DNA from: a virus
IMG/VR virus record: IMGVR_UViG_3300041991_000045
Location: 1 to 37,998 of that record
Direction: 5' to 3' (one strand)
DNA length: 37,998 nucleotides
Shown here: positions 1 to 37,998 of the stretch, piece by piece
How positions within the stretch are numbered: position 1 is the stretch's first letter
Layout: each line of letters opens with the position of its first letter
The notes under the pieces: model-generated
Database searches by the model: none
Told to the model about the DNA's origin: nothing
Seen by the model: only the letters and a program-made list of their open reading frames with translations
Made by a program: the position numbers and the translations under genes

Positions 1-44
1 CCGCCGTGCAGACCGTAAAATTGCCGGCTTGAGTTTTCAATGAT

Positions 45-120
45 GGGTCGTTAGCTCAGTTGGTAGAGCAGTAGACTTTTAATCTATTGGTCCCGGGTTC
101 GAATCCCGGACGACCCACCA
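45..120 (+). tRNA. tRNA-Lys (anticodon UUU)
   Basis: A 76-nt cloverleaf can be drawn. The acceptor stem GGGTCGT pairs with ACGACCC, the anticodon stem at 71-75/83-87 carries loop CTTTTAA with anticodon TTT at 78-80, the T arm is CCGGG-TTCGAAT-CCCGG, and CCA is encoded at 118-120. The 3' end from 106 on is the left half of the phage attachment repeat, so integration has left the tRNA intact. No other tRNA was seen in the window. Confidence 0.97.
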
Positions 121-121
121 G
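106..121 (+). other. attL: attL core (phage attachment site)
   Basis: The 16-bp sequence CCGGACGACCCACCAG covers the last 15 bases of tRNA-Lys plus one G. It is repeated exactly at 37905-37920. Base 105 differs from base 37904. Beyond the repeat both sides continue with TATTA, offset by one base. Confidence 0.9.
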
Positions 122-245
122 TATTAGGTTTCAGGTGATATCACTGGGACTCGTGTAGGCGCCGGAAGGCTTGTGTGACGGGCGATCCGGGGTGTTTGGT
201 TGTCTCACGTTGTGTCGGATTGGATCAGTCCAGCGCGTGGCGGTT

Positions 246-305
246 GGTGGTACTTTTGGGGGTACGAATCGACGGGGCGGTCGATGTCGTGCTTTATGTA
301 CCACC
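246..305. repeat. Candidate integrase arm-type sites, left arm
   Basis: GGTGGTACTT (246-255) and GGGGGTACGA (258-267) form a tandem pair with a 12-bp period. An inverted copy, ATGTACCACC (296-305), sits just before the int ribosome binding site. The same motif occurs twice with the same 12-bp period close to attR. Paired short repeats flanking att are typical of arm sites of tyrosine integrases. The inverted copy over the int leader could also let the integrase repress its own gene. The function is inferred. Confidence 0.6.
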
Positions 306-318
306 AGGAGAGAGCGCG

Positions 319-1554
319 ATGGGCGAATTGACGGCCGTGGCGGCGCGCAATGCGCGGCCACGGGAGAAGATGTATCGACTTGCTGCGGGCAAGGGCCTGT
401 ACCTGCAGGTGATGCCCACAGGCGCCCGTTACTGGCGGCTCAAGTACCGCTTTTCCGGTGCTGCCCGGATGATGGGATTGGGCGTGTACCCCGACGTGAG
501 CCTGGCCGATGCGCGCGCAGCGCGCGACGCGGCACGCAAGCAGCTGGCCATGGGCGTGGATCCGAGCATGCAGCGCCGGGTCGACCGGATGCAGCGTGAT
601 AGGGCGATCGAGAACAGTATCGAGGCGATCGGCAACGCGTGGTTTGCCGAGAAGGAACCGACGTGGGTCGAGGGCTACTCCCGCGGTGTCCGGAGCCGGC
701 TGGCATTGAACATCTACCCGTGGCTGGGAAAGGTGCCGATCGTGGAGGTGACGTCGGGCATGCTGCTGGCCTGCCTGCAGCGCATCGTCGATCGCGGCGC
801 CGTGGAAACCGCGCACCGCACGCTGAACTACCTGGTCGAGATCTACCGCTGGGCGATACCGCGCAACATGGTCGACCGTAATGTGGCCGCCGACCTTGTT
901 GGCACGCTGCCGACATCCAACAGCCAGAACTACCCCACGCTGACCGACCCGGATCGAATCGGGGAGTTGTTGCGTGCCATCAAGACGTACCACGGATCCT
1001 ACATCACCCGCTATGCGCTGCAGATCGCCCCGCTGGTGTTCACCCGGCCCAGCGAACTGCGCAAGGCGTTATGGACCGAGTTTGATCTTGATGCGGCGCT
1101 ATGGGCAGTGCCCGGCGAGCGCCTGAAAATGCGCAAGGCGCTCAAGTCCGTCGCCGATTCGCACCTGGTGCCGCTGAGCCGGCAGGCGGTGGAACTGTTG
1201 CGGGAGTTGCATCCGCTGACCGGTCAGGGGAAGTACGTGTTTCCTGGCGAGCGGTCCATCACGCGGCCGATGTCAGACGGCACCATCAATGCCGCCTTTG
1301 CCCGCATGGGTTTCAAGGGGGAAATTGTGGCGCATGGGCTGCGCCACATGGCCAGCACGGCGCTCAATGAGAAAGGGTGGAGCGCCGACGCGATCGAGCG
1401 GCAGCTGGCACACAAGGATAAAAACCGGATCCGCGGGATCTACAACAAGGCGAAGTACCTGGAGGAGCGCCGGCAGATGATGCAGGCGTGGGCCGATTAT
1501 CTGGATGAGCTTCGCACCGCGGTGCCTGCGATCGCCCACCGGGCGGTGGCGTAG
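319..1554 (+). CDS. int: Tyrosine-type site-specific integrase (P4-like family)
   Basis: The 411-aa protein should carry out integration and excision at the tRNA-Lys attachment site. The N-terminus (residues 1-90; NARPREKMYRL, GLYLQV, YWRLKYRF) is the arm-DNA-binding DUF4102-type domain of P4-family integrases. The C-terminal catalytic domain shows R243 (in FTRPSELR), H339-x-x-R342 (HGLRH), H365 (LAHKD) and nucleophile Y375 (GIYNKA), followed by the usual LEERRQMM tail. The frame stays open upstream to 175, but ATG 319 is preferred because AGGAGAG precedes it and the family starts this way. It lies about 200 bp from attL and reads away from it. P2 itself has a shorter integrase of a different subgroup. 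Confidence 0.95.
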   Translation: MGELTAVAARNARPREKMYRLAAGKGLYLQVMPTGARYWRLKYRFSGAARMMGLGVYPDVSLADARAARDAARKQLAMGVDPSMQRRVDRMQRDRAIENSIEAIGNAWFAEKEPTWVEGYSRGVRSRLALNIYPWLGKVPIVEVTSGMLLACLQRIVDRGAVETAHRTLNYLVEIYRWAIPRNMVDRNVAADLVGTLPTSNSQNYPTLTDPDRIGELLRAIKTYHGSYITRYALQIAPLVFTRPSELRKALWTEFDLDAALWAVPGERLKMRKALKSVADSHLVPLSRQAVELLRELHPLTGQGKYVFPGERSITRPMSDGTINAAFARMGFKGEIVAHGLRHMASTALNEKGWSADAIERQLAHKDKNRIRGIYNKAKYLEERRQMMQAWADYLDELRTAVPAIAHRAVA

Positions 1555-1607
1555 GTGCCTCCGCGCGGCACGCGTGACGCCGTGCGTCGTCTTTTGTAGG
1601 CATTTCC

Positions 1608-1814
1608 CTACGACACCATGGTCATCAAGGCCTCTGTGCGGGCCTTGAGATCGGCGCCGATCAGGTCGAGCAACTGATAGGCCGCGTCGGCGCCCAGCGT
1701 GTTTTGGCGGATGCCTTCCGCGATGCCGGTAGCGGCCGCGTCGAGCGCCTCAAGTCGCAGTCGAAGGGCCTCAATATGGCGGGTGATCTCAATGGATTGA
1801 ACGTCCTGCAGCAT
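1608..1814 (-). CDS. Small hypothetical phage protein (68 aa)
   Basis: No function is recognised. The protein begins MLQDVQSIEITRHIEALRLRLEAL and is largely helical, with heptad-like leucines that suggest a short coiled coil. ATG at 1814 is chosen because AGGGAGC lies seven to eight bases upstream. The frame extends further but with a composition unlike a protein. It converges with int (53-bp gap) and diverges from the HTH gene at 2077. Its length and placement are typical of small accessory phage genes. Confidence 0.65.
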   Translation of the reverse strand: MLQDVQSIEITRHIEALRLRLEALDAAATGIAEGIRQNTLGADAAYQLLDLIGADLKARTEALMTMVS

Positions 1815-2076
1815 GGTTGCTCCCTGGGTGGTAACTGGCCGACGATGCCGGCCGTAAGGCGCCATGCCACCTGCGTCATCTGATGCCTGTTCATAAAAAT
1901 CTTGCGCTGCCGCTGTCTCGGCGGCTGCGCCGGATGCCCGTGGATAGCTCAACGTACGCCGGGGACCGAAAAATATTGCGTGCAAGTGACATACCAAAAC
2001 GGGGAGAAAAGCCAGTTTTAAGTAGCCTACCTCTAAGGGCGTGGAGTTGGTCACACTTGTTGCCTAGCGTGACCCG
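1815..2076. promoter_or_regulatory. Divergent intergenic region with candidate operator at 2049-2074
   Basis: These 262 bp separate two divergent genes and so should hold promoters for both. A GGTCAC-N14-GTGACC inverted repeat (2049-2074) ends two bases before the ATG of the HTH gene, in the place of its missing Shine-Dalgarno sequence. That position would suit autorepression. A patch around 1968-2035 is richer in A+T than its surroundings. No convincing -35/-10 pair could be assigned, and no protein-coding gene is supported here. Confidence 0.45.
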
Positions 2077-2298
2077 ATGAAAGAACTGAATGTGGCAACA
2101 AGGGTGGGCCAGGCCATGCGGGACGCGCGCAAGTCGCTGGAACTGAGCCAGGATGACTTTGCCGACCATATCGACATGCACCGGGCCTACTACGGGGCGA
2201 TCGAGCGCGGAGAAAAGAACATCACCCTGCAGACCCTTCACCGTGTGGCCACCGGGTTGGGAACCACGATGGCCGAGTTGCTTGAGGGCATCGACTAG
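2077..2298 (+). CDS. XRE/Cro-C1-type HTH transcriptional regulator
   Basis: This 73-aa protein is essentially one helix-turn-helix domain. It carries the pattern RVGQAMRDARKSLELSQDDFADHIDMHRAYYGAIERGEKNITL, with helix 2 (SQDDFADHI) and recognition helix (HRAYYGAIERG), and ends in VATGLGTTMAELLEG. It probably binds DNA as a dimer. There is no recognisable ribosome binding site before ATG 2077, and an inverted repeat lies there instead. It is a second regulator besides the CI-type repressor at 13274. Possible roles are control of int, of the gene at 1608, or superinfection control; the sequence does not decide between them. Confidence 0.88.
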   Translation: MKELNVATRVGQAMRDARKSLELSQDDFADHIDMHRAYYGAIERGEKNITLQTLHRVATGLGTTMAELLEGID

Positions 2299-2304
2299 GA
2301 CTGG

Positions 2305-2508
2305 TCAGCGGGTCATCCAGTCGCTTCGGGTCTGCCACTGCGCACGCATGTCCTGCCGAAGCTGGTCCGCCGCCGCCTTCTCACGCCTGGCGGCCACCTG
2401 TCGCATCAGCTCATCCACCTTTGCCCGGGTGGTGTAGCCCTCGCGCAGGCGGGCGCGCGCCTCCATCACGCGCCGCTGCCATTCGGTTTCATCGGGTGTC
2501 GAGGTCAT
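2305..2508 (-). CDS. Small hypothetical protein (67 aa), last gene of the early operon
   Basis: The protein is highly charged and predicted helical (EWQRRVMEARARLREGYTTRAKVDELMRQVAARREKAAADQLRQDM). No family is recognised. Its ATG overlaps the stop codon of the upstream Dam-type methyltransferase (ATGA at 2505-2508), which implies translational coupling. It ends six bases from the convergent HTH gene. It closes the leftward early operon. Confidence 0.7.
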   Translation of the reverse strand: MTSTPDETEWQRRVMEARARLREGYTTRAKVDELMRQVAARREKAAADQLRQDMRAQWQTRSDWMTR

Positions 2509-3374
2509 GCGCCTACGCTCGCGAAGAGCTGATTGTCACGCTGCGCGAGACCGTCTGCGCAGCGCGGGTTGATCCATACATTCTCGGTCCGGCACGCCCC
2601 ACCCCTACCGGCCGCTATGCGAGCCGATGTCTGATGCGTCGACCAGCTACCCAGCCTGTCGGCGTACATCTCGGTGGCATAGCCACTGAGTACCACCATG
2701 CCCTTCAGTTGCAGTACCGCATCGAGCAGCGCGACGTGCTGGTCATTGGTCATTTCGTGACGGTAGTAGCGGGCTTTGCCTGCGCCTCTCACCCGCGTTT
2801 CGTGCATGTACGGCGGATCAACGAAATGCAGGGTGTTTTCGTCGTCGTGCTGCTGCATCACGTCGATCGCCGGTCGGTTTTCGATCAGCACACCGATGAA
2901 CCGGCGCGCCACCGACGACAGCGTGTCGGGATAGTCGGCCCAGTGCTGTTGCGACGTTCCGTAGGCGCGCTTGGTGTCGATCCGGAATCCGGTTGTGCAC
3001 TTACTGGCGCCGGCGCTGCCGAAGCCCATCTGCGCGCGGATGGCGATGCGCCGGGCGCGCTCGACCGGGTCGGTGGCATCCTCCCACGCCTGGTCGAACT
3101 CGGCGCGGGCATAGGGCGTGAGCCGGCAGGCCTCGATCAACTGATCGCGCTGCACCGGATCGCGAAGCACGGTGAAGAAGTTGACCACGGCGCCGTCGAG
3201 GTCGTTGTAGACCTCGGCGTAGGCGCGTGGCTTCTGCAGCAGCACGCCGGCCGCGCCGCCGAACGGCTCGACGTAGCAGCGGTGCACCGGGAAAAACGAC
3301 ATGATCCACGGCGCCAGGCGGAACTTGGCGCCGTGGTAGCGCAGGGCGGGCTTTCGGATGGCGATGCTATCCAT
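2505..3374 (-). CDS. Dam-type (D12 class) N6-adenine DNA methyltransferase
   Basis: This 289-aa protein should transfer a methyl group from S-adenosylmethionine to adenine in DNA. The N-terminus has the D12 signature RYHGAKFRLAPWI (residues 12-24). Motif I is EPFGGAAG (36-43), followed by YNDLDGAVVNFF (56-67). The catalytic motif is DPPY (186-189). The domain order (motif I first, DPPY later) is that of the alpha class to which Dam belongs. The length agrees with Dam (about 280 aa). No restriction endonuclease is adjacent, so it is probably an orphan enzyme used for protection of phage DNA or regulation. The recognition site cannot be read from the sequence. Confidence 0.93.
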   Translation of the reverse strand: MDSIAIRKPALRYHGAKFRLAPWIMSFFPVHRCYVEPFGGAAGVLLQKPRAYAEVYNDLDGAVVNFFTVLRDPVQRDQLIEACRLTPYARAEFDQAWEDATDPVERARRIAIRAQMGFGSAGASKCTTGFRIDTKRAYGTSQQHWADYPDTLSSVARRFIGVLIENRPAIDVMQQHDDENTLHFVDPPYMHETRVRGAGKARYYRHEMTNDQHVALLDAVLQLKGMVVLSGYATEMYADRLGSWSTHQTSARIAAGRGGACRTENVWINPRCADGLAQRDNQLFASVGA

Positions 3375-3753
3375 GGGCTACCTCCCTATGAACCCATGAA
3401 AGTCCTGCATGGTTGAACCCTAATTCTTCTCTCCACCGACCGCCTGTCGCCCACCACTGGCCGTCGTCGGTTTGAAGGTTTGTCAGGCAGATGCCGCCGC
3501 CGTCGCGCTCCTTCGATGTGCCGTCTTTCCGTAGGCGCTCGGCACAATATTCCATCGAATAGCCGGCGACCCAAGCGTGCAGTCCGTCGTCGAACCGACA
3601 AACGAGATGCGCGCCAACGCTGCTGATTCTGACCCTCTTGGGCTTCTTCCAGCCGGCCCATGTGGTCGTTACCGTGTCGCCGACCGCGACTACGGCGTTA
3701 GCCGCGATGAAGGCCAACGCTTGCTCCCTCAAAATTGCGTCGATATCGGTCAT
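3367..3753 (-). CDS. Hypothetical protein between two methyltransferases (128 aa)
   Basis: No family is recognised. The protein starts MTDIDAILREQALAFIAANAVVAVGD and then has a small beta-rich part (VTTTWAGWKKPKRVRISSVGAHLVCRFDD), resembling a short nucleic-acid-binding or KOW-like barrel. It is rich in W, C and G. ATG at 3753 overlaps the end of the m5C methyltransferase gene by four bases, and its own end overlaps the Dam-type gene by eight. The position suggests co-expression with both methyltransferases. Confidence 0.75.
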   Translation of the reverse strand: MTDIDAILREQALAFIAANAVVAVGDTVTTTWAGWKKPKRVRISSVGAHLVCRFDDGLHAWVAGYSMEYCAERLRKDGTSKERDGGGICLTNLQTDDGQWWATGGRWREELGFNHAGLSWVHREVAHG

Positions 3754-5540
3754 GACTGCGCCCCCGACAATGCGATCGCCACCGCCACCGGCTGCACCCA
3801 GATGGGCATGCTGTCGAGGAAGAACGTCTGGCCGCTCCACGCGGCGAGCAGGGTTCGGCCCATGACGCAGGCGATGGCCTCGGCGGCGGCGGGCGGTACC
3901 GCGTTGCCGATGCGCTCGCGCCATGCCTGGTCGCTGAGGCCGTCGAGTTCGAGCTGGGTTTCAGGATCGACCAGCGACTGCAGCGCGGCCAGCTCAAAGG
4001 TGGTGAACGGGCGGTGCCAGGTGCCGTCGACAGCGCGGATCATCGCCTGCACCTTGTCGCGCTCTGCCGGCATGCGCGGATCGGCCACCGACCAGTGGCC
4101 GTTGTCGTGGCAGGCCGAGCCGGTGACGGCATAGCTGCTGGCGTCGTAGGGCACCACGCCGTAATGGCCGCCGGTGAGGTAATGCCCTGCTGTTCGGTCG
4201 ATGCGGGGCCGTGGATCGGCGACGGCATAAGCGCCCTGGTCATCGCCGCCGATGACCGTGCCAGTTTTTTGGTCCCAACGAGTGACCTTGTACTTGCTGA
4301 AAAGCGGTCCGGCCGGCGGGCGCGGATCGGCCACGGCTTGCCCGCCGGCGCTGGGGTGACCTCCGCCGGTGACGGTGCCGGCGGCATGGTCGAAGCCGAC
4401 GACGCGAAAGCAGTTGTTGTGCTTGGTCGACGGGCAGCGCGGGTCAGCCACAGCGAACGCACCTTGACCCGGTGACTTCACGCCGATGATCGCGCCCGAC
4501 GTGTCGCCCCACTTGCGCACGCCGTACTGGCCGTAGTCGTTGCCGCCGCTGGCGAAGCGTGGATCCGCGACGCTGAAGTTGCCATTGGTCGGCGTGTTGC
4601 GCCCGGCGATGCAACCGCTGGGATCTTCCCAACGGTTCACGCCCAGCACGCCGCCGCGATATTCGCCCTCCGGAACGATGCCGTAGTCCGCGAGCACGCC
4701 GTCGACCACGCGCAACTTCTGCAGCGATCGCCAATCGCTTCCCGCCTCCACGAACGCAAGACGCAGCCAAGTCTTCCACTGCAGCGACGGCACGCGGTGC
4801 ATCGGGCCGGCGCGATCGACGTCGCCCGGAAGCGGGCAGCGATCGAGCACGGTACCGACGGCCTGCAGCGGACGGCATTGCGGCTCGTACAGGAACGGCG
4901 GCACCTTGGCCTGATGACGGGCCACCATGAGGAAGCGCTTTCGGCTCTGCGCGAGGCCGCCGAGCTCGCCGCAGTCGTGCGTGGTCTCGGCCACCGCGTA
5001 GCCGTAGTGGCGCAGCATGCTGGTGAGCTGGTCGAGCAGGTGGCGGCCGCGGGTGGCGATGCGCGGCACGTTTTCCAGCAGGAAGAACTCCGGCGGATCA
5101 TCGGCCCACGCTTCCATCGACAGCCACACGCTGCGCAGGGCCAGCTCGTTGAGCGCCTGATACTTGTGGGTCTTGGATTTCGCCTCGTTGAGCAGGCCGC
5201 TGAAACCCTTGCACGGCGAGCTGGTGAACACGATGTGCGGCCGCTCGCCGCCGGCAGCGCGACGGATGTCCGCCGGCGTCGCCTCGCGCCATCCGGCAGG
5301 CGGCTCCTTGCCGTGCCAGGCGATGTACTGGTCGCGGCTGAACAGATCCATCACCGTGGCTTTGCTGCCGACGAGCCGCTCGAAGTCGCGGCAGGCGGCG
5401 GCGTCGACGTCGACGCTGCCGATGCAGCGGAACTTGGCCTGCAGGTTGCCGACGCGGGCACTGCCGCGCTGGAAGCCCTTGGCACCGCCGCCGATCGAGC
5501 CGCAGACGTGGAAGACGCGGATTTCGCGGGTGTCAATCAT
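3750..5540 (-). CDS. C5-cytosine DNA methyltransferase with internal VADPR repeats
   Basis: This 596-aa protein has the ordered m5C methyltransferase motifs. Motif I is FHVCGSIGGGAKGF (residues 10-23, divergent from the usual DLFAGxGG). The catalytic Pro-Cys is at SSPCKGF (C110). Motif VI is ENVPR (156-160), motif VIII QSRKRFLMV (198-206) and motif X RIGNAVPP (543-550). Between VIII and X, where the target-recognition domain sits, is a run of roughly 40-residue units ending in VADPR at 324, 364, 403, 440 and 485. They share the pattern W-x-x-x-(S/T)G-x-(I/V)-x-G. The family is usually 330-450 aa, and the repeats account for the extra length. No partner endonuclease is seen. Confidence 0.93.
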   Translation of the reverse strand: MIDTREIRVFHVCGSIGGGAKGFQRGSARVGNLQAKFRCIGSVDVDAAACRDFERLVGSKATVMDLFSRDQYIAWHGKEPPAGWREATPADIRRAAGGERPHIVFTSSPCKGFSGLLNEAKSKTHKYQALNELALRSVWLSMEAWADDPPEFFLLENVPRIATRGRHLLDQLTSMLRHYGYAVAETTHDCGELGGLAQSRKRFLMVARHQAKVPPFLYEPQCRPLQAVGTVLDRCPLPGDVDRAGPMHRVPSLQWKTWLRLAFVEAGSDWRSLQKLRVVDGVLADYGIVPEGEYRGGVLGVNRWEDPSGCIAGRNTPTNGNFSVADPRFASGGNDYGQYGVRKWGDTSGAIIGVKSPGQGAFAVADPRCPSTKHNNCFRVVGFDHAAGTVTGGGHPSAGGQAVADPRPPAGPLFSKYKVTRWDQKTGTVIGGDDQGAYAVADPRPRIDRTAGHYLTGGHYGVVPYDASSYAVTGSACHDNGHWSVADPRMPAERDKVQAMIRAVDGTWHRPFTTFELAALQSLVDPETQLELDGLSDQAWRERIGNAVPPAAAEAIACVMGRTLLAAWSGQTFFLDSMPIWVQPVAVAIALSGAQS

Positions 5541-6163
5541 GGGTTGCCTCCCGGTGCATCGGAGTTCCAGATGGGAGACTGTTGCTTGGTCACCATGCGA
5601 TCGGCGAGCCGCCGCGCGTCCTCGATCGACTCTGCATGAACGGGTATCCAGTGCTTGCCCCAGTCGTCTTTCAGGCCGCCTTGCGATCGGAAGAAATCGC
5701 CATCCTTGACCATCGAGTGACCGTATTCACGGGGTAGAACGTAGAACGGTGCCGTATCACGTGGCCCCGCCATGGACATGGCGGAAGCTGCGTCCGCGTC
5801 ATTGGATGCTATGCGTCGGGTGTTCCTAAATGCCTGCTGCACGGCGGTGACGATGTGGGCCAGATAAGCCTCATCACTGGCCACAAAGCATTTCTTGGAC
5901 GGTGTCATACCTTGCACCAGGCAACCGACAAGATACGGCGCATCGCACGACAGGAAAAAGTCGTGTACAGATCGGTTTCCCATGGCGCCCCAATAGGCTG
6001 TCCACGCCTTTCCGTAGCAGGTGATTGTGATCATCCCTTGATTGCTTTCGCCGAAGTTTTCGACGATGACGCGGATGGGATCGAGCCCCTCGGCGAGGAC
6101 GGTGAGCTGAAGTACGTGGTCGGTTGAAACTCGCACCACCGAGCCGTAAATAGACTTACCCAT
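5537..6163 (-). CDS. Conserved-looking phage hypothetical protein (208 aa)
   Basis: No function can be assigned. The N-terminal 110 residues form a compact region with ITCYGKAWTAYWGAMGNRSVHDFFLSCD followed by YLVGCLVQGM. This YWGxMG-type pattern recurs in uncharacterised proteins of tailed phages (from memory, not searched). The C-terminus (from HWIPVHAESIEDARRLADRM) looks like a short substrate- or protein-binding helix. ATG 6163 is chosen because AAGGAGGTG lies eight bases upstream. It overlaps the genes on both sides. Confidence 0.8.
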   Translation of the reverse strand: MGKSIYGSVVRVSTDHVLQLTVLAEGLDPIRVIVENFGESNQGMITITCYGKAWTAYWGAMGNRSVHDFFLSCDAPYLVGCLVQGMTPSKKCFVASDEAYLAHIVTAVQQAFRNTRRIASNDADAASAMSMAGPRDTAPFYVLPREYGHSMVKDGDFFRSQGGLKDDWGKHWIPVHAESIEDARRLADRMVTKQQSPIWNSDAPGGNP

Positions 6164-6452
6164 GCCGCACCTCCTTGCGTGCACGCGAGCGGCCGTTGAT
6201 CTGCGCCACTGGCGCGGGCAGACCGAGCGGGCGCTGGCTGAGTACGGGACCCCACTCGGTTTCGGCTTCCAGCAGCGTGGGGTGGCGGGCGGTGGCGCGG
6301 CCGCATCGGCACTCGAGCGCGTAGCGGGTGGTGGGCGTGTCGGTGCCGGTTTCGCGATGGCTGCGGCCGAGGGTGAGGATCTGCCGCGGCTCGTGGGCGC
6401 ACTTGCATACGCTGAAGCGGCCCGGCGGGTTGGGGATGACTCGTTCGATCAT
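6156..6452 (-). CDS. Cysteine-containing small phage protein (98 aa)
   Basis: The protein contains a CKC pair with a nearby histidine (residues 16-20, CKCAH) and a second CRC pair (CRCGRATARH). These could bind one zinc ion as a small zinc ribbon. The rest is basic and proline-rich. Its start codon overlaps the stop of the upstream gene and its end overlaps the next gene by eight bases. The zinc-binding role is inferred from the cysteine spacing; no family is recognised. Confidence 0.75.
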   Translation of the reverse strand: MIERVIPNPPGRFSVCKCAHEPRQILTLGRSHRETGTDTPTTRYALECRCGRATARHPTLLEAETEWGPVLSQRPLGLPAPVAQINGRSRARKEVRHG

Positions 6453-6775
6453 GACTGGTGCTCCTGAGCGATCGCCGCCAAGGCGATGGCTTCGCTATCG
6501 GTGGTGGACGGTGCGGCGGACTGCGCGCGGAACGCCTGCAGCTGTGCCTCGAAATACGCCGCAGGGTCGCTGATGCGTGCGGCCTGGCGCTCGCACAGTT
6601 CGGCCTCTGCACGCGTCAGTTGGTCGCGCAGGTTGAGGGCCTTGCCACGGGGCAGCTCTTGCCACGCGGCGCCGATGTAGACGGCGACGCGGCCGTTGGC
6701 GGTGGCGTGGGCGATGGGGCGCAGCTTGCTGCTGTCGAGGCCGACGTTGGCGCAGGTTTCGTGGAGATCAGACAT
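6449..6775 (-). CDS. Hypothetical early phage protein (108 aa)
   Basis: The protein starts MSDLHETCANVGLDSSKLRPIAHATANGRVAVYIGAAW and continues into a charged helical half (LRDQLTRAEAELCERQAARI). ATG at 6775 has AGGGAG upstream. The frame is open further upstream, but that part is shadow sequence of the neighbouring gene. It overlaps its neighbours by four and eight bases. No family was recognised. Confidence 0.75.
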   Translation of the reverse strand: MSDLHETCANVGLDSSKLRPIAHATANGRVAVYIGAAWQELPRGKALNLRDQLTRAEAELCERQAARISDPAAYFEAQLQAFRAQSAAPSTTDSEAIALAAIAQEHQS

Positions 6776-6956
6776 GGGCGATCTCCCTGGCGTCGTCGTG
6801 GGCATGCACCAGCGATGGCCAGTTGCGGTAGCCGTTGCGCTTGGCTTGGGCATCCAGCGCCTCGTACAGCTTCACGTCGCTGGCCTTGCGCATGGCCTTG
6901 GCCTCGCGCTTGAGCCTGCTGAGGTTGAGCGTGAGCGGGTCGGTGGGCTTATCCAT
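6768..6956 (-). CDS. Small hypothetical protein (62 aa)
   Basis: The protein has the pattern LSRLKREAKAMRKASDVKLYEALDAQAKRNGYRNWPSLVHAHDD. The part EALDxxAKRNGYxNWPxL is a recurrent small motif in bacterial and phage proteins that follows a helical basic segment. No enzymatic residues are apparent. It overlaps both neighbours by eight bases, so it belongs to the same polycistronic message. Confidence 0.72.
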   Translation of the reverse strand: MDKPTDPLTLNLSRLKREAKAMRKASDVKLYEALDAQAKRNGYRNWPSLVHAHDDAREIAHV

Positions 6957-7443
6957 GGGCGTTGCCTTCCACGGCCAGCTCGTCGACGGCGATCACGTTG
7001 CCGGCGGCGCCGCCGAAGCCTTGGCGGCGGTCGATCTGCTCGATCCACTTCATGGCCACGGCCATCACCTGAACCAGCTCGGCGCGCAGGCGCTCCGGGT
7101 TGTGAGCTTCCTCGATCGCTTCGCAGACTTCCTCTAGCAGGATGTGGGCGTTGCTGCCGGAGCCGGTGCGAAAGGCGGTCTCGCAGTGCAGCCGGGCGGC
7201 ATCGGCGGTGGGGATGCCGAAGAACGCGCAGGGGAACTTGACGCCGGCGGGCACGTCGGGGTGGCTGGACTCGCCCCACCTGATGTCCTGCGCGGCGCGC
7301 TCGCGGATGCCTTCGACGGCGACCTCGATCGTTTCTCGCGGATTGATCAGCCCATTGATGTCGATGACGGCGGTGGCGAACTGTTGATCGAGGCCTCGGC
7401 TTCGGTCGATGCCGAGGAACCGCGGGGCGGTGGTCTTACCCAT
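6949..7443 (-). CDS. Phage protein with MazG-like helical signature (164 aa)
   Basis: The central part reads RAAQDIRWGESSHPD, then HILLEEVCEAIEEAHNPERLRAELVQVMAVAMKWIEQIDRR. Acidic helices of the type EEV-x-E-A followed by LRAEL-x-Q are seen in all-alpha NTP pyrophosphohydrolase (MazG)-like phage proteins. The fit suggests nucleotide-pool housecleaning, but the full metal-binding EExxE pattern is only partly present. ATG 7443 has GGAGGTG upstream. It overlaps its neighbours by eight bases. Confidence 0.75.
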   Translation of the reverse strand: MGKTTAPRFLGIDRSRGLDQQFATAVIDINGLINPRETIEVAVEGIRERAAQDIRWGESSHPDVPAGVKFPCAFFGIPTADAARLHCETAFRTGSGSNAHILLEEVCEAIEEAHNPERLRAELVQVMAVAMKWIEQIDRRQGFGGAAGNVIAVDELAVEGNAHG

Positions 7444-7993
7444 GACGCACCTCCGGCGTGGCGACGAGGGTGCGGATGCCGAACAGGTCGGGCTCGTTGA
7501 GCAGTCCGTCGGCATGCATGCGCTCGATCAGGCGTCGGGCCGCCACGGCAGTGGTGTCGAGCTGGCCGGCCAGCTTGTCGGCGTCGGCGGTGCCGGCGCG
7601 ATTGACCAGGCTGACGGCGCGCAGGTAGACGGGGTCGGTGTCGTTGCCGGACTTTTTCATGGCGCGCAGATCCACAAGGGTGAGATGGCCGTCGAGCAGG
7701 ACTTCGCAGTTGTGCTTAAGGGTGACCAGGGCGTCGGCGGGTACCAGGCGGTTGGCCTCCAGTGCGGCGAGGTATCCGCTGATGAAGTGCATGTGGATGG
7801 CGCAGGTGCTTGCGCTGTTGTTGCCGCTGGCGCGGGCGTCGACGCCGAGGCGGGCGACCAGGCGCAGCAGGTCGCCGATGGCGTTGCTGGCGATGGTACG
7901 GCCGGCACGTCGGCCACCGGATACAATGGCGCGGGGCTTGGGCATCGCACCGTGAGTGCTGCGCTGTTGCGCGTATTGCGCGGAATGGTTCAT
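7436..7993 (-). CDS. Hypothetical protein with possible C-terminal winged helix (185 aa)
   Basis: The N-terminal 50 residues are basic and low in complexity (QQRSTHGAMPKPRAIVSGGRRAGRT). The middle is helical with clustered His/Cys (CAIHMHFISGYLAAL). The end (AVSLVNRAGTADADKLAGQLDTTAVAARRLIERMHADGLL) resembles a winged helix like the FtsK gamma domain, which would mean DNA binding. ATG 7993 follows a leader AAGGAGAGAGAA that is shared almost exactly with the gene at 12243. Function unknown. Confidence 0.72.
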   Translation of the reverse strand: MNHSAQYAQQRSTHGAMPKPRAIVSGGRRAGRTIASNAIGDLLRLVARLGVDARASGNNSASTCAIHMHFISGYLAALEANRLVPADALVTLKHNCEVLLDGHLTLVDLRAMKKSGNDTDPVYLRAVSLVNRAGTADADKLAGQLDTTAVAARRLIERMHADGLLNEPDLFGIRTLVATPEVRHG

Positions 7994-8067
7994 TTCTCTC
8001 TCCTTGGTAGGGAACGGATGCGGGCTACACGGCAGTTGCTGGCGAGCGGTGCCGTGGCGCCCCTGTT

Positions 8068-8295
8068 TTATTGCTGGATCACGTCGGCTACATACCCTTG
8101 GTTTTCCAGGGCGAACATGACGAATCCGGGGTTGGTCGTTTCGACGGTGGCCCATCCGTTCTCGTCGAAAGAAACGGAGCCATCTGCACCTCGAACCAAG
8201 TGAGCGTTGCCGTTCATGGGCAACAGTCGAATGGTTTGATCGGTGGCATCAGCTGCGGATGGATCGTTGCTGTGTAACTTCACTCGAAGTGGCAT
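8068..8295 (-). CDS. Small hypothetical protein (75 aa)
   Basis: The protein starts MPLRVKLHSNDPSAADATDQTIRLLPMNGNAHLVRGADGSVSFDENGWATVE and looks beta-rich and soluble. ATG 8295 has AGGAGAGAGA upstream, the same leader type as other genes of this operon. It lies 13 bases downstream of the replication gene. No family is recognised. Confidence 0.68.
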   Translation of the reverse strand: MPLRVKLHSNDPSAADATDQTIRLLPMNGNAHLVRGADGSVSFDENGWATVETTNPGFVMFALENQGYVADVIQQ

Positions 8296-8308
8296 GTCTC
8301 TCTCCTGG

Positions 8309-11005
8309 TCAATCGTTGCTGCTTGATGCCGCACCTTCGCGGCGGAAAACCCAGCACTTCACCGTCGAGCCCTTGCCGTCGACGATGCGCAAGGCACTGT
8401 TGACGCCGCGGTAGGCGATGAACTTGCGGGCACGGCTCTCCGGGAGCAGCCGCTTGAGGTCGTTGTATTCGGGCACCTTGAGACCGTGCTGGGTGGCGCG
8501 GCTGTAGAACTCGACAAGGCTCACGGCGATCAGGCGATCGTCGCGGCTGTGGTTGAGCTTTTCGGCGCCGTCGCTGTCGTTGAGGTGGTCGAACTTTTCC
8601 CAGAACTCGGTCACGGCCGGGTGGTCGGCGTTGATGGCCATCTGGCGCGAGACGGCCATGGCGATCAGGGCGTCGTAGGTCTGGCGCTTCTGGTCGGTGG
8701 TGATGGGCGCGACGTGCTCGATCGCGTCGACCATGGCCATCAGCTGCGCGTGGTTTTTGCAGATGCGCACGCTCTTCAGGCTGGGGTGGCCCTTGAGCAT
8801 GGTCTCGTACATCGGCGCGTTGTCGCCGATGGTGGACATGATCTTTTTTTCACGCCGCACGGCGGACAGGATGAAGCCGCTGACTTCCTCGGCTGGCCAC
8901 GTTTCGAGCGCCTTGCCCGCAATGCTGCCATCCAGGCTGTGGGCGCTCTTGTCGAGGTTGATGTGGACGATGCGCTGCAGGACCGCGTCGCTGGCGTCCA
9001 CCACCGCGTTCTGGCTGATGACGACGGTGCCGCGGAAGGGTGGCTCGTAGGTTTCGTTGCCGGCGCTCTTGTGGCCGCGTGCGCGCCCGATACGGCCGTT
9101 GTAGAGGGTCTTGAGCTCGTCCCAGTCGAACTGCTTGGCGTGCATCTTGTCGCTGCCGTTGCTGCGGTCGGCCTCGATCAGCACCATCGGCAGGTTGCCG
9201 ACCTGGCCGAAGGTGCGCGCGCGGCCGGCCAGGGTGCTCTTGGCGGGGTCGATGCCTTCGTAGTCCGGGCGGCCGAGCGTTTTCCAGAGGAACTCGATCA
9301 GGGTCGACTTGCCAGAGCCGGCCTCGCCGATCAGCTCGAGGAACGGGAAGCTCTTGTCGCGGGCGCGGATCTGCTCGGCGAACAGGCTGCCGATCCAGAA
9401 CGCCAGAGCGATCACGCCCTTGACGCCGAACGCGGTCCACAGGGCGGCGAACCACTTGTCGGTGTAGTCCTCGTGGCGCGTGTTGATGTCGAGCTTCAGC
9501 GACTGCAGCAGGCTCTTGATGTTGGTGCGGCCGATCTCGAAGTAGTCCTCGGCGTTGAGCTCGTACAGGTTGCCGTCCTTGACGGCCACGTCGCCGAACA
9601 CGTAGGCGCCGTGCTCCTTGCTGTAGCCGATGAAGTCGATGGTCTCGACCGTCTTGATGCCGGTGGCCGGCGTCTGGTCGCGCAGCAGGTTCATCAGCTG
9701 CTCGGTTTTGCCGGTGAAGAAGCACCCAGCCGCGATGCTGGCCAGCCGCTTGCCGAACTCGGCGCCGGCCATGATCTGCCCGCCGGTGAAGGTGTTTTTA
9801 ATCGCCGGCTGATCGCCTGGGCGGTTGACGCGGAAGTAGTACCAGCTTTCGTCGGTGACGTCGTTGCGCTGGAAATACAGCACGCGTGGGTAGCCGGTGC
9901 AGATCGGGTAGACGGCGTTGCACTCGGCCAGTGCCTTTTCCTTGATCTCGTCCTCGGTGAGGCCGTCGTCCTTGTCGTCCAGCTCGCCTTTGACCTTGGC
10001 GTATTTCTTGAAGTCGAGCTCGAACCAGTACAGCCGGCTGCCGAACTCGAACGGGAACTGCGAGCGGCCGGCCTCGTTGTAGATCAACAGCGCCTTGGCG
10101 CTGGGCGTGCGGGCGATCAGCAACGCGCCCTGGTGCAGGTAGCCTTTCAGATCCTTCACGGCCAGGCGATCGCGCTGGTGCAGATCGTTCCAGTCGAGCT
10201 TGGCGCGGCCGTCCTGCGGGATCTGCGCGGCCTTGCAGGTCCAGCCCTGCTCGCGCGCCTGCTTGACCCACTTGCGGGTGTAGCGCTGGCCGGCGCCGTC
10301 CTCGTCGGTGCCGTCGGTATCCAGCGCCCACACCAGCGTCGGCCGGCCGACGCGTCCGCGCTGGTCGGCGATGGCCTCGAGCTCCTTGGCCGGGTAGTTG
10401 TTGCACGACATCGCGGCGACGGCGGCGATGCCATGCAGCCACAAGGCGATGGCGTCGAAGATGCCCTCGACGATCCAGATCTCCTCGACGGTGGACAGGT
10501 CCAGACCCGGCGGCATCCACCAGTGGCCCTGGTACTTGCTGCCGTAGTTGAATCGGGCCTTCTTTTTGCCGAAGCGCTGCGGCTTGTCGATCAGGCGTTC
10601 CCAGTAGCCGCCACCGGGCAAGGGAAAGCGCACGGTCGCCGTGCTGGCGTCGAGCTCGCGGTCGACGTAGCTCTCCTGGGCGTAGCAACCCTTGAGCCTG
10701 GCGATGTCGAAGCCACGGCCGCTGACCAGGTAGGCGTCGGCCGAAGCGTTGGGGTTGGCCTCGGTGACCTTGAAACGATCCGACCAGTTCTCGAACAGGT
10801 CCGGGTAGAGCTCCTTGACGTGGCGCTCGTAGCGGCACTTGTCGATGCGGCCGCACTTGATGACCCAGGGGTCGGTGGCGCTGGTGTAGAGCTCTTTTTT
10901 CTGGCAGTTGGGGCAGCGCCCCTCGCGCAGCCATTGGCCCTTGTCCTTGAAATCGAACTCTTGATTAAGCTGGCGGGTGACGTCGGCGTGCAGGGTCGGG
11001 TTCAT
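8309..11005 (-). CDS. Phage replication protein: zinc ribbon, Toprim-like primase and ATPase/helicase
   Basis: This 898-aa protein is the likely replication initiator or primase-helicase. A CPNC...C...C zinc ribbon of DnaG/P4-primase type lies at C31, C34, C51 and C57. A Toprim-like region follows, with IVEGIFDA (acidic E180, D184) and ALDTDGTDEDG (D229, D231). A P-loop, GEAGSGKST, lies at 560-568 in an ATPase domain and is followed by acidic and sensor-like strands (MVLIEAD, GTVVISQNA). This arrangement is closer to P4 alpha or plasmid primase-helicases than to P2 gpA, which is absent. ATG 11005 has GGAGG upstream. It overlaps the previous gene by four bases. The exact helicase superfamily is not certain. 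Confidence 0.88.
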   Translation of the reverse strand: MNPTLHADVTRQLNQEFDFKDKGQWLREGRCPNCQKKELYTSATDPWVIKCGRIDKCRYERHVKELYPDLFENWSDRFKVTEANPNASADAYLVSGRGFDIARLKGCYAQESYVDRELDASTATVRFPLPGGGYWERLIDKPQRFGKKKARFNYGSKYQGHWWMPPGLDLSTVEEIWIVEGIFDAIALWLHGIAAVAAMSCNNYPAKELEAIADQRGRVGRPTLVWALDTDGTDEDGAGQRYTRKWVKQAREQGWTCKAAQIPQDGRAKLDWNDLHQRDRLAVKDLKGYLHQGALLIARTPSAKALLIYNEAGRSQFPFEFGSRLYWFELDFKKYAKVKGELDDKDDGLTEDEIKEKALAECNAVYPICTGYPRVLYFQRNDVTDESWYYFRVNRPGDQPAIKNTFTGGQIMAGAEFGKRLASIAAGCFFTGKTEQLMNLLRDQTPATGIKTVETIDFIGYSKEHGAYVFGDVAVKDGNLYELNAEDYFEIGRTNIKSLLQSLKLDINTRHEDYTDKWFAALWTAFGVKGVIALAFWIGSLFAEQIRARDKSFPFLELIGEAGSGKSTLIEFLWKTLGRPDYEGIDPAKSTLAGRARTFGQVGNLPMVLIEADRSNGSDKMHAKQFDWDELKTLYNGRIGRARGHKSAGNETYEPPFRGTVVISQNAVVDASDAVLQRIVHINLDKSAHSLDGSIAGKALETWPAEEVSGFILSAVRREKKIMSTIGDNAPMYETMLKGHPSLKSVRICKNHAQLMAMVDAIEHVAPITTDQKRQTYDALIAMAVSRQMAINADHPAVTEFWEKFDHLNDSDGAEKLNHSRDDRLIAVSLVEFYSRATQHGLKVPEYNDLKRLLPESRARKFIAYRGVNSALRIVDGKGSTVKCWVFRREGAASSSND

Positions 11006-11229
11006 GCGCTGCGCGGCCTCCACGACTTGCCGGCGGGGCCGCAAAACTCACCCTGTCGGCGGCTGCGGTCGCAGTTCATGCCCAGCCACTCGATCGTGTC
11101 CTCCTCGTCGTCGTATGGATGGTGCTCGCCGAGGTCGAAGCACTCCGGCGGCAGCGTGCACAGGTAGATGCCGCCGACGAAGGCGCAGTTGGCGCAGGCG
11201 GTGCAGGCTTTGGGCTCGGGCAGCGTCAT
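11002..11229 (-). CDS. Small cysteine-rich, probably zinc-binding protein (75 aa)
   Basis: Seven cysteines lie in the pattern CTACANC, then CTLPPEC, then NC and FC. An acidic stretch (DDEEDTIEW) sits between them. This spacing suggests one or two structural zinc sites. The gene sits directly before the replication gene and overlaps it by four bases, and its ATG overlaps the stop of the upstream gene. A helper role in replication is possible but only inferred from position. Confidence 0.75.
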   Translation of the reverse strand: MTLPEPKACTACANCAFVGGIYLCTLPPECFDLGEHHPYDDEEDTIEWLGMNCDRSRRQGEFCGPAGKSWRPRSA

Positions 11230-11456
11230 ACGGTGCCACCCTGCCCGCGCGTGACTCGGTTGAGCCGGCGCCTGCGGCGCCTGGCGCGCCGCGCGTTGGC
11301 AGAGGCAACCCGAGCCATCCATGCGGCCACGCGGCGCGCCGCCATGGCGCAGAGGCCGCGGTGGGAAATGGCAGCGGGCTGGGTGATCCGCGTGGTCAAG
11401 CGGAAATAGCTGTACATGGTGCGCCAGGCAACTCGGTGACATGCCAGGCGATTCAT
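11226..11456 (-). CDS. Small, very arginine-rich protein (76 aa)
   Basis: The C-terminal half is strongly basic (ANARRARRRRRRLNRV). The N-terminal half has a weakly hydrophobic stretch. Nucleic-acid binding or a DNA-mimic partner role would fit such a charge, but no family is recognised. The ATG/TGA overlaps on both sides (four bases each) support it as a real member of the operon, although its composition is unusual. Confidence 0.6.
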   Translation of the reverse strand: MNRLACHRVAWRTMYSYFRLTTRITQPAAISHRGLCAMAARRVAAWMARVASANARRARRRRRRLNRVTRGQGGTV

Positions 11457-11716
11457 GACTCACCCTGTGCGCGCTCGACCGCCACGCGCAGGGCGGCGAA
11501 GTGGCGCGGCCCGAAGTAGCCGATCGCACGGCCGCCACTGTCCTCGGTGACGGCGTAGCCGCGGCTGGCGTCGAGCAGCGCGGCGGCATCGTCGCGGGCG
11601 CTGCGAAGCACCTGCATGCGTGGCAGCTCGCCGACCGAGCAGTCGCCGGTTTCCATGGCGCGCAGTACCGCGTCGATGCGCTCGATGATGCTGCCGGGGA
11701 TGATGGGCGGGGTCAT
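11453..11716 (-). CDS. Small hypothetical protein (87 aa)
   Basis: The protein begins MTPPIIPGSIIERIDAVLRAMETGDCSVGELPRMQVLRSARDDAAALLD and ends in a short beta/alpha part (YFGPRHFAALRVAVERA). ATG 11716 overlaps the stop of the AlpA-type gene. No family was recognised. It probably acts early because it sits between regulator and replication genes. Confidence 0.72.
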   Translation of the reverse strand: MTPPIIPGSIIERIDAVLRAMETGDCSVGELPRMQVLRSARDDAAALLDASRGYAVTEDSGGRAIGYFGPRHFAALRVAVERAQGES

Positions 11717-11997
11717 TGCGCACCGGCCCGATCGCACTGGGCGATCCACGCGTTGATCTCGCTGGCCCGCCAGCCGACGGACTTGCCGCCCAGGCTCACC
11801 GCCGGCGGAAAGATGCCCTTCTTGATGCGGCGGTAGATCGTGGGACGGGACAGACCGATGCACTCCACCACGGCCGCCACGCGCAGGATGCGGTCCGTGG
11901 CGAGAACGGCGGATGGCGGCTGACCCAATGCGTCGACGTTGCCGGCGGCGGGCGGTATCTGCTGGCGCAGTGCGACGACGTTGCTGGCGGCGCTCAC
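11713..11997 (-). CDS. AlpA-type helix-turn-helix regulator, possible excisionase
   Basis: The C-terminal 60 residues of this 94-aa protein match the AlpA/MerR-like winged helix of phage regulators: RILRVAAVVECIGLSRPTIYRRIKKGIFPPAVSLGGKSVGWRASEINAWI. AlpA and the related Vis/Cox proteins act as excisionases or activators of prophage genes. GTG at 11997 is chosen because it overlaps the upstream stop codon (GTGA); no ATG lies between it and the domain. The N-terminal 35 residues are unstructured. It could be the real excision factor of this phage, since the gene in the Cox position is of a different type. Confidence 0.88.
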   Translation of the reverse strand: MSAASNVVALRQQIPPAAGNVDALGQPPSAVLATDRILRVAAVVECIGLSRPTIYRRIKKGIFPPAVSLGGKSVGWRASEINAWIAQCDRAGAQ

Positions 11998-12227
11998 CGC
12001 AGCCACCCGAACTGGCACGCGGCGGTGGCCACGCCGGCCACGGTGATGAGGCGGAACAGCCACACGCCGGCGCGGGAGTCCTCGAAGTTGGGCGCCGGCA
12101 GCGGTTGGGCGGCGTTGGCCAGCTGTCCGGTGCAGGCGGTGGCGATGAAATCGGCGTCGGCACTGCGCTGCCCGCTGCGGCGACTACGGGGCGAGGCGAC
12201 GGCGTCGCCTGGTGCGATAAGCAACAT
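11994..12227 (-). CDS. Small protein with one possible membrane segment (77 aa)
   Basis: The first 50 residues are polar. The C-terminal end (AGVWLFRLITVAGVATAACQFGW) is hydrophobic enough for one membrane segment close to the C-terminus. ATG 12227 has AGGGG upstream. The stop overlaps the GTG start of the AlpA-type gene. No family is recognised. Confidence 0.65.
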   Translation of the reverse strand: MLLIAPGDAVASPRSRRSGQRSADADFIATACTGQLANAAQPLPAPNFEDSRAGVWLFRLITVAGVATAACQFGWLR

Positions 12228-12242
12228 GATGGACCCCTGGAT

Positions 12243-12596
12243 TCAGTGCGTGGTCGAGGCGCGATCGAGCGCGCTGTGGTGCCGGTCATCGGCGCGTGCG
12301 AGGCGCAGCAGGTCGGCTGCCGTGAAGGCGACCTTGACCCTGGTGACCGGGTCGACGACGAACACCACGAAGCTGGTTCCGTGGTCGACGTCGATGCGTG
12401 CGCGACTGCCGGTGGAATCGAGCTCACCGAGGGCCTGCAACGTGGCGACGTTGGCGCGCTCGGTGGTGATGTCGGCGATCTGCTGCAGGTGGGACGTGCA
12501 GCGGTTGACGAGGAATTTGCGGTCGTGGTGCAGGTGCTCGGCCTGGTGGGCGAGCAGGTAGTCGATCGCCTGTTGTCGCAGTGGTGTAGATGCCAT
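12243..12596 (-). CDS. Hypothetical early phage protein (117 aa)
   Basis: The N-terminal half is helical (QQAIDYLLAHQAEHLHHDRKFLVNRCTSHLQQIADITTERANVATLQAL). The second half has beta strands (SRARIDVDHGTSFVVFVVDPVTRVKVAFTAADLLRLAR). ATG 12596 follows the leader AAGGAGAGAGAACCC. No function can be given. It is placed between the Ogr-type activator and the AlpA-type gene. Confidence 0.75.
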   Translation of the reverse strand: MASTPLRQQAIDYLLAHQAEHLHHDRKFLVNRCTSHLQQIADITTERANVATLQALGELDSTGSRARIDVDHGTSFVVFVVDPVTRVKVAFTAADLLRLARADDRHHSALDRASTTH

Positions 12597-12626
12597 GGGT
12601 TCTCTCTCCTTGGTAGGGGTGCCGGC

Positions 12627-12926
12627 CTAGCCGGCGGCGGCGATGGGCGCCGCGGTGGTGCTGCTCGCCACCGAGCGATCGGTGGCGAGCGGGATGTCGA
12701 TCTCGGGTTTAGGCTGGTCGCTGGGGCACAAGGTGCGCAGCGCCTCCATGCCAATCAGCCAGACGAAGCCGCAGGCGTCGTTGGTGCACTCGATACGCAT
12801 CTCGCGGTAGGTCTTGGTGAGCTTGTAGGTGGTACGCACCCGGGCGTAGGCGTCGCAATGCGGGCAGGAGAGGCGCAAGCGGCTCTCACGGCGCGAGTTT
12901 TCTGAACGTTGCGGAATCTGGGTCAT
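12627..12926 (-). CDS. ogr: Ogr/Delta-type zinc-finger late transcription activator
   Basis: This 99-aa protein has the Ogr/Delta signature C-x2-C-x22-C-x4-C (CPHC ... CTNDAC) followed by GFVWLIGMEALRTL. The cysteine spacing is exactly that of P2 Ogr. Such proteins bind a dyad upstream of late promoters, contact RNA polymerase alpha and switch on morphogenesis genes. It is longer than P2 Ogr (72 aa), with extra residues before the first Cys and after the finger. ATG 12926 is the likely start, with only a weak ribosome binding site. In P2 ogr lies beyond gene D near attP; here it sits in the early operon behind the Cox-position gene. Confidence 0.92.
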   Translation of the reverse strand: MTQIPQRSENSRRESRLRLSCPHCDAYARVRTTYKLTKTYREMRIECTNDACGFVWLIGMEALRTLCPSDQPKPEIDIPLATDRSVASSTTAAPIAAAG

Positions 12927-12951
12927 GTCCGATTCATTCCCGTCGCCGTAT

Positions 12952-13170
12952 TCATGCTTTGGCTGTCGCCGAGGAACTGGCGGCCGCGCGTTCATAGCTA
13001 CGAAGGCCTCGCAAATAGATCTGCCGGGCCAGGGATGCGCTGGATGCGCCGGTCTGCAGCACAAGGGATTCGTGCTTGGCCAGCTCGGGAGCGAGCAGCC
13101 GCAGTGCGATCTGTTTACGCACAACGCCGCGAGGGGCGTAGCTGGAAGGGAGTTTTGGCGCTATGGACAT
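12952..13170 (-). CDS. First gene of the early operon, possible ribbon-helix-helix regulator (72 aa)
   Basis: The pattern VRKQIALRLLAPELAKHESLVLQTGASSASLARQIYLRGLRSYE fits a beta strand followed by two helices, as in Arc/MetJ-type ribbon-helix-helix DNA-binding proteins. It holds the position of cox in P2: first gene of the early operon and divergent from the repressor. It could therefore be the Cro/Cox-like antagonist of CI. ATG 13170 is used; an in-frame ATG at 13200 is possible but lies closer to the promoter. The assignment of fold and role is inferred. Confidence 0.72.
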   Translation of the reverse strand: MSIAPKLPSSYAPRGVVRKQIALRLLAPELAKHESLVLQTGASSASLARQIYLRGLRSYERAAASSSATAKA

Positions 13171-13205
13171 GGGGTACAGTTGCCCTAATGGGTTACACAT
13201 TCCGA

Positions 13206-13233
13206 AGAATACACACAATTTGTGTGATTGCAA
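13206..13233 (-). promoter_or_regulatory. Early leftward promoter with CI operator palindrome
   Basis: Reading leftward, a -35-like TTGCAA (13228-13233) and a -10-like TATTCT (13206-13211) are separated by 16 bp. The spacer contains CACACAA-N-TTGTGTG (13212-13226), an odd palindrome with perfect 7-bp arms. A repressor bound there would block RNA polymerase directly. Half-site-like TTCACAC (13250-13256) and TTACACA (13193-13199) flank it. The rightward promoter for the repressor gene must also be in this 103-bp gap but was not assigned. Confidence 0.7.
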
Positions 13234-13273
13234 TACGCAGATCGCGGGATTCACACGAAGTGAAGGGGGAGCG

Positions 13274-13660
13274 GTGACCGAACTGAACGCAGGAGCGGTG
13301 CTTGATCGCATGCAGCAGGTGGTCGGCGTGCGCACGGATATTGCGTTGGGGAAGCACTTCGGCTTCGGTACCAGTACAGTGAGCGGCTGGCGAACGCGTA
13401 ACCGGGTGCCTTACGAGGAATGTGTGATTCTCGCAAAACGCAATCGGGTGAGCCTGGACTGGTTACTGCTTGGCATCGGCACGATGGATGCCACGATGCC
13501 GCCTGTCGGCGTGCCGGATGACGCCCGATTGCAGCGGCTGGACCAGTTCCTTTCGCACTGGCACGCCACACGCAGCGAAGACGACCAGGTATGGCTGGAG
13601 ATGCAGCTGGCCAGGGCGATACCGGAATATGCCGAGTGGCTTGCGGCGCGCGGCAAGTAA
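13274..13660 (+). CDS. CI-type lysogeny repressor
   Basis: The first 70 residues of this 128-aa protein match the Bacteriophage CI repressor HTH family: LDRMQQVVGVRTDIALGKHFGFGTSTVSGWRTRNRVPYEECVILAKRNRVSLDWLLLGIG. The helix-turn-helix is DIALGKHFGFGTSTVSGW. The C-terminal 55 residues are helical and lack the Ser/Lys dyad of LexA-like peptidases, so autocleavage by RecA is unlikely. GTG 13274 follows AAGGGGGAGC. The only upstream ATG (13163) would run through the promoter region. It is divergent from the early operon and should hold the prophage silent. Confidence 0.9.
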   Translation: MTELNAGAVLDRMQQVVGVRTDIALGKHFGFGTSTVSGWRTRNRVPYEECVILAKRNRVSLDWLLLGIGTMDATMPPVGVPDDARLQRLDQFLSHWHATRSEDDQVWLEMQLARAIPEYAEWLAARGK

Positions 13661-13711
13661 TCAGTCAGCAGTGACAATCGAACGCGCCTCAGGGGGCGCA
13701 GGGAGCGAATG

Positions 13712-14398
13712 ATGGACCAGTCACCACCACAGACCGAAACCGCCAAGGCATCGCGGCCAAAACCTGCAGGCCCTCTGGCCATCGCCCTAGCCGCCGGATT
13801 TTTGATATTTATCATCGTGGTGGGTATCAACGGCACCGACGATCCAAAGCCGTCCGCCAGCGCGACGGCGACAACCGAGCCTGCAGAGACCGTACCGACA
13901 CGCGCCGATCGGCCGACAATGGGGATACCGCTGGCGCAGTACGTGACACGGTTTGCGGCGATGAACGAAGGCCTAGGCACGCCCTATCGACTGCACCCTT
14001 TGGTGAAGCGATCGGCGAATGGCCTAGGCATATTCACGTCGGTCCTAAGCGATAACGTCGGACTCGTTGGAACGGTGGACTCGAACGACCAGTTGATCAG
14101 CGTAATGGTCATCATGTCCGGCGACGGTAGCCGGGAGACGACTGCAAATATTCTCGGCGCTACGACCGCGGCGATGGCCGCCGCCGTGGCTGATACCCGC
14201 CTTCAGGATGACGAACCGATCATGGCGACCATGATGAATGACGCCATCGACAAGCATGCTGCAGGCGCCAAGAAGTTCGAGATCACGAGGATATTGAACG
14301 GTGTGCGGCTCACCATGTCGGTAGCGCCGGATACCAACACCACCTTCACCATCGAGCCAGCCACCCAGCCGAAGGGCACACTGCCCGCAGACTCGTAG
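13712..14398 (+). CDS. Membrane-anchored cargo protein downstream of the repressor
   Basis: This 228-aa protein has a polar, proline-rich N-terminus, one membrane segment (about residues 20-40, PLAIALAAGFLIFIIVVGI) and a large domain beyond it. That domain is rich in Thr/Ala at first and then folded (TMGIPLAQYVTRFAAMNEGLG, VGTVDSNDQLISVMVIMSGDG). No family is recognised. It lies 50 bp behind CI on the same strand and is probably expressed in the lysogen. This makes it a candidate for superinfection exclusion or another host-affecting function, which is inferred only from position and topology. ATG 13712 fits the GGGAG spacing better than ATG 13709. Confidence 0.8.
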   Translation: MDQSPPQTETAKASRPKPAGPLAIALAAGFLIFIIVVGINGTDDPKPSASATATTEPAETVPTRADRPTMGIPLAQYVTRFAAMNEGLGTPYRLHPLVKRSANGLGIFTSVLSDNVGLVGTVDSNDQLISVMVIMSGDGSRETTANILGATTAAMAAAVADTRLQDDEPIMATMMNDAIDKHAAGAKKFEITRILNGVRLTMSVAPDTNTTFTIEPATQPKGTLPADS

Positions 14399-14410
14399 CA
14401 AGGGATGCTG

Positions 14411-15439
14411 CTAGTCGCCGCTTTCCGGCGCGCTGTTGACGCCGTCGGGCTTGCTTTCCAGTTCCACGCGGGTGGTGTAGCCGCCCTCGGATAGCGCATG
14501 CGAGGCGCGCACCACCAGCCAGTCGCTGCCATCGATGCCGGCCTTGAATCCGCTGACGGTGGCGGCAAGCTCCGGAGCGATATCGGAACGGCCACGGGCG
14601 AGGTCGATGTCGAACGTCACCGCACCGCGCTGCAGTTTCTGGAACACGCTGCGCGCGGCGCGCATGGCGTTGGACCGGCTGGCGTAGGTGTGGCGCAGGG
14701 TCTTGAGTCCCTGGCCGTCGTCGGTGCCGACGATGACGTCGCGCATGCTGGCGCTGGCGGTGTCGTCATACGTGGCGCGCACGCCGCTGTAAGCGTCGCG
14801 GTTGGCCGCGTGCCAGCGGTGGCGATCGCCGCTGGATCGGGTGATGGTGATGACCGGTAGCGGTTTGCCGGTGGCGGTGGTTCCCTGGCCGATCGGCGCG
14901 AAGATCAGCGCGCTGGCCTTGATGGTGGCCACCGCGTCGTAGCGCTTGCCCAGGCGGGTGAGGAAGTTGATGTCGCTCTCGTTGGTCTGGTCGATATGGT
15001 CGATGGACAGACCGGCCAGACTGGGGTGACATCGCGCGGCGAGGTGGTTGCGCCCGGCCAGCTGGTCGACGATGGCGCCGACCGTGGTGCTGGGGTAGCT
15101 CTGCTCACGCGGCTGGCGCAGGCTGCTGCTGACGGATGCGCTGCGCCCGTGCAGGGTCATCACGTCGGCCGCGCCGGCATGCTCGATCTCGTCGATGCTG
15201 AAGGTGCCCATGTTGACCAGGCCGGTGGTGTCCCAGCCGAGCCATACCTGCAGCTTGGCCCGGGTGGGCGGGATGGCCAGCTTGCCGTCGCTGTCGCTGA
15301 GGCTGATGTCGAGCTGGTCGGCCGCGTCCTCGCGGCAGCTGGTGATGGTGAGGCCGATCAGGCGCGGGGCGATGCGCGCGGTGAGATCCTGCCCGTCAAG
15401 GGTGACTTTCCAGAGCGGTTTGGGCGTGCCGGGGCTCAT
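14411..15439 (-). CDS. D: Baseplate hub / late control protein gpD
   Basis: This 342-aa protein matches P2 gpD (about 387 aa), the hub of the baseplate under the spike and related to phage lambda-type and T4 gp27-like hubs. Typical parts are WKVTLDGQDLTARIAPRLIGLTITSCREDAADQLDISLSD at the start, MGTFSIDEIEHAG, and GLSIDHIDQTNESDINFLTRLGKRYDAVATIK in the middle. The start codon overlaps the end of U by four bases. It is the last gene of the leftward tail operon and converges with the cargo gene, with only 12 bp between them. Confidence 0.95.
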   Translation of the reverse strand: MSPGTPKPLWKVTLDGQDLTARIAPRLIGLTITSCREDAADQLDISLSDSDGKLAIPPTRAKLQVWLGWDTTGLVNMGTFSIDEIEHAGAADVMTLHGRSASVSSSLRQPREQSYPSTTVGAIVDQLAGRNHLAARCHPSLAGLSIDHIDQTNESDINFLTRLGKRYDAVATIKASALIFAPIGQGTTATGKPLPVITITRSSGDRHRWHAANRDAYSGVRATYDDTASASMRDVIVGTDDGQGLKTLRHTYASRSNAMRAARSVFQKLQRGAVTFDIDLARGRSDIAPELAATVSGFKAGIDGSDWLVVRASHALSEGGYTTRVELESKPDGVNSAPESGD

Positions 15440-15903
15440 GCGATGGTCGCCGCGCCGCCACCGTTGGGGTCGATGGTGGCCAGGGTGGCGCCCGGCACGT
15501 CACCGGGTTGGGGCGCGCTGACCTGGTCGTCGTCGGCATGGCGCAGGCTGAGGGAGAAATCGGTGCGGCGCGCGATGCCGTCGGGGGTGAAGTACGAGCC
15601 GCCCTCGGTCATCTCCTCGATGACCCAGGCGCCCATGACGCGGCCGGCGCCGTCGACCATGGCGTAGGTTTTGCCGGCGTCGGCCAGGGCGCGCAGCTGG
15701 TCGAGGCTGGCCAGCGAGCCGGCCACCTCGGGTACCAGCACGCCGGACAGGCGGATGGTGTCCTCGCCCGGGCCGATGAACTGCATGGCGGCACGCGCGC
15801 CGACCCGGCTGCTGCTGGGCCAGCGCCACGAGGTGGAGCGCTGCAGCTCGCTGTAGGCGAGCGTGGGCAGGTTGAACACGAACGGGCCAAGGGCCATCAG
15901 CAT
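15436..15903 (-). CDS. U: Tail assembly protein gpU
   Basis: This 155-aa protein matches P2 gpU (about 159 aa), needed for tail completion. It starts MLMALGPFVFNLPTLAYSELQRSTSWRW and has QFIGPGEDTIRLSGVLVPEVAGSLASLDQLRALADAGK, the core of the family. ATG 15903 has GAGGA upstream. An internal ATG at 15897 is also possible. It lies between T and D as in P2. Confidence 0.94.
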   Translation of the reverse strand: MLMALGPFVFNLPTLAYSELQRSTSWRWPSSSRVGARAAMQFIGPGEDTIRLSGVLVPEVAGSLASLDQLRALADAGKTYAMVDGAGRVMGAWVIEEMTEGGSYFTPDGIARRTDFSLSLRHADDDQVSAPQPGDVPGATLATIDPNGGGAATIA

Positions 15904-15913
15904 AAGGGTGTCC

Positions 15914-18670
15914 TCACTCGTGGTCGGTCAGGGAAGAGCGGCCGCCGACGGCCTTGGCGCGATCGTGGGCGGCGATTTCATCGCGCACACGTTTTGCCAG
16001 CGCGTCGCCGCTTTCGCCCGGCTGCTGGATGATCTTGATGCCGCCGACATGGGTGACGCTGCTGCTGCCGTTGCCACCGACGCGTAGCGGGTCGCTGGAG
16101 GCAAAGCGCGGCGGCGGCTTTCTGCCGTCGTTCCAGTCCCAGTTGCGCGGTGCGGCCGGCGCCGCGGAAAGGGCATCGCCACCGCCGGGGAAATGCGACC
16201 GCAGGGCGTTCCACTTGGCCAGCAAGGCGTCGATCTTTTCGGAGATCCACGCGAACGCGGTAACGAAGGGCGCCTTGACCGCCTCGCTGATGCCTGCCCA
16301 CGTGGTGGACAGCCAGGCGATGACCTCACTGCCCTTGACGACGACCCAGCCGATGGCGGTGCCGATGGCCGTGCCGACCCAGGTGAACGCCGTGGCCACC
16401 CAGCGCACCAGGGTGACGATACTGCTGAGCCAATACCCGACGATGCGGCCGAAGGCGACACCGTTGGCCGTGGCGCCGTCCAGTTGTTCGCGGGTGGCCT
16501 GCATGGGCGTGACCAGCGAGGTGAACCAGTGCCACACCGCACCGAGGGCACCGGCGAGTGCGTCCCAGATCGGCTTGAGCGGTGCGAGCGCCTGCAGCAG
16601 CCCGGTGAGCGCAGGGCCGACGATGTCGCTGATGCCCTTGCCGAAGCCGATGAACCACGCCTTGATCGGTTGCCAGTAGTGCCAGATGACCAGGGCCGCC
16701 GCCGCCAGCACCGCCATCAGCACGAGGATCGGCGCACTGATACCGCCAATGGCCACCAGCATGCCCGCACGCATCGCGGCGAGGCGACCCACGGCACCGG
16801 CGGCGCCTTCACCAGCCACCGCCGCACCACCGCGGGCGAACAGACCCAGACCGGCGCGCTTGGCGGCGAACTTGAGCAGGGCGAACTGACCGACCAGGCC
16901 ACCGAGCGCGATCATCAGCCCGCCCGCGGCTACCATCAGCACGCCGAACGTGGCCGCGATGACGGTGACGCCCTTGGCGATCGCCGGGTGGCGCTGCGCC
17001 CAGGCGGTCAGCGTGCGCAGCACGGCGACCAGCTTGCCCAGGGCGCCGACGTAGACCGGCAGCAGCTGCCGGCCGAGCTGGAGGTACAGGTCGCGCTTCT
17101 TGGCCTCGAGGTCGATCTCCTGGCCTTGCGCGGTGTTGCCGGTGGCGTTGTAGCTGCTGTCCAGGCTGCCGAACTTGGCCGAGGCACGCAGTTGCTTCTC
17201 GATGTTGGCGCGCTGCATGTACATGCCGGCGAACAGGTCGCCGGCCTTGCGCGCACTGAACAGGCTGTTGAGCTTGCTCACCACCTCGTTGTCGCTGAGC
17301 TTGCCGGTGGGGTTAATGCGCGGGATGACCTCCTTCATCATGTAGGCGAAGGGGTTGCTCTCGTACAGGCCCTGATTGACCAGGGCGCCGGGCAGCATCT
17401 TGGTGATATGCCCGGTCTTGCCGTATTTCACGGCGCCCTTGTTGACCAGGCCGAGCTTGTCCAGCGCCTCGGCGGTTTGCTGGGTGCTGCGCCCGGCCGC
17501 CCAGTTCTGGTACGCGCTGGCCAGCCCGGTACCGGCACGCATGCCGCCCATCTCCTGAATGGTGTGCATGGCGCCGAAGAACAGCGATTTCTCATCCATC
17601 TGCTTGGCGGCGACGCCGCCGACCTTCATGGCCATCAGATAGTCCGACGGCTTGACCAGGCCGCCGCTGCCGACGTACGCCCGGCTCATCATGTCGAGCA
17701 TGTGGTTGAACGCTTCCGGGGTCTTGGTAGCGTTGCGCAGCTCGCCGGTACGGATGGCGTCGATCAGCTCGTTGACGGTCTCCTTGCCGTGGCCGTCGCC
17801 CTGGCCGTTGGCCGACATGAGGCCCTCGAAGGTGTACTTGGCCTTGAGCAGCTGCGGCGCCACGCGCACGGCCTCGCCCATGTCGCGGAAGATGCTGTTG
17901 GCATCCTTGAGGATCTCCAGCTTGTCGTTGATCGAGCTGCCGCGCGTGGTATCCCGGTTGGCAAAGCGCTCGGCCGCGCCGATGTCGGCGTTGCTGGCTC
18001 CCTGCGCGCGCATCTGCGCCACGTTGGTCTGGTACTGCTTGCCCTCGTTGATCATCGGCCGGATGCCGCCGAGGATCCGCCGTCCACCATCGAAGCTGGC
18101 ATAACCGGCGATCGACAGGTTGGCCGCCATCGCCTGGCTCTTGTGGAAGTTGCGGCGCATGGCCTCGATTTTCTGCGCCTGCACGCCCTGCGCACGCATG
18201 GCGGCGGTCTGCCTTTCCATGCTGGCGGTGGTGCGGCTGATGTCGCTGCGCAGCTTTTCCTCGGCACTGCCGAGGTTGCGACTGCGGATGCCAGTGCGGC
18301 CGAGCTCGCCGCTCACCTGGCGCAGTTTTTCCAGCTGCTCGCGGTGAGCGATGGACAGCTTGGTCTCGGCCTTGGTGACGCGCTTGAGCGCCGCGGCGTT
18401 CTTGTCGGCATCGGGTCCGCCGGCGGCGATGGAGGCGTTGAGCTGGCGCGATTTCTGCGCCAGTGACGCCATCTCGGTCTTGTTGTCCTGCAGCTGCCGC
18501 TTGAGCTTGCGAAAGCCGGTGAGACGCGCCTGTTGCTTGTCGAGCTCGCGCAGCTCGTCGCGGGTCTTGCGCAGGCCCTCGCTGGCACCCTTGCCAGCGC
18601 CCTGCACCTTGCGCAGCGGGGCGCTGGCCTTGTCCAGCATCTGCAATAGTACGGACAGCTTGAGATCCAC
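15914..18670 (-). CDS. T: Tail tape measure protein gpT
   Basis: This 918-aa protein sets tail length and sits in the tail tube. The N-terminal 180 residues are charged coiled coil (LRKTRDELRELDKQQARLTGFRKLKRQLQDNKTEM). A central domain follows (NIAQMRAQGAS-type region around 215-240). Two strongly hydrophobic blocks lie at about 563-605 (IAKGVTVIAATFGVLMVAAG) and 635-670. The size is above P2 gpT (about 815 aa), which predicts a somewhat longer tail. The likely start is GTG 18670 (VDLKLSVLLQ), only three bases after the E' stop. Confidence 0.94.
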   Translation of the reverse strand: MDLKLSVLLQMLDKASAPLRKVQGAGKGASEGLRKTRDELRELDKQQARLTGFRKLKRQLQDNKTEMASLAQKSRQLNASIAAGGPDADKNAAALKRVTKAETKLSIAHREQLEKLRQVSGELGRTGIRSRNLGSAEEKLRSDISRTTASMERQTAAMRAQGVQAQKIEAMRRNFHKSQAMAANLSIAGYASFDGGRRILGGIRPMINEGKQYQTNVAQMRAQGASNADIGAAERFANRDTTRGSSINDKLEILKDANSIFRDMGEAVRVAPQLLKAKYTFEGLMSANGQGDGHGKETVNELIDAIRTGELRNATKTPEAFNHMLDMMSRAYVGSGGLVKPSDYLMAMKVGGVAAKQMDEKSLFFGAMHTIQEMGGMRAGTGLASAYQNWAAGRSTQQTAEALDKLGLVNKGAVKYGKTGHITKMLPGALVNQGLYESNPFAYMMKEVIPRINPTGKLSDNEVVSKLNSLFSARKAGDLFAGMYMQRANIEKQLRASAKFGSLDSSYNATGNTAQGQEIDLEAKKRDLYLQLGRQLLPVYVGALGKLVAVLRTLTAWAQRHPAIAKGVTVIAATFGVLMVAAGGLMIALGGLVGQFALLKFAAKRAGLGLFARGGAAVAGEGAAGAVGRLAAMRAGMLVAIGGISAPILVLMAVLAAAALVIWHYWQPIKAWFIGFGKGISDIVGPALTGLLQALAPLKPIWDALAGALGAVWHWFTSLVTPMQATREQLDGATANGVAFGRIVGYWLSSIVTLVRWVATAFTWVGTAIGTAIGWVVVKGSEVIAWLSTTWAGISEAVKAPFVTAFAWISEKIDALLAKWNALRSHFPGGGDALSAAPAAPRNWDWNDGRKPPPRFASSDPLRVGGNGSSSVTHVGGIKIIQQPGESGDALAKRVRDEIAAHDRAKAVGGRSSLTDHE

Positions 18671-18673
18671 GGG

Positions 18674-19131
18674 TTACTCCGATCCATTGCGAATGCGGGC
18701 GAGCTCGTGCCACTCGACCAGTTCTTGCAGATCCATGGCGTACAGCGCGGCCGGTGGCCAGTGGAACACCACCGCGATGTCGGCCATGAAGTCCTCTACG
18801 CGGGCAGGGAGGCCTTGTCCGCTTTCGACATCAAAAAACCGACCACCTCCGCGCCCAGCGCGACCAGGTCGGCCGGGTCGAGCTTTTCCACCTCGTTTTG
18901 CATCAGGGTGGGAATGGTGATGCGTGGCAGCACCACGATCATCTCGCGCACGTCCAGCTGCATGAGCCCGGACAGCGTGACGCCGCGCAGCTCGCCGGAC
19001 AGGGGCTTGCGGACCTGCACGCTGGTGATGGAGGTGTCGCCGCGCACGACCGGCGTGTCGAGCGTGATGGGGTCGCTGATGGCCGGGTTGCTGGCCGAGG
19101 CGGGGGTGGTGGTGCTGGCTGATTTGGTCAT
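18674..19131 (-). CDS. E+E': Tail chaperone fusion gpE+E' made by -1 frameshift
   Basis: A slip by one base at TTTTTTG (18832-18838) joins residues 1-100 of gpE to a second frame of 52 codons ending at TAA 18674-18676. The result is a 152-aa product; P2 E+E' is about 142 aa. The extension reads VEDFMADIAVVFHWPPAALYAM and ends with LQELVEWHELARIRNG. The FHWPP motif and the Leu-Trp-Arg end are typical of gpE'. The longer form is thought to act with gpE as chaperone of the tape measure protein. The coordinates include the slip, so the span is not one open frame. Confidence 0.88.
18796..19131 (-). CDS. E: Tail chaperone gpE (unshifted product)
   Basis: This 111-aa protein has the family pattern DPITLDTPVVRGDTSITSVQVRKPLSGELRGVTLSGLMQLDVREMIVVLPRITIPTL. 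Gene E lies between the tube gene FII and T, as in P2. ATG 19131 has GGAGAGAG upstream. The frame ends at TAG 18796-18798, twelve codons after the slippery heptamer. Confidence 0.94.
   Translation of the reverse strand: MTKSASTTTPASASNPAISDPITLDTPVVRGDTSITSVQVRKPLSGELRGVTLSGLMQLDVREMIVVLPRITIPTLMQNEVEKLDPADLVALGAEVVGFLMSKADKASLPA
18832..18838 (-). other. Programmed -1 frameshift site T TTT TTG
   Basis: Read on the minus strand, the zero frame is GGT TTT TTG, so the heptamer T TTT TTG is in the correct phase for a tandem -1 slip. The same heptamer is used between E and E' in P2. The zero frame stops 12 codons later, while the -1 frame stays open to the base before gene T. Confidence 0.88.
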
Positions 19132-19220
19132 GTGCTCTCTCCGGAAGGATGGGCTGCGGTCAAGAAAACGCCGGCGCGCGATGGGGTGTCGTGGAGGCCG
19201 GCGAACGGGGCGGGTTGGGC

Positions 19221-19730
19221 TTAGACGCCCAGGGCGTTGCGCTGCTCGGCCAGACGATCGACGCCGTCGACGATGAAGATGAAGTTGAGCAGGTCGATCT
19301 CGATCTCGACGCGGCCGTTGATGGTGAGCTTGTAGTAGCTGACCTCGGTAGTGAACTTGTTCGCGGTGGCGTCGCCGGGCTTGGCGTCGCCCATGTCGAT
19401 CTCGCTGTGGCGGCCGCGGATGACCACCTCGACGGCGTCCACGTCGCCGGTGTCATCGCGCTGGTAGGCGCCGGCAAAGCGGAGCAACACCGCACCGACG
19501 CCGATGGCGCCGTACTGGCGCAGCGCGCTGACCAGCAGGCCGCCGGCGGTGAAGCCGAACTGGATGGACTCCTGGCCCATGTCGGCCTTGACCGCGCCGT
19601 CCATGCCGCCGCCGCGCCAGTCTTCCATCTTTCGGCTGAGCTTGGGCATGGCGACGGACTCGATCAGGCCGAGGTAGTTGTTGCCGGCGTTGAACACGTT
19701 GAAATTTTTGAGCTTGCTGGGCAGGGCCAT
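19221..19730 (-). CDS. FII: Major tail tube protein gpFII
   Basis: This 169-aa protein is the subunit of the inner tail tube. It shows the typical start MALPSKLKNFNVFNAGNNYLGLIESVAMPKLSRKMEDWRGGGMDG, the KADMGQESIQFGF segment and the end ELTINGRVEIEIDLLN-type strand. P2 gpFII has about 172 aa. ATG 19730 has AAGGA upstream. It follows FI with an 83-bp gap, as in P2. Confidence 0.95.
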   Translation of the reverse strand: MALPSKLKNFNVFNAGNNYLGLIESVAMPKLSRKMEDWRGGGMDGAVKADMGQESIQFGFTAGGLLVSALRQYGAIGVGAVLLRFAGAYQRDDTGDVDAVEVVIRGRHSEIDMGDAKPGDATANKFTTEVSYYKLTINGRVEIEIDLLNFIFIVDGVDRLAEQRNALGV

Positions 19731-19813
19731 GGCGGTGTCCTTGGGAGGGGTGCGGTGCGGGCGATCGGGGCGGGTGTTGCCGGCGGCGTGGATCTGCCGC
19801 CGGCAGCGAGCTA

Positions 19814-20995
19814 TCAGCCGGTGAGCGTGGTGGCGAAGTCGGCCAGGTACTTGTCGGTGATGCGCTGGTACAGCGTGAGATCCTCCAGCGGCGGCACCGG
19901 CGTGTAGTCGTAGTCGATGGCGAGCTTGCCGCCGGCCAGGCTGGTGGTGTCGTTTTCGCTCGGGTCGTACCAGGCGCTGCCGCCGAGGATGTAGCCGCCC
20001 GACTTCAGCTGGCGGAACTCCGCGTTGATGGTCTCGAGGATGTCCTTGACCAGGCTGGGGTACATCGACTTGTCGGCGGCCCACATGAAGCCGTTGGCGA
20101 TGGTGTCGGCAAGCACCTGCGCGGTGCGGGTGGCACTCTCGAAGATGAAGGCCGGGTCGTCGCTGCAGGTGCGCTCGCCCCAGAAGCGGTAGCCGTTGGA
20201 GTTGATCAGGGTGGTGACGTCGCCCGCGTTGAGCACGCCGGCATCGGTGTCCGGGTTTTGCAGATCCCAGCTGACGTCGCGGCTGATGCCGGTGACGCCA
20301 CCGACGGCGACATTGCTGAGGGTTTTCTGCCAGCCCTGTACCTCGTCGATCTGCGCGCGCAGACCGAGCGCGTAGGCCACGGCAGGCACCTCGATGGTGG
20401 TGCTGGTGGTGGTGTCGTAGGCCATGAAGTTCGGCCATATCGGCATGACCTCGCGGCCGCTGAAGTTGGCCCGGTAGGCGGTGGCCTCGGTGACCGTGGT
20501 GCAAGCGTCGCAGTAGATGTAGGCCATGCCACGCAGCGCGGCGGCGATCGTCTGCAGGGCTACGGCGACCGGCTGGGTGTCAAGATCCGGCGCGCCGATG
20601 ATGCGCGGCTTGACGCCGTTGACACCCTGCGAGGCGAGCAGTGCCTGGGCGCCGGTGAGGCGACCGTTGGCGTCGGTACCGCCGACGACGTTGCTGGTGG
20701 TGGCCGCGGCGTCGATGCCCTTGGCCACGCGTACCACCACGACCAGCGGCTTGCACTGCGCGGCAATGGCGACCAGCGCCTTGAGCAGCGTGTTGCCGAC
20801 CGCGTTGGTGCCGGCCTTGGCCTGGGCGGCGACGACGTCGGTGACCAGCACCGGCGTATCGAGCGGGAACATGGCGGCGTCAGCATCCTCGGCGACGGCG
20901 ACCAGGCCGATGACCGCGGTGGAGGCGACGCTAAGGGTACGGGCGCCGGTGGTGACTTCAACGACACGGACGCCGTGGTGGTAATCGGTGGGCAT
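19814..20995 (-). CDS. FI: Tail sheath protein gpFI
   Basis: This 393-aa contractile sheath subunit matches P2 gpFI (about 396 aa). It starts MPTDYHHGVRVVEVTTGARTLSVASTAVIGLVAVAEDADAAMFPLDTPVLV. It includes the TLSNVAVGGVTGISRDVSWDLQNPDTDAGVLN and NGYRFWGERTCSDDPAFIFESATRTAQVLADTI segments typical of phage sheaths. It lies upstream of FII in the same operon. Confidence 0.96.
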   Translation of the reverse strand: MPTDYHHGVRVVEVTTGARTLSVASTAVIGLVAVAEDADAAMFPLDTPVLVTDVVAAQAKAGTNAVGNTLLKALVAIAAQCKPLVVVVRVAKGIDAAATTSNVVGGTDANGRLTGAQALLASQGVNGVKPRIIGAPDLDTQPVAVALQTIAAALRGMAYIYCDACTTVTEATAYRANFSGREVMPIWPNFMAYDTTTSTTIEVPAVAYALGLRAQIDEVQGWQKTLSNVAVGGVTGISRDVSWDLQNPDTDAGVLNAGDVTTLINSNGYRFWGERTCSDDPAFIFESATRTAQVLADTIANGFMWAADKSMYPSLVKDILETINAEFRQLKSGGYILGGSAWYDPSENDTTSLAGGKLAIDYDYTPVPPLEDLTLYQRITDKYLADFATTLTG

Positions 20996-21019
20996 GGTGA
21001 TACCTCGGTGGTGGTGCCG

Positions 21020-21376
21020 TTAGCCGGCGCTGAGTGAGAGGGGAACAGTGATGCTGCCGGCGACGGCGACGGCGGTATCGGTGCGGGTGCCTTCGAGCGT
21101 GACCACGAAGGCGCCGGCGCTGGTGCCGGCATTGATGGATACGCGGGTGAGGCGAATGCGCGGCTCCCAGCGCATCAGCGCGCCGGCAATGGCGGCGTAC
21201 AGGCGCACGCGGGTAGCGGCGTTGGCGGGCTGGTCGACCAGAAGGGGCAGCAGGCTGCCGTAGTCGCGGCGCATCACGCGCGAGCCGACCGGCGTGGTGA
21301 GGATGTCGCCGATGCTCTGCGCCAGGTGCGCGACGCCCTCGATGGCCTTGCCGGTGGTGCGGTCGACGCCGCGCAT
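21020..21376 (-). CDS. W: Baseplate wedge protein gpW (gp25-like)
   Basis: This 118-aa protein is the P2 gpW / T4 gp25 homologue that joins the sheath to the baseplate. The signature is IGDILTTPVGSRVMRRDYGSLLPLLVDQP followed by RLYAAIAGALMRWEPRIRLTRV. The start codon shares one base with the stop of V. P2 gpW has 115 aa. Confidence 0.95.
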   Translation of the reverse strand: MRGVDRTTGKAIEGVAHLAQSIGDILTTPVGSRVMRRDYGSLLPLLVDQPANAATRVRLYAAIAGALMRWEPRIRLTRVSINAGTSAGAFVVTLEGTRTDTAVAVAGSITVPLSLSAG

Positions 21377-21993
21377 TACTGGGGAGGCCCGCTGACGGCG
21401 CCGCCGGACTGCACGCCGGTGTGCTTGTGATTCTTGAGGCTCTTGCCGCCACCGATGACGTCGGTGTTTGCCGTGACCGTCGCGTCGGCCTGGACGTCGT
21501 CGACCACGTGCAGCTTGGCACTGAGCGTGGCGTCGTCGCTGACGCTGAGCTTGCCGATGATGGTGACGTCGCCGGTGAGGGTGATACCGCCGGTGGCGGT
21601 GATGTCGGCCTTGCCGCCATCGGGCAGCGTGGCGAGCAGCTGATGCGCCTCGGGGTCATAACTTACCACGGCGCCGTCGGGGTACGCGGTGACGTGCGCG
21701 GTATCGCTGCCGGCGGGCATGGGGTTGGCATCGCTGTACAGGCCGGCCAGCACGACGCCGCGGGTGGTTTCTCCGCCGGGGCACAACACCAGCACCTGCT
21801 CGCCGACGCTGGGCGCCCAACGCGTGCGGGCGTCGCCAGCGCGTTGCGCAAACCACGGCAAAGGACGGGTGAGCAGTGCGCCAGTGCTCACCGTGCACAG
21901 CGCGGCCGCATGATCGACGGACGCGACGACGCCGAAGCGCAGGACGTTCTCGAGGCGGCGGGCGATGTCAGCAACGGGAGGCATGACCGGCAT
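21376..21993 (-). CDS. V: Baseplate spike protein gpV
   Basis: This protein of about 205 aa is the membrane-piercing spike. It has an N-terminal OB-like domain (LENVLRFGVVASVDHAAALCTVSTG, WAPSVGEQVLVLCPGG) and a beta-helical stalk of repeated VT-x-x-(V/I)-x strands. It ends with a conserved NHKHTGVQSGG-x-SGPP tip, whose HxH motif binds iron in the P2 spike. Two starts are possible, ATG 21993 and ATG 21984. The shorter one fits the proposed late promoter at 21991-22051 better. Confidence 0.95.
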   Translation of the reverse strand: MPVMPPVADIARRLENVLRFGVVASVDHAAALCTVSTGALLTRPLPWFAQRAGDARTRWAPSVGEQVLVLCPGGETTRGVVLAGLYSDANPMPAGSDTAHVTAYPDGAVVSYDPEAHQLLATLPDGGKADITATGGITLTGDVTIIGKLSVSDDATLSAKLHVVDDVQADATVTANTDVIGGGKSLKNHKHTGVQSGGAVSGPPQ

Positions 21994-22051
21994 GCTGCGC
22001 AGCCGCGCTTGCGCATGCGAGGCGCGGCACGTGTACGAGTGGGCTGGTACA
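21991..22051 (-). promoter_or_regulatory. Candidate late promoter A, upstream of V
   Basis: The dyad TGTACGA-N6-TGGTACA (22032-22051; one base off the consensus of the other two) lies in a longer inverted repeat with 14-bp arms (22025-22062). The element CATGCTGCGCA (21991-22001), identical in all three sites, has its centre 45 bp from the dyad centre. In P2 the Ogr/Delta dyad is centred near -55. This would place the start of transcription near 21987 and drive V, W, FI, FII, E, T, U and D. Confidence 0.7.
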
Positions 22052-22088
22052 CGTGCCGCGGCTTATGCGTACCTTTGCCAGCGCGCCA

Positions 22089-22796
22089 TCACACGCCAGA
22101 CGTCGCGTCGCAGTAGACGCCGAAGGTGGTGGTGATGACCGCGCCCGTGGACACGCGCTTGATGCGAAGCGTCATGGCCAGGTGCGAGCCGTGGTCGTTG
22201 GGGCTGGTGGCACCGCACGCCGCACTCATCGAGAATACCCGTGACGTGCTGAGCGACTGGTAGCTCGCGGCCGGGTTGGTGATGCTTGCCCCAGCTGACT
22301 GGGTGATGGTATCGGCATACGCGAACTGGATCTGGCAGTCGGCCACGGACCAGCCGGAAGGAAGCCACATGCCCGACGCGGGGAAGCCGCCGATGGATCC
22401 ACCACTACCGCCACCGCTGGAAACGACGGTCGCAGTGAGTGAATAGGCCCCGGTGTTGTTGAACGCCAGAGCGCAATTTACGCTCGCCCCCGGCTGTCCG
22501 GAGACCCCGGACGCGGTCGCGCTCACCGAATATATATTGCCCTGTATTCCCGCAATGCTGTAAGCCACCGTGCCCTTCTTTGCCCAGAGCGCAGAAAAAT
22601 CACGGCCGTCGGCGAGGCGGTAGCCGTGGTTAGGCGCGGCGGTGCCGTGGCTCAACGCGGCGAACTTGATCAGCACGCCAGACTCGTCGCGGTAGCCGAC
22701 GGACCCGCTCGACGCGGTGGGGCCGTCGCCGAAGGTGTCGGGCTCGTAGACGTCCCACGGGGTCAGTCCGGCCGCGTTGGCGTAGCGAAAGGCCAT
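22089..22796 (-). CDS. Tail-associated hypothetical protein (235 aa)
   Basis: No family is recognised. The protein starts MAFRYANAAGLTPWDVYEPDTFGDGPTASSGSVGYRDESGVLIKFAALSHGTAAPNHGYRLADGRDFSALWAKKGT. It has a Ser/Gly linker in the middle (SSGGGSGGSIGG) and a beta-rich C-terminus. It lies behind the fibre gene H in the position where P2 has the fibre assembly gene G, but does not look like gpG. A role as an accessory tip or fibre protein is likely from position. It ends just before late promoter A. Confidence 0.75.
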   Translation of the reverse strand: MAFRYANAAGLTPWDVYEPDTFGDGPTASSGSVGYRDESGVLIKFAALSHGTAAPNHGYRLADGRDFSALWAKKGTVAYSIAGIQGNIYSVSATASGVSGQPGASVNCALAFNNTGAYSLTATVVSSGGGSGGSIGGFPASGMWLPSGWSVADCQIQFAYADTITQSAGASITNPAASYQSLSTSRVFSMSAACGATSPNDHGSHLAMTLRIKRVSTGAVITTTFGVYCDATSGV

Positions 22797-22798
22797 GG

Positions 22799-23152
22799 TC
22801 AGGCGCCCGCCGATTCCGCCGCGGCGCGCTCGTTGAACAGGATGTCGTATGCGGCCTTGATGACCATGGCCATGCCAGCGGTACTTACGCCGGAGAGGTC
22901 GACGCCGGTTACTGGATCCAGCGTGCCGGCCGCGCAAAACGTGCGCGTGGCGATATCGGCTATGTCAGCCTGCAGGATGTTGAAGCCGCCGGCCAGCGGC
23001 TGGTAGGCGTCGTCGACGTAGAGGCTTTCCCGTGCCTGAAACGACACGCTCCCGCCGCCGGTCTGCGGATCGTAGAAGATATGGGTCTGCTCGGCGATCA
23101 TCTCGGCGGTGACGCCGGTGGCGATGGTACGAATACGGGCGTTCGTGGTCAT
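22799..23152 (-). CDS. Tail-region hypothetical protein (117 aa)
   Basis: The protein begins MTTNARIRTIATGVTAEMIAEQTHIFYDPQTGGGSVSFQARESLYVDDAYQPLAGG and looks like a compact alpha/beta protein. No family is recognised. Its ATG overlaps the end of the fibre gene by four bases, and its stop lies two bases before the next start. It is probably co-made with the fibre, perhaps as part of the fibre network or its chaperone. Confidence 0.75.
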   Translation of the reverse strand: MTTNARIRTIATGVTAEMIAEQTHIFYDPQTGGGSVSFQARESLYVDDAYQPLAGGFNILQADIADIATRTFCAAGTLDPVTGVDLSGVSTAGMAMVIKAAYDILFNERAAAESAGA

Positions 23153-24870
23153 GATGCGTGAGCCTCCAAGGCTTCGATGCGGGCGAGCAGTTGGTCGATG
23201 CGGATGTCAGCGCCAAGCGCGCATTCGAGCGCGGCGCCGGCTTTGTCGATGGCGAGCATGTCCTCGGGGTCTTCCGGCACTTTGACGAACTGCGGCGCAT
23301 GCAAGAGCATGTCTTGTGCGGTCGTCCCGGTGTCGAAACCGTTATCGCTGTTGCGCAACCACTGCGACCACAGCGGCACCAGCTTGGCGGCGAGACTAGT
23401 GTCGACTGCACGCGGCTCAATGTCGTGTTTTGCCCGTCGGTCAGATAGCTGATACCCGCCGCTTGCGATGACCGAACCATTCACCACTAGCCCACCGGTA
23501 TGGGCGGTGCATATGTTTACGCCGTTCGCCTGCAAGGTCACGTCGGAACCGCGCACAAGCAGGGATTTGTAAGTCGCCGTCGATCGGTCGTAGCAAAGAA
23601 TTTGCCCGGTGTTATCGGTGTAGTAATAGACTTCGACGCCACCGCCAGTCCATGCGGTCGGGTTCGTAGGGTTTCCCGACGAACGAAATCCCGTTGATGT
23701 CGTAAGGTTCCCCGTGAAGTCAGCCCCCGAAAGCAAGGCCCGCAGAGCAAGCGCGTTCGTCACGGTCGCGGCGAAATTCGCGTCGTCGCCCATGGCGTCG
23801 GCCAGCTCTTTCAGCGTATCGAGCGCTCCGGGTGAGCCATTGACCAGGGCATTGACCGCGGCGGTGATCTGAGCCGTCACCGAGGTCTGGACTGGTCGAG
23901 CGTCCAGCGCGGTTTGCAAGCCGTTGACGTCGGCGATCGCGTGCGAGTGGATGACTGGAGCGGCGCCGATGTCGGTGAGCACCTGCGCGGGCGTTTTGAC
24001 TCCGAAGGCACCGGTACCGTTGCCGAGCAGGTAGCTGCCCGCAGTGAACGTGCCAGCACCGGTACCGCCGCGGGCGACGGCCAGCGTGCCGCTGGTGATT
24101 TCCGAGGCGGAGTGGTTGTGCGCCGACGGCGTGAACGTGGGCGGCTTGTTGGCGAAGTTGTCCCAGTCGAGGTAGTAGGCGCCATGCTGGCCGTCGAGCA
24201 AATCGGCGTCGAGGCCGTTGCCGGTGCCGGTGTCGAACGAGGCCGCGCCGCGAATGCCCAGCGCGGTGACGAAGGCCAGCGTGGTGACCTTGTTGAGCAG
24301 GGTCTTGACGAAGCTGGTCGGCGCCGCGGCACCCAGGCGATCGTCGAGGACGGCCTTGACACTTTTCGGTGTCACGGCGCGGATCGCGTCGGTACCCGTG
24401 ATGGTTTCGGCGTCCGTGGCCAGCTCGACCACGCCTTGCACGTCGGTAGTGGCCGGCGGGTTGAGGAAGTTGGTGTCGCCGAAGGTGATGGAGGCGGCGT
24501 CGATGTCGGCGAAGATGATGTCGGTGGCCAGCAGCAGCATGGCCAGCGACGACTTCTCCAGGATGGCGGTGGCCTGGCCGTACACGCCGAACAGGGTGCC
24601 ATCGGCGAGGAACAGGCCGAAGCCGAACAGCGAATAGGTGTCGGCGCTGTCATCACGGATGATGGCGTGGATGGTATCCGCGGCAACGGCGGCACCACCG
24701 AAGGTGGACAGCTGCTTGAGCTGACCCGGCAGCGCGGTCAGCGCCGTGGTCGGCACGAAGGCGGTGGCGGTGACGCCGATCTTGTCGACGGTGACCGGCA
24801 ACGTGCCGGTGTTGCCAGCGTTGACCAGGGCCGCGCGGCCGGCGTCGGTGACGGTAATCTTGAGGGTCAT
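23149..24870 (-). CDS. H: Tail fibre protein gpH-like with S74 intramolecular chaperone
   Basis: The N-terminal 150 residues of this 573-aa protein match the P2 gpH baseplate-attachment part (MTLKITVTDAGRAALVNAGNTGTLPVTVDKIGVT). The shaft has repeated short motifs including GLDADLLDGQHGAYYLDWDNFANKPPTF and GTLAVARGGTGAGTF. From residue 476 on, SDRRAKHDIEP starts a Peptidase S74 / endosialidase-type chaperone domain of about 98 residues ending in a coiled coil. Such domains trimerise the fibre and then cut themselves off at the Ser. P2 gpH has about 669 aa and no such domain, so receptor specificity is likely different. Confidence 0.92.
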   Translation of the reverse strand: MTLKITVTDAGRAALVNAGNTGTLPVTVDKIGVTATAFVPTTALTALPGQLKQLSTFGGAAVAADTIHAIIRDDSADTYSLFGFGLFLADGTLFGVYGQATAILEKSSLAMLLLATDIIFADIDAASITFGDTNFLNPPATTDVQGVVELATDAETITGTDAIRAVTPKSVKAVLDDRLGAAAPTSFVKTLLNKVTTLAFVTALGIRGAASFDTGTGNGLDADLLDGQHGAYYLDWDNFANKPPTFTPSAHNHSASEITSGTLAVARGGTGAGTFTAGSYLLGNGTGAFGVKTPAQVLTDIGAAPVIHSHAIADVNGLQTALDARPVQTSVTAQITAAVNALVNGSPGALDTLKELADAMGDDANFAATVTNALALRALLSGADFTGNLTTSTGFRSSGNPTNPTAWTGGGVEVYYYTDNTGQILCYDRSTATYKSLLVRGSDVTLQANGVNICTAHTGGLVVNGSVIASGGYQLSDRRAKHDIEPRAVDTSLAAKLVPLWSQWLRNSDNGFDTGTTAQDMLLHAPQFVKVPEDPEDMLAIDKAGAALECALGADIRIDQLLARIEALEAHAS

Positions 24871-25418
24871 CAGGCGGCATCCGCAGTAAGTTGCAGGCGG
24901 CGATAGACCACCGGCCGGGCATAGGCAGCGACGCCGATGCGGCCGCTGGCGACGACGCCTTGCGTGAAGGTGAAGTGGCTGCGCACAGGCTTGGTGCGCT
25001 CGATTTCACCGATGACGTCGTCGACGTACTCGGCGCTGGCGTCCTCGCCGCCCTGACCGGACAACGCGAGCACCATGGCGAATGTGTGAGGGATGCCCCG
25101 CGGCGACTGCTGCCACCACTCGGTGAGCTCGACGGAGCCGCCGAAGCTTTCGGTGACGTCATGCAGGCTTTTGGCGGTGCCCTTGTGGCGCTGGATCTCG
25201 ATGGCCGCGGCGACGCGGGCGCGCTTGACCTCGATGGGCCAGTAGCTTTTCCAGCTGTCGATGGACAGGCCCCACGCCAGCCACGGCAGCAGGTTCTCGG
25301 GACAGGTTTGCGGGTTCCACAGGTTGTCGATCGCCACCGGGACATCGGCAATGCGCGCGGTGGTGGCCTCGACCGCCTGTTCGCTGGCGGTGGCGTTGGG
25401 CGGCAGCAGGCTATTCAT
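24870..25418 (-). CDS. I: Baseplate protein gpI
   Basis: This 182-aa protein matches P2 gpI (about 176 aa), tail protein I of the baseplate that connects to the fibres. The signature is LPPNATASEQAVEATTARIADVPVAIDNLWNPQTCPENLLPWLAWGLSIDSWKSYWP, then RHKGTAKSLHDVTESFGG. It overlaps J by eight bases and shares one base with H. Confidence 0.95.
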   Translation of the reverse strand: MNSLLPPNATASEQAVEATTARIADVPVAIDNLWNPQTCPENLLPWLAWGLSIDSWKSYWPIEVKRARVAAAIEIQRHKGTAKSLHDVTESFGGSVELTEWWQQSPRGIPHTFAMVLALSGQGGEDASAEYVDDVIGEIERTKPVRSHFTFTQGVVASGRIGVAAYARPVVYRRLQLTADAA

Positions 25419-26403
25419 CGACGCCGCCGTAGTCGAGCGCGATGCCGGTGCACCAGGGCGCCTGGGTGCGGCCGATCACCAGGTTGTCGGTCGGCGAGGT
25501 GAGATCCACGCGCTGGATGCCCGGTACCGTGATGGCGGCATGCAGCCCGCTGTAGGTGATGTCGCGGCCGAGCTTGTGGCAGTCAGTGAGGTACTGCTGC
25601 AGGCTGGCATCGGATGCCGCCAACACGACGGCGCTGTCGGGGCCGGCGAAGGTGTAGCGGGTGCCGGCAATGGCGAAGTTGACGATCTCGGCGGTCTGCG
25701 CGGTGACGTTGTCGGTCATCGGGCGGATGTCGTCGGCGCTTACCGCGGCCTCCACGGTGGCGAGCAGTGCGGCGTCGGCCGTGCCATCGCCCGCGCGGGC
25801 CAGCACGGTGACGATGACGTCGCCAGGCCATGCGGCCGCATCGAGGGCCGCGTCCATGGCGGTGACCAGGGTGGGGTCGGCGCTGTTGGCGGTGAGGACG
25901 TCGGACACGATGGCCCGGATGTCGTCGGGCGTGGGGCTGGTGGCGCTGGCGTCCAGCACGCCGGGGTCGGCGCTGAGTGCGTGGTACTTGTAGGCGCCCT
26001 CGGGGCCGGCAACGCTGAAGCCTTCCGGCGCCAGGGTGATGCGGTAACGGTAGTCGTCGTCGAGCTCGTACGTGGGCGCGATCGAGTGCGTCGGGTCGCC
26101 CGGGTCGAGCATCAGGCGGGTCACGCCGAGCAAGGCGCCGAGGTTGTCCAGATCGGTGTCGACGGCGCTGGCCAGCATCACGGCCTTGGCGGCGTCGTTG
26201 ACGCGCTGGCGAATGATCAACTCGCGGAAGGCCGCGACCTCGAGGATCTTGTATGCCGGGTCGGATTCGACCATGGCGGTGAACGATGGATCGCGCGCGA
26301 CCAGGTCGGCCAGCATCTCGGAAAGGATCTGCTCAAACGACAGCGCCTCGACCACAGCGGGCGGCGGCAGGCGCGAAAGATCGACGGCGGTGAAGCCGGC
26401 CAT
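25411..26403 (-). CDS. J: Baseplate wedge protein gpJ
   Basis: This 330-aa protein matches P2 gpJ (about 302 aa) of the baseplate J family. The signature is LSFEQILSEMLADLVARDPSFTAMVESDPAYKILEVAAFRELIIRQRVNDAAKAVMLASAVDTDLDNLGALLGV. The rest holds the typical YRYRITLAPEGFSVAGPEGAYKYHAL strand region. It is the first gene of its unit, 26 bp after the conserved element of promoter B. No good Shine-Dalgarno sequence precedes ATG 26403. Confidence 0.95.
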   Translation of the reverse strand: MAGFTAVDLSRLPPPAVVEALSFEQILSEMLADLVARDPSFTAMVESDPAYKILEVAAFRELIIRQRVNDAAKAVMLASAVDTDLDNLGALLGVTRLMLDPGDPTHSIAPTYELDDDYRYRITLAPEGFSVAGPEGAYKYHALSADPGVLDASATSPTPDDIRAIVSDVLTANSADPTLVTAMDAALDAAAWPGDVIVTVLARAGDGTADAALLATVEAAVSADDIRPMTDNVTAQTAEIVNFAIAGTRYTFAGPDSAVVLAASDASLQQYLTDCHKLGRDITYSGLHAAITVPGIQRVDLTSPTDNLVIGRTQAPWCTGIALDYGGVDE

Positions 26404-26428
26404 GTCAGCGGAGGTGGCGGTGGCGGGT

Positions 26429-26499
26429 CATGCTGCGCATGGTGCGGAGCCGACAACGCATGGCGCGAGGCGGTGGACGTGTACCAGTTCATTGGTACA
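26429..26499. promoter_or_regulatory. Candidate late promoter B between J and com
   Basis: The dyad TGTACCA-N6-TGGTACA lies at 26480-26499 and the element CATGCTGCGCA at 26429-26439. Here the distance between centres is about 55 bp, one helical turn more than at sites A and C. It should drive J, I, H and the two following genes leftward. The palindrome is symmetric and a partly similar sequence (GCGCGAGGCAACATG, 26524-26538) lies on the other side, so it may also drive com rightward. The rest of 26404-26688 holds nothing else recognisable. Confidence 0.68.
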
Positions 26500-26688
26500 C
26501 GTGACGCGCGGCACGGACTCGTTCGCGCGAGGCAACATGACGGCCTTCGAGTGGAGCGGCCGACACCGCGCGTCAACGCGATGTCGGCCACCCAGCACCG
26601 CAGAAACACCTGCAGGCCAGACCGTAGGCTCCACACTCCGTCGACGGAGCCCGTCGAGGCTATCACGCCCGTCAACAGGATCTAACGG

Positions 26689-26919
26689 ATGCAGGATGTT
26701 CGCTGTTCGCGGTGCGCGAGATTGCTTGCGCGCGCCGCACGTTTCGACGTGATCGAGATCAAGTGTCCGCGTTGCGGCACGATCAATTCATTGAGGGCCG
26801 TTCCGAGCCCCCTGCCAGCGAGCCAGGGAGCCCCGAACGAGATGCGACATGCCCGACAAGAACCTGCCCTACACCCTGCACCAGGGCGACGCCCTGCAGG
26901 TACTGCGCGGACTGGCTGA
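26689..26919 (+). CDS. com: Com-like zinc-finger regulator of the adjacent methyltransferase
   Basis: The first 38 residues of this 76-aa protein carry the Com signature: VRCSRCARLLARAARFDVIEIKCPRCGTINSLRA, with C6, C9, C26 and C29 as zinc ligands. In phage Mu, Com binds the mom message and opens an inhibitory RNA structure so that mom can be translated. The C-terminal half is proline- and arginine-rich and overlaps the start of the methyltransferase by 71 bases in another frame, much like com and mom in Mu. The gene runs against the surrounding tail genes. Confidence 0.9.
   Translation: MQDVRCSRCARLLARAARFDVIEIKCPRCGTINSLRAVPSPLPASQGAPNEMRHARQEPALHPAPGRRPAGTARTG
26800..26838 (+). other. Hairpin before the methyltransferase start
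   Basis: Two 15-base arms (26800-26814 and 26824-26838) can pair at 12 of 15 positions around a 9-base loop. The foot of the hairpin is ten bases before ATG 26849, so it would reach into the ribosome binding region. In Mu a comparable structure in the mom leader is the target of Com. The function is inferred by analogy. Confidence 0.5.
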
Positions 26920-27592
26920 CGCCAGCGTCGATGCGGTGATCACCGACCCGCCGTATTGCTCCGGATCGCAAACGATGGCGGGGCGCGCGCGGCCGACCGG
27001 TGAGAAGTACATCAACAGCGAAGCCAAGCGGCAGATGCCCGATTTCGAGGGTGACTTTCGCGACCAGCGCGGCTTTCTTGCATGGGCCAGCCAGTGGCTG
27101 GCGGAGTGCCACCGGGTGACCCAGCCCGGCGGGCAGATGCTGGCGTTTATCGACTGGCGCATGTTGCCGACAATGACGGACGCGGTGCAGGTGGCCGGCT
27201 GGGTGTGGCAGGGCATCGTGGTGTGGGACAAGACCGGCGGCTGCCGGCCGCAACTTGGGCGATTCCGTAGCCAGGCCGAGTACGTGGTGTGGGGTAGCCG
27301 AGGGCCGATCGACACGAAGGCGCACCCGGTGGTGTTGCCGGGCGTGCTGTCAGTGCACCCGCAGCTGGGCGGCAAGCATCACCAGGTGGGCAAGCCGGAG
27401 TCGCTGATGGAGAAGCTGGTGGCGATCGTGCCGCCGGCGAGCACGGTGCTTGACCCGTTCATGGGATCGGCGACCACCGGAGTGGCGGCGTTGCGGGCCG
27501 GGCACCGGTTTGTGGGTGCGGAGATGTCGCCGGGCTATTTCGACGTCGGCAAGCAGCGATTGCGTGACGAGATCGAGCGACAGCAACGCTGA
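26849..27592 (+). CDS. Beta-class N4-cytosine/N6-adenine DNA methyltransferase
   Basis: This 247-aa protein methylates DNA amino groups with S-adenosylmethionine. The catalytic motif VITDPPY (D33-Y36) is near the N-terminus and the cofactor motif LDPFMGSATTG (starting near 201) near the C-terminus, the order of the beta class. GAEMSPGYFDVGKQRL follows as in other members. The start lies inside com and has only a weak Shine-Dalgarno sequence (GAG seven bases upstream), which agrees with Com-dependent translation. Late expression would methylate phage DNA shortly before packaging. Confidence 0.93.
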   Translation: MPDKNLPYTLHQGDALQVLRGLADASVDAVITDPPYCSGSQTMAGRARPTGEKYINSEAKRQMPDFEGDFRDQRGFLAWASQWLAECHRVTQPGGQMLAFIDWRMLPTMTDAVQVAGWVWQGIVVWDKTGGCRPQLGRFRSQAEYVVWGSRGPIDTKAHPVVLPGVLSVHPQLGGKHHQVGKPESLMEKLVAIVPPASTVLDPFMGSATTGVAALRAGHRFVGAEMSPGYFDVGKQRLRDEIERQQR

Positions 27593-27600
27593 TGGCACCC

Positions 27601-27636
27601 GGTGGCCTGCCATGCTGTGAGGCGTGGCAGGTCACC
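27601..27636. terminator. Strong stem-loop between convergent genes (possible bidirectional terminator)
   Basis: The arms 27601-27612 and 27625-27636 pair at 11 of 12 positions around a 12-base loop. They sit exactly in the 46-bp gap between the end of the rightward methyltransferase and the end of leftward gene S. There is no T-tract, so true Rho-independent termination is uncertain. It may instead block convergent transcription or stabilise both 3' ends. Confidence 0.5.
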
Positions 27637-27638
27637 GA

Positions 27639-28097
27639 TCAGCGGGACAGGTGGTCGATCAGGGTGTCACGGATCATGGCGCGGTCGTGGCCGGTGAAGC
27701 CGAGCAGGCGCCGCTGGGCGTAACGCACGCGCGGGCCGTTGGGGCTGACATTGTCGACCTCGCCGTATTGGTGCACGGCGGCGATGCGCGCGGCGTGACC
27801 GACGAAGGCCACGGTGGCGGCGGACGGTGTGGCGCGGGCCTTGAGCCAGCGCGATGTGCGCAACTTGGCGAACATGGCCGCTTGCTTGATGCGACCCTTT
27901 TTGCCGCGCAGATCCTTGCGCGCCTTGCGCTCGACGAATGGCTGGCCATCTGGATCGAGCTGCGCCTTGATGCGCTGCTGCTGGCTGCGGCGAAGTTGGG
28001 TGGCGATGGCCTGGGCGACCTTGCGGCGACCCGACGGCGCGAGTTTCAGCAGCAGCCCAGCCGCCCAGTCCTCGAGGAGGGCCAGGTCGTCGCTCAT
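27639..28097 (-). CDS. S: Tail completion protein gpS
   Basis: This 152-aa protein matches P2 gpS (150 aa), needed for tail terminator and head-joining assembly. The signature is LEDWAAGLLLKLAPSGRRKVAQAIATQLRRSQQQRIKAQLDPDGQPFVERK, then AAVHQYGEVDNVSPNGPRVRYAQRRLLGFT. ATG 28097 overlaps the stop codon of R. Confidence 0.95.
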   Translation of the reverse strand: MSDDLALLEDWAAGLLLKLAPSGRRKVAQAIATQLRRSQQQRIKAQLDPDGQPFVERKARKDLRGKKGRIKQAAMFAKLRTSRWLKARATPSAATVAFVGHAARIAAVHQYGEVDNVSPNGPRVRYAQRRLLGFTGHDRAMIRDTLIDHLSR

Positions 28098-28588
28098 GCG
28101 GGCGAATCCCACTCGGCGACCAGCTGGTCAGCGACGCCGGGGCCGGTCACGTAGAGCTGCCAGTGGCCGGGCGGATACGCGCCCTCGGGCTGCGGCTCGT
28201 CGACATGGGTGATGGTGAGCACGCCGTCGGCGGAGTGCGCCACGATGACGCGCTCGGTGAGCTGCAGCTTGATGCTGAGATCGCAGCGGGCGTTGTCGAT
28301 GATGTCGGCCTCGAAGCGGATGCCCTCGCGGCGCTTGTCGACGTTGTCCATCAGCTCGGACTGGTTGACGCTGACCCACATCAGCAGCGGCACCATCAGC
28401 GTGTCGGGGTCGCCGCCGAAGTCGGTGATGATGATGTTGAGGGTGTAGGCGTACTCGAACGACAGGCCGGGCGCGTAACTGGCATGCAGGGCGCCGTTGT
28501 CGATGAACACCAGGAACCGGTCCGGATCGTTCGCCAGATCAGGCATGGCCGCGACCAGCGCGGCGCGCAGGGTGTCGGGCTTTTTCAC
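28094..28588 (-). CDS. R: Tail completion protein gpR
   Basis: This 164-aa protein matches P2 gpR (155 aa). It starts MKKPDTLRAALVAAMPDLANDPDRFLVFIDNGALHASYAPGLSFEYAYTLNIIITDFGGDPDTLMVPLLMWV. It works with gpS to finish the tail. ATG 28588 overlaps the end of the spanin gene by four bases. Confidence 0.95.
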   Translation of the reverse strand: MKKPDTLRAALVAAMPDLANDPDRFLVFIDNGALHASYAPGLSFEYAYTLNIIITDFGGDPDTLMVPLLMWVSVNQSELMDNVDKRREGIRFEADIIDNARCDLSIKLQLTERVIVAHSADGVLTITHVDEPQPEGAYPPGHWQLYVTGPGVADQLVAEWDSPA

Positions 28589-29082
28589 TTCGCCGGCTCC
28601 GGTTCGGTGTTGGCGCGGATCCAGTCCTGCAGCGAGACTACTTGAGCGGCGGTGGCGTGGCAGGTGGTGTAGTTGTGGATGATGGTGCCGGTGGCGGCAG
28701 AGAGCGCAACGCCGCTGGGCTGCGCATCAGCAGCTCCGGCGGTGTCGGGCAGCGCAGTGGCCGCGGCTGCTGCGTCGTGCAGCCGAACAAAGCCGAGAGG
28801 GAGAGTGCAAGCAGCATCATCGTGAGCCGTGACATAGACGGGTACCTTGCGGATGAGGGTGGCTCCGACCTCGTGCACGACCTGCACGCGATCGACGTAT
28901 CGGGTGACGACCTTTTCGCTGACCTTGGACTGCACCAGGCGGCCGGCGAGGATGGACTCGGCGCCCTCGGCCACCTCGGCGCGATGGGTGGCGCTGGTGA
29001 CACGGTGCTCGCTGACGACGACGTATCCGATGATGGCGGCGACCAGGCCGAGCAGGATCAGGGCTTTGGTGAGGATGCTCAT
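28585..29082 (-). CDS. Rz: Inner-membrane spanin (Rz / LysB-like)
   Basis: This 165-aa protein has one N-terminal membrane segment (ILTKALILLGLVAAIIGYVVV, residues 3-23) and then a periplasmic helix (SATHRAEVAEGAESILAGRLVQSKVSEKVVTRYVDRVQVVHE). This is the layout of i-spanins, which join with the outer-membrane lipoprotein to fuse both membranes at lysis. The gene contains the complete Rz1 frame. ATG 29082 overlaps the stop of the small membrane gene. Confidence 0.85.
   Translation of the reverse strand: MSILTKALILLGLVAAIIGYVVVSEHRVTSATHRAEVAEGAESILAGRLVQSKVSEKVVTRYVDRVQVVHEVGATLIRKVPVYVTAHDDAACTLPLGFVRLHDAAAAATALPDTAGAADAQPSGVALSAATGTIIHNYTTCHATAAQVVSLQDWIRANTEPEPAK
28638..28835 (-). CDS. 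Rz1: Outer-membrane spanin lipoprotein (Rz1 / LysC-like), nested in Rz
   Basis: This 65-aa protein lies fully inside the Rz gene in another frame. It starts MSRLTMMLLALSLSALFGC, a signal peptide with lipobox LFGC (Cys19 would be lipidated). The mature part is proline-rich (PRPLRCPTPPELL, PPPAPSSTTTPPATPPPLK), as in Rz1. The nested arrangement is the classical lambda Rz/Rz1 one. Confidence 0.88.
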   Translation of the reverse strand: MSRLTMMLLALSLSALFGCTTQQPRPLRCPTPPELLMRSPAALRSLPPPAPSSTTTPPATPPPLK

Positions 29083-29216
29083 GCGTGGGTACCCAGCAGG
29101 AGGCCGAGCCAGTGGTAGCCGGCGTAGCCGATGACCATGATGGCGACAGCCAGGGCGACACCGGCAAGGCACGCTTGGCCCAGAACGACCCATTCGCCGC
29201 GTGATGGCAGGTTCAT
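29079..29216 (-). CDS. Very small membrane protein in the lysis cassette (45 aa)
   Basis: The protein reads MNLPSRGEWVVLGQACLAGVALAVAIMVIGYAGYHWLGLLLG. It has one membrane segment and few charged residues. The ATG overlaps the endolysin stop codon and the TGA overlaps the Rz start codon, which supports translation. Possible roles are an accessory holin, an antiholin or a pinholin-like factor; none is shown by the sequence. Confidence 0.72.
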   Translation of the reverse strand: MNLPSRGEWVVLGQACLAGVALAVAIMVIGYAGYHWLGLLLGTHA

Positions 29217-30016
29217 GCGGGCACCAAGGCGGTATGGCGGGCGTAGGCGCGTGCGAGCTTGGTGTCGTAGAGGTTTTCGGCGTAGGCCGGGCCGTTGTAG
29301 ATCTTGGCGAAGGTGGCCCACTTGCGGGTGCGCAGGGCCTTGAGCAGATCGGCGTCGAGCTGAACGAATGCGCTGAAGGCGAACAGGTGCTGCGCCTCGC
29401 TGGTCTCGAACACTTTGGCCATGTGCGTTGCGCTCTCGTAGCCGAGTTCCTTGGCGTGGTATCCCATGATCTGGAATCGCCCCCAGCTGCAGCTGGCGTA
29501 GGCCGCCTCGCGGTGGATGGATGCAGCCTGCGCCAGACGCGGGTATTCACCGACGCCGCCGACGTAGCCTCCGCGATGCTGGCTCAAGATGCTGTCGGGC
29601 ACTCGCACGCTGGCCGGGTCGATGCCTGCAGCGACAAGCTCGCGCCAGAAGACATGGCGCTCGAACAGGATGACCACGCGCCCGTCGGGCAAATAGCCGC
29701 CGTTCGGGCTCTCGACTTCGATCACTGCTTGGATTGCTGCGACGTCGCATCCGAGGTCATCAGCGACGCGCGCGATGGTCTCCTGGGTGAGCGCGCGAGG
29801 ATCTACCACGCCTAGCAACGCCGCCTGCGTTCGCGGGCCGGCGATGCCGTCGTCCACCATGCCCTTGGCCTGCTGGTAGGCGCGCACGGCGGCCGTGGTG
29901 GCCTCGTCGAGGTGGCCGGTGGTGTCAACGGTAAAGCCGGCGCGCGTCAGCCGCTGCTGCAGCACGGTGACGTCGGCGCCGGTGTCACCAGCGCGCAGGG
30001 TGCGTGGGTTGTTCAT
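29213..30016 (-). CDS. Endolysin: peptidoglycan-binding plus N-acetylmuramidase domains
   Basis: The first 68 residues of this 267-aa protein form a PG_binding_1 domain (LRAGDTGADVTVLQQRLTRAGFTVDTTGHLDEATTAAVRAYQQAKGMVDDGIAGPRTQAAL). Residues 75-265 match the N-acetylmuramidase family (DUF3380), with AAIQAVIEVESPNGGYLPDGRVVILFERHVFW and ASCSWGRFQIMGYHAKELGYES. The likely catalytic Glu is in IEVES (100-102). It cleaves the cell wall at lysis. No export signal is seen, so it needs a holin. P2 gpK is a different, shorter enzyme. Confidence 0.93.
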   Translation of the reverse strand: MNNPRTLRAGDTGADVTVLQQRLTRAGFTVDTTGHLDEATTAAVRAYQQAKGMVDDGIAGPRTQAALLGVVDPRALTQETIARVADDLGCDVAAIQAVIEVESPNGGYLPDGRVVILFERHVFWRELVAAGIDPASVRVPDSILSQHRGGYVGGVGEYPRLAQAASIHREAAYASCSWGRFQIMGYHAKELGYESATHMAKVFETSEAQHLFAFSAFVQLDADLLKALRTRKWATFAKIYNGPAYAENLYDTKLARAYARHTALVPA

Positions 30017-30293
30017 CGTGGGTTGTCCGGATGATGGTGGCGACGTTGCCGCGGGCGGAGAGACTGAGCACGCAAAGCACGAGGGATATGCCGACGTCGC
30101 CGAGGTGAATGTGGCTGGCCGGGTACAGGCCGAGCACGATGCCCAGGGCGGTGCTGCCGGTGCTGACGATCAGCAGCCAGGCGTAGGCGCTGACCAGCGG
30201 GCGGTAGCGGGCGCCGTTGCGGCTGTAGATGAGCAGGCGGACGCAGGCGGTGGCGTTGGTGACGAACAGCAGCAGTGCGAGCAGGTGATCCAT
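29985..30293 (-). CDS. Three-transmembrane holin (Phage_holin_3-like)
   Basis: This 102-aa protein has hydrophobic segments at about 3-24 (HLLALLLFVTNATACVRLLIYS), 33-57 (LVSAYAWLLIVSTGSTALGIVLGLY) and 62-82. It matches the 3TM holin family in size and start. It would form the hole that lets the endolysin reach the wall. The gene overlaps the endolysin start by 32 bases and shares one base with the next gene. Confidence 0.88.
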   Translation of the reverse strand: MDHLLALLLFVTNATACVRLLIYSRNGARYRPLVSAYAWLLIVSTGSTALGIVLGLYPASHIHLGDVGISLVLCVLSLSARGNVATIIRTTHDEQPTHPARW

Positions 30294-30655
30294 TACGGGC
30301 CTCCGCGGCGTAGCAGGCTGGCGAGCCAGGCGGTGATGTCGATGGTCTTGATGCGCTCGATCAGCTGGACGGTGACGGCGATGACCAGGGCGGCCGCAAG
30401 AAATGCGGCGACGCCGGACTCCTGTATGGGCGTTTGCCGCAACACCATGGGCGCGGCGAGGTAGCCCATGATCCAGCTGATGATCAGGTAGCTGAAGCGC
30501 GACAGCATGGAGACGTCGCGGGCGTGCAGCGCCATCAGCGCCGCACCGGCAAACGCTCCGACGATGGCGTTGCCGTCGGCGCCGGGCAGCAGCGAGGACA
30601 GCGTGACGCTGGCGGCGAGAAAGGCGACGGTGGTGGTGGTGGTGGGTTCGGCCAT
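30293..30655 (-). CDS. Second holin-like membrane protein (120 aa)
   Basis: The protein begins MAEPTTTTTVAFLAASVTLSSLLPGADGNAIVGAFAGAALMALHARDVSMLSRFSYLIISWIMGYLAAPMVL. Two or three membrane segments can be seen, with a basic C-terminus (SLLRRGG). It stands behind X in the place of P2 gene Y (holin). A holin/antiholin pair with the gene at 29985 is likely. ATG 30655 has a weak AGGGGA upstream. Confidence 0.82.
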   Translation of the reverse strand: MAEPTTTTTVAFLAASVTLSSLLPGADGNAIVGAFAGAALMALHARDVSMLSRFSYLIISWIMGYLAAPMVLRQTPIQESGVAAFLAAALVIAVTVQLIERIKTIDITAWLASLLRRGGP

Positions 30656-30668
30656 CGTGTTTCCCCTG

Positions 30669-30878
30669 TCAGTTCCACAGCTGCACGAGCACAGCCTCGG
30701 TTTGGGTGGCTTGGGTGGCGTCGGGCAGGTTGACCGCCGTGCCCATGGGCAGGAACGGGCCGAGCGAGGCGAGGCCCTGGTTGGCTGCCAGCGCGGCCTC
30801 GGTGACGCTGCCGGTACGGCCGAGCACGCGCTGGCACAAGGCGTCGATGGTTTCACCCTGCAGCGCGCGGACAAGCAT
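30669..30878 (-). CDS. X: Tail protein gpX
   Basis: This 69-aa protein matches P2 gpX (67 aa), a LysM-like tail protein. The signature is GETIDALCQRVLGRTGSVTEAALAANQGLASLGPFLPMGTAVNLPD. The ATG shares one base with the stop of L. Its place between L and the holins is as in P2. Confidence 0.95.
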   Translation of the reverse strand: MLVRALQGETIDALCQRVLGRTGSVTEAALAANQGLASLGPFLPMGTAVNLPDATQATQTEAVLVQLWN

Positions 30879-31342
30879 CAGATCAGCTCCACGTCGGAGC
30901 GCGGCCGGCCGAGGATGTCGCGGATGGCGAAGCGCAGGTTGCGCCGGTAGTCGTCGACGGTGGTGTCGAGATCGTCGGCGCGGCGAATACCGGCGGCGGT
31001 GGTGTCGAAGTTACGGTACCGCTCGATGAGCTCGGCCTGCGCGCTGGAGTACACGGCACGGCGGTACAGCAGCACCAGGCGCGACTCGCCGGCGATGGTC
31101 TTGGCTGGCACGTCGGCAAGGGTGACGTAGCCGAGGTCGACCTGCGCCTGTTGCCAGATGGCGAGCAGATCCTCGACGCCGGCCATGGCAATGGAGAGGC
31201 ACTCGCCGAGGCGGTCGTCGGTGACGGTGGCGTCGATGCGCATGACGGTGCGCGCGGTGGCGAGGTTGATGGACGGGTACCAGTCGCCGGAGCTTATTTC
31301 CGTGGCGTCCGGTGAGGGCGCGGTGGCGACGAATCCAGTCAT
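30878..31342 (-). CDS. L: Head completion/stabilisation protein gpL
   Basis: This 154-aa protein matches P2 gpL (about 169 aa), which closes the filled head. The pattern is SGDWYPSINLATARTVMRIDATVTDDRLGECLSIAMAGVEDLLAIWQQ followed by RLVLLYRRAVYSSAQAELIERYRNFDTTAAG. It lies between M and X as in P2. Confidence 0.94.
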   Translation of the reverse strand: MTGFVATAPSPDATEISSGDWYPSINLATARTVMRIDATVTDDRLGECLSIAMAGVEDLLAIWQQAQVDLGYVTLADVPAKTIAGESRLVLLYRRAVYSSAQAELIERYRNFDTTAAGIRRADDLDTTVDDYRRNLRFAIRDILGRPRSDVELI

Positions 31343-31408
31343 GGGAACCTCAAATAGGTGCGGCGGTGATCGGTGGGTCGTGCAAGGGAGAGAGGGCCTG
31401 CACTAGCA

Positions 31409-31428
31409 CCGAGCCGCCGCGGGCTCGG
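31409..31428. other. Stem-loop between L and M
   Basis: CCGAGCC (31409-31415) pairs with GGCTCGG (31422-31428) around a 6-base loop, seven bases from the M stop codon in the 92-bp gap before L. No T-run follows on either strand. It may tune message stability or partial termination within the capsid operon. Confidence 0.35.
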
Positions 31429-31434
31429 GTGAGC

Positions 31435-32103
31435 TCAGTTGACGGGGGGCGTGGTGGCAGACAGCTGCTTTTTCAGCTTCTGGATCTGCTGGGTGACGCC
31501 GCACCGCGCGTTCAGTCGCAGCGCCTGCTGCAAGTGGTCGATGGCCTGCGCGGGGGCGGTGTCGCGCAGGGACAGGCCGATGGCCTTGTGGAGTTTGGCG
31601 CGCACCTCATCCGGCATGTCGCGCCCTTGGGTAAGTGCACCGACCTGCAGCAGCTGGTCGGCGGTGACGGTGCTGTCCGCGGTGCCGGCCTGGTCGGCAA
31701 TTTCCTCGACGAGCAAGGTGGCCAGGTCGCGCTGGTAGTGCTCGGGCAGCTTGATGTCGTGGGTGAGCATGTGCGCAGCCATGGCCAGCGCGCCGGCAAT
31801 GTCGCCAGTGTCGATATGCCAGACCATGACGGTGGCGAGCACGTCGTCCTGCGCGGGCTGGTCGGCCTGCATGACGCCGTCGATCCACGCGGCGTAGTCG
31901 GGCAGCAGCTTGCGCTTGAGCTCGATCTTTGCCTGCAGGGACTGGATCGCCTTGAGCGACCGCTTGTCGGTGGCCAGCTTGGCGAGCATGAGCTCGTAGG
32001 CGCTTCCGGTGGCGGTGGGCGTGGCCGTGCCCTGCACGACGGCTTTGTCGTGCGCCTGGGCGGCTTGGATGCGCTGGACGTGGCGCTGGGCGGGGCTGGA
32101 CAT
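31435..32103 (-). CDS. M: Terminase small subunit gpM
   Basis: This 222-aa protein matches P2 gpM (about 247 aa), the cos-recognising endonuclease subunit. The pattern is SPAQRHVQRIQAAQAHDKAV, then YELMLAKLATDKRSLKAIQSLQAKIELKRKLLPDYAAWIDGVM, then TVMVWHIDTGDIAGALAMAAHMLTHDIKLPEHYQRDLATLLVEEIAD. It works with P to cut and package DNA. ATG 32103 has GGAGAG upstream. A stem-loop (about 32131-32155) lies between N and M. Confidence 0.94.
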   Translation of the reverse strand: MSSPAQRHVQRIQAAQAHDKAVVQGTATPTATGSAYELMLAKLATDKRSLKAIQSLQAKIELKRKLLPDYAAWIDGVMQADQPAQDDVLATVMVWHIDTGDIAGALAMAAHMLTHDIKLPEHYQRDLATLLVEEIADQAGTADSTVTADQLLQVGALTQGRDMPDEVRAKLHKAIGLSLRDTAPAQAIDHLQQALRLNARCGVTQQIQKLKKQLSATTPPVN

Positions 32104-32201
32104 GGCGGGCTCTCCTCGTTCGGTGATCGTCCCGCCCGCCTGGTTGCAGGCGAGCGGGGCTTTCACTTGCTTCTCTGCGGGGTTGTGGGTGACGGACGCG
32201 G

Positions 32202-33206
32202 TTACGAGATGACGATGTTCTCGACCAGGGCGACACCACCGTAGTTTTCGACGACGTAGGCGTCGTTGGACGACTCGTAGTTCTCGACACGGTCACGCTT
32301 GGGGTTGTCGATCAGCCGGCGACGGCGGGCGCCGTCCTGGTAGTAGATCGACAGGTTGTCCAGCGTGGTGACCAGCACGGTGTTGTCGGGGAAGAACGGC
32401 ACCCGCACGGCCGGTATACCGCCCAGGGTCTTCTGGCTGATGATGATGTCGCTGGCCAGCTCGTTCTCGGCGGTCTGCTGCTGGTTGACGCGCTTGAAGT
32501 ACTTGTCGTGCAACAGCGAGCGACCGCAGATGGCGACCAGCGCCGTGCTATCGCGCAACGGCAGGTCGAGCAGCTCGATTGCGTCCAGCACCATGGCATC
32601 CAGGTTCTCGTAGTCCTTGCCGGCACCGACTTCGACCTTGCCGCTGGCTGCCACGACTTCGAACATCCAGTGCGCCGGCGCGTCGGTTCGGATGTGCTGC
32701 AACCAGCCGGTATTGACGTCCTGCAACAGCGGGTTGGCGACGCGATCGGTGGCGACGGCAGCGCTCGTACCGTTGAAGCCGATCATGATGCGGTCGAGCG
32801 CCTGCTGGTTGATCACCACGTCGCGGCAGCGCGTCTGGAAGTCCGGGAACTTCGCCCACGCGTCCAGCTTGGCGTAGGACAGCGCGGTGTCGAAGTCGGT
32901 CTTCTTGCAGGTGTACGAGTTGCTAGCCATATCGGTCGGATCGGCCGGAACGCGATCGTTCAACGTGGTGTCGGTACGGCCGGCGATGGTGCTGCCGACG
33001 CCGAGCTTGATCTTTTCGCCGGTCTGTTCGACGACGCCGATGATGTTGATCTTGCCGAGGAAGGCGCTGGAGATCTGGATCTGATTTTCCAGTGTCTGCT
33101 GAACAGTCGGCGCCACGCTGAAACTGACGTTGGCGCTGTCGACGCTGTTGAGCTGCGCAACGCGCGTGGCGTACTGGTTGAAGACGATACGGGTTTCGTT
33201 ACGCAT
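32202..33206 (-). CDS. N: Major capsid protein gpN
   Basis: This 334-aa protein matches P2 gpN (357 aa before maturation). It starts MRNETRIVFNQYATRVAQLNSVDSANVSFSVAPTVQQTLENQIQISSAFLGKINIIGV. It also has SYTCKKTDFDTALSYAKLDAWAKFPDF and DRIMIGFNGTSAAVATDR, well-known parts of the family. N-terminal processing by gpO is expected from P2. Confidence 0.96.
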   Translation of the reverse strand: MRNETRIVFNQYATRVAQLNSVDSANVSFSVAPTVQQTLENQIQISSAFLGKINIIGVVEQTGEKIKLGVGSTIAGRTDTTLNDRVPADPTDMASNSYTCKKTDFDTALSYAKLDAWAKFPDFQTRCRDVVINQQALDRIMIGFNGTSAAVATDRVANPLLQDVNTGWLQHIRTDAPAHWMFEVVAASGKVEVGAGKDYENLDAMVLDAIELLDLPLRDSTALVAICGRSLLHDKYFKRVNQQQTAENELASDIIISQKTLGGIPAVRVPFFPDNTVLVTTLDNLSIYYQDGARRRRLIDNPKRDRVENYESSNDAYVVENYGGVALVENIVIS

Positions 33207-33262
33207 GGAATGGCTCCGGTGGCAACTGCGGGGGCGGCAGGATGTGTGGGATGGGTGGCGGG

Positions 33263-34123
33263 TCAGCAGTTGGTTGACGCGAAGCCGTCGCCGCCTGTCG
33301 CTGCCGGGCGCAGCGGGGTCGTCGGGTGGCTTTCGAGCTGGGTGCGCAGTGCCGCGAAGTCGGTATCGGCTTTCGCACGCGCTGACTCGATGGTTTCAAG
33401 CCTCGTGGTGAGATCGGCGAACTGGTCGACCACGCGCTGCGTGGCGGCGTTCTGGCTGGTGGAGAATTGCTCCATCACGTCGGCCAGGCCGGTGAGGGAC
33501 TCGGCGATTTCATTGAACTGGGCGTCGTGACCCTTGGCCTTGCCGGACAGCTTGGTGACCTTTTCCTTGATCGTCTTGAACAAGGTATCGATCGCGGTCT
33601 CGGACGGCTCTTCCTCGAACTCGATCTCGACGGCCTCGGCCACGCTGAACAGGTTGTCGGGCGACTGCTTGCGGTTGGTGAACGGGTTGGCGGCCGGATG
33701 CTGCGCAGCGAACGAAAGCACCTCGGTGCCCAGGCTGGCCGGGCTGTCGGTGACTCCGAGGCCTTGCAGGTAGGCGCGGTTGCTGCTGGCGAAGTTCTGG
33801 TTGACCTCGATGCTGCAATAAATCTTCTGCTTGGCCTTGACCAGCGACACCAGCTCGGTCGTCGGCTCGATCTGCGCGAACAGGGCCATCTTGCCCTTGA
33901 GGTCGCCGTCGGCGATGGGCTCGGCCTTGACGGCGACCACGTCGCCGTAGGCTTTGAACGGGCCGGACGGATCGAAGCCGCGGATGTGCTCGTTGAAGAT
34001 CCGCGCGCCATACGTGGTCGGGTTGTAGGTTGCGGCGATATCGAGCAGCCAGGAGCGTTCGATGTTGCGGCCGTCGGTGGTGGCGCCTTCGACGGCGACG
34101 CGGAAGAATTTGCTCTTGGCCAT
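33263..34123 (-). CDS. O: Capsid scaffold and maturation protease gpO
   Basis: This 286-aa protein matches P2 gpO (284 aa). The N-terminal serine protease part holds D17 (TTDGRN), H46 (FNEHIRGFDPSG) and S104 (IYCSIEVNQNF), in the same arrangement as the P2 catalytic triad. The C-terminal scaffold part from about 190 on is charged coiled coil. It guides shell assembly and then cleaves capsid proteins. GAGGT lies upstream of ATG 34123. It is the first gene of the leftward capsid unit. Confidence 0.95.
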   Translation of the reverse strand: MAKSKFFRVAVEGATTDGRNIERSWLLDIAATYNPTTYGARIFNEHIRGFDPSGPFKAYGDVVAVKAEPIADGDLKGKMALFAQIEPTTELVSLVKAKQKIYCSIEVNQNFASSNRAYLQGLGVTDSPASLGTEVLSFAAQHPAANPFTNRKQSPDNLFSVAEAVEIEFEEEPSETAIDTLFKTIKEKVTKLSGKAKGHDAQFNEIAESLTGLADVMEQFSTSQNAATQRVVDQFADLTTRLETIESARAKADTDFAALRTQLESHPTTPLRPAATGGDGFASTNC

Positions 34124-34164
34124 TGCGGAAACCTCGGGGCGTGGGCGCGGATAGATGACGCGGC

Positions 34165-34266
34165 CATGCTGCGCAGCGCGCGAATAAGCAGCAACGCGGG
34201 GGGTGTGTACCAGCGCCTTGGTACACGTGGCGCGGAATTAGATATGTGGGCGCGTGCGTGACGATG
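34165..34266. promoter_or_regulatory. Candidate divergent late promoter C between O and P
   Basis: The dyad TGTACCA-N6-TGGTACA lies at 34206-34225. To the left, CATGCTGCGCA (34165-34175) has its centre 45 bp away, as at site A. To the right, TGCGTGACGATG (34255-34266) resembles the same element in opposite orientation at an equal distance. One activator site could thus serve both O (leftward) and P (rightward). Confidence 0.7.
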
Positions 34267-34271
34267 CCGGC

Positions 34272-36041
34272 ATGTTGATGCCGCCCGTCCAACTCGATCT
34301 AGAACGCACCGCGCGCGCCCTGTACTGGATAGGCTGGGCGGTGGCTGACATTGCCGAGCACATCGGCAAGCCGCGCACGACGGTGCAGTCGTGGAAGGAT
34401 CGCGGCGAGTGGGACAAGGCGTCGGCGCTGACGCAGATGGAGACATCGCTTCAGGCACGTTGGACCGCTCTTGTGCTGAAGGATCCGAAGACCGGAAGCG
34501 ACTACAAGGAGATCGACCTGCTGGGACGGCAGGCGGAGCGTTTCGCGCGGGTGCGTCGGTACGATGCACCCGGTGGCAACGAGGCCGACCTGAATCCGAG
34601 CGTGGAGGCGCGCAACAGCGGGCCGAAGCGAAAGGCCGAGCGCAACGGATTCACGGAGGAACAGGCGGCCGAGCTGCGGCGCAAATTCGAGGCGTCGCTG
34701 TTCGACTACCAGCGCACCTGGCGAAAGGCCGCCGACGAGCGCACCCGCATGATCCTGAAGTCGCGCCAGATCGGCGCGACCTGGTACTTCGCACGCGAGG
34801 CACTGGACGACGCGATCGCCACCGGACGGAATCAAATTTTCCTGAGTGCGTCGAAGGCGCAGGCGCACATTTTCAAGCAGTACATCCGCCAGTTTGCGCT
34901 GGAGGCGTGCGGGGTCGACCTGAAGGGTGACCCGATCGTTTTGCCGAACGGCGCGCACCTGTACTTCCTCGGCATGAACGCCCGCACGGCGCAGGGATAC
35001 CACGGCAACTTCTACTTCGACGAGTTTTTCTGGACGTTCCAGTTCGAGGAGCTCAACAAGGTCGCCAGCGGCATGGCGATGCACAAGCAGTGGCGCAAGA
35101 CGTACTTCAGCACGCCGAGCGCGAAGAGCCACCAGGCGTACCCGCACTGGACTGGCGACCGATACAACCGACGGCGCGCGAAGAAAGACCAGCTGGTGAT
35201 CGACACCACGCACGACGCCCTGGTCGGTGGGCTTCGATGCCCTGACAAGGTATATCGCCAGATCGTGACGATCGAGGACGCCGAACGCGGCGGCTGCGAC
35301 CTGTTCGATATCGAGGAACTTCGCACGGAGTACTCGCCGGACGAGTTCGCGAACCTGCTGATGTGCCAGTTCATCGACGACGGCGACAGCCTGTTCACGC
35401 TGACCATGATGCAGGCATGCATGGTCGACAGCTGGGTCGACTGGAAGGATCTGTCGCCGCTGGCGGCTCGACCGTTTGCGAACTACCCGGTGTGGGTGGG
35501 CTATGACCCGTCGCTTGGAACCGCGGACGGTGACAGCGCTGGGGTGGTGGTGATCGCGCCACCGCGCAAGACGGGTGGAAAGTTCCGCATTCTCGAGCGG
35601 CACCGCCTGAAGGGTGGCGGCTTCGAGTCGCATGCCGAGCTGGTGAAGAAGATCACCCAGCGCTACCACGTCACCGAGATCAGTGTGGACAGCACCGGCA
35701 TCGGCGGTCCAGTGCACACGCTGGTGACGCAGTTCTTTCCTCGCGCCAAGCGGCTGGTGTACCAGCCGGAGTTGAAGGCGCTGATGGTGATGAAGGCGCA
35801 GAACGTGATCGAGAAAGGCCGGCTGGAGTTCGATGCCGGATCCACCGATATCGCGCAGTCGTTCATGGCCATTCGCAAGTCGCTGACCGACAGCGGGCGT
35901 TACGTGAAGTTTTCATCGGGCCGGTCGGATGACATAGGCCACGCCGATCTCGCGTGGGCAACCATGCAGGTCTTGATCAATGAACCGCTGGAGGGCGCGA
36001 ACGCGCGCAATACCAGTCAAGTGGAGATCTTCGAACTATGA
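34272..36041 (+). CDS. P: Terminase large subunit gpP (ATPase)
   Basis: This 589-aa protein (P2 gpP has about 590) starts with an HTH part (RTARALYWIGWAVADIAEHIGKPRTTVQSWKDRGEW). The ATPase part has ILKSRQIGATWYFAREALD (about 161-179) and the Walker B-like YFDEFFW (D250-E251). A nuclease-like domain follows, with D412 (VGYDPSLG), D473 (SVDSTG) and D553-D554 (DDIGHADLAW). It drives DNA into the head. The frame is open from GTG 34254, but ATG 34272 (or 34278) fits both the P2 length and the proposed transcription start. No Shine-Dalgarno sequence is evident. Confidence 0.95.
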   Translation: MLMPPVQLDLERTARALYWIGWAVADIAEHIGKPRTTVQSWKDRGEWDKASALTQMETSLQARWTALVLKDPKTGSDYKEIDLLGRQAERFARVRRYDAPGGNEADLNPSVEARNSGPKRKAERNGFTEEQAAELRRKFEASLFDYQRTWRKAADERTRMILKSRQIGATWYFAREALDDAIATGRNQIFLSASKAQAHIFKQYIRQFALEACGVDLKGDPIVLPNGAHLYFLGMNARTAQGYHGNFYFDEFFWTFQFEELNKVASGMAMHKQWRKTYFSTPSAKSHQAYPHWTGDRYNRRRAKKDQLVIDTTHDALVGGLRCPDKVYRQIVTIEDAERGGCDLFDIEELRTEYSPDEFANLLMCQFIDDGDSLFTLTMMQACMVDSWVDWKDLSPLAARPFANYPVWVGYDPSLGTADGDSAGVVVIAPPRKTGGKFRILERHRLKGGGFESHAELVKKITQRYHVTEISVDSTGIGGPVHTLVTQFFPRAKRLVYQPELKALMVMKAQNVIEKGRLEFDAGSTDIAQSFMAIRKSLTDSGRYVKFSSGRSDDIGHADLAWATMQVLINEPLEGANARNTSQVEIFEL

Positions 36042-37090
36042 AAAAGGCGAGCAAGATGCAGGCGACCGCAAAAAATACCGAGGGCCAGGCGCAGGCGTTC
36101 TCGTTTGGCGACCCGACGCCCGTGCTGGATGGTCGCGACGTGCTGGAGTGTTGCGAGGCATGGCGCAACGGCAAGTGGTACGAGCCACCGGTGTCACGCT
36201 ATGGGCTGGCCAAGTCGTTTCGCGCGGCGACGCACCACAGCTCGGCGATCTACCTGAAGCGAAACATTCTCGTTTCAACGTTCAAGCCGCACCCGCTGCT
36301 GAGCCGGTCCGACTTCTCGCAGTTCGCGCTCGATTACCTGGTGTTCGGTGACAGCTACATGGAGCGGATCACAAACCGCTTCGGCAAGGTGCTCAGGCTC
36401 AAGCCACCGCTGGCGAAGTACATGCGGCGTGGCGCTGACGATATGGACGTCTATTTCTCGGTGCTTGGTTGGAAGCAAGAGCACCAGTTCGACAAGGGGT
36501 CGGTGTTCCAGCTGATGGAGCCGGACATCAACCAGGAGATCTACGGACTGCCGGAGTACCTGGCATCGCTGCAGTCGGCCTGGTTGAACGAGTCAAGCAC
36601 GCTGTTCCGCAGGAAGTACTACCTCAACGGATCGCACGCCGGCTACATCCTTTACATGACCGACGCGCTGAGCGACGAGACCCAGATCGACAACCTCAAG
36701 CAGGCGATGAAGGACAGCAAGGGGCCTGGAAACTTCCGCAACATGATGCTGTACGCACCAGGCGGGAAAAAGGACGGCATTCAGATCATGCCGGTGAGCG
36801 AGGTCGCCGCAAAGGATGACTTTTTCAACATCAAGAACGTCACGCGAGACGACATGCTTGCAGGCCACCGCGTGCCGCCGCAGCTGCTCGGCCTGGTACC
36901 GACCGGAACGTCGGGTTTCGGCTCGGTCGTGCAGGCGGCGCAGGTTTTCTCGATCAACGAGATCGAACCGCTGCAGGCGCGGATGCGTGAGCTGAACGAC
37001 TGGGTTGGCCAGGAGGTCGTGCAGTTCGACAAGTATGCCGTCGCCGCACTCGCAACCAACGGCGCGACGAAGCCTAAATCCGGCGCCTAG
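36038..37090 (+). CDS. Q: Portal protein gpQ
   Basis: This 350-aa protein matches P2 gpQ (344 aa), the head portal. The family pattern is SFGDPTPVLDGRDVLECCEAWRNGKWYEPPVSRYGLAKSFRAATHHSSAIYLKRNIL, and VFGDSYMERITNRFGKVLRLKPPLAKYMRRG follows. ATG 36038 overlaps the stop codon of P by four bases. A terminator follows 50 bp later. Confidence 0.96.
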   Translation: MKKASKMQATAKNTEGQAQAFSFGDPTPVLDGRDVLECCEAWRNGKWYEPPVSRYGLAKSFRAATHHSSAIYLKRNILVSTFKPHPLLSRSDFSQFALDYLVFGDSYMERITNRFGKVLRLKPPLAKYMRRGADDMDVYFSVLGWKQEHQFDKGSVFQLMEPDINQEIYGLPEYLASLQSAWLNESSTLFRRKYYLNGSHAGYILYMTDALSDETQIDNLKQAMKDSKGPGNFRNMMLYAPGGKKDGIQIMPVSEVAAKDDFFNIKNVTRDDMLAGHRVPPQLLGLVPTGTSGFGSVVQAAQVFSINEIEPLQARMRELNDWVGQEVVQFDKYAVAALATNGATKPKSGA

Positions 37091-37140
37091 CTGCACGAGC
37101 GTCGGGCTGGGCTGACCAGTACCGCCATCACCCCCCACGA

Positions 37141-37163
37141 AAGCCGCCGAGAGGCGGCTTTTT
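37141..37163 (+). terminator. Rho-independent terminator after Q
   Basis: AAGCCGCC (37141-37148) and GGCGGCTT (37153-37160) form a perfect 8-bp stem with loop GAGA. The plus strand continues with T residues (TTTTTC in total). It closes the P-Q transcription unit. Confidence 0.88.
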
Positions 37164-37244
37164 CATGCCCTGAGCTAGACCGCAGCCCATTACTGCACCG
37201 GCGGTGCGATTCGGTGCGGTAATGAGCGGTTGAGCCCCATAGCG

Positions 37245-37266
37245 TGCGGTCTCCCCCGCCGCGCCC
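37245..37266. other. cos: Candidate cos site (cohesive-end packaging site)
   Basis: Read on the minus strand, 37266-37245 gives GGCGCGGCGGGGGAGACCGC followed by AC. This resembles the P2 cos core GGCGAGGCGGGGAAAGCAC, with a few extra or changed bases. P2 cos lies just beyond the end of Q, which is the position here (155 bp after the Q stop). The nick positions cannot be determined from the sequence. Confidence 0.55.
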
Positions 37267-37505
37267 GCGTTGACTTTAGAGAGTGTTTTCGACGAAGCCA
37301 TCCACAGCCCAGCGGGTGGCCTTGGTGCTGCCCTGAAGGTCTCCGGATACGCCTGGGAGCACGACGCGATCCGACGCGAGGAAAGGGCGATTTTTGCGTG
37401 ATTGCGCGGCTTTTGACTGTGGAAAGTGCGAGGGCATGGGAAAACGGTGATCCAGGTCACGCCGGTCATAAAGCACCGCAACTCAATGATTTATATATGC
37501 ATTTA
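37267..37505. other. Gene-free stretch without recognised feature
   Basis: Short open frames exist on both strands here, but they lack ribosome binding sites and protein-like composition. Part of it may belong to the packaging region next to cos. Towards 37480 the base composition turns AT-rich. Confidence 0.5.
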
Positions 37506-37721
37506 AATCACCTTGCAGAGGTGATTCAAGGTAACCACAGAGGTAATTTATCCGCAAGCCATTGATTTTATTGGCAGTGGATCTGGCGCGAGATTACCTT
37601 TTGATATGGTAACTAATTACTATGAAATTACCAATTAATTACCTTGAGGTTGTATCCGTTAAATGTTGTTTATTAACGATTTTGTGTTGCGAATCAAGCG
37701 AGATTACCTCGATTACCTTGA
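37506..37721. repeat. AT-rich island with repeated ATTACC motifs
   Basis: In about 215 bp the motif ATTACC (or GGTAAT) occurs at 37541, 37593, 37628, 37638, 37703 and 37712, with near matches GGTAACC (37530), GGTAACT (37608) and TCACCTT (37508). GCGAGATTACCT is repeated exactly at 37588-37599 and 37698-37709. The region is far richer in A+T than the rest of the phage. It might be a replication origin with iterons, a terminase-binding region next to cos or a regulator-binding array. No gene is seen in it. Confidence 0.7.
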
Positions 37722-37822
37722 TCCGAACGACCCGGACATTTTCCAGCTATAAAGCACCAGTTTTGTGCTGCTGATGCTCCGCCAGGTGATCAACTCGCCA
37801 TGCAAGCGCACTTGAGCCGATC

Positions 37823-37844
37823 GGTGGTACATCTGGTGGTACAT
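37823..37844. repeat. Candidate integrase arm-type sites, right arm
   Basis: GGTGGTACAT occurs at 37823-37832 and 37835-37844, a direct pair with a 12-bp period about 60 bp from attR. It matches the pair on the left arm (246-267) in sequence and in spacing. Confidence 0.62.
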
Positions 37845-37904
37845 ATTCACGGCGCGTCGGTGTCCATCCATACGCGGCAAGGGTTGCGAGCCGTTATTCG
37901 GTGG

Positions 37905-37920
37905 CCGGACGACCCACCAG
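37905..37920 (+). other. attR: attR core (phage attachment site)
   Basis: This is an exact 16-bp copy of the tRNA-Lys 3' end (CCGGACGACCCACCAG). The preceding bases are not tRNA-like, so only the short remnant marks the prophage end. The 78 bp beyond it (37921-37998) are host DNA without a visible gene. Confidence 0.9.
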
Positions 37921-37998
37921 CTATTACGGCGATTCCGGACCTTTCCGCGTCCTCTATGGGGATGGGCCCCAATTAAGCAGTTCTCTCCGACGGCTGAG

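Follow-up and report, generated by a model that had tools for sequence, protein, structure and literature searches.

What purpose do three palindromes serve in the gaps upstream of the structural operons of a P2-like virus? Late transcription in P2 requires Ogr and its contact with the alpha subunit of the polymerase. In the virus record analyzed here, a stretch of 37,998 bp with a P2-like gene set (hereafter the window), the palindromes raise the question of whether they act as operators of such an activator and how the attached promoters are built. The genes concerned are listed below; FI, T and D also lie on the minus strand of the window.

12627-12926, minus strand: Ogr-like zinc-finger activator of 99 aa, CX2CX22CX4C (PF04606, 41.2 bits against a cut-off of 26.3)
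21376-21984, minus strand: V, baseplate spike (PHROG match), first gene of V-W-FI-FII-E-T-U-D
25411-26403, minus strand: J, baseplate (PHROG match), first gene of the J-I-tail-fibre operon
26689-26919, plus strand: Com-like zinc-ribbon protein (PF10122, E 5.9e-17)
26849-27592, plus strand: N6/N4 DNA methyltransferase (PF01555, E 2.5e-30)
33263-34123, minus strand: O, capsid scaffold/protease (PHROG match), first gene of the O-S operon
34272-36041, plus strand: P, terminase large subunit (PF03237, PF17289, PF06056)

The initial annotation had described three copies of TGTACCA-N6-TGGTACA. Two of them are exact, at 26480-26499 and 34206-34225, while the third, TGTACGAGTGGGCTGGTACA at 22032-22051, carries a single mismatch. 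All three were confirmed to lie in gaps ahead of V, J and O/P, and to have the half-site spacing of TGT-N14-ACA.

22032-22051, no strand: putative V-operon operator dyad, TGTACGA-N6-TGGTACA, with equivalents upstream of V in relatives
26480-26499, no strand: putative J/com operator dyad, TGTACCA-N6-TGGTACA, with J leftward and com/methyltransferase rightward
34206-34225, no strand: putative O/P operator dyad, TGTACCA-N6-TGGTACA, common to the O and P promoters

The window contains three occurrences of the pattern TGTAC-N10-GTACA, whereas 400 dinucleotide shuffles gave 0.0075 on average and never more than one, and it has no further good dyad of the TGTACCA type, near the early genes or elsewhere. 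The spacing of the P2 consensus, TGT-N12-ACA, occurs at chance level (5 in the window versus 4.95 expected).

Related loci were collected with J and O as queries, and by a search with the dyad itself, and the upstream regions of these relatives were aligned on the dyad centre and nothing else. The dyads recur in the V, J and O/P gaps of many relatives, and this alignment of equivalent gaps, a check proposed in the initial annotation, revealed -35/-10-like elements whose distance from the dyad is constant. Across the fetched loci, TGTAC-Nk-GTACA peaks at k=10 with a count of 23, and no other k exceeds 7. The core found in the relatives is sigma-70-like, with T[T/C/A]G at +21 and xANNAT at +44/45, separated by 17-18 bp. 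At O, 40 of the 41 non-redundant promoters carry TTG at +20/21, and 20 of the 41 have xANNAT at +44/45, about 17 bp past the -35; the joint -35/-10 rule at O gave zero matches in every shifted control. Among the P promoters, xANNAT is prominent at offset 44 only. A similar peak of the -10-like SANSAT at +44/45 was obtained with 82 non-redundant exact dyads from viral contigs (23 of 164 flanks versus 0-3 elsewhere), although it is diluted by the chance matches from unrelated contigs that these dyads surely include. A generic scan with the E. coli sigma-70 consensus found no match in the promoter gaps, since these cores are too far from that consensus. The elements placed in the window are as follows; no recognizable -35 was found at the P promoter.

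22015-22020, minus strand: V -35-like TCGCAT, 17 bp from the -10, placed by dyad-centre alignment
21992-21997, minus strand: V -10-like CAGCAT
26463-26468, minus strand: J -35-like TCGCGC, 18 bp from the -10
26439-26444, minus strand: J -10-like CACCAT, a conserved element that replaces the 11-mer at 26429-26439 (see below)
34189-34194, minus strand: O -35-like TTGCTG, 17 bp from the -10
34166-34171, minus strand: O -10-like CAGCAT
34260-34265, plus strand: P -10-like GACGAT

Transcription starts are predicted at about 56 bp from the dyad centre, that is at 21984-21985 for V, around 26432 for J, at 34159 for O and at 34272 for P. Relative to all four predicted starts, the dyad has the position, near -55, that characterizes P2 late promoters.

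This geometry differs from that first proposed, in which each dyad was paired with a conserved 11-mer, CATGCTGCGCA. The 11-mer occurs exactly at 21991, 26429 and 34165, with no other copy in the window, and the distances of 45, 55 and 45 bp calculated from the dyad centres are correct.

21991-22001, minus strand: 11-mer at V, containing the -10-like CAGCAT
26429-26439, minus strand: 11-mer at J, not homologous to the V and O copies
34165-34175, minus strand: 11-mer at O, containing the -10-like CAGCAT

As a single conserved element, however, it does not withstand the alignment of relatives at J. There, relatives conserve GCACCATGC or GCAGCATGC as far from the dyad as the elements at V and O are, and the window has CACCAT at 26444-26439, aligned with the CACCAT/CAGCAT of six relatives (L087, L091, L110, L229, L095 and L097). 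The segment aligned to the J 11-mer lies downstream of this conserved element and reads GCCGGCATG or similar in relatives. With CACCAT at the ordinary distance, the 55-bp outlier disappears: from the dyad centre to the last -10 base, the corrected register gives about 49.5 bp for V, 50.5 for J, 49.5 for O and 49.5 for P, and the J start, formerly set at 26424, moves to its present position. The third exact 11-mer probably arose by chance, GC..GCATG being shared by this stretch in any case. The 11-mer had also been thought to cover the -10 region up to the start of transcription; it does include the -10 region at V and O, but spans about -16 to -6 and falls short of the start. The original model, with the 11-mer as the core at all three sites and the J operator one helical turn (10 bp) farther away, draws on the exactness of the three copies, on 10 bp being about one DNA turn, and on L229 and L308, in which a -10-like sequence facing com likewise lies about 10 bp farther out. 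Yet all relatives with a J dyad keep CACCAT or CAGCAT at the ordinary distance, and their counterpart of the J 11-mer, GCCGGCATG or GCGGGCATG, is not -10-like, which makes this model very unlikely.

The dyad at 34206 has a second, putative promoter that points rightwards: GACGAT at 34260-34265 would direct a start that coincides with the P ATG at 34272, and this position and the predicted O start at 34159 are symmetric about the dyad centre at 34215.5. The window thus has divergent predicted P and O promoters on one dyad, as among P2 late promoters. In the P2 record (NC_001895), pO and pP are annotated with a single activator site lying midway between their starts at 3016 and 3127, so that O/P sharing was already known. 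The V start codon lies 52.5-65 bp from the dyad centre in all 28 non-redundant sites, in a search that allowed 45-130 bp, which puts the predicted start on the V ATG or a few bases from it; likewise, in the annotation of P2, V transcription begins on the first base of the gene. The V and P messages are accordingly predicted to start at or next to their own ATG, and P in the clade of the window looks leaderless like V.

Palindromes between operons could also be RNA hairpins or terminators. The dyad at 22032 belongs to a palindrome that continues over 22023-22060 with perfect 14-bp outer arms, and it lies 26 nt past the preceding gene and folds strongly (-36 kcal/mol, z -5.6), as, less markedly, does the J dyad (z -2.8). 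On the other hand, the stability of the O dyad is unremarkable (z -1.5), the three gaps contain no terminator-like site (GC-rich hairpin and T-run), the long arms of the V palindrome are not conserved in relatives, and the P/O dyad sits between divergent starts, where no transcript ends. As a general explanation, hairpins or terminators are therefore extremely improbable, while a secondary terminator role is conceivable at the V dyad alone.

We consider it very probable that the three dyads are instead operators at late promoters, bound by the Ogr-type activator that the phage itself encodes (12627-12926). The zinc finger of this protein (CX2CX22CX4C) is of the type found in P2 Ogr/Delta. Of 30 related records, 23 encode a finger of this kind, 21 of them over the family cut-off; the seven records in which no Ogr match was found comprise five fragments of less than 21 kb and two records of 32-40 kb (G018 and G027). 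A sequence search for a solved Ogr structure returned chance matches only.

The operators themselves are uniform within genomes and different between them, with 0.64 mismatches out of 7 between half-sites of the same genome versus 2.6 between genomes. Half-sites read TGTACCA in the window and close relatives, TGTGCAG in G001, TGTGAAA in sphingomonad phages, and TGTAGAG or TGGAGAG in other relatives. Two records illustrate how the activator and its site may change together. The J of G001 is the closest to that of the window (73%), while its Ogr is 43% identical and its operator is different; the J of G003 is 66% identical, its Ogr 68% identical, and its operator the same as in the window. When structural-gene divergence was allowed for, a partial Mantel comparison of Ogr and operator divergence in 18 records gave a partial rank r of 0.19 with a permutation p of 0.058, and the relatives share ancestry, so that these counts are not independent events. 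With the general test borderline, a matching of Ogr and operator specificity is only suggested. The central idea of the initial annotation, late promoters activated by Ogr through an operator unlike the TGT-N12-ACA of P2, is well supported by the conserved dyads, their fixed geometry and the encoded Ogr; the co-divergence of the two partners is only borderline.

This borderline result also bears on another possibility, namely that the dyads bind a different regulator, such as a phage immunity repressor or a host factor. Many regulators bind palindromes. Against such a regulator, the dyads are confined to late promoters, some 56 bp before the predicted starts, with none near the early genes, one dyad is common to P and O as in P2, and Ogr is present in most relatives. 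A regulator other than Ogr is, in our opinion, most improbable.

Starting from the dyads, their conservation, their fixed geometry and the ogr gene in the same records, we infer a mechanism in which Ogr, probably as a dimer, would bind TGTACCA-N6-TGGTACA some 56 bp ahead of the start. The site would adjoin a weak sigma-70-type core made of T[T/C]G, 17-18 bp, and CA(G/C)CAT or GACGAT, and bound Ogr would activate transcription by recruiting the host RNA polymerase, via its alpha subunit by analogy with P2. The dyad at 22032 would drive V-W-FI-FII-E-T-U-D, that at 26480 J-I-fibre, and that at 34206 O to S leftwards and P rightwards, so that all particle-building genes would be switched on together; the dyad at 26480 may additionally drive com and the DNA methyltransferase.

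Several known systems resemble this organization. P2 (NC_001895), with the promoters PP, PO, PV and PF, likewise has a zinc-finger Ogr and an activator site about 55 bp upstream. Its operator has been described with N12 (PMC3931495), in contrast to the TGTACCA half-site and N14 of the window. The operons also differ, with V-W-J-I-H-G and F in P2 versus J-I-fibre and V-W-FI to D in the window, and the J site of P2 is devoid of the com and methyltransferase genes, which are both present there in the window. In Stenotrophomonas phage Smp131 (NC_023588), PP' and PO' on one dyad, together with PJ' and PV', were predicted (PMC3931495), and this phage has the same operon split and the same Ogr finger, CX2CX22CX4C, as the window (PMC3931495; NC_023588). 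Its sequence contains TTGCCG-17-GACCAT at O and CAACAT just ahead of a V ATG. The operator was given by its authors as TGT-N12-ACA (PMC3931495), with half-sites that differ from those of the window; the promoter coordinates of PMC3931495 did not fall on the dyads that we identified in the RefSeq Smp131 sequence. For Ralstonia phages RSA1 and RSY1, four late promoters of the Ogr type were predicted that carry the palindrome TGTTGT-N13-ACAACA (PMC5694545), versus N14 in the clade of the window. Their authors reported no sigma-70-type promoter there (PMC5694545), whereas a -35/-10-like core is clear across the relatives of the window. The O promoter of Pseudomonas phage Sirocco (Citexvirus) has, like that of the window, a dyad followed by a -35/-10-like core with 17-bp spacing, here TTGCTG-17-GAACAT, but a half-site, TTGTAG with N13, unlike that of the window. 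For Burkholderia phages KS14 and FLC5, in which O is annotated longer, the 300 bp upstream of O that were compared fall short of the promoter. By their sequence features, the sites of the window are very probably Ogr-type late promoters of P2 layout, differing from P2 in their N14 versus N12 spacing. Since P2 has this arrangement in its annotation and it had been put forward for Smp131 as well (PMC3931495), it is less novel than first assumed.

The dyad at 26480 may also fire rightwards, into com and the DNA methyltransferase, from a candidate promoter with a weak -35 in the window.

26533-26538, plus strand: candidate rightward -10, CAACAT, toward com

On the com side of the dyad, GGCACCATG-like sequences occur 44-51 bp from its centre in four relatives (L329, L331, L298 and L090); in others, the -10-like sequence is about 10 bp farther away or absent, so that its position is poorly conserved. 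The com leader, of about 150 nt, is 90% conserved in six records. Only 3 of its 41 predicted pairs have double changes among these six sequences and the covariation term adds no gain, for which reason no RNA family is claimed; an Rfam scan of 20900-34400 found no match. No match to the Com-like protein was detected by tblastn in named phages. The Smp131 com and methyltransferase genes are located downstream of Q, as opposed to between S and J in the window; this translational regulator gene and the methyltransferase gene follow Q on the same strand and would thus be late there too. A bolder reading would make the 26480 dyad a second two-way late switch, with J to the left and the com-methyltransferase pair with its long conserved leader to the right, in P2-like phages that have many matched Ogr/operator pairs of differing specificity, the operators of one genome changing together. 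We put this forward tentatively, as a possibility that we regard as somewhat less than even. If true, DNA modification would be switched on together with virion assembly.

Neither the use of one site by P and O nor the separation of J from V is new, both having been described for P2 and Smp131. The present analysis adds a corrected register at J, a -35/-10 core conserved in relatives, V and P messages predicted to lack a leader, operators that are uniform within but different between genomes, and a candidate com promoter. Late promoters of P2-like phages outside enterobacteria appear to be readable from sequence, with constant distances between operator, -35, -10 and start. Since the letters and spacing of the operator vary between phages, they offer a natural set of activators and operators for studying how the Ogr zinc finger reads DNA. 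These data further suggest leaderless late messages as a family trait, as well as a possible late control of the phage DNA methyltransferase.

The region that runs from the J dyad (the palindromic operator between J and com) to com, a gene for a Com-like zinc-ribbon protein, holds a leader of about 150 nt:

26540-26690 (+), com leader
26558-26589, hairpin within the leader
around 26627-26651, inverted repeat GGCTCC..GGAGCC within the leader

Folding of this leader is predicted to be strong, and a comparison of six related records found it 90% conserved. It has no match in Rfam and might act as a translational control element for com.

On the other side of the dyad, an additional ATG lies about 30 nt ahead of the J start codon:

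26403-26431 (-), stretch with this ATG, which opens an eight-codon frame, ATGACCCGCCACCGCCACCTCCGCTGA

An ATG is found at the same place in relatives, and the frame is possibly a short leader peptide.

Upstream of the V operon, the palindrome carries 14-bp outer arms, exceeding what an operator needs and showing no conservation:

22023-22060, V palindrome with outer arms

It sits 26 nt past the preceding gene, whose message it may also end or protect. In Stenotrophomonas phage Smp131 (L209), an alternative ATG about 80 bp upstream of the RefSeq V start (15007), at about 14927, directly follows the -10-like CAACAT, and its reading frame agrees with the V N-terminus; the RefSeq start looks too late.

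Two related loci, L097 and L095 (records G006 and G007), have GGTACCA half-sites in the operator common to P and O versus TGTACCA at J. Such variation between operators of one genome could serve to set how strong each promoter is.
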